Shown: one piece after another, positions 1 through 43,446 of the stretch
Position numbering within the stretch: position 1 is the first letter of the stretch
Layout of the letters: each line of letters begins with the position of its first letter
From: Alcanivoracaceae bacterium
Lineage (GTDB): Bacteria > Pseudomonadota > Gammaproteobacteria > Xanthomonadales > Marinicellaceae
Length of the DNA stretch: 43,446 nucleotides
NCBI GenBank assembly: GCA_016763695.1
Contig: JAESTH010000164.1
Span: 1 to 43,446, forward strand
Reading direction: 5' to 3'
Notes under the pieces: model-generated
The model's database searches: none
Told to the model about the DNA's origin: nothing
What the model saw: only the letters and a program-made list of their open reading frames with translations
Position numbers and translations under genes: made by a program

Positions 1-1
1 A

Positions 2-1507
2 AAATGCAAAACTAAAAATTTTACTGCCACACCATTAATACCCGGCTATAAGGGACAGTCAGTTGCCAAGGATGTTTATTCGCCAGCACAGTTGGACTTT
101 CTGGTTGGGCATTGCATTGATGCTAAAGAACAAGATGTGCAATTGGCTTTAAGTAATGCACAATCAGTATTCAATCAATGGAATGAAACCCCAGTTGCTA
201 AACGAGCTATGCTCATAAATAAAGTGGCTGATTTAATGGAAAAAAATCAAACCACTCTTTTGTATTTACTGCGCCATGAAGCAGGTAAGAGTTTAGCTGA
301 CAGCATTTCTGAAATAAAAGAAGCAATAGATTTTTGTCGGTATTATGCCCATCATGCCAACGCTAAAATGGCAGATGCGATAAAAATGCCTGGTCCCACA
401 GGTGAAAGTAACTTTCTGACCTTGCAGGGCAAAGGTGTTTTTGTCTGTATTAGTCCATGGAATTTCCCAGTGGCGATATATGTTGGACAAATTGTGGCGG
501 CATTGGTCACAGGTAATTGCGTTATCGCAAAGCCTGCGGAACAAACCTCGATTATTGGTTATTATCTGGCTTGTTTAATTCACCAGGCAGGTGTTCCGCA
601 AACTGTATTTCAATTTGTACCAGGCTTAGGCAGGGAAATTGGCAATGTGCTATGCCAATCCAATAAAACCACCGGTGTGGTCTTTACGGGCTCCACCCAA
701 ACCGCTCAAATCATCAATAAAAATTTAGCCAACCGAGAAAATGTCGCTATAGCCACTTTGGTGGCAGAAACTGGTGGGCAAAATTGCATGATAGCGGATT
801 CATCAGCCTTGCCAGAACAATTGGTCAAAGATGTGATCGCATCGGCCTTTGTCAGTGCCGGCCAAAGGTGTTCGGCATTGCGTATATTATATATTCAGGA
901 AGATATTGCTGATAATGTCCTGAAAATGCTCTCAGGTGCCATGGATGAAATGAACATCAGTCACCCACAAAACTATTCATCCGATGTGGGTCCCTTGATT
1001 GATGGTGTCTCATTGAATAAGCTCAATGCCCATGTTAAATACATGCAGGACAAAGGTAAGCTGATTAAAGCGTTAAATGTTCCAGCAGAATTAAATGGCC
1101 ATTATTTCGCACCACATGCCTTTGAGATTGATTCTATTGAGTTGTTGTCACAAGAGGTCTTCGGCCCATTTTTGCATGTAATTAGATATAAAGCCAAACA
1201 ATTGGATGCTGTAATAGATGCAATTAATAACACAGGTTATGGCCTTACCTTCGGTATCCATTCCCGTATTAATAACAGCATAGAATATGTAGTTTCAAGA
1301 ATCCGTGTTGGTAACTGTTATATCAATCGCAGCACCATTGGTGCAGTGGTAGGCGTACACCCTTTTGGTGGCATGGGCTTATCTGGTACAGGTCCAAAAG
1401 CAGGTGGCCCCAATTATCTGGAAAGCTTTATCACCGAAAAAACCATCACCAACAATATCGCTGCAGTTGGTGGCAATGCCGATTTATTGGAGATTAGTGA
1501 GGATTGA
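2..1507 (+). CDS. putA: PutA C-terminal part: delta-1-pyrroline-5-carboxylate dehydrogenase domain (5' partial)
   Basis: This domain oxidises glutamate-5-semialdehyde/P5C to glutamate with NAD+ in proline catabolism. The frame is open from base 2, so the ORF-track start (a TTG at 92) is an artefact and the gene continues off the left edge. Aldehyde dehydrogenase signatures are clear: the general-base motif AETGGQN, the nucleophile motif SAGQRCSALR, and the late motif GPKAGGPNYL. The ending 'AVGGNADLL' resembles the tail of bifunctional PutA proteins, which argues for PutA rather than a stand-alone P5C dehydrogenase. The proline dehydrogenase half would lie outside the window. The gene converges on the 902-aa gene, with a perfect palindrome between them. 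A decayed second copy of its 3' end lies at 8049-8648. Confidence 0.88.
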   Translation, partial: KCKTKNFTATPLIPGYKGQSVAKDVYSPAQLDFLVGHCIDAKEQDVQLALSNAQSVFNQWNETPVAKRAMLINKVADLMEKNQTTLLYLLRHEAGKSLADSISEIKEAIDFCRYYAHHANAKMADAIKMPGPTGESNFLTLQGKGVFVCISPWNFPVAIYVGQIVAALVTGNCVIAKPAEQTSIIGYYLACLIHQAGVPQTVFQFVPGLGREIGNVLCQSNKTTGVVFTGSTQTAQIINKNLANRENVAIATLVAETGGQNCMIADSSALPEQLVKDVIASAFVSAGQRCSALRILYIQEDIADNVLKMLSGAMDEMNISHPQNYSSDVGPLIDGVSLNKLNAHVKYMQDKGKLIKALNVPAELNGHYFAPHAFEIDSIELLSQEVFGPFLHVIRYKAKQLDAVIDAINNTGYGLTFGIHSRINNSIEYVVSRIRVGNCYINRSTIGAVVGVHPFGGMGLSGTGPKAGGPNYLESFITEKTITNNIAAVGGNADLLEISED

Positions 1508-1533
1508 TTAAAATCCTTTGCATTGGCAGTACG

Positions 1534-1561
1534 GTAGAGACAAGACATGTCTTGTCTCTTT
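1534..1561. terminator. 28-bp palindrome (copy 1), probable bidirectional terminator
   Basis: The sequence contains agagacaagaca followed by its exact reverse complement (12-bp arms, 1536-1559) and then a T-rich run. It lies between the convergent putA and 902-aa genes. It belongs to the same repeat family as 13192-13219 and 34405-34432. Confidence 0.7.
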
Positions 1562-1577
1562 TTATTCTTTATTCTCT

Positions 1578-4286
1578 TTATCCTTTTTTCCCATTAAGAT
1601 CACCCAACATATCTTCAGCATAGGGCATCCCAAGCACCTGTAACGTATGGCTCATATGTATTCTGCGATCGTTAAAGTCATCATAAAGATAATACAGCCC
1701 TGTTATATTTTCATAATATGCCTTACCCATGGTATGAATACTGATGCTTTTTTTTAAGTGCTTTCTGGCGGCTTTCTTATACCAAAATTTCTCCTTGTAC
1801 CCATCCTCTAAACTCCCAACATCTTTAATAACTTTATGGGTTAAATAGGCACAAAGCCCTGATTCCATATGAGTAAAATGAAAGGGTGAGTCATATAAAC
1901 TATTATAATAAAATAAAGTTGATGATAAGTCTTTCAGGCGCGTGCTTCGTTTCAATCTGAGGGAATCAGAAGATTCTATTTCAAAATCTTTCTTAACCAT
2001 ATAAGTACTATAGATTAAAACAGACAATCCTCGTAACCTGTTTAAAATGGGAAAACGCATAAAGAGTAAATGATTCTCCAATTTTTTTTGTATATATTTT
2101 TTCATCTCAAAGGTGTTAACTTGGAGAATATTCGTTATTTTTTTATGTACTGTTTTCTGAACACTTTCTTTGCTAATTAATGTTTTTAAGCTTTGATCAA
2201 AGAATTTTTTGATCCCTTCTTCCAGTTCTTTTTTTGGTAAATTATTAGTGAGATTATCAAATTCAGCTTGTATACTTGAATAAAAGCTTCCATTTGAGGA
2301 ACGGCAAATTAAGTCTGTAATTTTCATTTCAAATAATTCAGATATTTTCTTATCATACATCACTTTAAAATGGCCATTTAACCATTTATTAAGTGCTTTA
2401 TTAATTTCTCCATTTTTGAGATTTTTCTGATGTTCTCCTTCATTTACTAGGCGAATTATTTCATTGAAACTTTCATCTAATGTGAGTATTTCACCCATCT
2501 CAAATTTAACAGAGATCTTTTCTTTTAAATTTCCCCCAATTAGTTCTTCAAGTCTCTTTATTAATAATAAAAAATCTTTTATTTGTGTTTGGTTTTCATT
2601 TGTCAGTTTCTTGCTCGCATTATTTTTTTGCAAAACATCCTCAAGTACTTCATGCAGCTTTTTATCAAGTAAAACCTTGACTAATAAATCCTCGACTAAA
2701 TTTCCAACCTTTTTAACAACGATTGACTCTAAACATTCTTGACTGAAAACTTTATTGACTTTATCTTCTAGATTGTCGTCTTTTTCAAGCATCGATAAAT
2801 TCTTCAAAATTTCATTAAAATACTTTTGCTTGACTTCTTTATTTAATTCAATTAAGGAAAAGTCTTCTTTCCTATGGGTTCCCCATTTGAGTAAAAGCTT
2901 GCTTATACGAGTACATTGTTTGTAAGCTTTTTTTTCCAAACAGAGTAAATAAAGTGAGTAAGCTAATGTAATAAACTCAGGATAAAGAACTTTTTTGTGT
3001 GATTCATTAACATGTGGAGCTAAAACATGTGGAGCCAATCTGCCGAGTTTATTATCAAAGACTACTGCTTCAGCACTTTTTAAACAGGAGATTGAAAATT
3101 TCAATAAATAGTCAATATAGGCATTAAATATGGGCTCTTCAGATTTGGGTTTGCGATCCTCACTGGCACTGGTTTCTTTAGAGACAGTTATCCACCATAT
3201 TGATGTAGAAATTAAAGTTGCCAATTCTAAATATTCTTTTGAGGCAGATTCATAGTAACCTCCATCTTCAAGATATCGTATTCCCGCCCATGATAAATGT
3301 ATGCCTATAAAAAGCCTTTGTGCGTCAACATTATTGTTGTATTCCTCCAGTACATCTGGATAGCTTATATTTTCATTACCATCTACATCAAATGGCTCTG
3401 ACCTATATCTATTATCATTAAGCTTCCATTTTCCTAACCAATCACTCAAAACTCCACAATCAACACACCAATTGCCTTTAATTCTAAATATTAAATTATC
3501 ATTGCCTTTATTGCATTCTATTGATGACAAACCCATCCATTCATCAATAATTTTATAAAAATCTTGAGGATTATTTATTATTTTACCCTCACTAGCACTG
3601 CAACAAGTGTCATCACTTGCATTGGTATTTTTGATATTAACACTATCTTCAATGATATCTAATTTAAATATATTCATTTTAGCTAATGTTGAGTCACCAA
3701 TATCCATCAAGTTTGAAGAAAGGGCCAATATAAGATAATCGGGTTTATTCAAAATAGAAAGGCATTCAGTATCTTCTCTAGTAGAATTAAGTTTACGGTC
3801 AGAAGTGTTAATCCGATGATAAAGAAACCTTCTTAGTTCATGTAATGCCACCGAATAGTGGTAAGTAGCACGTAATAAGTAACCATGTATAAGTTCCCGT
3901 TTACCATTTTCATGTTTTACAGTTTCTTGGTTGCCTTTAAAAAAAGCCAGATCTCCTGTTTTATTATGTAATTGAGAAGCAATAAGTGAAAAATTTGAAT
4001 GGCCGTACGTAGAGGGGGATATTGTTTTACAATCATGCATATCTTTAATAAATGGCAGGATTGTTCGTAACTTACCAATGCCTTTTTCTAATATAACCAA
4101 ACTCGCATCCAAACTGCCAGACATTTTTTCTATCAGCCAGGCTTCAGCAAATAAGGGCTGATAAAGTATTTTGAAATATTTAAGCACGTTATGGCGTTTA
4201 ATTTTATCACTCTGATTTTCAATCGATCGCTCTGAAAAATATTGGAGTATTTTCATTGAGATATGTTTATTTTCCATTTTTTTCAC
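1578..4286 (-). CDS. Uncharacterised 902-aa protein, partner of KAP-like ATPase
   Basis: I do not recognise this family. The protein appears soluble, with no signal peptide or clear membrane segment. It is rich in amphipathic helices, with a Lys/Glu-rich, coiled-coil-like central stretch (roughly residues 490-730), and the N-terminal and C-terminal parts look like all-helical repeat (TPR-like) scaffolds. A CVDCG pair (roughly residue 275) and a CC dipeptide are visible but do not make a convincing zinc site. The ORF-track start is a GTG at 4286; an in-frame ATG at 4277 is equally possible. Either start overlaps the 3' end of the ATPase gene, so the two are translationally coupled. The coding region is visibly more AT-rich than the core genes. 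The overlap suggests the two proteins form one machine, but the function is unknown. Confidence 0.75.
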   Translation of the reverse strand: MKKMENKHISMKILQYFSERSIENQSDKIKRHNVLKYFKILYQPLFAEAWLIEKMSGSLDASLVILEKGIGKLRTILPFIKDMHDCKTISPSTYGHSNFSLIASQLHNKTGDLAFFKGNQETVKHENGKRELIHGYLLRATYHYSVALHELRRFLYHRINTSDRKLNSTREDTECLSILNKPDYLILALSSNLMDIGDSTLAKMNIFKLDIIEDSVNIKNTNASDDTCCSASEGKIINNPQDFYKIIDEWMGLSSIECNKGNDNLIFRIKGNWCVDCGVLSDWLGKWKLNDNRYRSEPFDVDGNENISYPDVLEEYNNNVDAQRLFIGIHLSWAGIRYLEDGGYYESASKEYLELATLISTSIWWITVSKETSASEDRKPKSEEPIFNAYIDYLLKFSISCLKSAEAVVFDNKLGRLAPHVLAPHVNESHKKVLYPEFITLAYSLYLLCLEKKAYKQCTRISKLLLKWGTHRKEDFSLIELNKEVKQKYFNEILKNLSMLEKDDNLEDKVNKVFSQECLESIVVKKVGNLVEDLLVKVLLDKKLHEVLEDVLQKNNASKKLTNENQTQIKDFLLLIKRLEELIGGNLKEKISVKFEMGEILTLDESFNEIIRLVNEGEHQKNLKNGEINKALNKWLNGHFKVMYDKKISELFEMKITDLICRSSNGSFYSSIQAEFDNLTNNLPKKELEEGIKKFFDQSLKTLISKESVQKTVHKKITNILQVNTFEMKKYIQKKLENHLLFMRFPILNRLRGLSVLIYSTYMVKKDFEIESSDSLRLKRSTRLKDLSSTLFYYNSLYDSPFHFTHMESGLCAYLTHKVIKDVGSLEDGYKEKFWYKKAARKHLKKSISIHTMGKAYYENITGLYYLYDDFNDRRIHMSHTLQVLGMPYAEDMLGDLNGKKG

Positions 4287-7200
4287 TGGGGGAATTAATC
4301 TTATTAATTCCTAAAAAAGTCCTTATAAGTTTGTTTGCTAAGCTTTTAGCATCGCGATAATGCGAAAGGGCTACTAAAGGCCGGTTATCTTTTTCATATG
4401 TCTGACCTAACATCAACATCAATGTTAATCTTTCATTGCCCCAATTAATATTGGCCTTTAAACCATTAGAACCATCTGAAAGTATTTCTCCGATTGGGAA
4501 ATTACCCTGTTGAGAATGACGTATATTATAATTTTTATCTAATATATCAATGGCCTTGATATATTCACTTCTGGCCGCATCAAACTCTTTATCCAGATCG
4601 TATAATTCGCCTAATCCAGTAATTAAATCCAGGTTGTTTGAATCATATTCCTTTAACTTCCTTTTATAAATTTTCTTCAAATCACCAGATTCATCTAAAG
4701 TAAAATTATAGGCCGCACTGTCATTGTCTGATACTTTTGATAAATAGGCTAATTCCTTACTTAAATCGCTTCTAAATTTGAATACAAATATACCATTGAG
4801 AACCCTATGTAAGTAAAGCCCTGAAAACTGCTCTACAATGGATTCAAAAACCCTTTGCAGTTCTGGTAAGCGGTGAATATGGGCTAATTCATCAAGGCGA
4901 TACAAGTGACGCCAGGAGAAAGCATGGCCATGAAATTTCATGATAAAGTCCGATAAATAAAATATCGCCGTTGCCATTTTATCATCTGCCTGAGCAATAT
5001 AATTCCCTACTTTAAGATTTATATTATAAAATACATCTGCTAAAAACTGAATACGGATAATTTCATTGTCTCCAAATTCCAGAACATCTAAACACTCAAT
5101 GTTGTTTTTTTTGTCCCTTACTATTGCAGGGTTAATGAACTCCAAAAACAGTCGTTTTAACTGTTTTGGGTTGCCTTGAGATCTATATGTAAGAAATTGA
5201 ATGAAATTTAAAATAAACTTTTCCTGGTCGACTATTGACATCTCATCAAATTGGTTGAATTTAATATAAACAGAATCACTTTCTGTTATGTCTTTATGCC
5301 CTTGAAAAAGTTTTAGGTTGCTATAAAGAGCGCGAAATTCAGAATTTTCTTTTCCTTCATTCATTAGTGAAAAAGTTTCTGCTAACTGGTTTTGATCTTT
5401 GCTAGATAATATGTTGCTATTAATTAATTTATATTGAAGCTCAAAAGAGCTTTTTCCAGATAGATCCTTGCTATAAGGACGGGCTCTTTCATACTGCAAA
5501 TTAACATATTCAATAATATTGGTTTTAATATCAGTTAAATCTCCCTCATTATCTGTCAATAAAGAGGGGATAAACAGTTCAATGTCAAAGATGCTGGTTA
5601 GAAAGGCTTCTCTGGAGTTTGAATCTGCCAACCATTGATCATGTAGATCTCTACCTGCCACAAAGATAAATTTAGCTTTTGCGGTGGTGATAAAATTCTT
5701 CATATCTGATAACAAAATGTTTATTTGATGTGTTCTAGCCGCCTCATTTTCGGTATAACTTTTTTGTTTATCATGAATCTCCACATGCTCAACCATACCA
5801 CCATGATTATGCAATTTATCCAGCTCATCAAAAACAAAAATAATTGAAGGGGCTGCCAGCGTAAATATTTTTCCGTGTGATAAAAACCAGCCTTTTTGAT
5901 CTTTACTGATATCTTCAATCAGTTTGATCATTCTGATTTCTGCAATTCTTGGGTTAATGGGTTCACTTTGAGTAGATTTTTCATTATTCCATAAGACTGA
6001 ACCAGCAATATTATGTAAAGAACCGATGACTCCTTTTTGCGTGCGAGTCACTCGTGAAGAAAAATCTCTTAACAGGCGGTCTATTTTTGCAATATTCCTT
6101 CTTTGATAACTTATAGGTTTAAATAAAATTGCTAAATACAGAATAAAGAATATTAATAGCATCCCAATCAGGTCAATTAAAGTATATTTAAAATAAATCC
6201 ATCCATCTTTTGGTTCTCCTACAGTATTCAATAAATATGTAGTAAGTAATATTGTTTCATCTATTTGTCCTTCAAGAATAGGCCTCTTTAGAAAGTCATT
6301 CAGCTTGTATTCTGAACTTGAAGAGTATGATTTCTGATATTTGGTAGAAACAGAGCTATTTTCGTTATTTGTCACCTGCTTATTTATAACCATCTCATAA
6401 TCAACCTGATTATCAAAACTATTAAATGTACTCGATAATGGCTTCCATAATATTAAACTTAAAAACATCAATATTATTGGAATAATTTTATTATAGGCAT
6501 AATTACCGCCTAAAAATATACTACTGTATTTGCTTTTGAGTTCGATTAACATGGCATGAATTATATTTGAATGATTTAAATCCTTAAAACCCAGATTAAT
6601 GGGAATATAAATTGAAGGAACCTTATGGTGTAATATAATCCAGGGGAATGACCATTGTGATAAAAAAATGGCATATCGCCTTTGTTTTTTTGCAAAATCT
6701 GAGTTGGTGCTTTTTGCTAATATTTTTTTAATTATGCTATCTTCTATGAAGTAACCAAAAGCCATATACGCTACTGATAAAAAGATAAGTGCCTTACTAA
6801 TGCAACTCAATAATAATGGTTGTTGTATTAACAAAAATAATAATAGAATATTCAAGATCACAATTAAGATCACACAAATAATAAAACTAAAATGAGCTGG
6901 TTTTTTAGAAACTAATGTGATTATCCATAACATTAGATGATTAATTATTGCAAAGAAGAGCCCCGCACTTAGAGTGTCTATAATTAATGATTGTTTCTCT
7001 TCTTCATTAGCCAAAAAATATCCTCTTATAATAATTATTAATACAGGAACCAGCAGGAATGTATATGACTTTATTTTTAGCCAATTTACAAGCTTAAATA
7101 TTTGCATGGAAACTTTGTCATCGCGATCCTTTATACTACTATGATATTGTGATTTAATACTTTTCAGAGCTTTACGAAGCATCCAACCATACAAAAATAT

Positions 7201-7635
7201 AACCAGTGTAGGAAATATTCCAAAAAGCCCAAATAAAATTTTTGTAAAGCTATTATCTACCTCTATTCCCTTTATAGATATTAGAACTAAACTAGAATCA
7301 AAGATGAAAGCTAGAAAAAAAGAAATGACCGAAATAAAAAGATAATCGCCAATTTTTGAAGTATTGTTGTTTTGAATTATTCTGGGATTGATTTCTAAAT
7401 TATGCTCTGCAACGCAATGATTAACAAAACTGGTTTTTCCACTGCCTCTTGTGCCAGTGACTAACAAGCAACCGTTTTTCTTGGGTTCTAGTAACCACCT
7501 AATAAAGAACTTCCTTTGTTTCTTGCGACCAACCATGGTTTCGTTGTATGGTGATTTTAACAAGCCGCCCTGAATAATGCGACCGAATGGAATAACTAAC
7601 TTTTGATTGACAAAATCATTGAAAATACTTTTCAT
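4267..7635 (-). CDS. KAP/YobI-like P-loop ATPase with multiple membrane segments
   Basis: Walker A (GTRGSGKTSF, residues 61-70) lies near the N-terminus, preceded by a VGRKKQ motif typical of STAND/AAA-like NTPases. Some eight hydrophobic helices are inserted between residues 97 and 510. Walker B (IIFVFDELDK, about 598-607) and a sensor-1-like strand (KFIFVAGRD, about 655) follow. This split, with membrane helices between Walker A and B, is characteristic of KAP and YobI-like NTPases. A QGNPKQLKRLF motif (about residue 850) looks like a sensor-2/lid helix. The C-terminal ~100 residues look TPR-like. A strong purine-rich ribosome site (gggggagaagg) precedes the ATG. KAP-type ATPases occur in phage defence and membrane-associated signalling; that role here is inference. 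The gene leads an operon with the 902-aa gene. Confidence 0.82.
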   Translation of the reverse strand: MKSIFNDFVNQKLVIPFGRIIQGGLLKSPYNETMVGRKKQRKFFIRWLLEPKKNGCLLVTGTRGSGKTSFVNHCVAEHNLEINPRIIQNNNTSKIGDYLFISVISFFLAFIFDSSLVLISIKGIEVDNSFTKILFGLFGIFPTLVIFLYGWMLRKALKSIKSQYHSSIKDRDDKVSMQIFKLVNWLKIKSYTFLLVPVLIIIIRGYFLANEEEKQSLIIDTLSAGLFFAIINHLMLWIITLVSKKPAHFSFIICVILIVILNILLLFLLIQQPLLLSCISKALIFLSVAYMAFGYFIEDSIIKKILAKSTNSDFAKKQRRYAIFLSQWSFPWIILHHKVPSIYIPINLGFKDLNHSNIIHAMLIELKSKYSSIFLGGNYAYNKIIPIILMFLSLILWKPLSSTFNSFDNQVDYEMVINKQVTNNENSSVSTKYQKSYSSSSEYKLNDFLKRPILEGQIDETILLTTYLLNTVGEPKDGWIYFKYTLIDLIGMLLIFFILYLAILFKPISYQRRNIAKIDRLLRDFSSRVTRTQKGVIGSLHNIAGSVLWNNEKSTQSEPINPRIAEIRMIKLIEDISKDQKGWFLSHGKIFTLAAPSIIFVFDELDKLHNHGGMVEHVEIHDKQKSYTENEAARTHQINILLSDMKNFITTAKAKFIFVAGRDLHDQWLADSNSREAFLTSIFDIELFIPSLLTDNEGDLTDIKTNIIEYVNLQYERARPYSKDLSGKSSFELQYKLINSNILSSKDQNQLAETFSLMNEGKENSEFRALYSNLKLFQGHKDITESDSVYIKFNQFDEMSIVDQEKFILNFIQFLTYRSQGNPKQLKRLFLEFINPAIVRDKKNNIECLDVLEFGDNEIIRIQFLADVFYNINLKVGNYIAQADDKMATAIFYLSDFIMKFHGHAFSWRHLYRLDELAHIHRLPELQRVFESIVEQFSGLYLHRVLNGIFVFKFRSDLSKELAYLSKVSDNDSAAYNFTLDESGDLKKIYKRKLKEYDSNNLDLITGLGELYDLDKEFDAARSEYIKAIDILDKNYNIRHSQQGNFPIGEILSDGSNGLKANINWGNERLTLMLMLGQTYEKDNRPLVALSHYRDAKSLANKLIRTFLGINKINSPSEKNGK

Positions 7636-7886
7636 GTCCTTCTCCCCCTTCCAATAATACAGTTTAATAAATCGTATAAAAGACAGAGGATAAAATCCTT
7701 TTAGTGGTTTATTTAACTGCGAACAGAAATAAATATACTATTTAGTATAGCGTACAGATAAGAAATTGTAAACAGCCTTATTCAATATTGAATGAGCCTG
7801 AAATAAAAGCCACTTCTAACATGAAAGGAGTCTAAAAATTGCATAAAGAATAAATGTAGTTCATTTTTTGTCAAATGAGAACGATC
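7636..7886. other. AT-rich spacer upstream of the ATPase operon
   Basis: I see no gene here. It must hold the minus-strand promoter of the ATPase operon. Read on the minus strand, tttatacgat and tattat are possible -10 elements, but no convincing -35 is visible. Confidence 0.4.
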
Positions 7887-8048
7887 ATGAAATTTGAAAA
7901 ATTAAAATCAATCGAACAACTTCTACAATTTATTATTGGAACAAAAAAAGTAATATTCCAAATCAAGTAAAGTAAAACGGAGAAGTATGAATGGATTACT
8001 AAAGAATTAGTGAGATTTAAGTGTTCATGTCTTTGTAAAAAAGAAAAA
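7887..8048 (+). pseudogene. Truncated transposase/integrase N-terminal remnant
   Basis: Translation from the ATG gives 27 codons, a TAA at 7968, then continued in-frame similarity. The pieces LLQFIIGTKKVIFQIK and SKTEKYEWITKELVRF, ending in KKEKG, resemble the conserved N-terminus of a widespread group of IS-encoded integrase-core transposases (FLxGTxxVxFxV, KxErYxWIxxtLxrFxY, LsKxeKG). The homology ends exactly where the putA-like sequence begins, so the rest of the transposase was lost in a deletion or recombination. No terminal inverted repeat was found. Confidence 0.6.
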
Positions 8049-8648
8049 GGTGGGCAGAATTGCATGATAGCAGATTCATTAGCCTTGCCAGAGCAATTGG
8101 TTAAAGATGTTCGGCAGTACGTTACTGTTTATTCAGGAATACATTGCTGATAATGTCCTGAACATGCTCAATACTCATGTTAAATACATGCAGGACAAAG
8201 GTAAACTGATTAAGGCGTTAAATGTTCCAGCAGAATTAAATGGCCATTATTTCGTATCACATGCCTTTGAACTTGACTCTAGTAAATTATTAGCACAAGA
8301 AGTCTTCGGCACATTTTGCACGTAATCAGATATAAGGCCAAACATTTGGATGCTGTAATAGATGCGATTAATAATACAGGCTATGGCCTAACCTTCAGCA
8401 TTCATTCCCGTATTAATAGCACCATAGAATATGTTGTTTCAAGAAATCGTGTTGGTCACTGTTATATTATCGCAGCACCATTAGCAGTGGTTGACGTACA
8501 TCCCTTTGGAGGCCTAGGTTTATCTGGTACAGGCCCCAATGCTGGTGGCTCCAATTACCTGGAAAGTTTTATCACCGAAAAAACTATCACTAACAACATT
8601 GTAGCTGTCGGCAGTAATGCCGATTTATTAGAGAGTATCGATGGTTGA
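8049..8648 (+). pseudogene. Decayed duplicate of the putA 3' end
   Basis: The sequence aligns with bases 773-1507 of the window (the intact putA end), from GGQNCMIAD to NADLLE. Compared with the intact copy it has a 37-bp deletion just before the catalytic Cys codon and a 93-bp deletion, both between short direct repeats (tgt and gctc). It also has a 1-nt loss near 8312 that changes frame and small indels around 8466-8480. The ORF-track entries at 8107-8325 and 8316-8648 are fragments of this one pseudogene. It lies on the same strand as putA, on the far side of the ATPase operon. Confidence 0.9.
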
Positions 8649-8904
8649 TTTGAAAAACTATTGCTTAACAATAGTTTTAATGTAGGTGAAAATGTGAAGA
8701 TAAGCTATGTTTTTTAAGGCTTATTTCATATTGGACAAGGCTAAATATTGTGAATATGTAGATAATGCATTACTATCTTTAGATAAATTGCATCTACATA
8801 ATACTCATATATTAATACAATAATTAATTATAAATTAATATTCTGCGCAACTAATATGAATATTAATTTAAAAATGATTTCCACACTAAAAAAGGTTAAA
8901 TATA
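8649..8904. promoter_or_regulatory. Upstream region of the STAND gene with two inverted repeats
   Basis: No gene is visible. There are two dyads. The first has 9-bp arms tatgtagat (8755-8763) and atctacata (8792-8800), enclosing a small hairpin, tatct-tt-agata (8774-8785). The second has arms attaatatt (8834-8842) and aatattaat (8859-8867), close to the start of the STAND gene. These could be operators or transcript hairpins. An AAGG ribosome site lies about 10 nt before the ATG at 8905. Confidence 0.45.
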
Positions 8905-11900
8905 ATGTCAAGAAATGTAAAGGAAGGCTTGATTAGAGAAGGCCGCAATGTACTTAAAGTTTTTCTTTCATATCCACAATCTGGACGAAAAATGGCGATG
9001 AAAGCCATCGAAGTATGTCGTCAAGAAATTAACCATGGTAAGTGGCGTAAAGATTTTGTACTGGATGTTTGTATGTGGGACAAAGATGAACGTATGGTTG
9101 TGCTGGATGCTTTAATAGAACCCAATGATGTGATATATGCTCAAAATTTCCATCCCAGTGAAGCCGATTTTTTTGTTGTGTTTTTAACCAATAGAATTGG
9201 CGATGGAACCATAAAAGAGATCCATGATCGAAAGAATAAGCTACACCAAAGTATTAAAGATTGTACCTATATTTTTCTAAAAGATGAGCCGCCAAAGAAA
9301 ATCAAAGGTGCGACCCCTCGACAAGTAGCTGATTATGAAGAGTTATCTGAATGGTTTGCCCGCCCATTTATTCGTGAAGATTCTAAGAAAAAAGTATTCT
9401 CGAATAGTAAAATTGAACCTGTATTGATAGAAGATAATGAAAATTTTTTATCAGTATTTAAAAGTGTTTTAACAGAGTACTTGTTAGAAAAATATGATGA
9501 AATCATTGGTGAAAAAGCTGTTGTTAATTTTAATCCCTATCCTGGTCTTAAGCCTTTAAGTGAAGAACACGCCCATTGTATATTTGGAAGGAAAAAAGAC
9601 ATAGATAGAATTAATAAAAAACGGAAACAAGGGTGCCGATTTTTCATGATTTATGGTTCTTCTGGTGTTGGTAAATCATCCTTAATACTTGCAGGCGTGC
9701 TAGGGAGGTTGCCAGGAACTTGCAAGAAGTATACCTTCAATCCTCAAGGTGAACCATCGAATCAATTGGCTGAGATACTGGAAGGGTTGTTACCAGATAC
9801 TACAACTCTAGCAATTATTAATAAACCCAAAAAGGCACTTAAAGGTTTAAAAAAAGCCTTAGATGGAAATGATGGTTTGGTTATTTTTATTGATCAATTT
9901 GAGCGTATTTATTCTGTCAGTAGTGAGGAAATGACAAGTTTTACTCGCATACTTATGGCATTAGAACCAATTAAAAAATGTACAGTCATTATTGCACAGC
10001 GAGCTGATCAGATGCAAGAGTGGTCCAGTCGTCCTGATTTAAATAATTCAGATATATGGCATCTCCAACCCATCAGTCATGTACGCAGTACATATCTAAA
10101 AGATGTGATAACCAAACCAGCGATTAGGGCGAATGTGCCAAAACCAGAAGACCAACTAGTCTACCAGCTAATTGAGGACTTCGATGATAGGGAAAATTCA
10201 ACACCATTATTGGCACTGACACTACATGAATTATATGTACAAAGTGGAAATGGTGAACGTTCCATGACACTCACTGATTATGTATCTATGGGAGGTTTGA
10301 AAGGGCTGATTGATAAACGAACCATAAAATTAATTGACGAGTTAAATGACCTTGGGTTTGGTAAGCGACATCTGCATAAGTTGTTCTCACTTGTTGTAGA
10401 TGTGAATGAATATGGTAAACCAATTTCAAAAGTGGTCAAGAGAAAGAAGATAGAAAAGCTTTTCAATACAAAAACTGTTGAGATGTTAATTAAATCATTT
10501 TATCTTCGTACGGAGTCAGATGAAGGTGAACAAGGATCTACCTTAACGCTAGCACATGAAGTCTATTTTGATGAATGGCCATTATTGAGGTCTTGGGTAG
10601 ATGACAATAGAGTAGAACTCAGAGAAATCAGAGATTTAGAGCGAGAAGCCTTGAGGTGGGATGAACATGGAAGATCTCCCGCCTACTTGTTGCCAGCAGA
10701 AAGAGTCGAAACAGTTTCAGATTTTATTAAAAATTCAAATCATCGTATTAAGCCAAAATATAGCAAAGTAGTAAAAAGTTTCATCAATGTATCCACTATG
10801 AAAATGAAACAGCAAATGTTAAAAGAAAATATTTTGAAAGGTGTAATCAAGAAAATTGATGAGTTACTCAAGGAAGGAATAAAAGTGGAAAAACCCCTTT
10901 TTGATGATTCTTTCGCAGTATTTTATGATGTATTTTGGGGCGAAAAGGAGACTATTGTCACAAAACAACGCAACGGAATGAAGTCGCAAGATCATAGTGC
11001 AATTAATGATAAATCAGTGTATCAAATGACTACTAATGGCCTTACGCTTCTCCATTTGGCAGCAATCTCTGGCAGATTGGATAAAATAAAATATTTATTT
11101 TCTAGCTATGGTATGGATATAAACAGCAAAAGTATTTCACATGCCACTCCATTATCTTGTGCAAGCTATTGTGGCAATGTTGATGTGGTTAAGTTGCTTC
11201 TCCATTTGGATGCAAATATAGAGATAAAAAATAGTGAAAATGGTTTAAAGGCAATAGATTGGGCGGTAATGAATGGTCATTCAGAGATAGTAGGGCTACT
11301 TATGAGTAAAGTCAAAGGACAGAACGAGCATATGCCGATAGAGTTGTCTCATGGCCTCATTGTTTCAGCAGCTGCAGGAAGTCATGTAACTCAGTTAATC
11401 AAATATCTCAGTGAAGTAGAAAATGATAAAAATCGCATAAAAATAATCCAAGAAGCTTTATATTATTCATCCAATGCATCGAGTGAATGCGTTAAAATTT
11501 TAATAGAAGCGGGGGCTAACCCTCTTTTCGTGTACAAGAATGATCACATTTTCTTTCATTGGCTGGCAGCTGAAGGAAAATATAAAATAATAAAATTAAT
11601 ACTAAACACGATTAAAGGGTTTGATGTTAATAAGCAAAATTCGAAAAAAATTACTCCTTTAAACATGGTGCTTAACTATGCAAGTGTGAATGTGGAACCT
11701 TGTATAAAAATTTTATTAAAATATGGTGCAGACCCTTCAATCACTGATGATAATGACAGCAATGTGTTGCATATCATTGCAAGAAGAGAGCAGGATTTTC
11801 TGCTTAGATACTTTATTAAAGATAAGAGATTAAACTTAGAGAAGAGAGATAAGTCACGACTAACTGTTTTAGCGATAGTTGCCATAAATGGCAATATGAA

Positions 11901-13074
11901 ATTATTTAAAGCATTACTAAATGCTGGAGCCAACCCAGAATCAACTGACGACGAAGGTAATACTGTGCTTATGATGGTTATTAGAAGTAGTCATGAAAAT
12001 TTATTACAATTATTGCTGGAAAAGAGTAACAGCTTAAATGTGCAAGCAACCAATAGAATGGGAATGAATGCACTTATGTTTGCATCATTTCAAGGCGACT
12101 ATCCAGCGATTAAAATACTACTTAAATTTTTCAAGGGTTCGGCTATTAATGCTGTTGATAAGTCAGGTATGACCGCTTTGAACTATGCAAGTGAGAAGGG
12201 GCATAGTTTAGTGTTAGATTTATTAATTGATAATGGTGCTATTATACCTCTTTGGAGTCAAATATCGACATCAAAAGACAAAGAAACTAAATCACTTACG
12301 AGCCTTAAAAATAAAGCTTTGGGTTTATTAATTACCAAGGATTTAATGACATCACCTTCAGATCTCTGGAATATCCCTCCTCTTATTGGTAAGCCTGGTC
12401 AGTGGAAAACAATTAATAAGAATACGGCTGTTAAATTGCTAGGCCACCTTGCTAATACGCTCAATGATGATGGGTATTGGATAAATACCAGTTCGGTAAT
12501 ACGTGTCCGGACATTATCATTAGAATGCTACCCTGATATGTTGTTGTGTGAAGCAGAAGTGAAATTATTCGATGGTGAAAATGGTCTGATTACATTTATG
12601 TATATGGATAAAAAGTGCATATTGCTTAATGGTACATCGGATAACTTTCATAAGCTTAACGAAAATAAAAAAATTGATCTTACTGATCCGAAATTTGTGG
12701 TTGAATATTTGACTCTTTTCTGTGCTGGTGTTCAAAGTGATACAAATTGCCCTTTTACTATTGTTTCAAATGAAATAGATATTGTTTTTATTAATAAAGT
12801 TAATAAGAAAGCAGCGTATTGGCTAAAACATGGAATTAAACCTCATAGCAAGCCAGAATTTGATGAAAAAGAAGAAGCGTGGAAAATATCCGCAACAATA
12901 ATATATTTAGGGACGATATTTGAAGCTGATTTTAGTTTAACAAAGGTGGGGATAGTTGAAATGATTGATGACCAACCTAGCGATACACTTATTGATCTTC
13001 CAGTTAAAACCTGGGGCTTTTGGGGGAATATTCGTAGAGATTTGACGCAGCTATTACAGTCAGAAAAATTATAA
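8905..13074 (+). CDS. TIR-like/nSTAND1 NTPase/ankyrin-repeat protein, candidate immune sensor
   Basis: The 1389-aa protein has four parts. Residues ~15-195 form a TIR-like or DUF4062-like domain (KVFLSYPQSG, then a strand 'ADFFVVFLTNRIG'). Residues ~210-640 form a STAND ATPase with the family-typical entry PYPGLKPL (211-218), FGRKKDI, Walker A GSSGVGKS (251-258) and Walker B LVIFIDQFER (325-334). Residues ~712-1117 hold ankyrin-type repeats (TLLHLAAISG, TPLSCASYCGN, NALMFASFQGD, TALNYASEKG). The last ~270 residues match no domain I know. Bacterial STAND proteins of this layout are often signal-triggered defence proteins in which repeats sense a ligand and the N-terminal domain is the effector; that role is inferred. 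It is a single gene, convergent with the porin, in an island with transposase debris. Confidence 0.85.
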   Translation: MSRNVKEGLIREGRNVLKVFLSYPQSGRKMAMKAIEVCRQEINHGKWRKDFVLDVCMWDKDERMVVLDALIEPNDVIYAQNFHPSEADFFVVFLTNRIGDGTIKEIHDRKNKLHQSIKDCTYIFLKDEPPKKIKGATPRQVADYEELSEWFARPFIREDSKKKVFSNSKIEPVLIEDNENFLSVFKSVLTEYLLEKYDEIIGEKAVVNFNPYPGLKPLSEEHAHCIFGRKKDIDRINKKRKQGCRFFMIYGSSGVGKSSLILAGVLGRLPGTCKKYTFNPQGEPSNQLAEILEGLLPDTTTLAIINKPKKALKGLKKALDGNDGLVIFIDQFERIYSVSSEEMTSFTRILMALEPIKKCTVIIAQRADQMQEWSSRPDLNNSDIWHLQPISHVRSTYLKDVITKPAIRANVPKPEDQLVYQLIEDFDDRENSTPLLALTLHELYVQSGNGERSMTLTDYVSMGGLKGLIDKRTIKLIDELNDLGFGKRHLHKLFSLVVDVNEYGKPISKVVKRKKIEKLFNTKTVEMLIKSFYLRTESDEGEQGSTLTLAHEVYFDEWPLLRSWVDDNRVELREIRDLEREALRWDEHGRSPAYLLPAERVETVSDFIKNSNHRIKPKYSKVVKSFINVSTMKMKQQMLKENILKGVIKKIDELLKEGIKVEKPLFDDSFAVFYDVFWGEKETIVTKQRNGMKSQDHSAINDKSVYQMTTNGLTLLHLAAISGRLDKIKYLFSSYGMDINSKSISHATPLSCASYCGNVDVVKLLLHLDANIEIKNSENGLKAIDWAVMNGHSEIVGLLMSKVKGQNEHMPIELSHGLIVSAAAGSHVTQLIKYLSEVENDKNRIKIIQEALYYSSNASSECVKILIEAGANPLFVYKNDHIFFHWLAAEGKYKIIKLILNTIKGFDVNKQNSKKITPLNMVLNYASVNVEPCIKILLKYGADPSITDDNDSNVLHIIARREQDFLLRYFIKDKRLNLEKRDKSRLTVLAIVAINGNMKLFKALLNAGANPESTDDEGNTVLMMVIRSSHENLLQLLLEKSNSLNVQATNRMGMNALMFASFQGDYPAIKILLKFFKGSAINAVDKSGMTALNYASEKGHSLVLDLLIDNGAIIPLWSQISTSKDKETKSLTSLKNKALGLLITKDLMTSPSDLWNIPPLIGKPGQWKTINKNTAVKLLGHLANTLNDDGYWINTSSVIRVRTLSLECYPDMLLCEAEVKLFDGENGLITFMYMDKKCILLNGTSDNFHKLNENKKIDLTDPKFVVEYLTLFCAGVQSDTNCPFTIVSNEIDIVFINKVNKKAAYWLKHGIKPHSKPEFDEKEEAWKISATIIYLGTIFEADFSLTKVGIVEMIDDQPSDTLIDLPVKTWGFWGNIRRDLTQLLQSEKL

Positions 13075-13191
13075 TAATTAACCTTGGTTTCAACAACGAA
13101 GTGCAACACATTAATTAACCAGCTAATTGACTAAATACTAGTATAAATAAGTTTTTATCACAAGAATTATATGGAGATATTTCACGTCACT

Positions 13192-13219
13192 GTGGAGGCA
13201 AGATATGTCCTGTCTCTGG
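13192..13219. repeat. 28-bp palindrome (copy 2, degenerate)
   Basis: The sequence gtggaggcaagatatgtcct is an imperfect version of the gtagagacaag..cttgtctctac palindrome seen at 1534 and 34405. It lies between the convergent STAND and porin genes and may act as a weak bidirectional terminator. Confidence 0.6.
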
Positions 13220-13234
13220 TATGGTTGGCGATTA

Positions 13235-14551
13235 TCAAAAAACATAACCCATAGAGAATAACCAAATACTACCATCACCTCTCAGGATAGTTTCTAGCCC
13301 CGCATCTTCAGTGCTTTCATAATTTAAACTCAAAATCCAGGAATTTGTGGGCTGTAACCTTAGACCGATAGTATATCTCTTTTCCCAATTATCGGCTTGA
13401 GATATATCAAAGAAATTTTCTATATTAACTTGATCATATTGTGTGACTAGGCTCAGTTTGGCGTGAGAAAAATCTTCACTCAACCAATTGTCTGAGAATA
13501 AATTTTCTAATGAGAAAATGCTTCTGATGTAATATCCATCCATAACAGCAGAACCGTTGATTTCTCTATCGATATTCATTTTGGTGTATTCGGCGACTAA
13601 CTCCAGCCAGTTCCACTGGTAATCAATATCAAAATTATATCCAGTAATATCTTTTCTGCCCTCATCATCCCAAGCGCCATTATATAAGCTAAATCCTAAT
13701 GTTAGGCCTGAAGTATTCTGTAAGCTTATTTTGGCAGCTATGGCCTTATTGTTGTTATTGTCGACGCCAAAGCCCTGTCTGGTTGCTCGCAGTCCAGTTG
13801 TAGACAAACCGCTGTCAAGACCTGCGATAACATAAGCTTGATAGTCGGCAAGCCAGTTTTCGGAAACATTGAATCGCCCATTGACGCCGAAACCATTGTC
13901 AGTCCAGTCAGAAGGTGCCAGTGCGAAGCTGGTATATGGTTTGGATATGACATCACGTAAAGGAGCAAAGTGGTCTCTTTCAATATTGCCAAAAGGCACC
14001 AATAAAATGCCGCCTCTAAAATTCATCCATGAGTTGATTTTGAAATCAGTATAGGCTTGCTCCAGCAATACTTCTCCGCCGCGAGAACCACCTACTGTTG
14101 CGGCTCTTTCAAACTCTAATTCAGCAAAATAACTGAGTCTCTTGTGTGGTTGTCCGCTTAAAATCAGTTCAAAAGATTGTCCATCGATGATGGTATTTTC
14201 GTTGGTGGCTTTGCCTGCGGTAATTGTGCCGTAGATGCCTAGGTTAGGCTGATTTTCCTGTACTTTGGAAATACGAGTTACTTCGCTACTGTTTTCTTCA
14301 ACCTGTTCCTGAACATCAGTTAAGACATCGTGCAATTGCACTGCATAAGCCTCTAAGCTGGCAATTCTTTGCGAGTTTGTAGTCGATACATCATTTCCAA
14401 TATCTTGTTTTAACTGGTTGATTTGTCGTTGTAAATTGGCAAAATTATCTTCCAGTTCCTGTATTTTGTTTTGTAAGCTTTTTTGAGCTGAACTTGTGCT
14501 GACGAATAATAAAAGCGTAAGTAGAAAGTGTGTTGAATAGATTCTTCTCAT
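13235..14551 (-). CDS. Outer-membrane beta-barrel porin with N-terminal coiled coil
   Basis: The 438-aa protein starts with a signal peptide (MRRIYSTHFLLTLLLFVSTSSA). A heptad-rich coiled coil follows (roughly residues 25-100), as in trimeric or peptidoglycan-contacting porins. The rest alternates polar and hydrophobic residues in beta-barrel fashion and ends in the outer-membrane signature YVF, with a terminal Phe for BAM recognition. Motifs such as 'GGILLVPFGNIERDH' recall phosphate-selective (OprO/P) and LbtU-type porins, but substrate specificity cannot be read from the sequence. Its ATG overlaps the kinase stop codon (ATGA), so expression is translationally coupled to the kinase upstream. 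Confidence 0.75.
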   Translation of the reverse strand: MRRIYSTHFLLTLLLFVSTSSAQKSLQNKIQELEDNFANLQRQINQLKQDIGNDVSTTNSQRIASLEAYAVQLHDVLTDVQEQVEENSSEVTRISKVQENQPNLGIYGTITAGKATNENTIIDGQSFELILSGQPHKRLSYFAELEFERAATVGGSRGGEVLLEQAYTDFKINSWMNFRGGILLVPFGNIERDHFAPLRDVISKPYTSFALAPSDWTDNGFGVNGRFNVSENWLADYQAYVIAGLDSGLSTTGLRATRQGFGVDNNNNKAIAAKISLQNTSGLTLGFSLYNGAWDDEGRKDITGYNFDIDYQWNWLELVAEYTKMNIDREINGSAVMDGYYIRSIFSLENLFSDNWLSEDFSHAKLSLVTQYDQVNIENFFDISQADNWEKRYTIGLRLQPTNSWILSLNYESTEDAGLETILRGDGSIWLFSMGYVF

Positions 14552-16305
14552 AAGGTGACTTCCAGAATAATTGGGATGGATTTTTTACCATGATAAATGG
14601 CAAATAAAGAGCAATCTCCCAGCGTTGTATTGGGTTCTGCATAAATCATGAGTTGTATATGTTTGTTGTCAAGTATTTGTATGTTGCGGACTTTCACTTG
14701 ATTAAATTCCGAGCGGCCACGAAAAATTTTAAACTCATCCAGCTTGATTCCATCGGGTATTTCTATTTTTATTTTTTTGGTTTTTCCGCGAGAAACTTCA
14801 GTATTCGACAATGCATGAATTTTTATTTTTTTGGATTTATGGTTGAACTTTGGTAATGTGAACACAGGTGTTTCTATCTTATTTTTACCTCTGTTCTTAA
14901 TGGTATTATTATCTGTACTACTATCTGTGATTGTATGGTCATTAAGTGGCGGTGTAAGGATTGTTGGTTTATCCGTAGTCTTATCATTCCTAGTGATTTC
15001 GTCAGTAGAATCGGGTTGTTTCTCTTCTTGTTTTGTTTGTACAATCTTGGTAGCTGGTTTTTTAGTTTGTATAGTGGTTACTTTAGGCTTTACAGATTCA
15101 TTATTTTCAGGTTCTACAATTTCTTGTATACTGTTATCTGTGAGTGTTATATCTTCATTTGTTGCAGATTTTTGGTTTTCACCTTTCTTAATGCTTTCTT
15201 TTTGCGGTTCTATTGGTGGAGTGTCATCTAGTGATATTTGTAATTGTTTATTAGCAGACTTGTCAATTGGTTTAGTAACTATAGGTTTAATAACTGGCTG
15301 TTGGTTTTCACTGATTTCCCCAGCTGTTTTAATGGTGTTTGTGTAAGTAAATACTGCAATAGCGGTAAACAACAGTAGTGTTGTAGTGGCCATTAATCTC
15401 TTTTTGCTTTTATTGGTTTTTTCGGTAAAGATTAATGTGGCTGCATCTGAGTTCGATGGATCTGGGTTTTTGTTGGGTATAATTTTTTTATTTAATTGTG
15501 CAGGAGCAGTCAATTGCTGCAATGTATTTTTGAGTAAATCTGGAGTGCTGGGTCGGTTATCTGGGTTTTTTTCTAAGTATTTATCAATGACTTGAGATAG
15601 TTTTTCGGGTATTTTGGGGTTTAACTCATGTAATAAAGCGGGTTTAAGTGTGAGTTGTTTGGTCATTGCGGCTTCAAATGTCGCAGCAGAAAAAGGATTG
15701 TTGCCACTTAGCATGGTATAGGCAAGTAATCCAAGAGAATAACAGTCGGAAGATTGGGTGTGAATGGTGTTTTGTAAAATTTCAGGAGCCAGATATTTGG
15801 GCGTGCCAATAAAAAAGCCAGAAGCGGTTAAACCAGTGTCTTGTGATCGTGCAATGCCAAAATCTAATAATTTAGCTTGTCCAGTCGGTAATATTTGTAT
15901 GTTGCCTGGTTTTAAATCACGGTGTAATATATGCTTGTCATGGGCAAACTGTAATGCATGACATAGATCAATCAATATGCTTTTGTGTTCGCTCAATTTA
16001 TGGGCTTGATCTATCCATTGTTCCAGTGATTCACCAGCAAGGTGTTCCATAACCAGAAATGGTTTTTTATTGTCGATCCCATATTCTAGCAGCATAACAA
16101 TATTGGGGTGCGAAATTTCGCCTATGGTTCGTGCCTCATTTTTAAATCTTTCCAGCGCAGATTCATCGCCGTTTGAGTGCAGTACTTTTATGGCAACCAG
16201 TCTGCCAATATCAGGATCTTTGGCCGAATAGACTACTCCCATACCACCGACACCCAGTGTGTCAATGATGGGAAACCTGCCGATAAATTCTGGAAATTCA
16301 CTCAT
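14548..16305 (-). CDS. Membrane-anchored Hanks-type Ser/Thr protein kinase
   Basis: The 585-aa protein has a complete N-terminal kinase domain: glycine loop GVGGMGVVY (18-26), VAIK Lys40, helix-C Glu57, HRDLKPGN (128-135), DFG (148-150) and GTPKYLAPE (167-175). A single transmembrane helix follows (~304-322), so the kinase is cytoplasmic and the C-terminal part is outside. The extracytoplasmic part is a long Thr/Lys/Pro-rich linker (~330-490) followed by a compact ~90-residue domain with an IPT/TIG-like beta pattern; there are no PASTA repeats. It is followed by the porin with a 4-nt overlap, suggesting the kinase and outer-membrane protein work together or share a signal. The TIG-like label is tentative. 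Confidence 0.85.
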   Translation of the reverse strand: MSEFPEFIGRFPIIDTLGVGGMGVVYSAKDPDIGRLVAIKVLHSNGDESALERFKNEARTIGEISHPNIVMLLEYGIDNKKPFLVMEHLAGESLEQWIDQAHKLSEHKSILIDLCHALQFAHDKHILHRDLKPGNIQILPTGQAKLLDFGIARSQDTGLTASGFFIGTPKYLAPEILQNTIHTQSSDCYSLGLLAYTMLSGNNPFSAATFEAAMTKQLTLKPALLHELNPKIPEKLSQVIDKYLEKNPDNRPSTPDLLKNTLQQLTAPAQLNKKIIPNKNPDPSNSDAATLIFTEKTNKSKKRLMATTTLLLFTAIAVFTYTNTIKTAGEISENQQPVIKPIVTKPIDKSANKQLQISLDDTPPIEPQKESIKKGENQKSATNEDITLTDNSIQEIVEPENNESVKPKVTTIQTKKPATKIVQTKQEEKQPDSTDEITRNDKTTDKPTILTPPLNDHTITDSSTDNNTIKNRGKNKIETPVFTLPKFNHKSKKIKIHALSNTEVSRGKTKKIKIEIPDGIKLDEFKIFRGRSEFNQVKVRNIQILDNKHIQLMIYAEPNTTLGDCSLFAIYHGKKSIPIILEVTL

Positions 16306-16473
16306 GCTTACGAATAAAATTTTTATTATATTAGAATAATTTCATATAATAGCTTTTTAACTCATGCTATTCAAGGAGGAGATTATAAGTTTATTGGTTT
16401 AAATAACTTAATTGATTGTCCTATGAATTTAACTCTTATATTGTGAATGATACAGTCAACACACAATGTTGTA

Positions 16474-16758
16474 TCAATCTTTGGCCTTTTTAAACTGAGC
16501 CAGCTTCTCTTCACTCACAGGTGTTTGGTATTTGTCTTTCCAATCAGAGTAGGGCATTTTATAAACGATTTCTCTGGCATCCTCTTTATTTAACTCCACA
16601 TCAAGCTGCTGTGCTGCGTCAACCATCCAGTTGGATAGGCAGTTCCTACAAAAATTAGCCAGTATCATTAAGTCGATATTTTGTACGTCTTTGCGTTCAT
16701 CTAAGTGATTGATTAAACGGTCAAAGGCCATTGCTTTAATTTCTATTTCTTTTTTCAT
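16474..16758 (-). CDS. DUF1244 family protein
   Basis: The 94-aa product has the family hallmarks [35 protein letters not shown] and the final KYQT. The ORF-track start (16878) adds 40 hydrophobic residues that homologues lack and overlaps the folD start region; the internal ATG at 16758 ([15 protein letters not shown]) gives the usual family length. The conserved CxxC of [10 protein letters not shown] may bind metal, but the biochemical function of the family is unknown. It is divergent from folD with ~80 bp between start codons. Confidence 0.85.
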
Positions 16759-16837
16759 GGTTACCAAAGTTATGCAAACTGCACTTCTAATGTTAAAATG
16801 CCATGATAACATCAACTTATTTATAGTGATATTAAAA

Positions 16838-17686
16838 ATGATGACAGCGCAAATATTAAATGGCAAATTAGTTGCCAATCAATTGATTGAAAACATTGCA
16901 AAAAAAATAGCAAAACGTGTTGCTAAGGGTCATAAAGCACCAGGCATAGCTGTGGTGTTAGTGGGCGATAACCCTGCTTCAGAAATTTATGTGCGTAACA
17001 AAGAAAAAGCTTGTGAGAAAGCGGGTATACAATCGGTGTCACACCGTTTGCCAAGAAATACTTCAGCAGCAGAGCTGTATCATTTGATTGATGAGTTGAA
17101 TGAAGATGATGATATTGACGGTATTTTAGTACAGTTGCCACTGCCTCAGCATATTGATGAAACCGAAGTAACCAATAGAATTAACCCCAATAAAGATGTG
17201 GATGGCTTTCATGCCGAAAATGTAGGGCGTTTAGCCTTGCGTCAACCTGGTTTGAGACCCTGTACGCCCAGAGGTATAATGACCCTGTTACACCATTATG
17301 ACATCATTCCTAGAGGCCGGCATTGTGTTATTATTGGTGCATCAAATATTGTAGGACGACCATTAATGCTAGAAATGCTCTATGCTGGTGCGACTGTAAC
17401 TGTTTGTCATCGATTTACTAAAAATCTTGCCGTGCATGTTAAAAAGGCAGAGATACTTTGTGTTGCAGTTGGAAAGGCAGGTATAGTAGATTCTAACTGG
17501 ATTCCCGATGGCTGTATTGTTGTTGATATTGCCATTAATAGGCAGGAAAATGGTAAATTATGTGGCGATGTGGATTTTGATATGGTTAAGGATAGAGTGA
17601 GTTGGATTTCACCCGTGCCAGGAGGGGTAGGTCCCATGACTGTTGCCACATTGATGCAAAATACTTATGAAGCTTCTTTGTTGTAA
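16838..17686 (+). CDS. folD: Bifunctional methylenetetrahydrofolate dehydrogenase/cyclohydrolase
   Basis: FolD interconverts 5,10-methylene-THF, 5,10-methenyl-THF and 10-formyl-THF with NADP+ in the cytoplasm. Visible family motifs are [13 protein letters not shown] (with the catalytic Lys), [17 protein letters not shown], the Rossmann segment [12 protein letters not shown], and the C-terminal signature [10 protein letters not shown]. The start is set at ATG 16838 (ATG 16841 is possible), giving ~282 aa as in other FolD proteins; the ORF-track start at 16709 runs into the divergent DUF1244 gene. Its product 10-formyl-THF is the substrate of PurU, encoded later in this window. Confidence 0.96.
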
Positions 17687-17760
17687 TTGGTAAGTTTGAG
17701 CTCAAAGAATCTCCGGTGGCTTATATAAGCAATTGCTAATTAGTCTTTTTATTTTATTTT

Positions 17761-17769
17761 TGTTATAAT
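17761..17769 (+). promoter_or_regulatory. Extended -10 promoter of prpB
   Basis: The sequence tgttataat is a consensus extended -10 (TGnTATAAT), about 45 bp before the prpB ATG. No good -35 is visible, as often with extended -10 promoters. An AAAAGG ribosome site precedes the start codon. Confidence 0.55.
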
Positions 17770-17815
17770 ACGCGCGCTAAATTCTTGGCTCAAAATAAGA
17801 TGAAAAGGTTATAAA

Positions 17816-18700
17816 ATGACTAACAAAATACAATCTGCAGGGGCTCTGTTCAGAGCGGCTGTACAAGACAATAAACCACTATCAGTAGTGGGAACAATTA
17901 CCGCGTTAACAGCTTTAATGGCGGAAAAAATCGGACATAAAGCCATATATTTATCAGGTGGCGGAGTAGCAGCCAATTCATTAGGCATGCCTGATTTGGG
18001 TATCAGTTCATTGGAAGACGTCTTAATTGATACACGCAGAATCACCGATGTGTGTAAATTACCCTTATTAATTGATGTTGATACCTGTTGGGGTGGTGCA
18101 TTTAATATTGCAAGAACCACTCGCAGCGTTATTAAAGCGGGTGCTGCAGCCATGCACATGGAAGATCAAGTGGCAGAAAAGCGTTGTGGGCATCGCCCCA
18201 ATAAAGAAGTGGTCAGTAAAGGTGAAATGGCTGATCGTATAAAAGCAGCTGTGGATGCAAGAACAGATGATGAATTTGTCATTATGGCACGTACTGATTC
18301 GTTGGCAATTGAAGGTTTGGATTCCGCTATTGAGCGCATGGTTGCTTACGTTGAGGCTGGTGCGGATATGATCTTCCCAGAAGCGGTACAGACTCTAGAG
18401 CAATATAAACAAATCAAGGCGGCTGTTAAGGTGCCCATTTTGGCAAATATTACCGAATTCGGAAAAACAGAATTGTATTCACAACAGGAGCTGGCAGCAC
18501 ACAATGTTGATATGGTGTTGTATTGCTGTGGTGCTTATCGTGCCATGAATAAGGGCGCACAAAATGTTTATGAAGCTTTGTTAAATGATGGTCATCAAAG
18601 AAATGTTATAGATATAATGCAACCCAGAGAAGACATGTATGAGTTTTTGGGTTATCACAAATATGAGCAAAAGCTTGATCAATTATTTGCTAAAAAATAA
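17816..18700 (+). CDS. prpB: 2-methylisocitrate lyase
   Basis: PrpB cleaves 2-methylisocitrate to pyruvate and succinate, the last step of the methylcitrate cycle for propionate use. The 294-aa protein carries the isocitrate-lyase-family active-site loop KRCGHRPNK, the metal-binding aspartates in [10 protein letters not shown], the MEDQ motif, and '[12 protein letters not shown]', all typical of PrpB. It is followed by prpC on the same strand after ~100 bp. The gap holds a repeat-like fragment. Confidence 0.95.
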
Positions 18701-18731
18701 CCAGCCATTATCCTTTGAAATGTGGTTATAA

Positions 18732-18768
18732 AAAATACAACGTCATTCCTGCGAAGGTGAGAATCACG
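18732..18768. repeat. Fragment of a dispersed 'gtcattcctgcgaagg' repeat
   Basis: The stretch cgtcattcctgcgaaggtga resembles one half of the palindromic cgtcattcccgcgaa...gcgggaat type dispersed repeat common in proteobacterial intergenic regions. The second half is degenerate. It sits between prpB and prpC. Confidence 0.4.
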
Positions 18769-18799
18769 TGACTTAAATCTAAATTAAAGAGAAAAACTA

Positions 18800-19933
18800 A
18801 TGTCAGAAAGTAAAAAGAAAGTAGGCGGAGCTGGCTTAAGAGGCCAGTCTGCTGGGGAAACCAAACTATGTACCGTTGGTAAAACGGGTTCAGGCTTAAC
18901 TTATAATGGTTATGATATCGCTGACTTGGCTGAAAATACCAGTTTTTATGAGACAGCTTATCTTGTTTTCCATGGCGAACTGCCAAATCAGGAGCAATTG
19001 GATGAATACAGCGCCAAGATAATGGCTAATCGCGGTTTGCCAGATGCCCTAAAAAAGACTTTGGAAATGATTCCAAAAGATACTCACCCAATGGATGTAA
19101 TGCGTACAGGTGCCTCAATGTTAGGTAATCTGGAGCCTGAGATGGACTTCTCAGAACAGCAGGATGCAGCGGATAGATTGTTGGGAGCTTTCCCATCCAT
19201 TATCTGTTATTGGTATAAATTCTCGCATGAAGGTGTACGTATAGAAACAGCATTGGATGATGATTCAATCGGTGGACATTTCTTACACATGTTGCGTGGT
19301 GAAAAGCCAAACGCATTACACGCCAGAGTGATGGATGTATCTTTAATCTTATATGCAGAACATGAGTTTAATGCTTCTACTTTCACTGGTCGTGTAGTTG
19401 CCTCAACCTTATCTGATATGTATTCCTGTGTCACAGCCGCTGTTGGCGCATTGCGCGGCCCTTTGCATGGTGGAGCAAACGAAGCAGCTATGGCAATGTT
19501 ATCACAATGGAAATCAGTGGATGAAGCCATCGCAGGTATTGATAATATGTTAGCAACCAAACAATTAATCATGGGCTTTGGGCATGCCGTTTATACCACC
19601 TCTGATCCACGTAATGCTTTAATCAAACGTTGGTCAAAAGAGTTGTCCGATGATGTCAATGATGAATGCCTATATGATGTCAGTTGTGCTGTTGAGAAAA
19701 AATTATGGGATGAAAAGAAAATCTTCCCCAATGCAGACTTTTTTCATGCTTCAGCTTATTACTTTATGGATATTCCGACTAAGTTGTTCACACCTATTTT
19801 TGTTATGTCTCGTATAACTGGCTGGGCAGCCCATGTTATGGAACAACGCGCCAATAATAGAATTATTCGTCCAAATGCTGATTATGTTGGTGTTGGGCCA
19901 AGAGAAGTTAATGATATAAAAGACAGAGCCTAA
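18800..19933 (+). CDS. prpC: 2-methylcitrate synthase
   Basis: PrpC condenses propionyl-CoA with oxaloacetate. The 377-aa protein begins with GLRGQSAGET and 'GLTYNGYDIADL', typical of short bacterial methylcitrate synthases. The citrate-synthase active site is complete: the histidine in 'LHGGANEAAM', the second in 'IMGFGHAVY', and the aspartate region 'FPNADFFHASAYYF'. It forms an operon with prpB. The usual next genes, acnD and prpF, do not follow on this strand; prpF is found 0.75 kb away in the opposite orientation. Confidence 0.95.
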   Translation: MSESKKKVGGAGLRGQSAGETKLCTVGKTGSGLTYNGYDIADLAENTSFYETAYLVFHGELPNQEQLDEYSAKIMANRGLPDALKKTLEMIPKDTHPMDVMRTGASMLGNLEPEMDFSEQQDAADRLLGAFPSIICYWYKFSHEGVRIETALDDDSIGGHFLHMLRGEKPNALHARVMDVSLILYAEHEFNASTFTGRVVASTLSDMYSCVTAAVGALRGPLHGGANEAAMAMLSQWKSVDEAIAGIDNMLATKQLIMGFGHAVYTTSDPRNALIKRWSKELSDDVNDECLYDVSCAVEKKLWDEKKIFPNADFFHASAYYFMDIPTKLFTPIFVMSRITGWAAHVMEQRANNRIIRPNADYVGVGPREVNDIKDRA

Positions 19934-19947
19934 AAAATACTTGTGCC

Positions 19948-20082
19948 GTAGGTTGGGCTGAGCTTGCGAAGCCCAACATTACTTTGTTTAATTTGGAGTG
20001 ATAATGTAATTAATTTGTTCTAACGGGTAATGAGGTAAACGGAGATTCAGTCGTTGGGCTTCGCAAGCTTAGCCTTACCTAC
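19948..20082. repeat. Inverted pair of a 30-bp repeat
   Basis: The left arm gtaggttgggctgagcttgc (19948-19977) recurs as a reverse complement at 20053-20082 with about three mismatches and a ~75-bp spacer. Each arm also contains its own small dyad (gttgggct/agcccaac). It lies just after prpC and may terminate transcription or be a MITE-like element. Confidence 0.7.
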
Positions 20083-20141
20083 CTGCTTGTAATTCATAAG
20101 ATTGGAATAAATAGATATGATATTTTATTTATAGTTCAGGA

Positions 20142-20564
20142 TTATATTTCATTTGCTAGTTTATTAAGTGACTTTATTTCTCTAGTATATTCTTTACTAC
20201 TTGCCTTTTCTGATATGACCCCTCCACACCACCAAGTATTTAAATGATCCTCCTCCTCAAATGCATAAATGATGTAATTCTGGTTTTCTTTAAACCAATA
20301 GCCGTAGCAAGATGTTCTGTTATAGACCGTAAGCAATTCATTTTGATTTGATGCTCCTTTCCATAGCTTAATAGTTTTAAATTTGACCTTAATGTATTGA
20401 TCGCCCCAAGAGTCATATAAATCATAATAGATGATTTCAGAAACTTTACCTTCAAAAATACTAATATGGTTATCATACTTTTCTTTTACACCTCCGATGG
20501 AACAGCTACAAGCCCAAGCTTCTACTGAAATCCCTAATGTTATAATCAAAATAAATCTCATCAT
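20142..20564 (-). CDS. Small secreted protein, TIMP/NTR-like
   Basis: The 140-aa protein has an N-terminal signal peptide ending in SVEAWA, which leaves CSCS at the mature N-terminus. The pattern of N-terminal CSC, 'IFEGKVSEI', 'KLWKG', 'TSCYGYWFKENQNYIIYA' and a late 'WWCGG' resembles bacterial proteins with a netrin/TIMP-like fold, in which the N-terminal Cys pair is disulfide-bonded to later cysteines. The function of the bacterial members is unknown to me. It sits alone between prpC and prpF, flanked by the inverted repeat pair, and looks like an insertion into the prp cluster. Confidence 0.6.
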   Translation of the reverse strand: MMRFILIITLGISVEAWACSCSIGGVKEKYDNHISIFEGKVSEIIYYDLYDSWGDQYIKVKFKTIKLWKGASNQNELLTVYNRTSCYGYWFKENQNYIIYAFEEEDHLNTWWCGGVISEKASSKEYTREIKSLNKLANEI

Positions 20565-20678
20565 ATTCTTAACAGGTACTAGAGTACATTTTCTTAAAAA
20601 TTATTAGTGGTAAATAGTGCTATGAATATCTTTTTATCCATTGATATTGCTTATTTATATCAAAAAGATAGTATATAT

Positions 20679-21857
20679 TCACAAAACATCACCAGGAATA
20701 TAAACCTTACCTTCCATCAATACTCTGGCGCTCCTGCTCATCATCACTTTCTGGGCTGTCCATTCGTTACCATCTTGGCTAACTTCTGCTCCGACTTTTA
20801 AGGTGCCAGAAGGGTGGCCGAATCTCAGAGAATCTCTTTGTCCTCCGCCAGCAGCCAGATTGACCAAGGTTCCTGGGATGGCTGATGCAGTGGCTATTGC
20901 AACAGCTGCGGTACCCATCATGGCATGATGCAATAGACCCATGGATAAAGCACGCACATTTAAGTCGATATCATCAGCACTAATAGCTTTGCCACTTGAG
21001 GATGTGTAATCTTCGGGTTGGGCGACAAAGGCAACTTTTGGTGTGTGTTGACGACTGACGGCTTCATCTATGGTTTTAATTAGCCCCATTTTTACCGCTC
21101 CATGGGCGCGAATGGTTTCAAACATTTTTAAGGCTTGCTCATCACTATTGATATCATTTTGCAATTCAGTGCCGGTGTAACCAATATCACGGGCATTGAG
21201 GAAAATAGTTGGGATACCAGCATTAATCATGGTCGCTTTAAATGTGCCAATATCAGGCACATGCAGATCATCAATCAGATGACCAGTGGGGAACATAGCA
21301 GCATCACCTGCAGCAGGATCAATAAATTCAACTTTTACTTCGGCAGCAGGAAAAGTTACACCATCAAGTTCAAAGTCACCAGTTTCTTGTACCTCACTAT
21401 TAGTTATGGGCACATGGGCGATGATGGTTTTTTTAATGTTGGCTTGCCAGATGCGTACTATGGCTATGCCATTTTCAGGAATCCTTGATGCATTGACCAA
21501 GCCATTGCTGATGGCAAAAGACCCTACCGCTGCGGTCAAGTTTCCACAATTACCACTCCAGTCTACAAAGGGTTTATTAATGGCAACTTGCCCGAATAAA
21601 TAATCCACATCATGATTAGGCTGATTGCTTTTTGACAAAATCACGCTCTTACTGGTGCTAGATGTGGCCCCACCCATGCCATCGGTTTGTTTGCCATAAG
21701 GGTCTGGACTGCCAATGATGCGTAGTAATAATTGATCGCGTACTTCACCTGCAACTTGCGCAGCCTTAGGTAAGTCGCTTAACTTAAAGAACACTCCTTT
21801 TGATGTGCCGCCACGCATATAGGTGGCGGGGATTTTTATTTGTGGTTTGAATTTCAT
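20679..21857 (-). CDS. prpF: 2-methylaconitate cis-trans isomerase
   Basis: PrpF isomerises the 2-methylaconitate made by the AcnD dehydratase so that aconitase can make 2-methylisocitrate. The 392-aa protein shows the family signatures ATYMRGGTSKGVFF near the N-terminus, 'DPYGKQTDGMGGATSSTSK', 'SGNCGNLTAAVG' (active-site Cys), and 'GHPSGTL'. It is on the opposite strand to prpB/prpC and 65 bp downstream of rnr, on the same strand as rnr. Since PrpF functions with AcnD, an acnD gene is expected elsewhere in the genome. Confidence 0.95.
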   Translation of the reverse strand: MKFKPQIKIPATYMRGGTSKGVFFKLSDLPKAAQVAGEVRDQLLLRIIGSPDPYGKQTDGMGGATSSTSKSVILSKSNQPNHDVDYLFGQVAINKPFVDWSGNCGNLTAAVGSFAISNGLVNASRIPENGIAIVRIWQANIKKTIIAHVPITNSEVQETGDFELDGVTFPAAEVKVEFIDPAAGDAAMFPTGHLIDDLHVPDIGTFKATMINAGIPTIFLNARDIGYTGTELQNDINSDEQALKMFETIRAHGAVKMGLIKTIDEAVSRQHTPKVAFVAQPEDYTSSSGKAISADDIDLNVRALSMGLLHHAMMGTAAVAIATASAIPGTLVNLAAGGGQRDSLRFGHPSGTLKVGAEVSQDGNEWTAQKVMMSRSARVLMEGKVYIPGDVL

Positions 21858-21922
21858 AATATATTACCCTATATGGCGATATTGAAAGATTGATGTTATT
21901 TAAGTACGCAATTCAGGAAAAA

Positions 21923-24097
21923 TTACAATTTCCTCACAAACTCGAAATCAATTTTTCGTTGGTCAATAGATACCGCAGCCACTTTAATCTTGAGTTTATC
22001 TGCGAGTTGAAACTTGTGTCCAGAACGTTCACCAATCAACTTGTGCTGGATGGCTTCATGATGGTAATAATCATTGGGTAGGGAGGTCACATGAATCAAA
22101 CCATCAACCATGATATTATCCAAGGTCACAAATACACCGAAGTGGGTGACTCCTGAGATTATGCCTGTCATTTCTTCTCCAATAAACTGTTCCATAAACA
22201 TGCATTTCAAGCGGGCATCAACATCACGGGATGCGTTTTCGGCACGGCGCTCATTGAGGGAGCATTGAATATTCATTTCTACGGCTTTTTGTGGAGAATA
22301 GAGGTATTTTTTTGGTTTTTTGGTTTTGACGATGTGGTCAATGGCTCTGTGTATCATTAAATCAGGGTAACGTCTGATTGGAGAGGTGAAATGTGCATAA
22401 TATTCCAGCGCCAGGCCAAAATGCCCACCATTTTCAGCTTCATAAGCTGCGAGGCTTTGTGAACGTAATAACACGCTTTCAATCAATGCCACATCATCAC
22501 GTCCCTGAATGTGGTCAATGATTTTTTCGAAATCTTTGGGCGCAACTGGATCGCTAAAATTAGGCTTAATACCCAGAGACTGTAAAAAGGCTTTTAAGTC
22601 GCTGAGTTTACGTAGCGGTGGTGTGTCATGTACCCGATAAGCAGCTGGGACTTTGTGTTTTTCTACAAATTTGGCAGCACTGATATTGGCAGCAATCATA
22701 AAGGCTTCAATTAATTTATGCGCATCATTACGATCATAAGGAGTGATGCTCGCCACCTGACCTTCAGCATCAATGGTAATGTGTACATCGGTTGAATTAA
22801 ATGTGATAGCTCCACGTTGTGCCTTTTCAACTGTCATGGCTTTATATAAGTCATTCATGGTATCCAGAGTATCAGTAACCTTAGTATTCCATTTATCCTG
22901 TATAAGCTGTTTATCCAGATAGTTCCAGCATTGTTTGTAGGTGATTCTGGCGTGTGAATACATAACTCCGCGGTAAAATTTGTGAGAGTTTATCTGACCA
23001 GCAGAATTAATTTGCATGTCACAAACCATACACATTCGGTCTACATGAGGGTTGAGTGAACAGATGCCATTGGACAATTCCAAGGGTAACATGGGGATAA
23101 CCATCCCAGGAAAATACACTGATGTTCCACGTTTATAAGCTTCTTTATCAATTTCTGAATTTGGACTGACATATTTAGAGACATCGGCAATAGCAACGAT
23201 TAAACGCCAGCCTTTGGCATTTTTTTCAGCATAAACAGCATCATCAAAATCTTTTGCATCCTCGCCATCAATAGTAACCAGTGGTAACTTGCGAATATCT
23301 ACAACATCATCAGTGAGATCATCCTCAGTTACGCTGGAAGGAATATATTTAATGGCATCTTCAAAAGTTTCAGGCCAGTCATGCGGCAGGTTCTGTGCTG
23401 CCATGGTCAACTCCATGGCTAGTCGCGAGTTCAGTTTTTGTCCCAAAACGGCAATGACCTCTGCAAACGCAGGGCGATGACGATTTGGGTATTCTTTGAT
23501 CATGATGGTGACATAATCACCATCGTTGGCATTGGCTTCGCTACCTGAGGGTATGATGATATCATCAATGGTTTTGTTGTCTGGTTCAACCATGCCCTGG
23601 CTATTTTTATGGAAAAACTTGCCCGCCAATGTTTTGTGCGCGTGCTCTAGGATTTCGACTATAAATGCTTCTTCCTTATTTTTTCTTCTGCCCGGTTGGA
23701 TACTGACAAGTACGGTATCACCATCCATTACCTTGCGCATTTCACCAGGCAAGATAAAAGCATCTTTATCCAGTTCAGGAGAAACCAGAAAGCCAAAACC
23801 ATCAGCATGTGCCTGCACCACGCCTTTAATCAAGTCCGTTTTGTCCCTGACACCATAGCCACGTTTACGATTGATAAATAAAGAACCATCATTTATCATG
23901 GCATTCAGTCGCCTGCGCAAAGCTTCGTGTTGCTCATCATTTTTAACACCAATTTTGGTGGCTATTTTATCCAGAGATAATATTTTTTTCTCTGTGGTCA
24001 AAAAATCCAGTAAAGCTGTACGACTGGGTATTGGGTTTGGATATTTTTTTAGCTGCTCTGCAAATTCTGGATCTGGTATTTTGAAAGGATTTTTCAT
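21923..24097 (-). CDS. rnr: Ribonuclease R
   Basis: RNase R is a processive 3'-to-5' exoribonuclease that degrades structured RNA. The 724-aa protein has an N-terminal winged-helix region, cold-shock domains ('GVVQAHADGFGFLV'), the RNB catalytic core with DGEDAKDFDDAVY (Mg-binding aspartates) and 'YAHFTSPIRRYPDLMIHRA', and a C-terminal S1 domain ('GIISGVTHFGVFVTLDN'). It is shorter than the E. coli enzyme and stops just after S1, so the Lys-rich tail is missing. A -10 match (TATAAT on the minus strand, 24128-24133) lies ~30 bp upstream. Confidence 0.93.
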   Translation of the reverse strand: MKNPFKIPDPEFAEQLKKYPNPIPSRTALLDFLTTEKKILSLDKIATKIGVKNDEQHEALRRRLNAMINDGSLFINRKRGYGVRDKTDLIKGVVQAHADGFGFLVSPELDKDAFILPGEMRKVMDGDTVLVSIQPGRRKNKEEAFIVEILEHAHKTLAGKFFHKNSQGMVEPDNKTIDDIIIPSGSEANANDGDYVTIMIKEYPNRHRPAFAEVIAVLGQKLNSRLAMELTMAAQNLPHDWPETFEDAIKYIPSSVTEDDLTDDVVDIRKLPLVTIDGEDAKDFDDAVYAEKNAKGWRLIVAIADVSKYVSPNSEIDKEAYKRGTSVYFPGMVIPMLPLELSNGICSLNPHVDRMCMVCDMQINSAGQINSHKFYRGVMYSHARITYKQCWNYLDKQLIQDKWNTKVTDTLDTMNDLYKAMTVEKAQRGAITFNSTDVHITIDAEGQVASITPYDRNDAHKLIEAFMIAANISAAKFVEKHKVPAAYRVHDTPPLRKLSDLKAFLQSLGIKPNFSDPVAPKDFEKIIDHIQGRDDVALIESVLLRSQSLAAYEAENGGHFGLALEYYAHFTSPIRRYPDLMIHRAIDHIVKTKKPKKYLYSPQKAVEMNIQCSLNERRAENASRDVDARLKCMFMEQFIGEEMTGIISGVTHFGVFVTLDNIMVDGLIHVTSLPNDYYHHEAIQHKLIGERSGHKFQLADKLKIKVAAVSIDQRKIDFEFVRKL

Positions 24098-24127
24098 ATT
24101 TACTATTGTATAATTATGGTTTTAGGG

Positions 24128-24133
24128 ATTATA
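24128..24133 (-). promoter_or_regulatory. -10 element of rnr
   Basis: The minus-strand sequence TATAAT lies about 31 bp before the rnr ATG. No clear -35 is present. Confidence 0.4.
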
Positions 24134-24174
24134 TCATAACTTAAAATAATTTAACCATCAACCAAATTAATTAG

Positions 24175-24251
24175 CTGTTGACAACAGATAAAACCTGTAG
24201 ACGAAAATTAATAGACTTATACACAGAAGCTGTGGATAAGTCTGTGAATAA
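24175..24251. other. Cluster of three DnaA-box-like 9-mers plus a perfect 13-bp palindrome
   Basis: TTATACACA (24217-24225, plus strand), TGTGGATAA (24231-24239, the reverse complement of TTATCCACA) and TGTGAATAA (24243-24251, the reverse complement of TTATTCACA) all fit TTATNCACA within 35 bp. A perfect palindrome, CTGTTG-A-CAACAG, lies at 24175-24187. It lies in the rnr-gstA intergenic region next to AT-rich DNA. Function (DnaA titration, regulation or a replication origin) is not shown. Confidence 0.55.
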
Positions 24252-24377
24252 CCCATCTTTATCATTCTTAAAGTAAAGCGTGCTATAGCTTTTCATCATT
24301 TTGGTTAAAAATTAACCGCTTGTAAAGAAGGGTTATAAAAACGTCCATGTTAAGATGAAATAGGATATTGGGACAAG

Positions 24378-24983
24378 CTAGCTCAATAAGCCTTCGGCTT
24401 TTAAGGCTTTTTGCACGGCATTTCGTTTAGAAATCTTCTCCACAAATGAGGTTACATGTACCCATTTGGATAAATCAATACCCGTTAATTTAGTCCAGCC
24501 AGAAATAACAAACAAATAAGCATCAGCCACTGAAAAATCGTTACCCAATAGATAGGGCTTTTCTGCAAGCACGGAATCTATGTAACTGAATTTATTATTA
24601 AGGTTTTCTTTGGCTTTTTGTTTACTGGTATCACTGACATCGGAAAATAAGGGGGCAAATCCCTTGTGTAATTCTGAAGTGAGATAATTTAATTTCTCAT
24701 ATAATTTAGCGCGTTTAAATGTGCCATTTTCAGGGACGAGATTTGCTTGTGGACTGAGGTCGGCTAAATACTGCATTATGGCCACACCTTCGGTTAACAC
24801 ATCGCCATTGTCTAGTTGTAAAGCGGGGACGTAGCCGTGTGGATTTATTTTGGTGAAATCTTCACCGTGTTCGGTCATCTTACTAGCAAAGTCAACTTTA
24901 ATTAAATCAAAATCTGTATTTGTTTCTTGTAAAATAATATGTGGTGCAAGCGAGCAAGCACCAGGGCTGTAATATAATTTCAT
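24378..24983 (-). CDS. gstA: Glutathione S-transferase, beta class
   Basis: This cytosolic enzyme conjugates glutathione to electrophiles. The 201-aa sequence starts MKLYYSPGACSLAPHI, with Cys10, the beta-class catalytic residue. It continues with 'NPHGYVPALQLDNGDVLTEGVAIMQYLADL' (glutathione site) and 'LTSELHKGFAPLF', closely following the E. coli GstA pattern. It is transcribed divergently from the HxlR regulator gene, with repeated GGTAAC motifs between them, so control by that regulator is plausible. Confidence 0.92.
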   Translation of the reverse strand: MKLYYSPGACSLAPHIILQETNTDFDLIKVDFASKMTEHGEDFTKINPHGYVPALQLDNGDVLTEGVAIMQYLADLSPQANLVPENGTFKRAKLYEKLNYLTSELHKGFAPLFSDVSDTSKQKAKENLNNKFSYIDSVLAEKPYLLGNDFSVADAYLFVISGWTKLTGIDLSKWVHVTSFVEKISKRNAVQKALKAEGLLS

Positions 24984-25072
24984 GGAATCTCCAATTATTG
25001 TTATTTATGTATGTTGGTATTTATATTCTCAATGTTTATTTTATGTGTAAACATCCAGAAGCTCTACAATAA

Positions 25073-25170
25073 TGACTAAGGTTACATAAAGCAACCATGT
25101 TACCTTAATTAACTTGATAATGAAGTTTCCAATTGGTAACTAATAGTCACATATGGTAACCTAGTGTCAC
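25073..25170. promoter_or_regulatory. Putative HxlR operators between gstA and the regulator
   Basis: The motif GGTTAC/GTAACC occurs several times: ggttac and the inverse gttacc on either side of 25085-25113, then tggtaactaatagtcac (25134-25150) and tggtaacctagtgtcac (25154-25170). The last two are direct repeats of 13/17 identity with a period of exactly 20 bp (two helical turns). This fits a dimeric wHTH regulator binding one DNA face. Confidence 0.5.
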
Positions 25171-25188
25171 TCAATAAAAATCACTGTC

Positions 25189-25542
25189 ATGCCGTTAAAA
25201 GTACGTAAAAATCAGAGCCCAGTTCCCAGTTGCCCATTGTCACAATGTATGTCAATAATTGGTGGAGCCTGGACTGCAAATATTATTTGGCATCTCGGTG
25301 CTGGTCCCAGACGATTTAATGAATTGCGTTATGATTTAACGGGTATTTCTGCCAAAGTGCTGACTACCCGATTAAGAGAGCTCACTTCAAGAGGTGTTAT
25401 TCATCGCGAAGTTAAACCAACCTCTCCGCCATCGGTTGAATACTCGTTAACAGAAGAAGGCAAGGATTTGATGCCTGCCATCGAAGCCATAGCCAGAGTA
25501 GGTGAAAAATTAAAGAAAACGGGTTCATGTTCAAGCAATTAG
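25189..25542 (+). CDS. HxlR-family transcriptional regulator
   Basis: The 117-aa winged-helix protein has the HxlR hallmarks CPLSQCMSIIGGAWTANIIWHL, 'RRFNELRYDLTGISAKVLTTRLREL' and 'VEYSLTEEG'. Two cysteines near the N-terminus (15 and 20) could serve as a redox switch, as in YodB/HypR-type members. It heads a cluster with a flavin reductase-like gene and a cupin, and is divergent from gstA. This suggests electrophile or quinone stress sensing, which is inferred. Confidence 0.88.
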   Translation: MPLKVRKNQSPVPSCPLSQCMSIIGGAWTANIIWHLGAGPRRFNELRYDLTGISAKVLTTRLRELTSRGVIHREVKPTSPPSVEYSLTEEGKDLMPAIEAIARVGEKLKKTGSCSSN

Positions 25543-25573
25543 GGCAAGACTACCTCAATAGGATAACAATAAG

Positions 25574-26080
25574 ATGAAAAAGTACGCATTATTACTTGGT
25601 ACATCAAGATATAGCGGTAATACCAGTTCGTTAATAAATGTGGTTGCCAAAGAAATTGAAATAACTCAGTTTCACCTTAAAGACTATCAAATATCAGCTT
25701 TTGATTATGAACATAAAAATATTGATGATGATTTTATTTCACTGGTATTAGAGTTGTTAGATTATGAGCACATTATTTTTGCCTCACCGGTATATTGGTA
25801 TAGCATGTCAGCTGAGATGAAGGTGTTTTTTGATCGCTTGTCAGATTTACTACATGTAAAAAAGGAACTAGGTAGAAAATTAAGGACGAAAAGCTGTTCT
25901 ATAATCAGCACTGGTGCTTCAGCACTTCCCGAGCGCAGTTTTGAAGAGGTATTTATCAATAGTTTTAAATATTTGGGCATGGATTACATGGGCATGTTAT
26001 ATAGTTTCTGTGATGGTGATTTTACTGTCAAAGGTAATGAAGAAAATATCAAGACATATATCGGGGCATTACAATCATGA
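25574..26080 (+). CDS. NAD(P)H-dependent FMN reductase-like flavoprotein
   Basis: The 168-aa protein has a flavodoxin-like fold: an N-terminal beta strand and phosphate loop ([15 protein letters not shown]) that would bind the FMN phosphate, followed by [19 protein letters not shown], the signature of the FMN-reductase/quinone-reductase family. It lies 31 bp after the HxlR gene and overlaps the cupin gene by 4 nt. The substrate (quinone, nitro compound or flavin) cannot be told. Confidence 0.85.
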
Positions 26081-26442
26081 GTCATAAACCTATAAATTTC
26101 GAAAAAAAGTTCGCAAAATTTAACGATCACTGGTCACCCAGAGTGATAGCAGAGATGAACGACTATCAATTCAAGTTGGTGAAGGTCAAGGGAGAGTTTG
26201 TCTGGCACAATCATCCTGATACAGATGAGGTTTTTATTGTTATGGAAGGCAGTTTAGAGATAGAGTTTAAGGATAATAAAGTGATGTTGGAGAAAGGGGA
26301 GATGTTTGTTGTGCCCAAAGGTGTTGAACATAAACCTGTAGCGAATAAGGAGTGCCAAATTCTGGTGATAGAACCCAAAGGGGTTGTCAATACAGGTGGT
26401 GCTAAAAGTGATTTAACTGCCCACAATGATGTGTGGATATAG
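26077..26442 (+). CDS. Small cupin-domain protein
   Basis: The 121-aa single-domain cupin has motif 1 '[24 protein letters not shown]' (metal ligands His, His, Glu) and motif 2 '[16 protein letters not shown]' (final His ligand). It is translationally coupled to the flavoprotein through an ATGA overlap, so both act in the same response. The substrate is unknown. Confidence 0.85.
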
Positions 26443-26491
26443 GTTTAATTGTAGCTAGTACTATTTAATCCTTGTACGGGTTACAATCCTA

Positions 26492-26545
26492 TAAACTGTA
26501 AATCTGACATTGCCTGGATTTTGTCAATGAAACATATACAGTTTA
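26492..26545. terminator. Possible bidirectional terminator stem between cupin and SGNH genes
   Basis: Perfect 9-bp arms, taaactgta (26492-26500) and tacagttta (26537-26545), enclose a shorter nested stem (cattg/caatg). It lies between two convergent genes. There is no U-run, so this is a weak call. Confidence 0.3.
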
Positions 26546-26573
26546 AGGTGCAAAATGACAAGGTGTGAGCGGG

Positions 26574-27431
26574 TTAGAATGACTCAAATCCCGCTTTAAA
26601 AATCGTATCAAAACGGCCGAGAAAATAGCCGTCAAATGCGTTTTGTACTAAAAATCCATAGCCCTCAGGGCTCAAGTGAAAACAGTCTCTGATACCAAAG
26701 CCAAAATCACGCATGGCCTCCAATGGAGATGGTCTGCTGATATCTCCAGGAGGCATAATATCCCCTGGTAAAATGCCTTCAGCAGGAAAGCCAAAGAAAC
26801 TTTGCATTAAACCAAAATGTGAAACATGATAAACACGTGGGTTATTGGTGGCAATTTGGGTATAGGCTAACTCAAAAGCACGGCTAGCGGTGTTGAGCTC
26901 TACCACCGATGGTTGCGCCATGTCAGTAAACAAGTTGTTACAAAAAATGCCTGCTACACCACTGATGGTATCGACAAAATTAGGGTAGTCATAGAAGCTG
27001 AGTATGACCTCAATATTGCTATCTTGTGCCAGGATAAAGTCAACGATGGTAGTTAAGTTTACCAGTATTTGTTGTTGGAGGGCATCCTGTTCCATCATTG
27101 TCATGTTAGCATCCCAGGCATTTAAAAAATCATTGCCTCCAAGCGTGACTTGTACTGTATCGATATCTGGGTTTGCTGCTATGGCATTGGCAATGATTTG
27201 CAATTGATCCGGCATGGCCCAATCAGCAGCTTCTTTGCCATTATCAGAGGTGCTGTCACTAACAGGATCAATACCAATGTTGGCAAAACCATTATCACTA
27301 AATACCTGCATGTGAGTATTATTGTCAATTTGTAGTTGCGCCCATGAGTCTCCGACGATTAATACTCGATTTTGTGCGAATGCAGTAAACGAGCCCAGTA
27401 AAAAGAGTAAGGTTAATATTGCTTTAATCAT
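26574..27431 (-). CDS. Secreted SGNH/GDSL hydrolase with C-terminal IFKAGFE motif
   Basis: A signal peptide (MIKAILTLLFLLGSFTAFA) is followed by the SGNH blocks: VLIVGDSW (nucleophile Ser), 'VTLGGNDFLNAW' (Gly/Asn of the oxyanion hole), and DCFHLSPEGY (catalytic Asp and His). It is thus an esterase/lipase-like enzyme exported to the periplasm or beyond. The start is placed at ATG 27431, which overlaps the DUF4442 stop codon as ATGA; the ORF-track start at 27449 adds MVIIKK. The protein ends FDTIFKAGFESF, resembling a short C-terminal motif shared by many secreted proteins of some marine gammaproteobacteria. A sorting role is speculative. Confidence 0.85.
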   Translation of the reverse strand: MIKAILTLLFLLGSFTAFAQNRVLIVGDSWAQLQIDNNTHMQVFSDNGFANIGIDPVSDSTSDNGKEAADWAMPDQLQIIANAIAANPDIDTVQVTLGGNDFLNAWDANMTMMEQDALQQQILVNLTTIVDFILAQDSNIEVILSFYDYPNFVDTISGVAGIFCNNLFTDMAQPSVVELNTASRAFELAYTQIATNNPRVYHVSHFGLMQSFFGFPAEGILPGDIMPPGDISRPSPLEAMRDFGFGIRDCFHLSPEGYGFLVQNAFDGYFLGRFDTIFKAGFESF

Positions 27432-27910
27432 TTTCTTGATAATAACCAATAAAAAGTCCCAACCGCGACCACTTCATTAGATGAGTCCTTAATGGTTGTC
27501 TGTACTTCATAATCAAGATTGTCTATCACATCAGGAATTTCACAAATACATTCGGCAGTTAAATCACCTTTGGCTTTTTTGATATATTCCATCTCCAATT
27601 TTGTCAAAATCCCGCGAATCTGGGTAGACATGCCTGCCAATACGGCCAGACCACTGGTGGCTTCACCGAGATTGATAAGGGCAATGGCATGAATACTTCT
27701 AAGGTGATTTTTGTTTGACTTGCGTTCTTTCAAAAAAGCCTGACAATGTCCTGGTTTTAAGTCAGTGATTAAGGCTTTGATACTTCCTGTATAAGGTGCT
27801 ATTTTACCAACACCTCTTGAAAATAATCTTTTTCCAAATGGCTTGTCTTTAAGTTTTTTCCAGGAGGCAAGTATCTTTTCACCTGGTGATTCATTGCTGT
27901 TTGTCTGCAT
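27428..27910 (-). CDS. DUF4442 hotdog-fold protein
   Basis: The 160-aa protein matches the DUF4442 pattern: 'FSRGVGKIAPYTGSI', 'RNH/KNHLRSIHAIALINLGEATSG', 'MEYIKKAKGDLTA' and 'VGTFYWLLS' at the C-terminus. The family is related to acyl-CoA thioesterases of the PaaI/YiiD type (hotdog fold). It is translationally coupled to the downstream SGNH hydrolase, an association I cannot explain functionally. Confidence 0.8.
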   Translation of the reverse strand: MQTNSNESPGEKILASWKKLKDKPFGKRLFSRGVGKIAPYTGSIKALITDLKPGHCQAFLKERKSNKNHLRSIHAIALINLGEATSGLAVLAGMSTQIRGILTKLEMEYIKKAKGDLTAECICEIPDVIDNLDYEVQTTIKDSSNEVVAVGTFYWLLSRK

Positions 27911-27946
27911 AATGATATAATAATTCTTTTAATTTGAGTAATGTAA

Positions 27947-29236
27947 ATGTATAGCAATCATTATAAATATGTTTCGGAAATAATCAACCAGGGATTAGAA
28001 AAGGCAGAACTTGATGGTGTTCTCATCTATTCTGGTCATGCTCACAATTATTTTCTGGATGATATGCCCTATGCATTTGCCTGTAATCCGCACTTTAAAT
28101 GGATGGTACCTGTTACAGAGACTCCGCATTGTATTATTCATTACAGATTAAATGCTAAGCCAGTGTTATATATGTTTCAACCTCAGGATTATTGGCATTC
28201 ATTACCGAAAATGGTCGAGGGAGACTGGACTGCATTTTTTGAGATAATTGCTATTGGTTGTAAAGAGGATGTGCCAGATTTTAGCAACTTAAAAAACCAT
28301 TGCTGGGTTGGTCAGGCTGACTCCTGTGAATATGATAATTTACAACATAATCCAAAAGTTTATATGGACTATGTACACTTTCATCGTGCCTGTAAAACTG
28401 ATTATGAGATTGAAAACATAAGACAGGCCAATGTATTGGCATTAAAAGGCCACAATGCTGCATTACAATGCTTCCAAAAAGGCTATTCTGAATTTGAAAC
28501 ACATATGGCTTATATGCTGGCAACTCAACACAATGAGCATCAATTACCTTATGGAAACATTATTGCTCAAAATGAAAATGGCGCGGTATTACATTATCAG
28601 CACATGCAAAGAAACCGTTTGTCCAAAGATGACTTAAAGTCATTCCTGATTGATGCTGGCTGTAGTGTTAATGGTTATGCCTCAGATATTACCCGTACAT
28701 ACAGTTTGGTGGACAATGAATTTTCTGAGATGATAAAAGCGGTTGAAAAAATGCAAATTGCCATTGGCAAACGGGCTGTTGTTGGAGTCAGTTATATTGA
28801 TTTACACAAGCAGGCACATCATATGTTAGCAGACATCCTTAAAGACTTTGATGTGATAACCTGTGATGCCCAAACAGCTCATGATTCAGGTTTGAGTAAT
28901 GTCTTTTTCCCACATGGACTGGGTCATTATCTGGGTTTGCAGGTTCATGATTGTGGAGGCCATCAAAATGATGAAAACGGCACAATCCTCTCGCCTCCAG
29001 AGCTGCATCCTTTTTTAAGATTGACCAGGACATTGCAGGAAAATAACGTTTTAACTATTGAGCCAGGCATCTACTTTATTGATATGTTGCTAAATAAGGC
29101 GAAGGCCAATTCCAGAGATATGGGTAAATATATTAATTGGTCAAGAGTCAATGACTTTAAACCTTACGGTGGTATAAGAATTGAAGATAATATTGTGGTT
29201 AAGGCAGAGAATCCCGTTAATTTAACCAGAATTTAA
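27947..29236 (+). CDS. pepQ: Xaa-Pro dipeptidase
   Basis: PepQ cleaves dipeptides with C-terminal proline and is a dimetal (Mn) enzyme of the pita-bread fold. The 429-aa protein follows E. coli PepQ closely: an N-terminal 'LDDMPYAFACNPHFKWMVPV' region, and metal-ligand motifs 'LIDAGCSVNGYASDITRTY', 'FPHGLGHYLGLQVHD', 'LTIEPGIYFID' and 'YGGIRIEDN'. Only one base separates it from the decarboxylase gene, so the two are co-transcribed. It complements PutA in using proline-containing peptides. Confidence 0.94.
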   Translation: MYSNHYKYVSEIINQGLEKAELDGVLIYSGHAHNYFLDDMPYAFACNPHFKWMVPVTETPHCIIHYRLNAKPVLYMFQPQDYWHSLPKMVEGDWTAFFEIIAIGCKEDVPDFSNLKNHCWVGQADSCEYDNLQHNPKVYMDYVHFHRACKTDYEIENIRQANVLALKGHNAALQCFQKGYSEFETHMAYMLATQHNEHQLPYGNIIAQNENGAVLHYQHMQRNRLSKDDLKSFLIDAGCSVNGYASDITRTYSLVDNEFSEMIKAVEKMQIAIGKRAVVGVSYIDLHKQAHHMLADILKDFDVITCDAQTAHDSGLSNVFFPHGLGHYLGLQVHDCGGHQNDENGTILSPPELHPFLRLTRTLQENNVLTIEPGIYFIDMLLNKAKANSRDMGKYINWSRVNDFKPYGGIRIEDNIVVKAENPVNLTRI

Positions 29237-29237
29237 T

Positions 29238-30656
29238 ATGAAAAAATATCCACTATTACAGAGAGCTTATCATTTTACAGAGTTTAAGGAAAGTGGCAAG
29301 CAGCTCATTGATCAGCTTACTGAGTATTTATGTAAACAACAGTTAGCAGATACAAAAGCCAACAATTGGCAAACCCCAGATAAAGAACTGGATTTCTGGG
29401 AGAATTATCAATTCAGCGATTTAAATAATTTCGTTGCTGATTTGTTCGACCATTCCATTCATTTGCATAATCCAAAGTATATGGGACATCAGGTCTCTGT
29501 ACCTGCGCCACTCTCGGTACTGACCAATCTCATCAGTGGTCTGCTTAACAATGGTATGGCTGTGTATGAAATGGGCAAAGCAGCTACAGCCATAGAAAAA
29601 TGTGTGGTTGATCTTTTTTGTGAAAAAATCGGCTATGATAACAAAGCCAATGGCATCCTGACTTCAGGCGGAACCCTAGCCAATTTAACTGCTTTATTGG
29701 CTGCCAGACAGGCATTGCATGACAGTGATATTTGGCAGGATGGCTGTAGAGAGAAATTGGCGGTACTGGTTTCTTCTCAAGCACATTATTCTATTGATAG
29801 AGCCGCGCGAGTGATGGGCTTGGGTAATGGTGGTGTGGTACTGGTACCTGTTGATACTGGATTTGCCATGGATCAACAGGCATTGGAAACATGTTATAGT
29901 AAAACAACTCAGGCTGGTTTAAAGGTGATAGCTATTGTGGGTAGTGCCTGTTCTACAGCCACAGGTGTTTATGATAATCTACAGTTTATTGGTGACTTTT
30001 GCCGACGAAATAGTGTCTGGTTTCATGTAGATGGTGCCCATGGTGGTGCAGCGGTGTTTTCAGATAAATATAAGCGACTATTAAAGGGTATAGAAATGGC
30101 TGATTCAGTTATCATTGATACCCATAAAATGATGATGACACCCGCCTTATCGACCGTCGTTTTATTTAAAGATAAGAAACAGGGTAGCCAAACATTCCAC
30201 CAAAAAGCCCAATATCTATTTGAGGATGCAAATTTAGATGAACAGTGGTTTAATAGTGGTTTAAGGACATTTGAATGTACTAAACTAATGATGTGTTTAA
30301 AATTTTACGTGTTATGGAAAACTTACGGTATAAAAGTATTTGAAGAAAATATCGATTGTCTGTATGGACTGGGTAAAACTTTTGCAGAAATGGTTTCGCA
30401 ACACTCATCTTTCGAATTGGCACTAAAACCACAAACGAACATTGTCTGTTTTCGCTACATAAAACAAGAAATGTCAGAACAACAAATAAATGAGTTAAAC
30501 AAATCCATACGTCAAAGTCTGCTTGAAGACAGTGAGTTTTATATTGTGCAGGCTGTATTAAATGATATGATTTATTTGCGAGTTACTCTGATGAATCCTT
30601 TGACGAATGAAATACATTTACAACAATTATTAGAAAAGATTATATCAGTAGTCTAA
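29238..30656 (+). CDS. PLP-dependent group II amino-acid decarboxylase
   Basis: The 472-aa enzyme has the fold-type I decarboxylase features: 'GILTSGGTLANLTALLAAR', 'SSQAHYSIDRAARVMGLG', 'WFHVDGAHGGAAVF' (PLP-binding Asp and the conserved His/Ala), and the Schiff-base lysine K297 in VIIDTHKMMMTP. Related enzymes decarboxylate aromatic amino acids, glutamate or diaminobutyrate; the substrate here is not evident. The 'HKMM' active site differs from the usual 'HKWL' of aromatic decarboxylases. It is coupled to pepQ. Confidence 0.85.
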   Translation: MKKYPLLQRAYHFTEFKESGKQLIDQLTEYLCKQQLADTKANNWQTPDKELDFWENYQFSDLNNFVADLFDHSIHLHNPKYMGHQVSVPAPLSVLTNLISGLLNNGMAVYEMGKAATAIEKCVVDLFCEKIGYDNKANGILTSGGTLANLTALLAARQALHDSDIWQDGCREKLAVLVSSQAHYSIDRAARVMGLGNGGVVLVPVDTGFAMDQQALETCYSKTTQAGLKVIAIVGSACSTATGVYDNLQFIGDFCRRNSVWFHVDGAHGGAAVFSDKYKRLLKGIEMADSVIIDTHKMMMTPALSTVVLFKDKKQGSQTFHQKAQYLFEDANLDEQWFNSGLRTFECTKLMMCLKFYVLWKTYGIKVFEENIDCLYGLGKTFAEMVSQHSSFELALKPQTNIVCFRYIKQEMSEQQINELNKSIRQSLLEDSEFYIVQAVLNDMIYLRVTLMNPLTNEIHLQQLLEKIISVV

Positions 30657-30864
30657 TCGATATAATATATTCTATATATCCACGTCGTATTAATACTGCT
30701 ATCAGATATAATGTTATCAATTCAATTTTGTATTGTAGAGAAGTAATAAAACGCATGTCAGTAAAACATGGAGGAACAGAAGGCATTATAGTGAATTAGA
30801 GCTAACTTTGTTCGACCAGACTTTATTGACCACAGATGCTCAGTTTCAATAATAAATCATTGAA
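30657..30864. other. Intergenic region between decarboxylase and MNT genes
   Basis: AT-rich with no supported gene. A 14-codon reading frame around 30756 has no support. The region ends in the paired operators described next. Confidence 0.5.
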
Positions 30865-30904
30865 AGTTCACATATTATGAACTATAGTACACATATTGTG
30901 AACT
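30865..30904 (+). promoter_or_regulatory. Two tandem palindromic operators upstream of the MNT-HEPN operon
   Basis: AGTTCA-catatta-TGAACT (30865-30883) and agtacacatattgtgaact (30886-30904) are near-identical 19-bp dyads repeated with a period of 21 bp. They end 16 bp before the MNT start codon. This arrangement fits autoregulation by the winged-helix part of the downstream MNT protein. Confidence 0.65.
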
Positions 30905-30920
30905 ATGCCGAATATGTTAT

Positions 30921-31493
30921 ATGAGCTTACTCAGTGACTCATTATTTACTACAACGCAACAAAAAGTGTTGGGTGTTTTGTATGGGCAGCCAGAAAGAAG
31001 CTTTTATATCAAAGAAATTATAAGAATTACTAAAATGGGTGTTGCTACCATTAAACGGGAGTTGGACAGAATGCTGTCATCAGGTCTGCTAACAATGATA
31101 AAGATTGGTAATCAGCACCATTATCAAGCAAATCCCAATTGCCCAATTTATAATGAAATATTAGCGATTGTGAAAAAGACTTTTGGTCTTGCAGATGTTA
31201 TTAAAGAGGCACTGATTCCATTGATGGATGAAATTCTGTGGGTGTTTATATTTGGTTCGGTAGCCAGCGGTAAGGAAACCTCAAACAGTGATATTGATTT
31301 GATGATTATTGGAAATGTATCTTTTTCTGATGTGGTGCAGAAATTATTTTCCATTCAGGAAACATTAGGGCGTGAAATCAACCCCAAAATATACACAGAA
31401 AATGAGTGGCGACAATTGCAAAGTTATCATGATGCTTTTATCAAAGAGGTCTTATCAAGCCCTAAAATTCATATAGTGGGTAAACCATTGTGA
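30921..31493 (+). CDS. wHTH-fused MNT nucleotidyltransferase (antitoxin)
   Basis: The 190-aa protein has a winged-helix DNA-binding domain (~residues 10-70: 'FYIKEIIRITKMGVATIKRELDRM'), then a minimal nucleotidyltransferase domain with FGSVASGK (111-118) and SDIDLMII (123-130), the motif that binds metal-ATP. MNT proteins of this kind are antitoxins to HEPN RNases, in known cases through AMPylation of the toxin. The stop codon overlaps the GTG of the HEPN gene (GTGA). The upstream tandem operators suggest that it represses its own operon. Confidence 0.85.
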   Translation: MSLLSDSLFTTTQQKVLGVLYGQPERSFYIKEIIRITKMGVATIKRELDRMLSSGLLTMIKIGNQHHYQANPNCPIYNEILAIVKKTFGLADVIKEALIPLMDEILWVFIFGSVASGKETSNSDIDLMIIGNVSFSDVVQKLFSIQETLGREINPKIYTENEWRQLQSYHDAFIKEVLSSPKIHIVGKPL

Positions 31494-31930
31494 GCTTGGA
31501 AAACCTGGTTGGTATTTCATTACAGAAAATTAATCCTGATATTTCAATGATTCAAAGGTTGTTAACAGCAGCAAGGAGAAATGTTAATGATGCTCATGTC
31601 AATGAAATAAGTTCAGAAAATCGTTTTGATGCAGCTTATTAAGCCATTATGCAACTAGCCAATCTTGCACTTCAGGCAAATGGTTATAGAACATTAACCA
31701 GTAAGCCCGGACACCACATGACAATGATTCAATCATTAACTCAGACTCTTGGCATAGAAAAAAATACAGTAATAGTATTGGATGCCTTAAGAAAACAGAG
31801 AAATGTAGCTGACTACTCGGGTGATATTGTGCCAAATAGTGCTGTCAATGAATGCATTGGTCAAGCAGAGGAATTATTACTTTGTATTAATGATTGGCTC
31901 AAAAACAATAAACCTGAATTATTAAAGTAG
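31490..31930 (+). pseudogene. HEPN-domain toxin interrupted by an in-frame TAA
   Basis: Reading from the GTG at 31490, codon 51 is TAA (31640-31642), and the same frame then continues to 31930 as HEPN-like sequence, so the ORF-track entry 31649-31930 is only the distal part. The break falls in RFDAAY*AIMQLA, where homologues of this helix would have a Lys (AAA to TAA is a single change). The distal part contains LRKQRNVADY, resembling the R-N-x-x-x-Y/H active-site or AMPylation motif. Re-initiation at ATG 31649, seven bases after the stop codon, could still give a 93-aa product. The toxin is probably inactivated, while its antitoxin is intact. Confidence 0.8.
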
Positions 31931-32006
31931 TGTGCTTCATGATAAATTACAGTTTCTTATTTGTTATAAAAGGTTTAGCTTTGTGTGAGGATAAAGGTTG
32001 TTACAA

Positions 32007-32753
32007 ATGAATAAAGTCACATTAATCACTGGGTCGAGTCGAGGTATAGGTGCTGCAACAGCTTTGCGTTTGGCGAAAGATGGATTTGATGTATGTGTTA
32101 ATTACATAAAAGATAAGAAAGCGGCAAATAAAGTGGCGGCACAAATTAATTCACTTGGGTGTAAAGCCATTGCAGTCCAGGCAGATGTTTCAAAAGAAGA
32201 AGATGTCATACGCCTTTTTAAAACCATTGATGAAAAGCTGGGAACATTACACACACTGGTTAATAATGCAGGAATCCTCTTTAAACAAATGCGAGTTGAA
32301 GACATGACGGCAGAAAGAATCAATAAAATATTGACCACAAATATTACGGGCTACTTTCTGTGTAGTAAAGAAGCCATAAAACGAATGTCTGTTAAATATG
32401 GTGGTAATGGCGGAACTATCATCAATGTGTCATCGGCTGCATCGAGGTTGGGAGCTGCTGGTGAATACGTGGATTATGCGGCATCAAAAGGTGCGATTGA
32501 TACCTTAACCATTGGATTGGCCTCTGAGGTGGCCGCAGAAGGCATAAGAGTCAATTGTGTTCGCCCAGCCTTTATCTACACACAAATGCACAGTGATGGT
32601 GGAGAGCCGGGTCGAGTTGATAGAATCAAAGCAAATATTCCACTACAACGTGGCGGGCAGGTAGAAGAGGTGGCTGCTGCAATAGCCTGGTTAGCATCCG
32701 ATGAGTCAAGTTATTCTACAGGCGCTTTTATTGATGTTTCTGGAGGTAAATGA
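32007..32753 (+). CDS. Short-chain dehydrogenase/reductase, YgfF-like
   Basis: The 248-aa protein is a classical SDR: the NAD(P) motif TGSSRGIG, NNAG ('VNNAGILFKQM'), the catalytic Ser in 'INVSSAASRLG', and the YxxxK motif 'YVDYAASKGAID'. The C-terminus 'YSTGAFIDVSGGK' and the 'GEPGRVDRIKANIPLQRGGQ' segment closely follow E. coli YgfF. The start is placed at ATG 32007, which has an AAAGG site ~9 nt upstream; the ORF-track start at 31998 is a TTG. The physiological substrate is unknown. It is convergent with the acyl-CoA ligase, only 16 bp away. Confidence 0.88.
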   Translation: MNKVTLITGSSRGIGAATALRLAKDGFDVCVNYIKDKKAANKVAAQINSLGCKAIAVQADVSKEEDVIRLFKTIDEKLGTLHTLVNNAGILFKQMRVEDMTAERINKILTTNITGYFLCSKEAIKRMSVKYGGNGGTIINVSSAASRLGAAGEYVDYAASKGAIDTLTIGLASEVAAEGIRVNCVRPAFIYTQMHSDGGEPGRVDRIKANIPLQRGGQVEEVAAAIAWLASDESSYSTGAFIDVSGGK

Positions 32754-32769
32754 TGCATTTGTGAGAGTT

Positions 32770-34314
32770 TCAATTTCTCAATTCTTTTTTCAAAATTTTA
32801 CCCGTAGCACTCATGGGTAAAGCCTCAATAAACTCAATAATACGTGGGTACTTATAGCTGGCTATGCGTTCTTTTGTCCAGGCACGCAAGTCATCAGCAG
32901 TAACTGATTGTCCGTCATTCAAGACCACAAAGGCTTTGATTTCTTCACCCATTTGATCATCTGGCACCCCAATAACCGCTACCAGTGAAACTGCAGGGTG
33001 GTTAATCATGACTTCTTCTACCTGACGGGGATAGACATTAAGGCCACCGCGAATAATCATATCCTTGGTTCTATCAACAATAAAATAAAAGCCATCCTCA
33101 TCTTTGATAGCAATATCGCCAGAGTGCAACCAGCCATTGGTAATGGTTTTATCATTGGCCTCAGGCCGATTGTAATAGCCTTTCATGACATTGTGACCTT
33201 TGTATAAAAGTTCGCCTTTTTCACCGGTGGCGACTTCTTGTCCTTGATCATCAATCAACTTCACTTGCACACCCCAAATAGGCGTACCAATTGAGCCTGA
33301 TTTAGTACCAATATCTGGTTGGTTGAAGGTGACTACAGGTGAGCCTTCAGACATGCCATAGCCTTCTATAATATCCAGCTTAAATTTTTGTTTAAAATCA
33401 TTGAGTACGGCAAGAGGTAATGCGGCGCCACCAGATACAGTAATACGTAGATTTTCAGTAATTTTGGAGATATCGGATGTTTTATCAATATTATTAATTA
33501 AACCCCAATACATGGTTGGCACACCAGCAAAAACCGAGACCTTGTGTTTCACCATCAATGCATAGGCATCATTGGCATCAAAACGAGGTAATAAGATACT
33601 GTGGCAACCTTGATAAATACCAATGTTCATTTGTACAGTCATGGCAAAAATATGAGATAAGGGCAAAACCACCAGTTGTGTATCATCTGCTCGTATGTGA
33701 ATGAATTCCTGGCAGACCATTGCATTCATGACAAGGTTACAATGGGTTAATTCAGCACCTTTGGGTTGCCCTGTGGTTCCTGATGTATAAACAATAATTG
33801 CGGTATCTTCTGCGGATGTTGATAAGGTATCAAAGTTAGCTGACATGCCATTCATCAAAGCACCTAATGTTTTTACCCCTGCAAATGGTGACGGGTCAGT
33901 TGGCTTACCCATAATATGGAAAAAATGTGTACATCTTGTTGCTTTATTGAAAGCAGCAAAGCCCATTTGCCCCATTGGTAAATCTGCGTTACCTTCAAAA
34001 CAAAAATAGGCTGTAGCATGACTGTTTTCTAGATGAAATTGAATTTCATCTTGCTTCAACAACACACTTAAAGGCACAACCACCGCACCCATTTTTAAAA
34101 TGCCAAAATAAATGATAGGAAAATAGGGTAAATTCAAACAACTTAAAGCCACTTTGTCGCCTTTTTTAATGCCCTGAGCAATTAAACCATTGGCAACTTG
34201 ATTAGCTGCTGCATGGACTTGTGCAAAGGTTAAAGTTGTGTCCATAAAAGTAAATGCAGGCTTATTGGCATACTTATAGGCACTGTTGTCCAGAAATGAT
34301 GTTAAATTCAGCAT
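32770..34314 (-). CDS. Fatty-acid/long-chain acyl-CoA ligase
   Basis: The 514-aa ANL-superfamily enzyme activates a carboxylate as acyl-AMP and transfers it to CoA. Motifs are complete: P-loop IIVYTSGTTGQPKGAELTH, the A5 motif 'EGYGMSEGSPVV', A7 'WLHSGDIA', A8 hinge 'IVDRTKDMIIRGGLNVYPRQVEE', and the A10 lysine in 'PMSATGKILKKELR'. The architecture resembles FadD-like medium/long-chain ligases, but the chain length cannot be predicted. It is a single gene on the minus strand. Confidence 0.87.
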   Translation of the reverse strand: MLNLTSFLDNSAYKYANKPAFTFMDTTLTFAQVHAAANQVANGLIAQGIKKGDKVALSCLNLPYFPIIYFGILKMGAVVVPLSVLLKQDEIQFHLENSHATAYFCFEGNADLPMGQMGFAAFNKATRCTHFFHIMGKPTDPSPFAGVKTLGALMNGMSANFDTLSTSAEDTAIIVYTSGTTGQPKGAELTHCNLVMNAMVCQEFIHIRADDTQLVVLPLSHIFAMTVQMNIGIYQGCHSILLPRFDANDAYALMVKHKVSVFAGVPTMYWGLINNIDKTSDISKITENLRITVSGGAALPLAVLNDFKQKFKLDIIEGYGMSEGSPVVTFNQPDIGTKSGSIGTPIWGVQVKLIDDQGQEVATGEKGELLYKGHNVMKGYYNRPEANDKTITNGWLHSGDIAIKDEDGFYFIVDRTKDMIIRGGLNVYPRQVEEVMINHPAVSLVAVIGVPDDQMGEEIKAFVVLNDGQSVTADDLRAWTKERIASYKYPRIIEFIEALPMSATGKILKKELRN

Positions 34315-34404
34315 ATATTTTTCCTATTGATTTAAAACTATAATAAAGCAAAGAAGGGTAGATATAAATGATTTTTTATTGTTTATTATTTTAAAACACA
34401 CACC

Positions 34405-34432
34405 GTAGAGACAAGGCATGCCTTGTCTCTAC
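34405..34432. terminator. Perfect 28-bp palindrome (copy 3), probable terminator
   Basis: The sequence gtagagacaaggca followed by its exact reverse complement forms 14-bp arms without a mismatch. It lies just after the mscS stop codon, at the end of the hemL-DedA-mscS operon. Same repeat family as 1534-1561 and 13192-13219. Confidence 0.7.
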
Positions 34433-34438
34433 CCCAAA

Positions 34439-35533
34439 TTAAATAATTTCTTCAATATTTTTATCTTCAGCAACCACAATATCAGCAACAGCCTGATGGG
34501 TAATAGGGGTAGACAAAGACAAGCCAAATTCTTCCTGCAAATCAAAAGCCGCTCGATTGATGCAAAATTGGACAGACTTTAGGCGGTAGATATTTTCCAA
34601 ATGATAATGTATGCGCCAGAGGATGGCGTGGTCGCCTGCTTCAATTAGGGATATTTTGGGTTTTTTATCAATATCCAGAGCATTATCTTTGGCACAGGCC
34701 TGTTGCCAGACTTTTTCGAAGAATTTTTCTACCTGCTTTGATGTTGTGCCGTAACCAATTTTATATTCTATGTAATCATTCCAGCTGGTGCTGCCCGAAC
34801 GATTAAGGATTTCTATTTTGGTGGTGCGCAATTTTGAGTTGGGAATGACGATTTTGTGTTTTTGAACCAAATCTCGAAAGGTGGTTTGAGTCAGGGAAAT
34901 TTTGCGTATAACTGCTAATATATTGTACTCGGGAATACGGCAAATGACACCCGGCTCCAGATCGTGATTGTAGAGCAATATCAGACCATGGGCGCTATCA
35001 ACAGCCCAGGCATCTTTGGTGGCAAATAGAATAACTAATAATCCACCAAGCACACCAGTGGCCTGTAGCCAGTTGGTGACGTGCCAGATGTTGACCAGTA
35101 GTAACAGTGCAGCAATGATGGTAATGCCGATTATTATCAGGTGCATCATTTCAGATTTATAGGTGCGGGAACTGATATCTTCACCGTCTATGGTTTTTTC
35201 CTTGCCATAATGTTGCAGTGCCCAGGCATGAGAAAACTGGATAAATAAATAGGAAATAAGTAGAACAAGTCCAGTTTGAGAAACCTGTAACAGCCATTTG
35301 TTACTGTTCTGATGACCATTGATTAAACCATCTATAACATAAATAATTAATAACAACAGGTTTAAATAACGCAACCAGCGTATGCGTCTTTTGTTTGCGG
35401 TTTCATCATCAGTTGGTATAACAATATAACGAAAGATGACACCAGCTAAGAAGAAAAACAGCAGGTTAAGAATAATGGCAACCTGGCCAAAAGTTGAAAG
35501 GTGTTGAAAATACTTTATCAGTTCATCTATCAT
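34439..35533 (-). CDS. MscS-family mechanosensitive channel
   Basis: The 364-aa inner-membrane protein has about five hydrophobic helices (residues ~15-35, 50-66, 85-103, 130-150, 155-175). The MscS pore/beta region follows: 'LGGLLVILFATKDAWAVDSAHGLILL', 'LEPGVICRI', 'VIRKISLTQTTFRD' and 'VIPNSKL'. The pore-lining helix is less Gly/Ala-rich than E. coli MscS, so gating properties may differ. It is translationally coupled (ATGA overlap) to the DedA-LssY fusion gene. Confidence 0.87.
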   Translation of the reverse strand: MIDELIKYFQHLSTFGQVAIILNLLFFFLAGVIFRYIVIPTDDETANKRRIRWLRYLNLLLLIIYVIDGLINGHQNSNKWLLQVSQTGLVLLISYLFIQFSHAWALQHYGKEKTIDGEDISSRTYKSEMMHLIIIGITIIAALLLLVNIWHVTNWLQATGVLGGLLVILFATKDAWAVDSAHGLILLYNHDLEPGVICRIPEYNILAVIRKISLTQTTFRDLVQKHKIVIPNSKLRTTKIEILNRSGSTSWNDYIEYKIGYGTTSKQVEKFFEKVWQQACAKDNALDIDKKPKISLIEAGDHAILWRIHYHLENIYRLKSVQFCINRAAFDLQEEFGLSLSTPITHQAVADIVVAEDKNIEEII

Positions 35534-37455
35534 GGTTGTATGCCTAAAAATATCTGCTGCTCAATTGTTTTTGCGCTCATGTGATTATTATTATAAATAA
35601 CATCCATAAAATCATCCTGGGCGGTTTCATCTTTACGACTTTTCCAAAAGGTTAACCCCCATCTTTGTGCAATTTTATGTTTACTAACATAACCCGAGTA
35701 AACGGCTTCGGTTGATGCTGCTATTTTCAATGGTTCTTTCCACAAATGCAATGCTAACAGTGTATCACCAATTTTTTTGGAAAATATAATAGACTCAATT
35801 CTACCATCATTTGTGGTTGGGATTATGGCAATATCCACACTTTTTTCATCGCTGCGTAATGCTTGCCAAACATCAGTCCAGGCCTGTGGTTTTCTGCTAT
35901 TGTAGCCGTGTTTTTGTAGGTGGGAGCCGAAACTTTCGATATTTCCATGAAAATGTATTTTAAAAGCCTGTTTTGAGCGATTGAGCCAATCCTGTCGCTC
36001 CTTAAGCGGAGTGGCTAACCACTGTTTTTCGGTTATTTCTGCGACTTCAATTATTTTTTCTTTTTGTATTTGTTGCGAGAAAAAAATTAAAACAAGTAAA
36101 ATCATCACGCCTTGAGTGCTAAAAAACAGGCTGGAAACAGGCCAGCCAAGCAACTGTTTTCTGACCCGCATTCTAAAGGCGATAGCAACCACCGTAGATA
36201 GAAATATGGCAGCAAATACCGAAATCAAGACCACTCCCAGGCTCATTTGCATAAAAAACAACTGAGTAAAAGCAACCATGGAGATAAGAACGGTTGCCAA
36301 GGTATAAGGCCAGGAGCGCATTTTGTGAGGTAATGTTCCTGAGATAAATGCAGCCCAGTATGAAATAACCGCAACAAACCAGGAAAGGTGATGAAAGCCA
36401 AACCATGCATGGCTTTGTTTTGCTGAAAAATAGTGTATAAACACGGATAGAATATAACCGATTACAACAATAAATATCCAGTGCCAAGCGGCCACTTTTC
36501 TTTTGCGTCGAATCAGCCATAAAAGCACAATAATGGCAGGTATGAGTATGGTTAAATCGTGAGTTAATGCCAGTACAAAGAGCATCGCAGGTTTGGTCCA
36601 GTCGGTGTGAAAAGCCAGCATAAATTCATTGATTTGCAGCGACCAGTTGTTGATTGTCTGACTATTTAAAATAACAAATAGAGAGGCGATGCTTAAGGCA
36701 ATAATAAAGGTTGCCATAAAGGCCAGAGAGCCTTTCTCTGGTTTGCGAGGGTCTATTAAACCAGCGGTTATTTTGCCTAAAGTTGGGTGTTCTTGTGACC
36801 AAATTAATGCTCTGCTGAGCAGCCTGTGCGCTCTGGGTAACAAAAATCCATAAAGTATCTGAATGAGCCAATAAAAGAAGGCAATAGTGAGGATTAATAT
36901 GAATAACAGTATTGCCAATTTTCCAGCAACTTTCGCCATTGAGCCCATGGCACTCCCGAATAACATCCCAGGTAATAAATAAAAAGGTGACCACAGGATA
37001 CTTGCCACTGTACTGATGATGAGATATTTTTTTATGGGCATTTTCATCATACCTGCAATAGCAGGAATAATGGGCCGCACTAAACCAACAAATCGGCCAA
37101 CAAAGACGCTGAGTGTTCCCCATTTGCTAAAGAATGTTTGTCCTTGTGCAATAAGTTTTGGAAATTTATAAATAGGCCATATTTTCAGTAGCCTTTGTTT
37201 ATAGTGATAGCCAATCCAGAAGCTAATACCATCACCAGTAAGGGCGCCAAGTGATGCTGAAATCCATGCCACTTTTAAATCAAGTACTCCCAGGCCTATG
37301 AGTGTGCCTAAGCCAACAAGAATTGCAGCTCCAGGTAATAAAATGCCCACCAGTAATAGTGATTCTCCCAGTGCCACCATAAATATCATCAGGCCTGTGG
37401 TTTGTGGGTGAAGTTGTACCCAGTCTAGTATGGTTTGTAACCAGGAGGATTCCAT
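35530..37455 (-). CDS. DedA/VTT - degenerate PAP2 - LssY C-terminal fusion membrane protein
   Basis: The 641-aa protein has three parts. Residues ~1-210 form a DedA/VTT domain ('GDGISFWIGYHY', 'GRFVGLVRPIIPAIAGMMKMP'), probably a lipid scramblase/flippase. Residues ~240-440 are a multi-helix region in the position of a PAP2 phosphatase, but the PAP2 catalytic motifs (KX6RP, PSGH, SRX5HX3D) are not recognisable, so phosphatase activity is doubtful. Residues ~460-640 resemble the LssY C-terminal domain ('WLNRSKQAFKIHFHG', 'HKIAQRWGLTFWKSRKD'). It starts five bases after the hemL stop and overlaps mscS by 4 nt. Membrane lipid remodelling is the likely theme. Confidence 0.85.
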   Translation of the reverse strand: MESSWLQTILDWVQLHPQTTGLMIFMVALGESLLLVGILLPGAAILVGLGTLIGLGVLDLKVAWISASLGALTGDGISFWIGYHYKQRLLKIWPIYKFPKLIAQGQTFFSKWGTLSVFVGRFVGLVRPIIPAIAGMMKMPIKKYLIISTVASILWSPFYLLPGMLFGSAMGSMAKVAGKLAILLFILILTIAFFYWLIQILYGFLLPRAHRLLSRALIWSQEHPTLGKITAGLIDPRKPEKGSLAFMATFIIALSIASLFVILNSQTINNWSLQINEFMLAFHTDWTKPAMLFVLALTHDLTILIPAIIVLLWLIRRKRKVAAWHWIFIVVIGYILSVFIHYFSAKQSHAWFGFHHLSWFVAVISYWAAFISGTLPHKMRSWPYTLATVLISMVAFTQLFFMQMSLGVVLISVFAAIFLSTVVAIAFRMRVRKQLLGWPVSSLFFSTQGVMILLVLIFFSQQIQKEKIIEVAEITEKQWLATPLKERQDWLNRSKQAFKIHFHGNIESFGSHLQKHGYNSRKPQAWTDVWQALRSDEKSVDIAIIPTTNDGRIESIIFSKKIGDTLLALHLWKEPLKIAASTEAVYSGYVSKHKIAQRWGLTFWKSRKDETAQDDFMDVIYNNNHMSAKTIEQQIFLGIQP

Positions 37456-37460
37456 AAAAC

Positions 37461-38744
37461 TTACATACTCAACTCGGAAAAGGCAATAGCTGCTGCTTTT
37501 AAGGTCTTGCTGAGCGTCACTTCATCATGGGTAGAGGAGACAAATCCTGCTTCAAAAGCAGAAGGAGCAAGATAAACCCCATGGTCTAACATGCTGTGGA
37601 AGAATTTTTTAAAATACTCTTCGTTACAGGCTGATAGGTCATCAAAGTTATTGATATTTTCCTGAGCAGTAAAAAACATACCAAACATGCCGCCTACATT
37701 GACGGTGTGAAATGGAATATTGTTGGCTGCTGCAACTTCATTAAGCCCCGTGACTAGGCTGGCTGTTTTGGCACCTAACTCGGTATAAAAGCCTTCTTTT
37801 GCAACAATGTCTAACATGACGGAGCCTGCCGTCATTGCCACAGGATTGCCAGATAATGTCCCTGCTTGATAAACAGGACCTAAAGGTGCAATATATGACA
37901 TGATGTCTTTTCTGCCACCAAAAGCACCAACGGGTAAGCCGCCACCTATTACTTTTCCGAAGGTTGATAAATCGGGAGTGATTCCGTACAATTGCTGTGC
38001 GCCACCCAAAGCCACTCTAAAGCCAGTCATGACCTCATCAAAGATGAGTATGGAGCCATATTTGTCACACAAATCACGCATGCCCTGCAAGTAACCGTTT
38101 ACAGGTAAGATCATATTCATATTACCAGCAATTGGTTCTACAATAATAGCTGCGACATCATCACCATGTTGTTGCATGACTTGATCCAGTGCTTCTAAAT
38201 CATTATATGGAACGGTTAGGGTGAGATCGGCGACTGCTGCCGGTACACCAGGTGAACCAGGGATGCCTAAAGTTAATACGCCACTGCCAGCTTTAACTAA
38301 AAAGGAGTCTGCATGGCCATGATAACAGCCTTCAAATTTTATAATTTTATTGCGGTTGGTAAATCCTCGTGCCAGGCGTATGGCACTCATGGTTGCTTCG
38401 GTACCAGAATTGACCATCCTGACCAGATCCATTGAGGGAATAAGAGTGCACATTTTTTCGGCAACTGTGACCTCCTGTTCTACAGGTGTGCCAAAACTCA
38501 TGCCGTTATCTACGGCTTTATGTACAGCTTTTAATACTTTTTTATTACAGTGTCCTGCAATCATTGGTCCCCAAGAGCCAATATAATCTATGTACTCTTT
38601 ATCATCGACATCATATATATACGGGCCAGAGGCCTTTTTGATAAATAAAGGTTCGCCACCAACGCCTTTAAAGGCGCGAACTGGAGAATTGACTCCACCT
38701 GGAATGAATTTTTGTGCTTTATCAAATAAGTCGTGATTATTCAT
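37461..38744 (-). CDS. hemL: Glutamate-1-semialdehyde 2,1-aminomutase
   Basis: HemL converts glutamate-1-semialdehyde to 5-aminolevulinate for haem synthesis, with PLP. The 427-aa form starting [25 protein letters not shown] matches the E. coli length; the ORF-track start at 38813 adds a hydrophobic extension absent from homologues (ATG 38756 is the other option). Motifs include '[18 protein letters not shown]', '[15 protein letters not shown]', '[12 protein letters not shown]' and '[17 protein letters not shown]' with the PLP lysine. It leads the operon with the DedA-LssY and mscS genes and is divergent from purU. Confidence 0.96.
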
Positions 38745-38918
38745 ATAGATTTTCATGTTTAAGAATAGTGATATTATAAATGTAATTGCTGAGTTTAGTA
38801 AAAATATAAACATTTATATTAAATAATAATCGTAATTTAACTTACAAGCGACATTGCTATGAAATACATGAGTCAGCAACTATAATGCTTGATTATTGTT
38901 TATGCAACGATCATTAAA

Positions 38919-39779
38919 ATGGGAAATACTAAAATCAAGAAAACACAAAATACAGTGCGTATATTGATAGATTGTGAAGATGCCAAAGGTCTGATTTATA
39001 AGGTTTCGAAAATATTTTTTGAAAGAGATCTGAATATTGACAGTAATCAGGAGTTTGTGGAAAAGGACTGTGGTCGGTTTTTTATGCGCACTGTGGTCAG
39101 TGGTGATTTTAGTGGAGATGAGTTAGAGCAGTCTTTGTTGGCGGTTATTCCCGCTACCGCTCATCTACAGGTGATTATTGCAAAAAAGAGAAAAATTGTG
39201 TTGCTGGTAACCAAGGAATCACATGCATTGGGGGATATTTTGATTCGCCATGCTGCTGGTGAGTTTGATGCAGATATTCAGGCAGTTATAGGTAATCATA
39301 AAAATTTACAGCAATTGGTTGAGCGTTTCGACATTCCTTTTCATCATGTCTCAGCACAGAACCTAACGCGCCAAAAGCACGAAAAAAAAGTGATGAAGGT
39401 CATCAATGAGTATCAATTTGATTATATTGTTTTGGCGAAGTATATGCGTATACTTACTGCTGATTTTGTTGATAGTTACCCTCAGCAAATTATTAATATT
39501 CACCATTCATTTCTGCCTGCTTTTATTGGAGCCAATCCTTACAAACAGGCCTTTGATCGTGGTGTGAAAATCATTGGTGCTACTGCACACTTTGTCACCA
39601 GCGATTTGGATGAAGGGCCGATCATAGCACAAAACATTATTCCTGTTAATCATCGTTTCGATTGGCGGGACATGCAAAAAGCAGGCAGAGATGTAGAAAA
39701 GTCAGTGTTATCTCGTGCCCTGGCTTTAGTGCTAAACGACAGAGTCTTTATTCACGGTAATAAGACCATCGTTTTTTAA
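38919..39779 (+). CDS. purU: Formyltetrahydrofolate deformylase
   Basis: PurU hydrolyses 10-formyl-THF to THF and formate, balancing one-carbon pools. It has an N-terminal ACT domain (~residues 12-85: 'DAKGLIYKVSKIFFERDLNIDSNQEF', 'CGRFFMRT') and a C-terminal formyltransferase-fold domain with 'NIHHSFLPAFIGANPY' (catalytic His) and 'VTSDLDEGPIIAQ' (catalytic Asp). ATG 38919 gives 286 aa, near the usual ~280; the ORF-track start at 38889 is a TTG. A TATAAT hexamer (38881-38886) precedes it. Its substrate is made by FolD. Confidence 0.94.
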   Translation: MGNTKIKKTQNTVRILIDCEDAKGLIYKVSKIFFERDLNIDSNQEFVEKDCGRFFMRTVVSGDFSGDELEQSLLAVIPATAHLQVIIAKKRKIVLLVTKESHALGDILIRHAAGEFDADIQAVIGNHKNLQQLVERFDIPFHHVSAQNLTRQKHEKKVMKVINEYQFDYIVLAKYMRILTADFVDSYPQQIINIHHSFLPAFIGANPYKQAFDRGVKIIGATAHFVTSDLDEGPIIAQNIIPVNHRFDWRDMQKAGRDVEKSVLSRALALVLNDRVFIHGNKTIVF

Positions 39780-39804
39780 TTAGTACTTAATTGAGCACTA
39801 ATTA
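39777..39804. terminator. Bidirectional terminator containing both stop codons
   Basis: The arms taattagtact (39777-39787) and agcactaatta (39794-39804) pair with one mismatch around a 6-nt loop, followed by T-rich DNA on the plus strand. The purU stop codon lies in the left arm and the kinase stop codon in the right arm, giving a very compact convergent terminator. Confidence 0.55.
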
Positions 39805-41757
39805 TATTTTATTCTTTAAACTCGACGCCAGTCTATCGGTAAACTGCATCACGGCATCAGAGGCCTGATCGGTGGCATTGAGTGAAGTGTAATTTATTTT
39901 CGTTCCAAAACCGTTGCCTATGCTGTCACCAGTTTTGATGTCATAAGTGTCAACATCCAGTTGTGCGCTGATGAGTTCACTATATCGTCCTGCATATTGC
40001 AACTCTTGAGAACCAATGTAATTAACATTGGCAATAACCATGACTTGACCGCCATTTTTTTCAATTAACCGCTTTAGTTCGGCCAGATCTAGGCCATTAT
40101 TCATGAGTTGGCGCATACCTGGGATAAACTGTTCGTTCATGACTTTTATGCCCTGTTGTTTTAATTCGCCTTCAATAATTTTTTCAACAGGGTTGGCAAT
40201 GGCTGGGTCGCCAAAGGCAATAACCACCACACCTTTATTTAATGCGACAGGTGGAGGTATAACTATTAGAGGTTCTTTTTTGATGCTTTGAGCGATAATT
40301 TGGCTTGACCCAGTTGCAATAGTTGGCAGCTGGTTTTTACTCTCAGCGATATGTGTGTTTTCTATAACCGTATTATCGGCAATGGTATTTTGATCAGCCT
40401 GTTCTGGGAGCTCAATGTTGCTAGATGAAGTGGAAGGGATGCCTGTAGCTGTTTGCTCTGGCTGCATTTGACCCGTTTCTGTAGAATCGGCGGTAGATTT
40501 GCTTGTGCCTGTATTTGTGTCATTGTTGTCTAAAGACGCTAACAATTCATCTGGCTTTTCTGTTTTACTGTTTTTTTCATTTGCTATTAAACTAGGTTCA
40601 TCGGCATTTGTGTCATTGTTTTGTTCTTTAGTTTCAATAAGGGTAGAATCACCGACACCACCAGCCTGCATAGCATTACCATCTGCAATGGTGCTGATTT
40701 GTTTGTCTCCACCACTTTTTGGAATTGGCAAATAGCCATTATAATATCCAAAAGCTGCGGCTCCTATAACCGCGAATAGGGTGGCTGCAACCAGCCATTT
40801 TTTATCCCCTTTCGGTTTTTGTTGTACCATTAAATTATTTGCAGTAACAGCAGCGGCACTGGGTAAGGTAATTTGTTCGGAAATTTTGGGTTGAACGACT
40901 GTGACTTTAACCGTTTTGGCATTGTCCTTGATTGTTGCTATGTTTTCATTTTCTACCACACTACCCAAATCTTTGATGATATCATTGCATGTCTGATATC
41001 TTTCATCAGGTGATTTCGCAATCATTTTGTTTAAAATATAGGATGTTTTTTTATCAACTTTTTTGTTAAGTTCACGAATATCAGGTATTTTTGACTGCAC
41101 CACTTCCAGCATTAGGCCTAAGGGGCTATCATTTTCGAAAGGAACTTTACCTGCAAGCATTTCATAAAAGACGATGCCTAGTGAAAAAATATCGGAACGC
41201 TGATCGACTTCTTTACCGATACAGACTTCAGGTGAGAGGTAGCCAGGAGTGCCAACAAACTCTCCTGTATTGGTTAGTTTGTCGCCATATTCTCTGGTTC
41301 TGGCAATCCCAAAATCAACTATTTTCAAGGTGCCATCGGTACTTAACATGATGTTTGCAGGTTTAATATCCCTATGCACCAAATCAATTTTATGAGCAGC
41401 AGCTAAACCCAAACAGGCTTGTTTGAGAATATTTTTTGCGTGTTTGACAGACAGTGAGTTGCCACCTTTGAGGATATCATCCAGTGATTGTCCTTCTATA
41501 TATTCCATAGCGAAGAAGGGTTGCCCCTGTTCTTTACCAATATAATAGATCTGGATAACATTTGGATCGTTGAGTGCTGCGGTTGCTTTGGCTTCCCGGG
41601 TAAAGCGCTCGACCAGATCTTCGTCATTCAATAAATGTTCACCCAGTGCTTTAATGGCAACTTTTCGGTTTAAAGAAGGTTCCCAACCTTGGTAGACCAC
41701 TCCCATACCACCGCGTCCCAGTTCTGCTGTGACTTCATAATGTCCAAATTTTTTCAT
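39802..41757 (-). CDS. Membrane-anchored Ser/Thr protein kinase with novel extracytoplasmic domain
   Basis: The 651-aa protein has a full Hanks-type kinase domain: glycine loop ELGRGGMGVVYQG, VAIK lysine, VHRDIKPAN (catalytic loop, ~residue 128), IVDFGIAR, GTPGYLSPE and 'QRSDIFSLGIVFYEMLAGKVPF'. One membrane helix (~322-340, 'KKWLVAATLFAVIGAAAFGYY') is followed by an Asn/Thr/Ser-rich linker and a ~140-residue C-terminal domain ('VVVIAFGDPAIANPVEKIIEGEL' onward) that looks like an alpha/beta CsgG/TolB-N-like periplasmic domain. ATG 41757 is chosen because AAGGTGAG just upstream is a good ribosome site; the ORF-track GTG at 41766 lies inside that site. No PASTA repeats are present. Confidence 0.87.
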   Translation of the reverse strand: MKKFGHYEVTAELGRGGMGVVYQGWEPSLNRKVAIKALGEHLLNDEDLVERFTREAKATAALNDPNVIQIYYIGKEQGQPFFAMEYIEGQSLDDILKGGNSLSVKHAKNILKQACLGLAAAHKIDLVHRDIKPANIMLSTDGTLKIVDFGIARTREYGDKLTNTGEFVGTPGYLSPEVCIGKEVDQRSDIFSLGIVFYEMLAGKVPFENDSPLGLMLEVVQSKIPDIRELNKKVDKKTSYILNKMIAKSPDERYQTCNDIIKDLGSVVENENIATIKDNAKTVKVTVVQPKISEQITLPSAAAVTANNLMVQQKPKGDKKWLVAATLFAVIGAAAFGYYNGYLPIPKSGGDKQISTIADGNAMQAGGVGDSTLIETKEQNNDTNADEPSLIANEKNSKTEKPDELLASLDNNDTNTGTSKSTADSTETGQMQPEQTATGIPSTSSSNIELPEQADQNTIADNTVIENTHIAESKNQLPTIATGSSQIIAQSIKKEPLIVIPPPVALNKGVVVIAFGDPAIANPVEKIIEGELKQQGIKVMNEQFIPGMRQLMNNGLDLAELKRLIEKNGGQVMVIANVNYIGSQELQYAGRYSELISAQLDVDTYDIKTGDSIGNGFGTKINYTSLNATDQASDAVMQFTDRLASSLKNKI

Positions 41758-41776
41758 AATACTCACCTTAATTAAT

Positions 41777-41803
41777 GCTGTTTAAAAAATCATGTTAAAC
41801 AGC
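41777..41803 (-). promoter_or_regulatory. Hairpin in the kinase 5' leader
   Basis: Perfect 9-bp arms gctgtttaa/ttaaacagc with a 9-nt loop lie ~20 bp upstream of the kinase ATG. It may be an operator or a leader-RNA hairpin near the ribosome site. Confidence 0.45.
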
Positions 41804-41987
41804 AACACCTTTTTTATACAATTTCGAGCGTTCATCATAACCAATAACTTTTGAACCTTAACTTAATAAAGTTATTTTTAAAATGTGAAATGTATCACGT
41901 TTACCATTTTACCACGGTTAAAAGCCATTTTTTCTAATAAAACGACAAATTGTGGGTTGATTTATAAATATTTGTTTTTTTATCTTT

Positions 41988-42020
41988 TATAATGTAGGCT
42001 TGAGGTCAATAGTAATGACC
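41988..42020 (+). promoter_or_regulatory. folE2 promoter -10 and adjacent dyad
   Basis: TATAAT (41988-41993) precedes a dyad GGTCA-atagtaa-TGACC (42004-42020), which would cover the transcription start. No clear -35. The dyad does not look like a classical gammaproteobacterial Zur box. Confidence 0.4.
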
Positions 42021-42054
42021 ATATATTTGTATATATTTCTCAGGAATTACACCT

Positions 42055-42978
42055 TTGTTAGATAAAACACGTCAAAATTTCTGCACTCTTCCAGATGTTG
42101 CTGCAGATGTAAAAGCTAAAGTTGCAGGTACCTTACAATGGGTTGGTATGTCAGAAATCGAAATGCCTTTGTGTATTAATGCTGATACTGACATGCCGCC
42201 AACAATTGCCAGAGTTCGGGCTGAAGTCAGTTTAGATGATAAAAGTTTACGTGGTATTCATATGTCCAGATTATATTTGGCATGTGATGAGGTATTCAGT
42301 CATGAATCGATTGATTTTACCACTCTGTCACGTTTGACCCAGGCTTTTCTGGATAGTCACAAAGGCATAAGCAATAATGCCTTGATAGAGGTGGATTTCG
42401 ATGCCTTGATCAGGCGAAAGGCACTGGTTAGTGATAATTCTGGCTGGCGCAGTTATCCTGTGACCTTGCTAATGGTAAGAGAAGCGGATCAAATCAAGCA
42501 CATTGAGTTGGACTTTAGTGTTACATATTCTAGCACTTGTCCCTGTTCTGCAGCGTTAGCCAGAAGTTTAATACAACAAAATTTCAAGCAATCTTTTTCA
42601 GAGGATGATTTGGATTTTGACAAAATAATGGAATGGATTGGTAGTGAGCAAGGTATCAATGCAACGCCGCATGCGCAACGTTCTACAGCGCATATTCGGA
42701 CCATTCTGAAAACAGATTGTACTCAGGTGCCTTTAATCAAGTATATTGATATTGTTGAGAAAACTTTACAAACGGTGGTGCAAACTGCCGTTAAACGAGA
42801 GGATGAGCGTGAGTTTGCCAGATTAAATGGTCAGAATTTGTTGTTTTGTGAAGATGCAGCCAGAAGGATCAAACATGTGCTTGAACAACAAGATAACATT
42901 GACGGGTTTTGGTTAAGGGTTCACCACCACGAAAGCCTGCATCCTCATGATGCAACAGCAGAAGCAAGTAGTGACTGA
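42055..42978 (+). CDS. folE2: GTP cyclohydrolase FolE2 (type IB)
   Basis: FolE2 converts GTP to 7,8-dihydroneopterin triphosphate, the first step of folate synthesis. The 307-aa protein has the FolE2 patterns TLPDVAADVK, 'LQWVGMSEIEMPL', 'RGIHMSRLYL', the metal-site motif 'YSSTCPCSAALARS', and 'TPHAQRSTAHI'. Translation starts at TTG 42055, because there is no upstream in-frame ATG and the first internal ATG (42148) would remove conserved sequence; CAGGA lies ~9 nt before it. Its stop overlaps the start of a GNAT gene. Together with FolD and PurU it makes folate metabolism a theme of the window. Confidence 0.93.
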   Translation: MLDKTRQNFCTLPDVAADVKAKVAGTLQWVGMSEIEMPLCINADTDMPPTIARVRAEVSLDDKSLRGIHMSRLYLACDEVFSHESIDFTTLSRLTQAFLDSHKGISNNALIEVDFDALIRRKALVSDNSGWRSYPVTLLMVREADQIKHIELDFSVTYSSTCPCSAALARSLIQQNFKQSFSEDDLDFDKIMEWIGSEQGINATPHAQRSTAHIRTILKTDCTQVPLIKYIDIVEKTLQTVVQTAVKREDEREFARLNGQNLLFCEDAARRIKHVLEQQDNIDGFWLRVHHHESLHPHDATAEASSD

Positions 42979-43446
42979 AATATTAATTGAACAAGTAATT
43001 TTGGAAGTGGTGATTGATACCAGGCATCAAGTATTGCGTGCGGGTCAACCACGTTCCAGTTGTTATTATCCTGAGGATGCCTATAAACACACGGTGCATT
43101 TTGCTGTAAAATTTAATAATCAGGTTATAGGTTGTGCTTCCGTCTATAAAGAGTCACATCCTGATTTTTGCTTAAGGCAGTCCTGGAGAGTTCGGGGTAT
43201 GGCTGTGTTGAGTGTTTTTCAGGGACAAAATATTGGTTCGCAATTATTGGATACTTGTATTAATCATGCCATAAAAAATAAGGGTGATATTATTTGGTGT
43301 AATGCACGACTAAATGCCGTTAAGTTTTATAAACGGGCGGGTTTTAAAATAATAGGTGATGAGTTTGATATCCCTGATATAGGCCCGCACTTTTTATTGG
43401 CCAAAAATTTGGGTATTCATCATTCGCAATTTAAACTATTGAAAAT
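42950..43446 (+). CDS. GNAT-family N-acetyltransferase (3' partial)
   Basis: This frame is absent from the ORF track because it runs off the right edge without a stop. It starts at ATG 42950 (overlapping folE2 by 29 nt) or GTG 42971 (8-nt overlap). The sequence shows the GNAT core: a beta strand 'NQVIGCASVYKE', the acetyl-CoA loop region 'WRVRGMAVLSVFQGQNIGSQLLDTC' and 'NARLNAVKFYKRAGFKIIGDEF', the typical C-terminal motif. The loop Q/RxxGxG/A appears as QGQNIGS. The substrate is unknown. The overlap shows co-translation with folE2. Confidence 0.85.
   Translation, partial: MQQQKQVVTEILIEQVILEVVIDTRHQVLRAGQPRSSCYYPEDAYKHTVHFAVKFNNQVIGCASVYKESHPDFCLRQSWRVRGMAVLSVFQGQNIGSQLLDTCINHAIKNKGDIIWCNARLNAVKFYKRAGFKIIGDEFDIPDIGPHFLLAKNLGIHHSQFKLLK

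What the first reader, a model, noticed from the sequence alone, without database searches (positions are those of the whole stretch)
8905..13074. TIR-like/nSTAND1/ankyrin protein as candidate immune sensor
Seen: an N-terminal TIR-like or DUF4062-like domain, PYPGLKPL plus GSSGVGKS and FIDQFER, then ankyrin-type repeats. Known: STAND NTPases with repeat sensors and N-terminal effectors act as anti-phage NLR-like proteins (e.g. Avs). The use of ankyrin rather than TPR/WD40 repeats as the sensor in this architecture is less common.
Basis: partly seen in the sequence, partly recalled or inferred. Interest (0 to 1): 0.75.

Follow-up and report, generated by a model that had tools for sequence, protein, structure and literature searches.

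The report
TIR-like bacterial NLR with ankyrin sensor
This bacterial gene encodes a protein built like the immune sensors of animals and plants: a front end related to a newly described family of NAD-destroying enzymes, a central ATP switch, an ankyrin-repeat arm and a tail domain found in no family library searched. It probably senses phage infection and shuts the cell down, but its function has not been tested.

Summary

The N-terminal domain hits no Pfam family alone, but belongs by transitive homology to the DUF4062 superfamily. Its Glu105 is invariant in 37/37 relatives. A 2026 preprint (PMC13174449) shows that DUF4062 domains are TIR-like NADases, including a phage-portal-activated antiphage protein (Swarozyc).

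The tail has no Pfam, NCBIfam, PADLOC or fold match, yet recurs in other genomes, fused to ankyrin, TPR or apparent beta-helix repeats, or stand-alone. The same four-part architecture occurs in Sinorhizobium plasmids and another gammaproteobacterium at ~22% identity. Tail-bearing STAND genes elsewhere neighbour SIR2-TIR, DUF4062 and CBASS-type phospholipase genes.

In this genome the gene lies in an 11.7-kb accessory insertion between putA and a porin gene.

Best explanation: an abortive-infection NLR whose ankyrin/tail arm senses a trigger, whose nSTAND1 core oligomerises, and whose DUF4062 domain hydrolyses NAD+. No activity is shown; a shortened loop lacking the family's Asp and Glu leaves catalytic competence uncertain. 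New variant of a known kind.

The parts
8905..13074 (+). Whole gene, 1389 aa: DUF4062-like - nSTAND1 - ankyrin repeats - tail domain
   Evidence: ORF; Pfam; profiles
8947..9519 (+). DUF4062-like (TIR-like) N-terminal domain, residues ~15-205, predicted NADase effector
   Evidence: hhalign window vs family profile prob 95.7%, E 8.5e-9; family vs PF13271 members prob 99.5%, E 9e-23; negative control 0.3%; leave-out HMM E 8.7e-11; AF2 model with alternating strands and helices, low confidence pLDDT 63
9217..9219 (+). Glu105 of motif G101-T-I-K-E105, predicted catalytic glutamate
   Evidence: Invariant in 37 of 37 DUF4062 and DUF4062-like sequences; position inferred to equal KpSwz E97 (PMC13174449), not checked against the KpSwz sequence itself
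9535..10680 (+). nSTAND1 NTPase (NOD-type switch), residues 211-592
   Evidence: PF20703 E 5.7e-62 over 1-378 of 379 model positions
9655..9678 (+). Walker A GSSGVGKS, residues 251-258
   Evidence: sequence
9877..9903 (+). Walker B LVIFIDQFE region, residues ~325-333
   Evidence: sequence
11011..12264 (+). Ankyrin repeats, residues ~703-1120, about 12 by eye
   Evidence: Ank_2 E 9.6e-67, 8 stretches; PDB ankyrin matches
12334..13065 (+). Tail domain, residues 1144-1387, with NGTSxxxHxxN motif; absent from the family libraries searched; proposed ligand-recognition or relay module
   Evidence: No Pfam match; homologues on plasmids and in genomes; AF2 pLDDT 73.8, pTM 0.73, no PDB or BFVD fold match
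1508..13234 (.). Accessory insertion carrying the gene, between putA and a porin gene
   Evidence: In three same-genus genomes putA and porin lie 0.07-0.95 kb apart
1578..7635 (-). Neighbouring two-gene unit in the same insertion: 1122-aa KAP-like NTPase (7635..4267) and 902-aa partner (4286..1578); a separate candidate defence unit, not proven part of this system
   Evidence: Walker A / membrane helices / Walker B layout; no strong family match
8042..8650 (+). Decayed second copy of the 3' end of putA, just upstream of the STAND gene
   Evidence: 81-90% identical to 766-1509, with frame breaks

Best explanation
The gene most likely encodes a single-protein, NLR-like abortive-infection system. 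In the resting state the ankyrin/tail arm would hold the nSTAND1 core in an ADP-bound monomer. [quoted passage not shown] Shown here: the four domains, the conserved glutamate and P-loop, the recurrence of the architecture, and the accessory location. Inferred from named relatives: NADase activity (DUF4062/Swarozyc/TEP1), oligomerisation-gated activation (STAND proteins), and sensing by the C-terminal half (Avs, Swarozyc auxiliary domain). Not shown: any activity, the trigger, or what the tail does.
For: nSTAND1 and ankyrin matches. DUF4062-like N-terminus by transitive profile homology with a negative control and a leave-out HMM with shuffles. Glu105 invariant in 37/37. DUF4062 domains are NADases; KpSwz is activated by a phage portal and needs E97; human TEP1, NWD1, NWD2 and NPHP3 carry DUF4062 next to a NACHT ATPase (PMC13174449). 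A STAND protein with another NADase domain, Avs5 (Sir2), gives phage immunity by NAD+ hydrolysis (PMC12931631). The same four-part layout occurs in S. meliloti plasmids and genome G569. Conflict-type neighbours in relatives: SIR2-TIR next to nSTAND1-TPR-tail; DUF4062/NB-ARC/TPR protein and a CBASS-effector-type patatin in the S. meliloti cluster; DUF4062 and AAA-vWA genes next to ankyrin-tail proteins. Gene is accessory in its genus.
Against: No Pfam match for the N-terminus on its own, and a direct single-sequence comparison with the strict DUF4062 profile fails (prob 9%; HMM E 0.44), so membership is transitive. The window protein lacks the Asp and Glu of the otherwise conserved 'SSxxDxxxER' loop (3-residue deletion; Arg28 kept), which could impair substrate binding. 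The AF2 model of the domain is weak (pLDDT 63) and its PDB hits mix plant TIR and nucleoside deoxyribosyltransferase with other Rossmann-like folds. No relative with this full architecture has been assayed, as far as the papers searched show.
Confidence: 0.58

Rival explanations
1. Same NLR-type sensor, but the DUF4062-like domain has lost catalysis and works as a scaffold or adaptor that recruits a separate effector when nSTAND1 oligomerises.
For: Divergent loop after the first strand, without the family Asp and Glu; NADase activity of DUF4062 does not guarantee activity of every member; in S. meliloti a CBASS-effector-type patatin gene lies directly upstream of the same-architecture gene in the same orientation.
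Against: Glu105 and the R-x-G...GTxxE core are kept while other positions drift; no obvious separate effector gene lies in an operon with the window gene, whose neighbours on both sides are on the opposite strand or decayed.
Confidence: 0.2
2. A STAND signalling protein with a non-defence role, such as regulated cell death under stress, kin discrimination or developmental signalling.
For: Many bacterial STAND proteins are regulators such as MalT (general knowledge; PMC4381067 appears); a heterokaryon-incompatibility-like role has been proposed for related conflict systems (PMC10907252); the tail also exists as a stand-alone, housekeeping-located protein in Micavibrio.
Against: Accessory, rare gene in an inserted segment; NADase-family N-terminus; conflict-type gene neighbourhoods of relatives.
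Confidence: 0.15
3. An ankyrin effector secreted into eukaryotic hosts; ankyrin repeats and NCBIfam hits to Dot/Icm effectors would point there.
For: NCBIfam lists Legionella Ank effectors; the stand-alone tail is encoded next to a VirD4/TraG-like coupling ATPase in two genomes.
Against: Those NCBIfam hits cover essentially the ankyrin repeats and are far below cut-off (80 bits or less against cut-offs of 450-1400); a 1389-aa protein with an intact STAND core is a cytoplasmic switch layout; no secretion genes seen among the window genes scanned.
Confidence: 0.04

Closest known systems
Swarozyc (KpSwz), DUF4062 TIR-like NADase antiphage protein (PMC13174449)
   Same: DUF4062-superfamily N-terminal domain with the conserved glutamate; variable C-terminal part expected to recognise the trigger
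   Different: KpSwz has a short HTH/winged auxiliary domain and no STAND NTPase, ankyrin repeats or tail; the window domain is below PF13271 detection and lacks the loop Asp and Glu
Human TEP1, NWD1, NWD2 and NPHP3 (DUF4062 + NACHT; several with WD40 repeats)
   Same: DUF4062 directly before a STAND-class ATPase, then repeat domains
   Different: NACHT instead of nSTAND1, WD40 or other repeats instead of ankyrin, no tail domain; only an architectural parallel
Avs antiviral STAND proteins, especially Avs5 (Sir2-STAND; PMC12931631)
   Same: Three-part plan: N-terminal effector, STAND core, C-terminal sensor; NAD+ hydrolysis as output in Avs5
   Different: Different effector fold (Sir2), different NTPase group, different sensor; no Avs model matched the window protein
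Bacterial TIR-nSTAND1-WD40 proteins (one encoded in the same genome, G000 contig C77)
   Same: TIR-type N-terminus plus nSTAND1 plus repeats
   Different: TIR-type N-terminus read by eye, WD40 propellers in place of ankyrin, no tail domain
S. meliloti plasmid ankyrin protein (L058:577-5661, minus) and G569 protein (L085:6732-11270)
   Same: Full DUF4062-like - nSTAND1 - ankyrin - tail architecture
   Different: Only ~20-24% identity; the S. meliloti gene is annotated with a start that truncates the N-terminal domain and has a patatin gene directly upstream; both uncharacterised

Membership tests
nSTAND1 STAND NTPases (PF20703) | Full-length match above the curated cut-off | tested here: met
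   211 bits against cut-off 27.1, model positions 1-378 of 379
nSTAND1 STAND NTPases (PF20703) | Intact Walker A and Walker B | tested here: met
   GSSGVGKS at 251, LVIFIDQFE around 325-333
nSTAND1 STAND NTPases (PF20703) | ATP-dependent oligomerisation | not testable with these tools
   Needs purified protein
Ankyrin repeat proteins | Tandem ankyrin repeats above the curated cut-off | tested here: met
   Ank_2 222 bits against 27.3
DUF4062 (PF13271), strict Pfam membership | Direct match to PF13271 | tested here: not met
   No match at E 10; not listed in the own-genome search with PF13271. It is therefore described as DUF4062-like, not as a PF13271 member
DUF4062 superfamily (TIR-like NADases) | Homology to DUF4062 domains | tested here: met
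   Transitive: window to family prob 95.7% E 8.5e-9; family to PF13271 members prob 99.5% E 9e-23; unrelated control 0.3%
DUF4062 superfamily (TIR-like NADases) | Conserved catalytic glutamate in the T-x-x-E motif | tested here: met
   E105, invariant in 37/37
DUF4062 superfamily (TIR-like NADases) | Conserved SSxxDxxxER loop after the first strand | tested here: not met
   Window reads LSYPQSGRK: Asp and Glu missing, Arg28 kept. An Asp is present at this place in S. meliloti and G569
DUF4062 superfamily (TIR-like NADases) | TIR-like fold | tested here: inconclusive
   AF2 pLDDT 63, five alternating strands and helices; PDB hits include TIR domains RPS4 (prob 0.99, E 2.5e-3) and SNC1 and an NDT, but also flavodoxins and GTPases
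DUF4062 superfamily (TIR-like NADases) | NAD+ hydrolysis | not testable with these tools
   Needs enzyme assay
Swarozyc | DUF4062 plus winged-helix auxiliary domain that binds phage portal | tested here: not met
   Followed by nSTAND1, ankyrin and tail instead
Avs (AVAST) | Match to a known Avs family model | tested here: not met
   PADLOC matches only through ankyrin repeats and a 0.0036 AbiLi hit
Dot/Icm ankyrin effectors | Equivalog-level NCBIfam score | tested here: not met
   80 bits or less against cut-offs of 450-1400

The most novel reading that the evidence does not exclude
The tail is an integrated decoy or guardee: a domain copied from a stand-alone cellular protein (a conserved ~205-aa protein in Micavibrio and other alphaproteobacteria) that phages or plasmids target, fused to a bacterial NLR as plant NLRs carry integrated decoys. 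In line with this it appears fused to nSTAND1-ankyrin proteins (window, S. meliloti, G569), as a separate ORF overlapping the end of an nSTAND1-ankyrin gene (G910), and as a stand-alone gene beside the fused form (S. meliloti). Against it: in the window's own order the tail was found in only 2 of 180 genomes and never as a stand-alone protein.
Probability: 0.1. Interest if true: 0.88.

Novelty: new variant of a known kind. Interest (0 to 1): 0.55.

Why it matters
If right, this extends the DUF4062 NADases from small Swarozyc proteins to full bacterial NLRs with an ankyrin arm, giving a bacterial counterpart of the layout of human TEP1, NWD1 and NPHP3 (DUF4062 + STAND ATPase + repeats), for which the activating signal is unknown. 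It also brings out a recurring C-terminal domain, absent from Pfam, NCBIfam and PADLOC and without a fold match in PDB or BFVD, that is shared by STAND, MoxR-vWA-linked and beta-helix proteins. That makes it a concrete target for asking what bacterial NLRs recognise.

Tried and rejected
N-terminal domain alone in plasmids, viral contigs and 85,462 species genomes: no close relative, so homology had to be built through intermediate families. N-term against PDB sequences: chance-level hits only. PADLOC kinase hits next door (PD-T4-6) rejected as defence evidence: kinase and porin are core neighbours in the genus. AnkX/AnkY-type effector reading rejected: hits cover essentially only repeats and fall far below cut-off. 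Tail fold search in PDB and BFVD gave nothing significant; weak cystatin/PUR-like hits not used. Fold search of the N-terminal model is not decisive. Hand-made ankyrin repeat counting failed (the first run read a stale file and is discarded). Viral-contig scans for DUF4062-like domains gave only alignment material. Exact split of the G910 gene (frameshift or overlapping genes) left open. Kaur et al. 2020 contains no 'ankyrin' or 'nSTAND'; Kaur et al. 2021 named nSTAND1. No paper in the library linking bacterial DUF4062, STAND and ankyrin was found.
Full report
OBSERVATION. The ORF at 8905-13074 (+) is real: 1389 codons from ATG to stop, a chance of about 10^-43 at the window's base composition, with an AAGG ribosome-binding-site candidate before the ATG. 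Pfam places nSTAND1 (PF20703, E 5.7e-62) at residues 211-592 and ankyrin repeats (Ank_2, E 9.6e-67) over roughly 703-1120. Residues 1-210 and 1119-1389 have no Pfam match, even at E 10.

N-TERMINAL DOMAIN. No close relative was found in 250 genomes of the same order, on plasmids, in viral contigs or in the 85,462-species collection. The way in came from another nSTAND1 protein (G532, locus L014/L025): its N-terminus aligns with the window's (BLASTP E 3e-7 for the pair) and shows a weak full-length match to DUF4062 PF13271 (E 0.023). Relatives were collected and compared profile to profile. The window against the family gives probability 95.7%, E 8.5e-9. The family without the window against PF13271 members gives 99.5%, E 9e-23. 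The unrelated tail profile against DUF4062 gives 0.3%. An HMM trained without the window or the other four-part proteins finds the window at E 8.7e-11, S. meliloti at 8.8e-19 and G569 at 3.8e-8; the best of 500 shuffled window domains scores 5.4 bits against 27.2. The strict DUF4062 profile alone does not find the window (prob 9%; E 0.44). I therefore call it DUF4062-like by transitive homology.

CATALYTIC SITE. In the combined alignment of 37 sequences, Glu105 of G-T-I-K-E is invariant (37/37), as is Gly99; Arg97 and Thr102 are ~90% conserved. A May 2026 preprint (PMC13174449) reports that DUF4062 is a family of TIR-like NADases. The Klebsiella protein KpSwz (Swarozyc) protects against phages by NAD+ depletion, needs its active-site E97, and is activated by the phage portal protein. 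Human TEP1 is an active NADase, and TEP1, NWD1, NWD2 and NPHP3 place DUF4062 beside a NACHT ATPase. Counter-evidence: the window lacks the Asp and Glu of the conserved 'SSxxDxxxER' loop because of a three-residue deletion (Arg28 kept). The AlphaFold2 model on 12 sequences has the expected alternating strands and helices but is weak (pLDDT 63.3, pTM 0.64), and its PDB matches mix plant TIR domains (RPS4 prob 0.99, E 2.5e-3; SNC1) and a nucleoside deoxyribosyltransferase with flavodoxins and GTPases. Fold evidence is compatible, not decisive.

THE TAIL. It was found in Sinorhizobium and Tistrella plasmids and genome G414, in 9 other genomes of 379 in the phylum, and in 137 of 189 candidate stretches in the species collection. 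Conserved core: L(D/N)GTSxxxHxxN, YLxxFCxxV...PF, and a C-terminal G-x-(V/I)-(E/D)-M-x-(D/N)-D. It matches no Pfam, NCBIfam or PADLOC family. Its AlphaFold2 model (pLDDT 73.8, pTM 0.73) has no significant match in PDB or BFVD. Contexts seen: (a) DUF4062-like - nSTAND1 - ankyrin - tail in the window, S. meliloti (L058:577-5661 minus) and G569 (L085:6732-11270), mutually ~20-24% identical; the annotated S. meliloti start truncates the N-terminal domain, and the frame is open upstream with an in-frame GTG. (b) nSTAND1-repeats-tail next to a SIR2-TIR gene (L084). (c) An nSTAND1-ankyrin protein with a different N-terminus whose gene overlaps a separate tail ORF (G910, L086). (d) Ankyrin-tail proteins downstream of AAA and vWA-like genes, once with a DUF4062 gene (L151, L164). 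(e) Tail fused to beta-helix-like repeats and C-terminal membrane segments, by reading the sequence (L061, L092, L224). (f) A stand-alone ~205-aa protein in Micavibrio and relatives, in several loci near rnpA/yidC-type housekeeping genes (gene names by eye). (g) A stand-alone tail next to a VirD4/TraG-like ATPase (L058, L087). The repeated pairing of tail with repeat modules and NTPase switches suggests a recognition or relay role; this is inference.

GENOMIC SETTING. The window is one whole contig of a 3.88-Mb, 312-contig, 85%-complete genome. In three same-genus genomes the order is putA - (66 bp to 0.95 kb) - porin - Ser/Thr kinase, with small variable genes in two of the gaps. In the window this gap is 11.7 kb (1508-13234) and holds the STAND gene, a decayed second copy of the 3' end of putA (8042-8650) and an opposite-strand pair encoding a KAP-like NTPase (layout only; no KAP family hit) and a 902-aa partner. 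The STAND gene is thus accessory and sits beside another candidate defence unit, while the porin and kinase are core. The same genome also encodes a TIR-nSTAND1-WD40 protein (C77) and two other DUF4062 proteins (C141, C117).

MECHANISM. Most likely: the ankyrin/tail arm detects a trigger, the nSTAND1 core changes from ADP-bound monomer to ATP-bound oligomer, and the clustered DUF4062-like domains hydrolyse NAD+, causing abortive infection. Domain composition, conserved motifs, recurrence and accessory location are shown. NADase output is inferred from PMC13174449, with Avs5 (Sir2-STAND, PMC12931631) as precedent for an NADase STAND. The tripartite effector-STAND-sensor logic is the published one for Avs proteins (PMC10907252). 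Trigger, sensor surface and catalysis are untested.

NOVELTY. The general kind (effector - STAND - repeat sensor) is known, DUF4062 NADases are newly described, and nSTAND1 has been named (PMC8195603). The combination DUF4062-like - nSTAND1 - ankyrin - tail and the tail domain were not found in the papers searched or in the family libraries. I rate it a new variant of a known kind.

Noticed in passing
window 1578-7635 (-): Two-gene unit overlapping by 20 bp: 1122-aa protein with Walker A, several membrane helices, then Walker B (KAP-NTPase-like layout) and a 902-aa partner. No plasmid relatives and no family above cut-off; possible separate defence system.
   Followed up: partly
window 766-1509 and 8042-8650: The 3' end of putA is present twice, 7.1 kb apart at 81-90% identity, the second copy broken. 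The KAP-like pair lies between them, suggesting insertion by recombination with a foreign putA end.
   Followed up: partly
window 1508-13234: The putA-porin gap is a variable slot in this genus: 66 bp in one genome, two small genes in another, a methyltransferase-like gene in a third, 11.7 kb here.
   Followed up: yes
window 1536-1560 and 13190-13215: Similar inverted-repeat, terminator-like sequences (GAGACAAGACATGTCTTGTCTC and GGCAAGATATGTCCTGTCTC) lie at the two ends of the inserted segment.
   Followed up: no
L017 11965-18088 (-) (G000 contig C77): Same genome: TIR-nSTAND1-WD40 protein (1418 aa) directly downstream of a 600-aa protein that looks like a SLOG-type domain protein (NVGVIGHRPGKRL; by eye only, no Pfam hit), inside an envelope-polysaccharide gene region.
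   Followed up: partly
L084 7376-15787 (-): Cluster in genome G569: SLOG-like protein (by eye), SIR2-TIR protein (both Pfam domains found) and nSTAND1-repeat-tail protein on one strand; a candidate three-gene NAD-centred conflict system.
   Followed up: partly
L058 577-12421: S. meliloti conjugative plasmid cluster: CBASS-effector-type patatin, DUF4062-like-nSTAND1-ankyrin-tail, stand-alone tail, TraG-like ATPase, SLOG-like protein (by eye) and a DUF4062/NB-ARC/TPR protein within 12 kb.
   Followed up: partly
L058 6953-9265 and L087 5997-8212: Stand-alone tail gene immediately followed by a VirD4/TraG-like coupling ATPase gene in two genera: a conserved pair of unknown meaning.
   Followed up: partly
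L093-L171 (most loci): The tail exists as a highly conserved ~205-aa stand-alone protein across Micavibrio and other alphaproteobacteria, often near rnpA/yidC-like genes; no Pfam or NCBIfam family.
   Followed up: partly
L061 6310-10023, L092 8232-12080, L224 4793-9253: Large proteins joining the tail domain to beta-helix-like repeats and C-terminal membrane segments; they look like membrane-associated effectors or receptors.
   Followed up: no
L151 3224-10609 and L164 4165-10627: Ankyrin-tail proteins directly downstream of AAA and vWA-like genes (L164) or a DUF4062 gene and a 780-aa ORF (L151), resembling MoxR-vWA conflict systems.
   Followed up: partly
window 14548-16305 (-) and 39802-41766 (-): Two Ser/Thr protein kinases; the first matches PADLOC PD-T4-6 models strongly but is a conserved core neighbour in the genus, so such hits do not by themselves mark defence genes.
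   Followed up: yes
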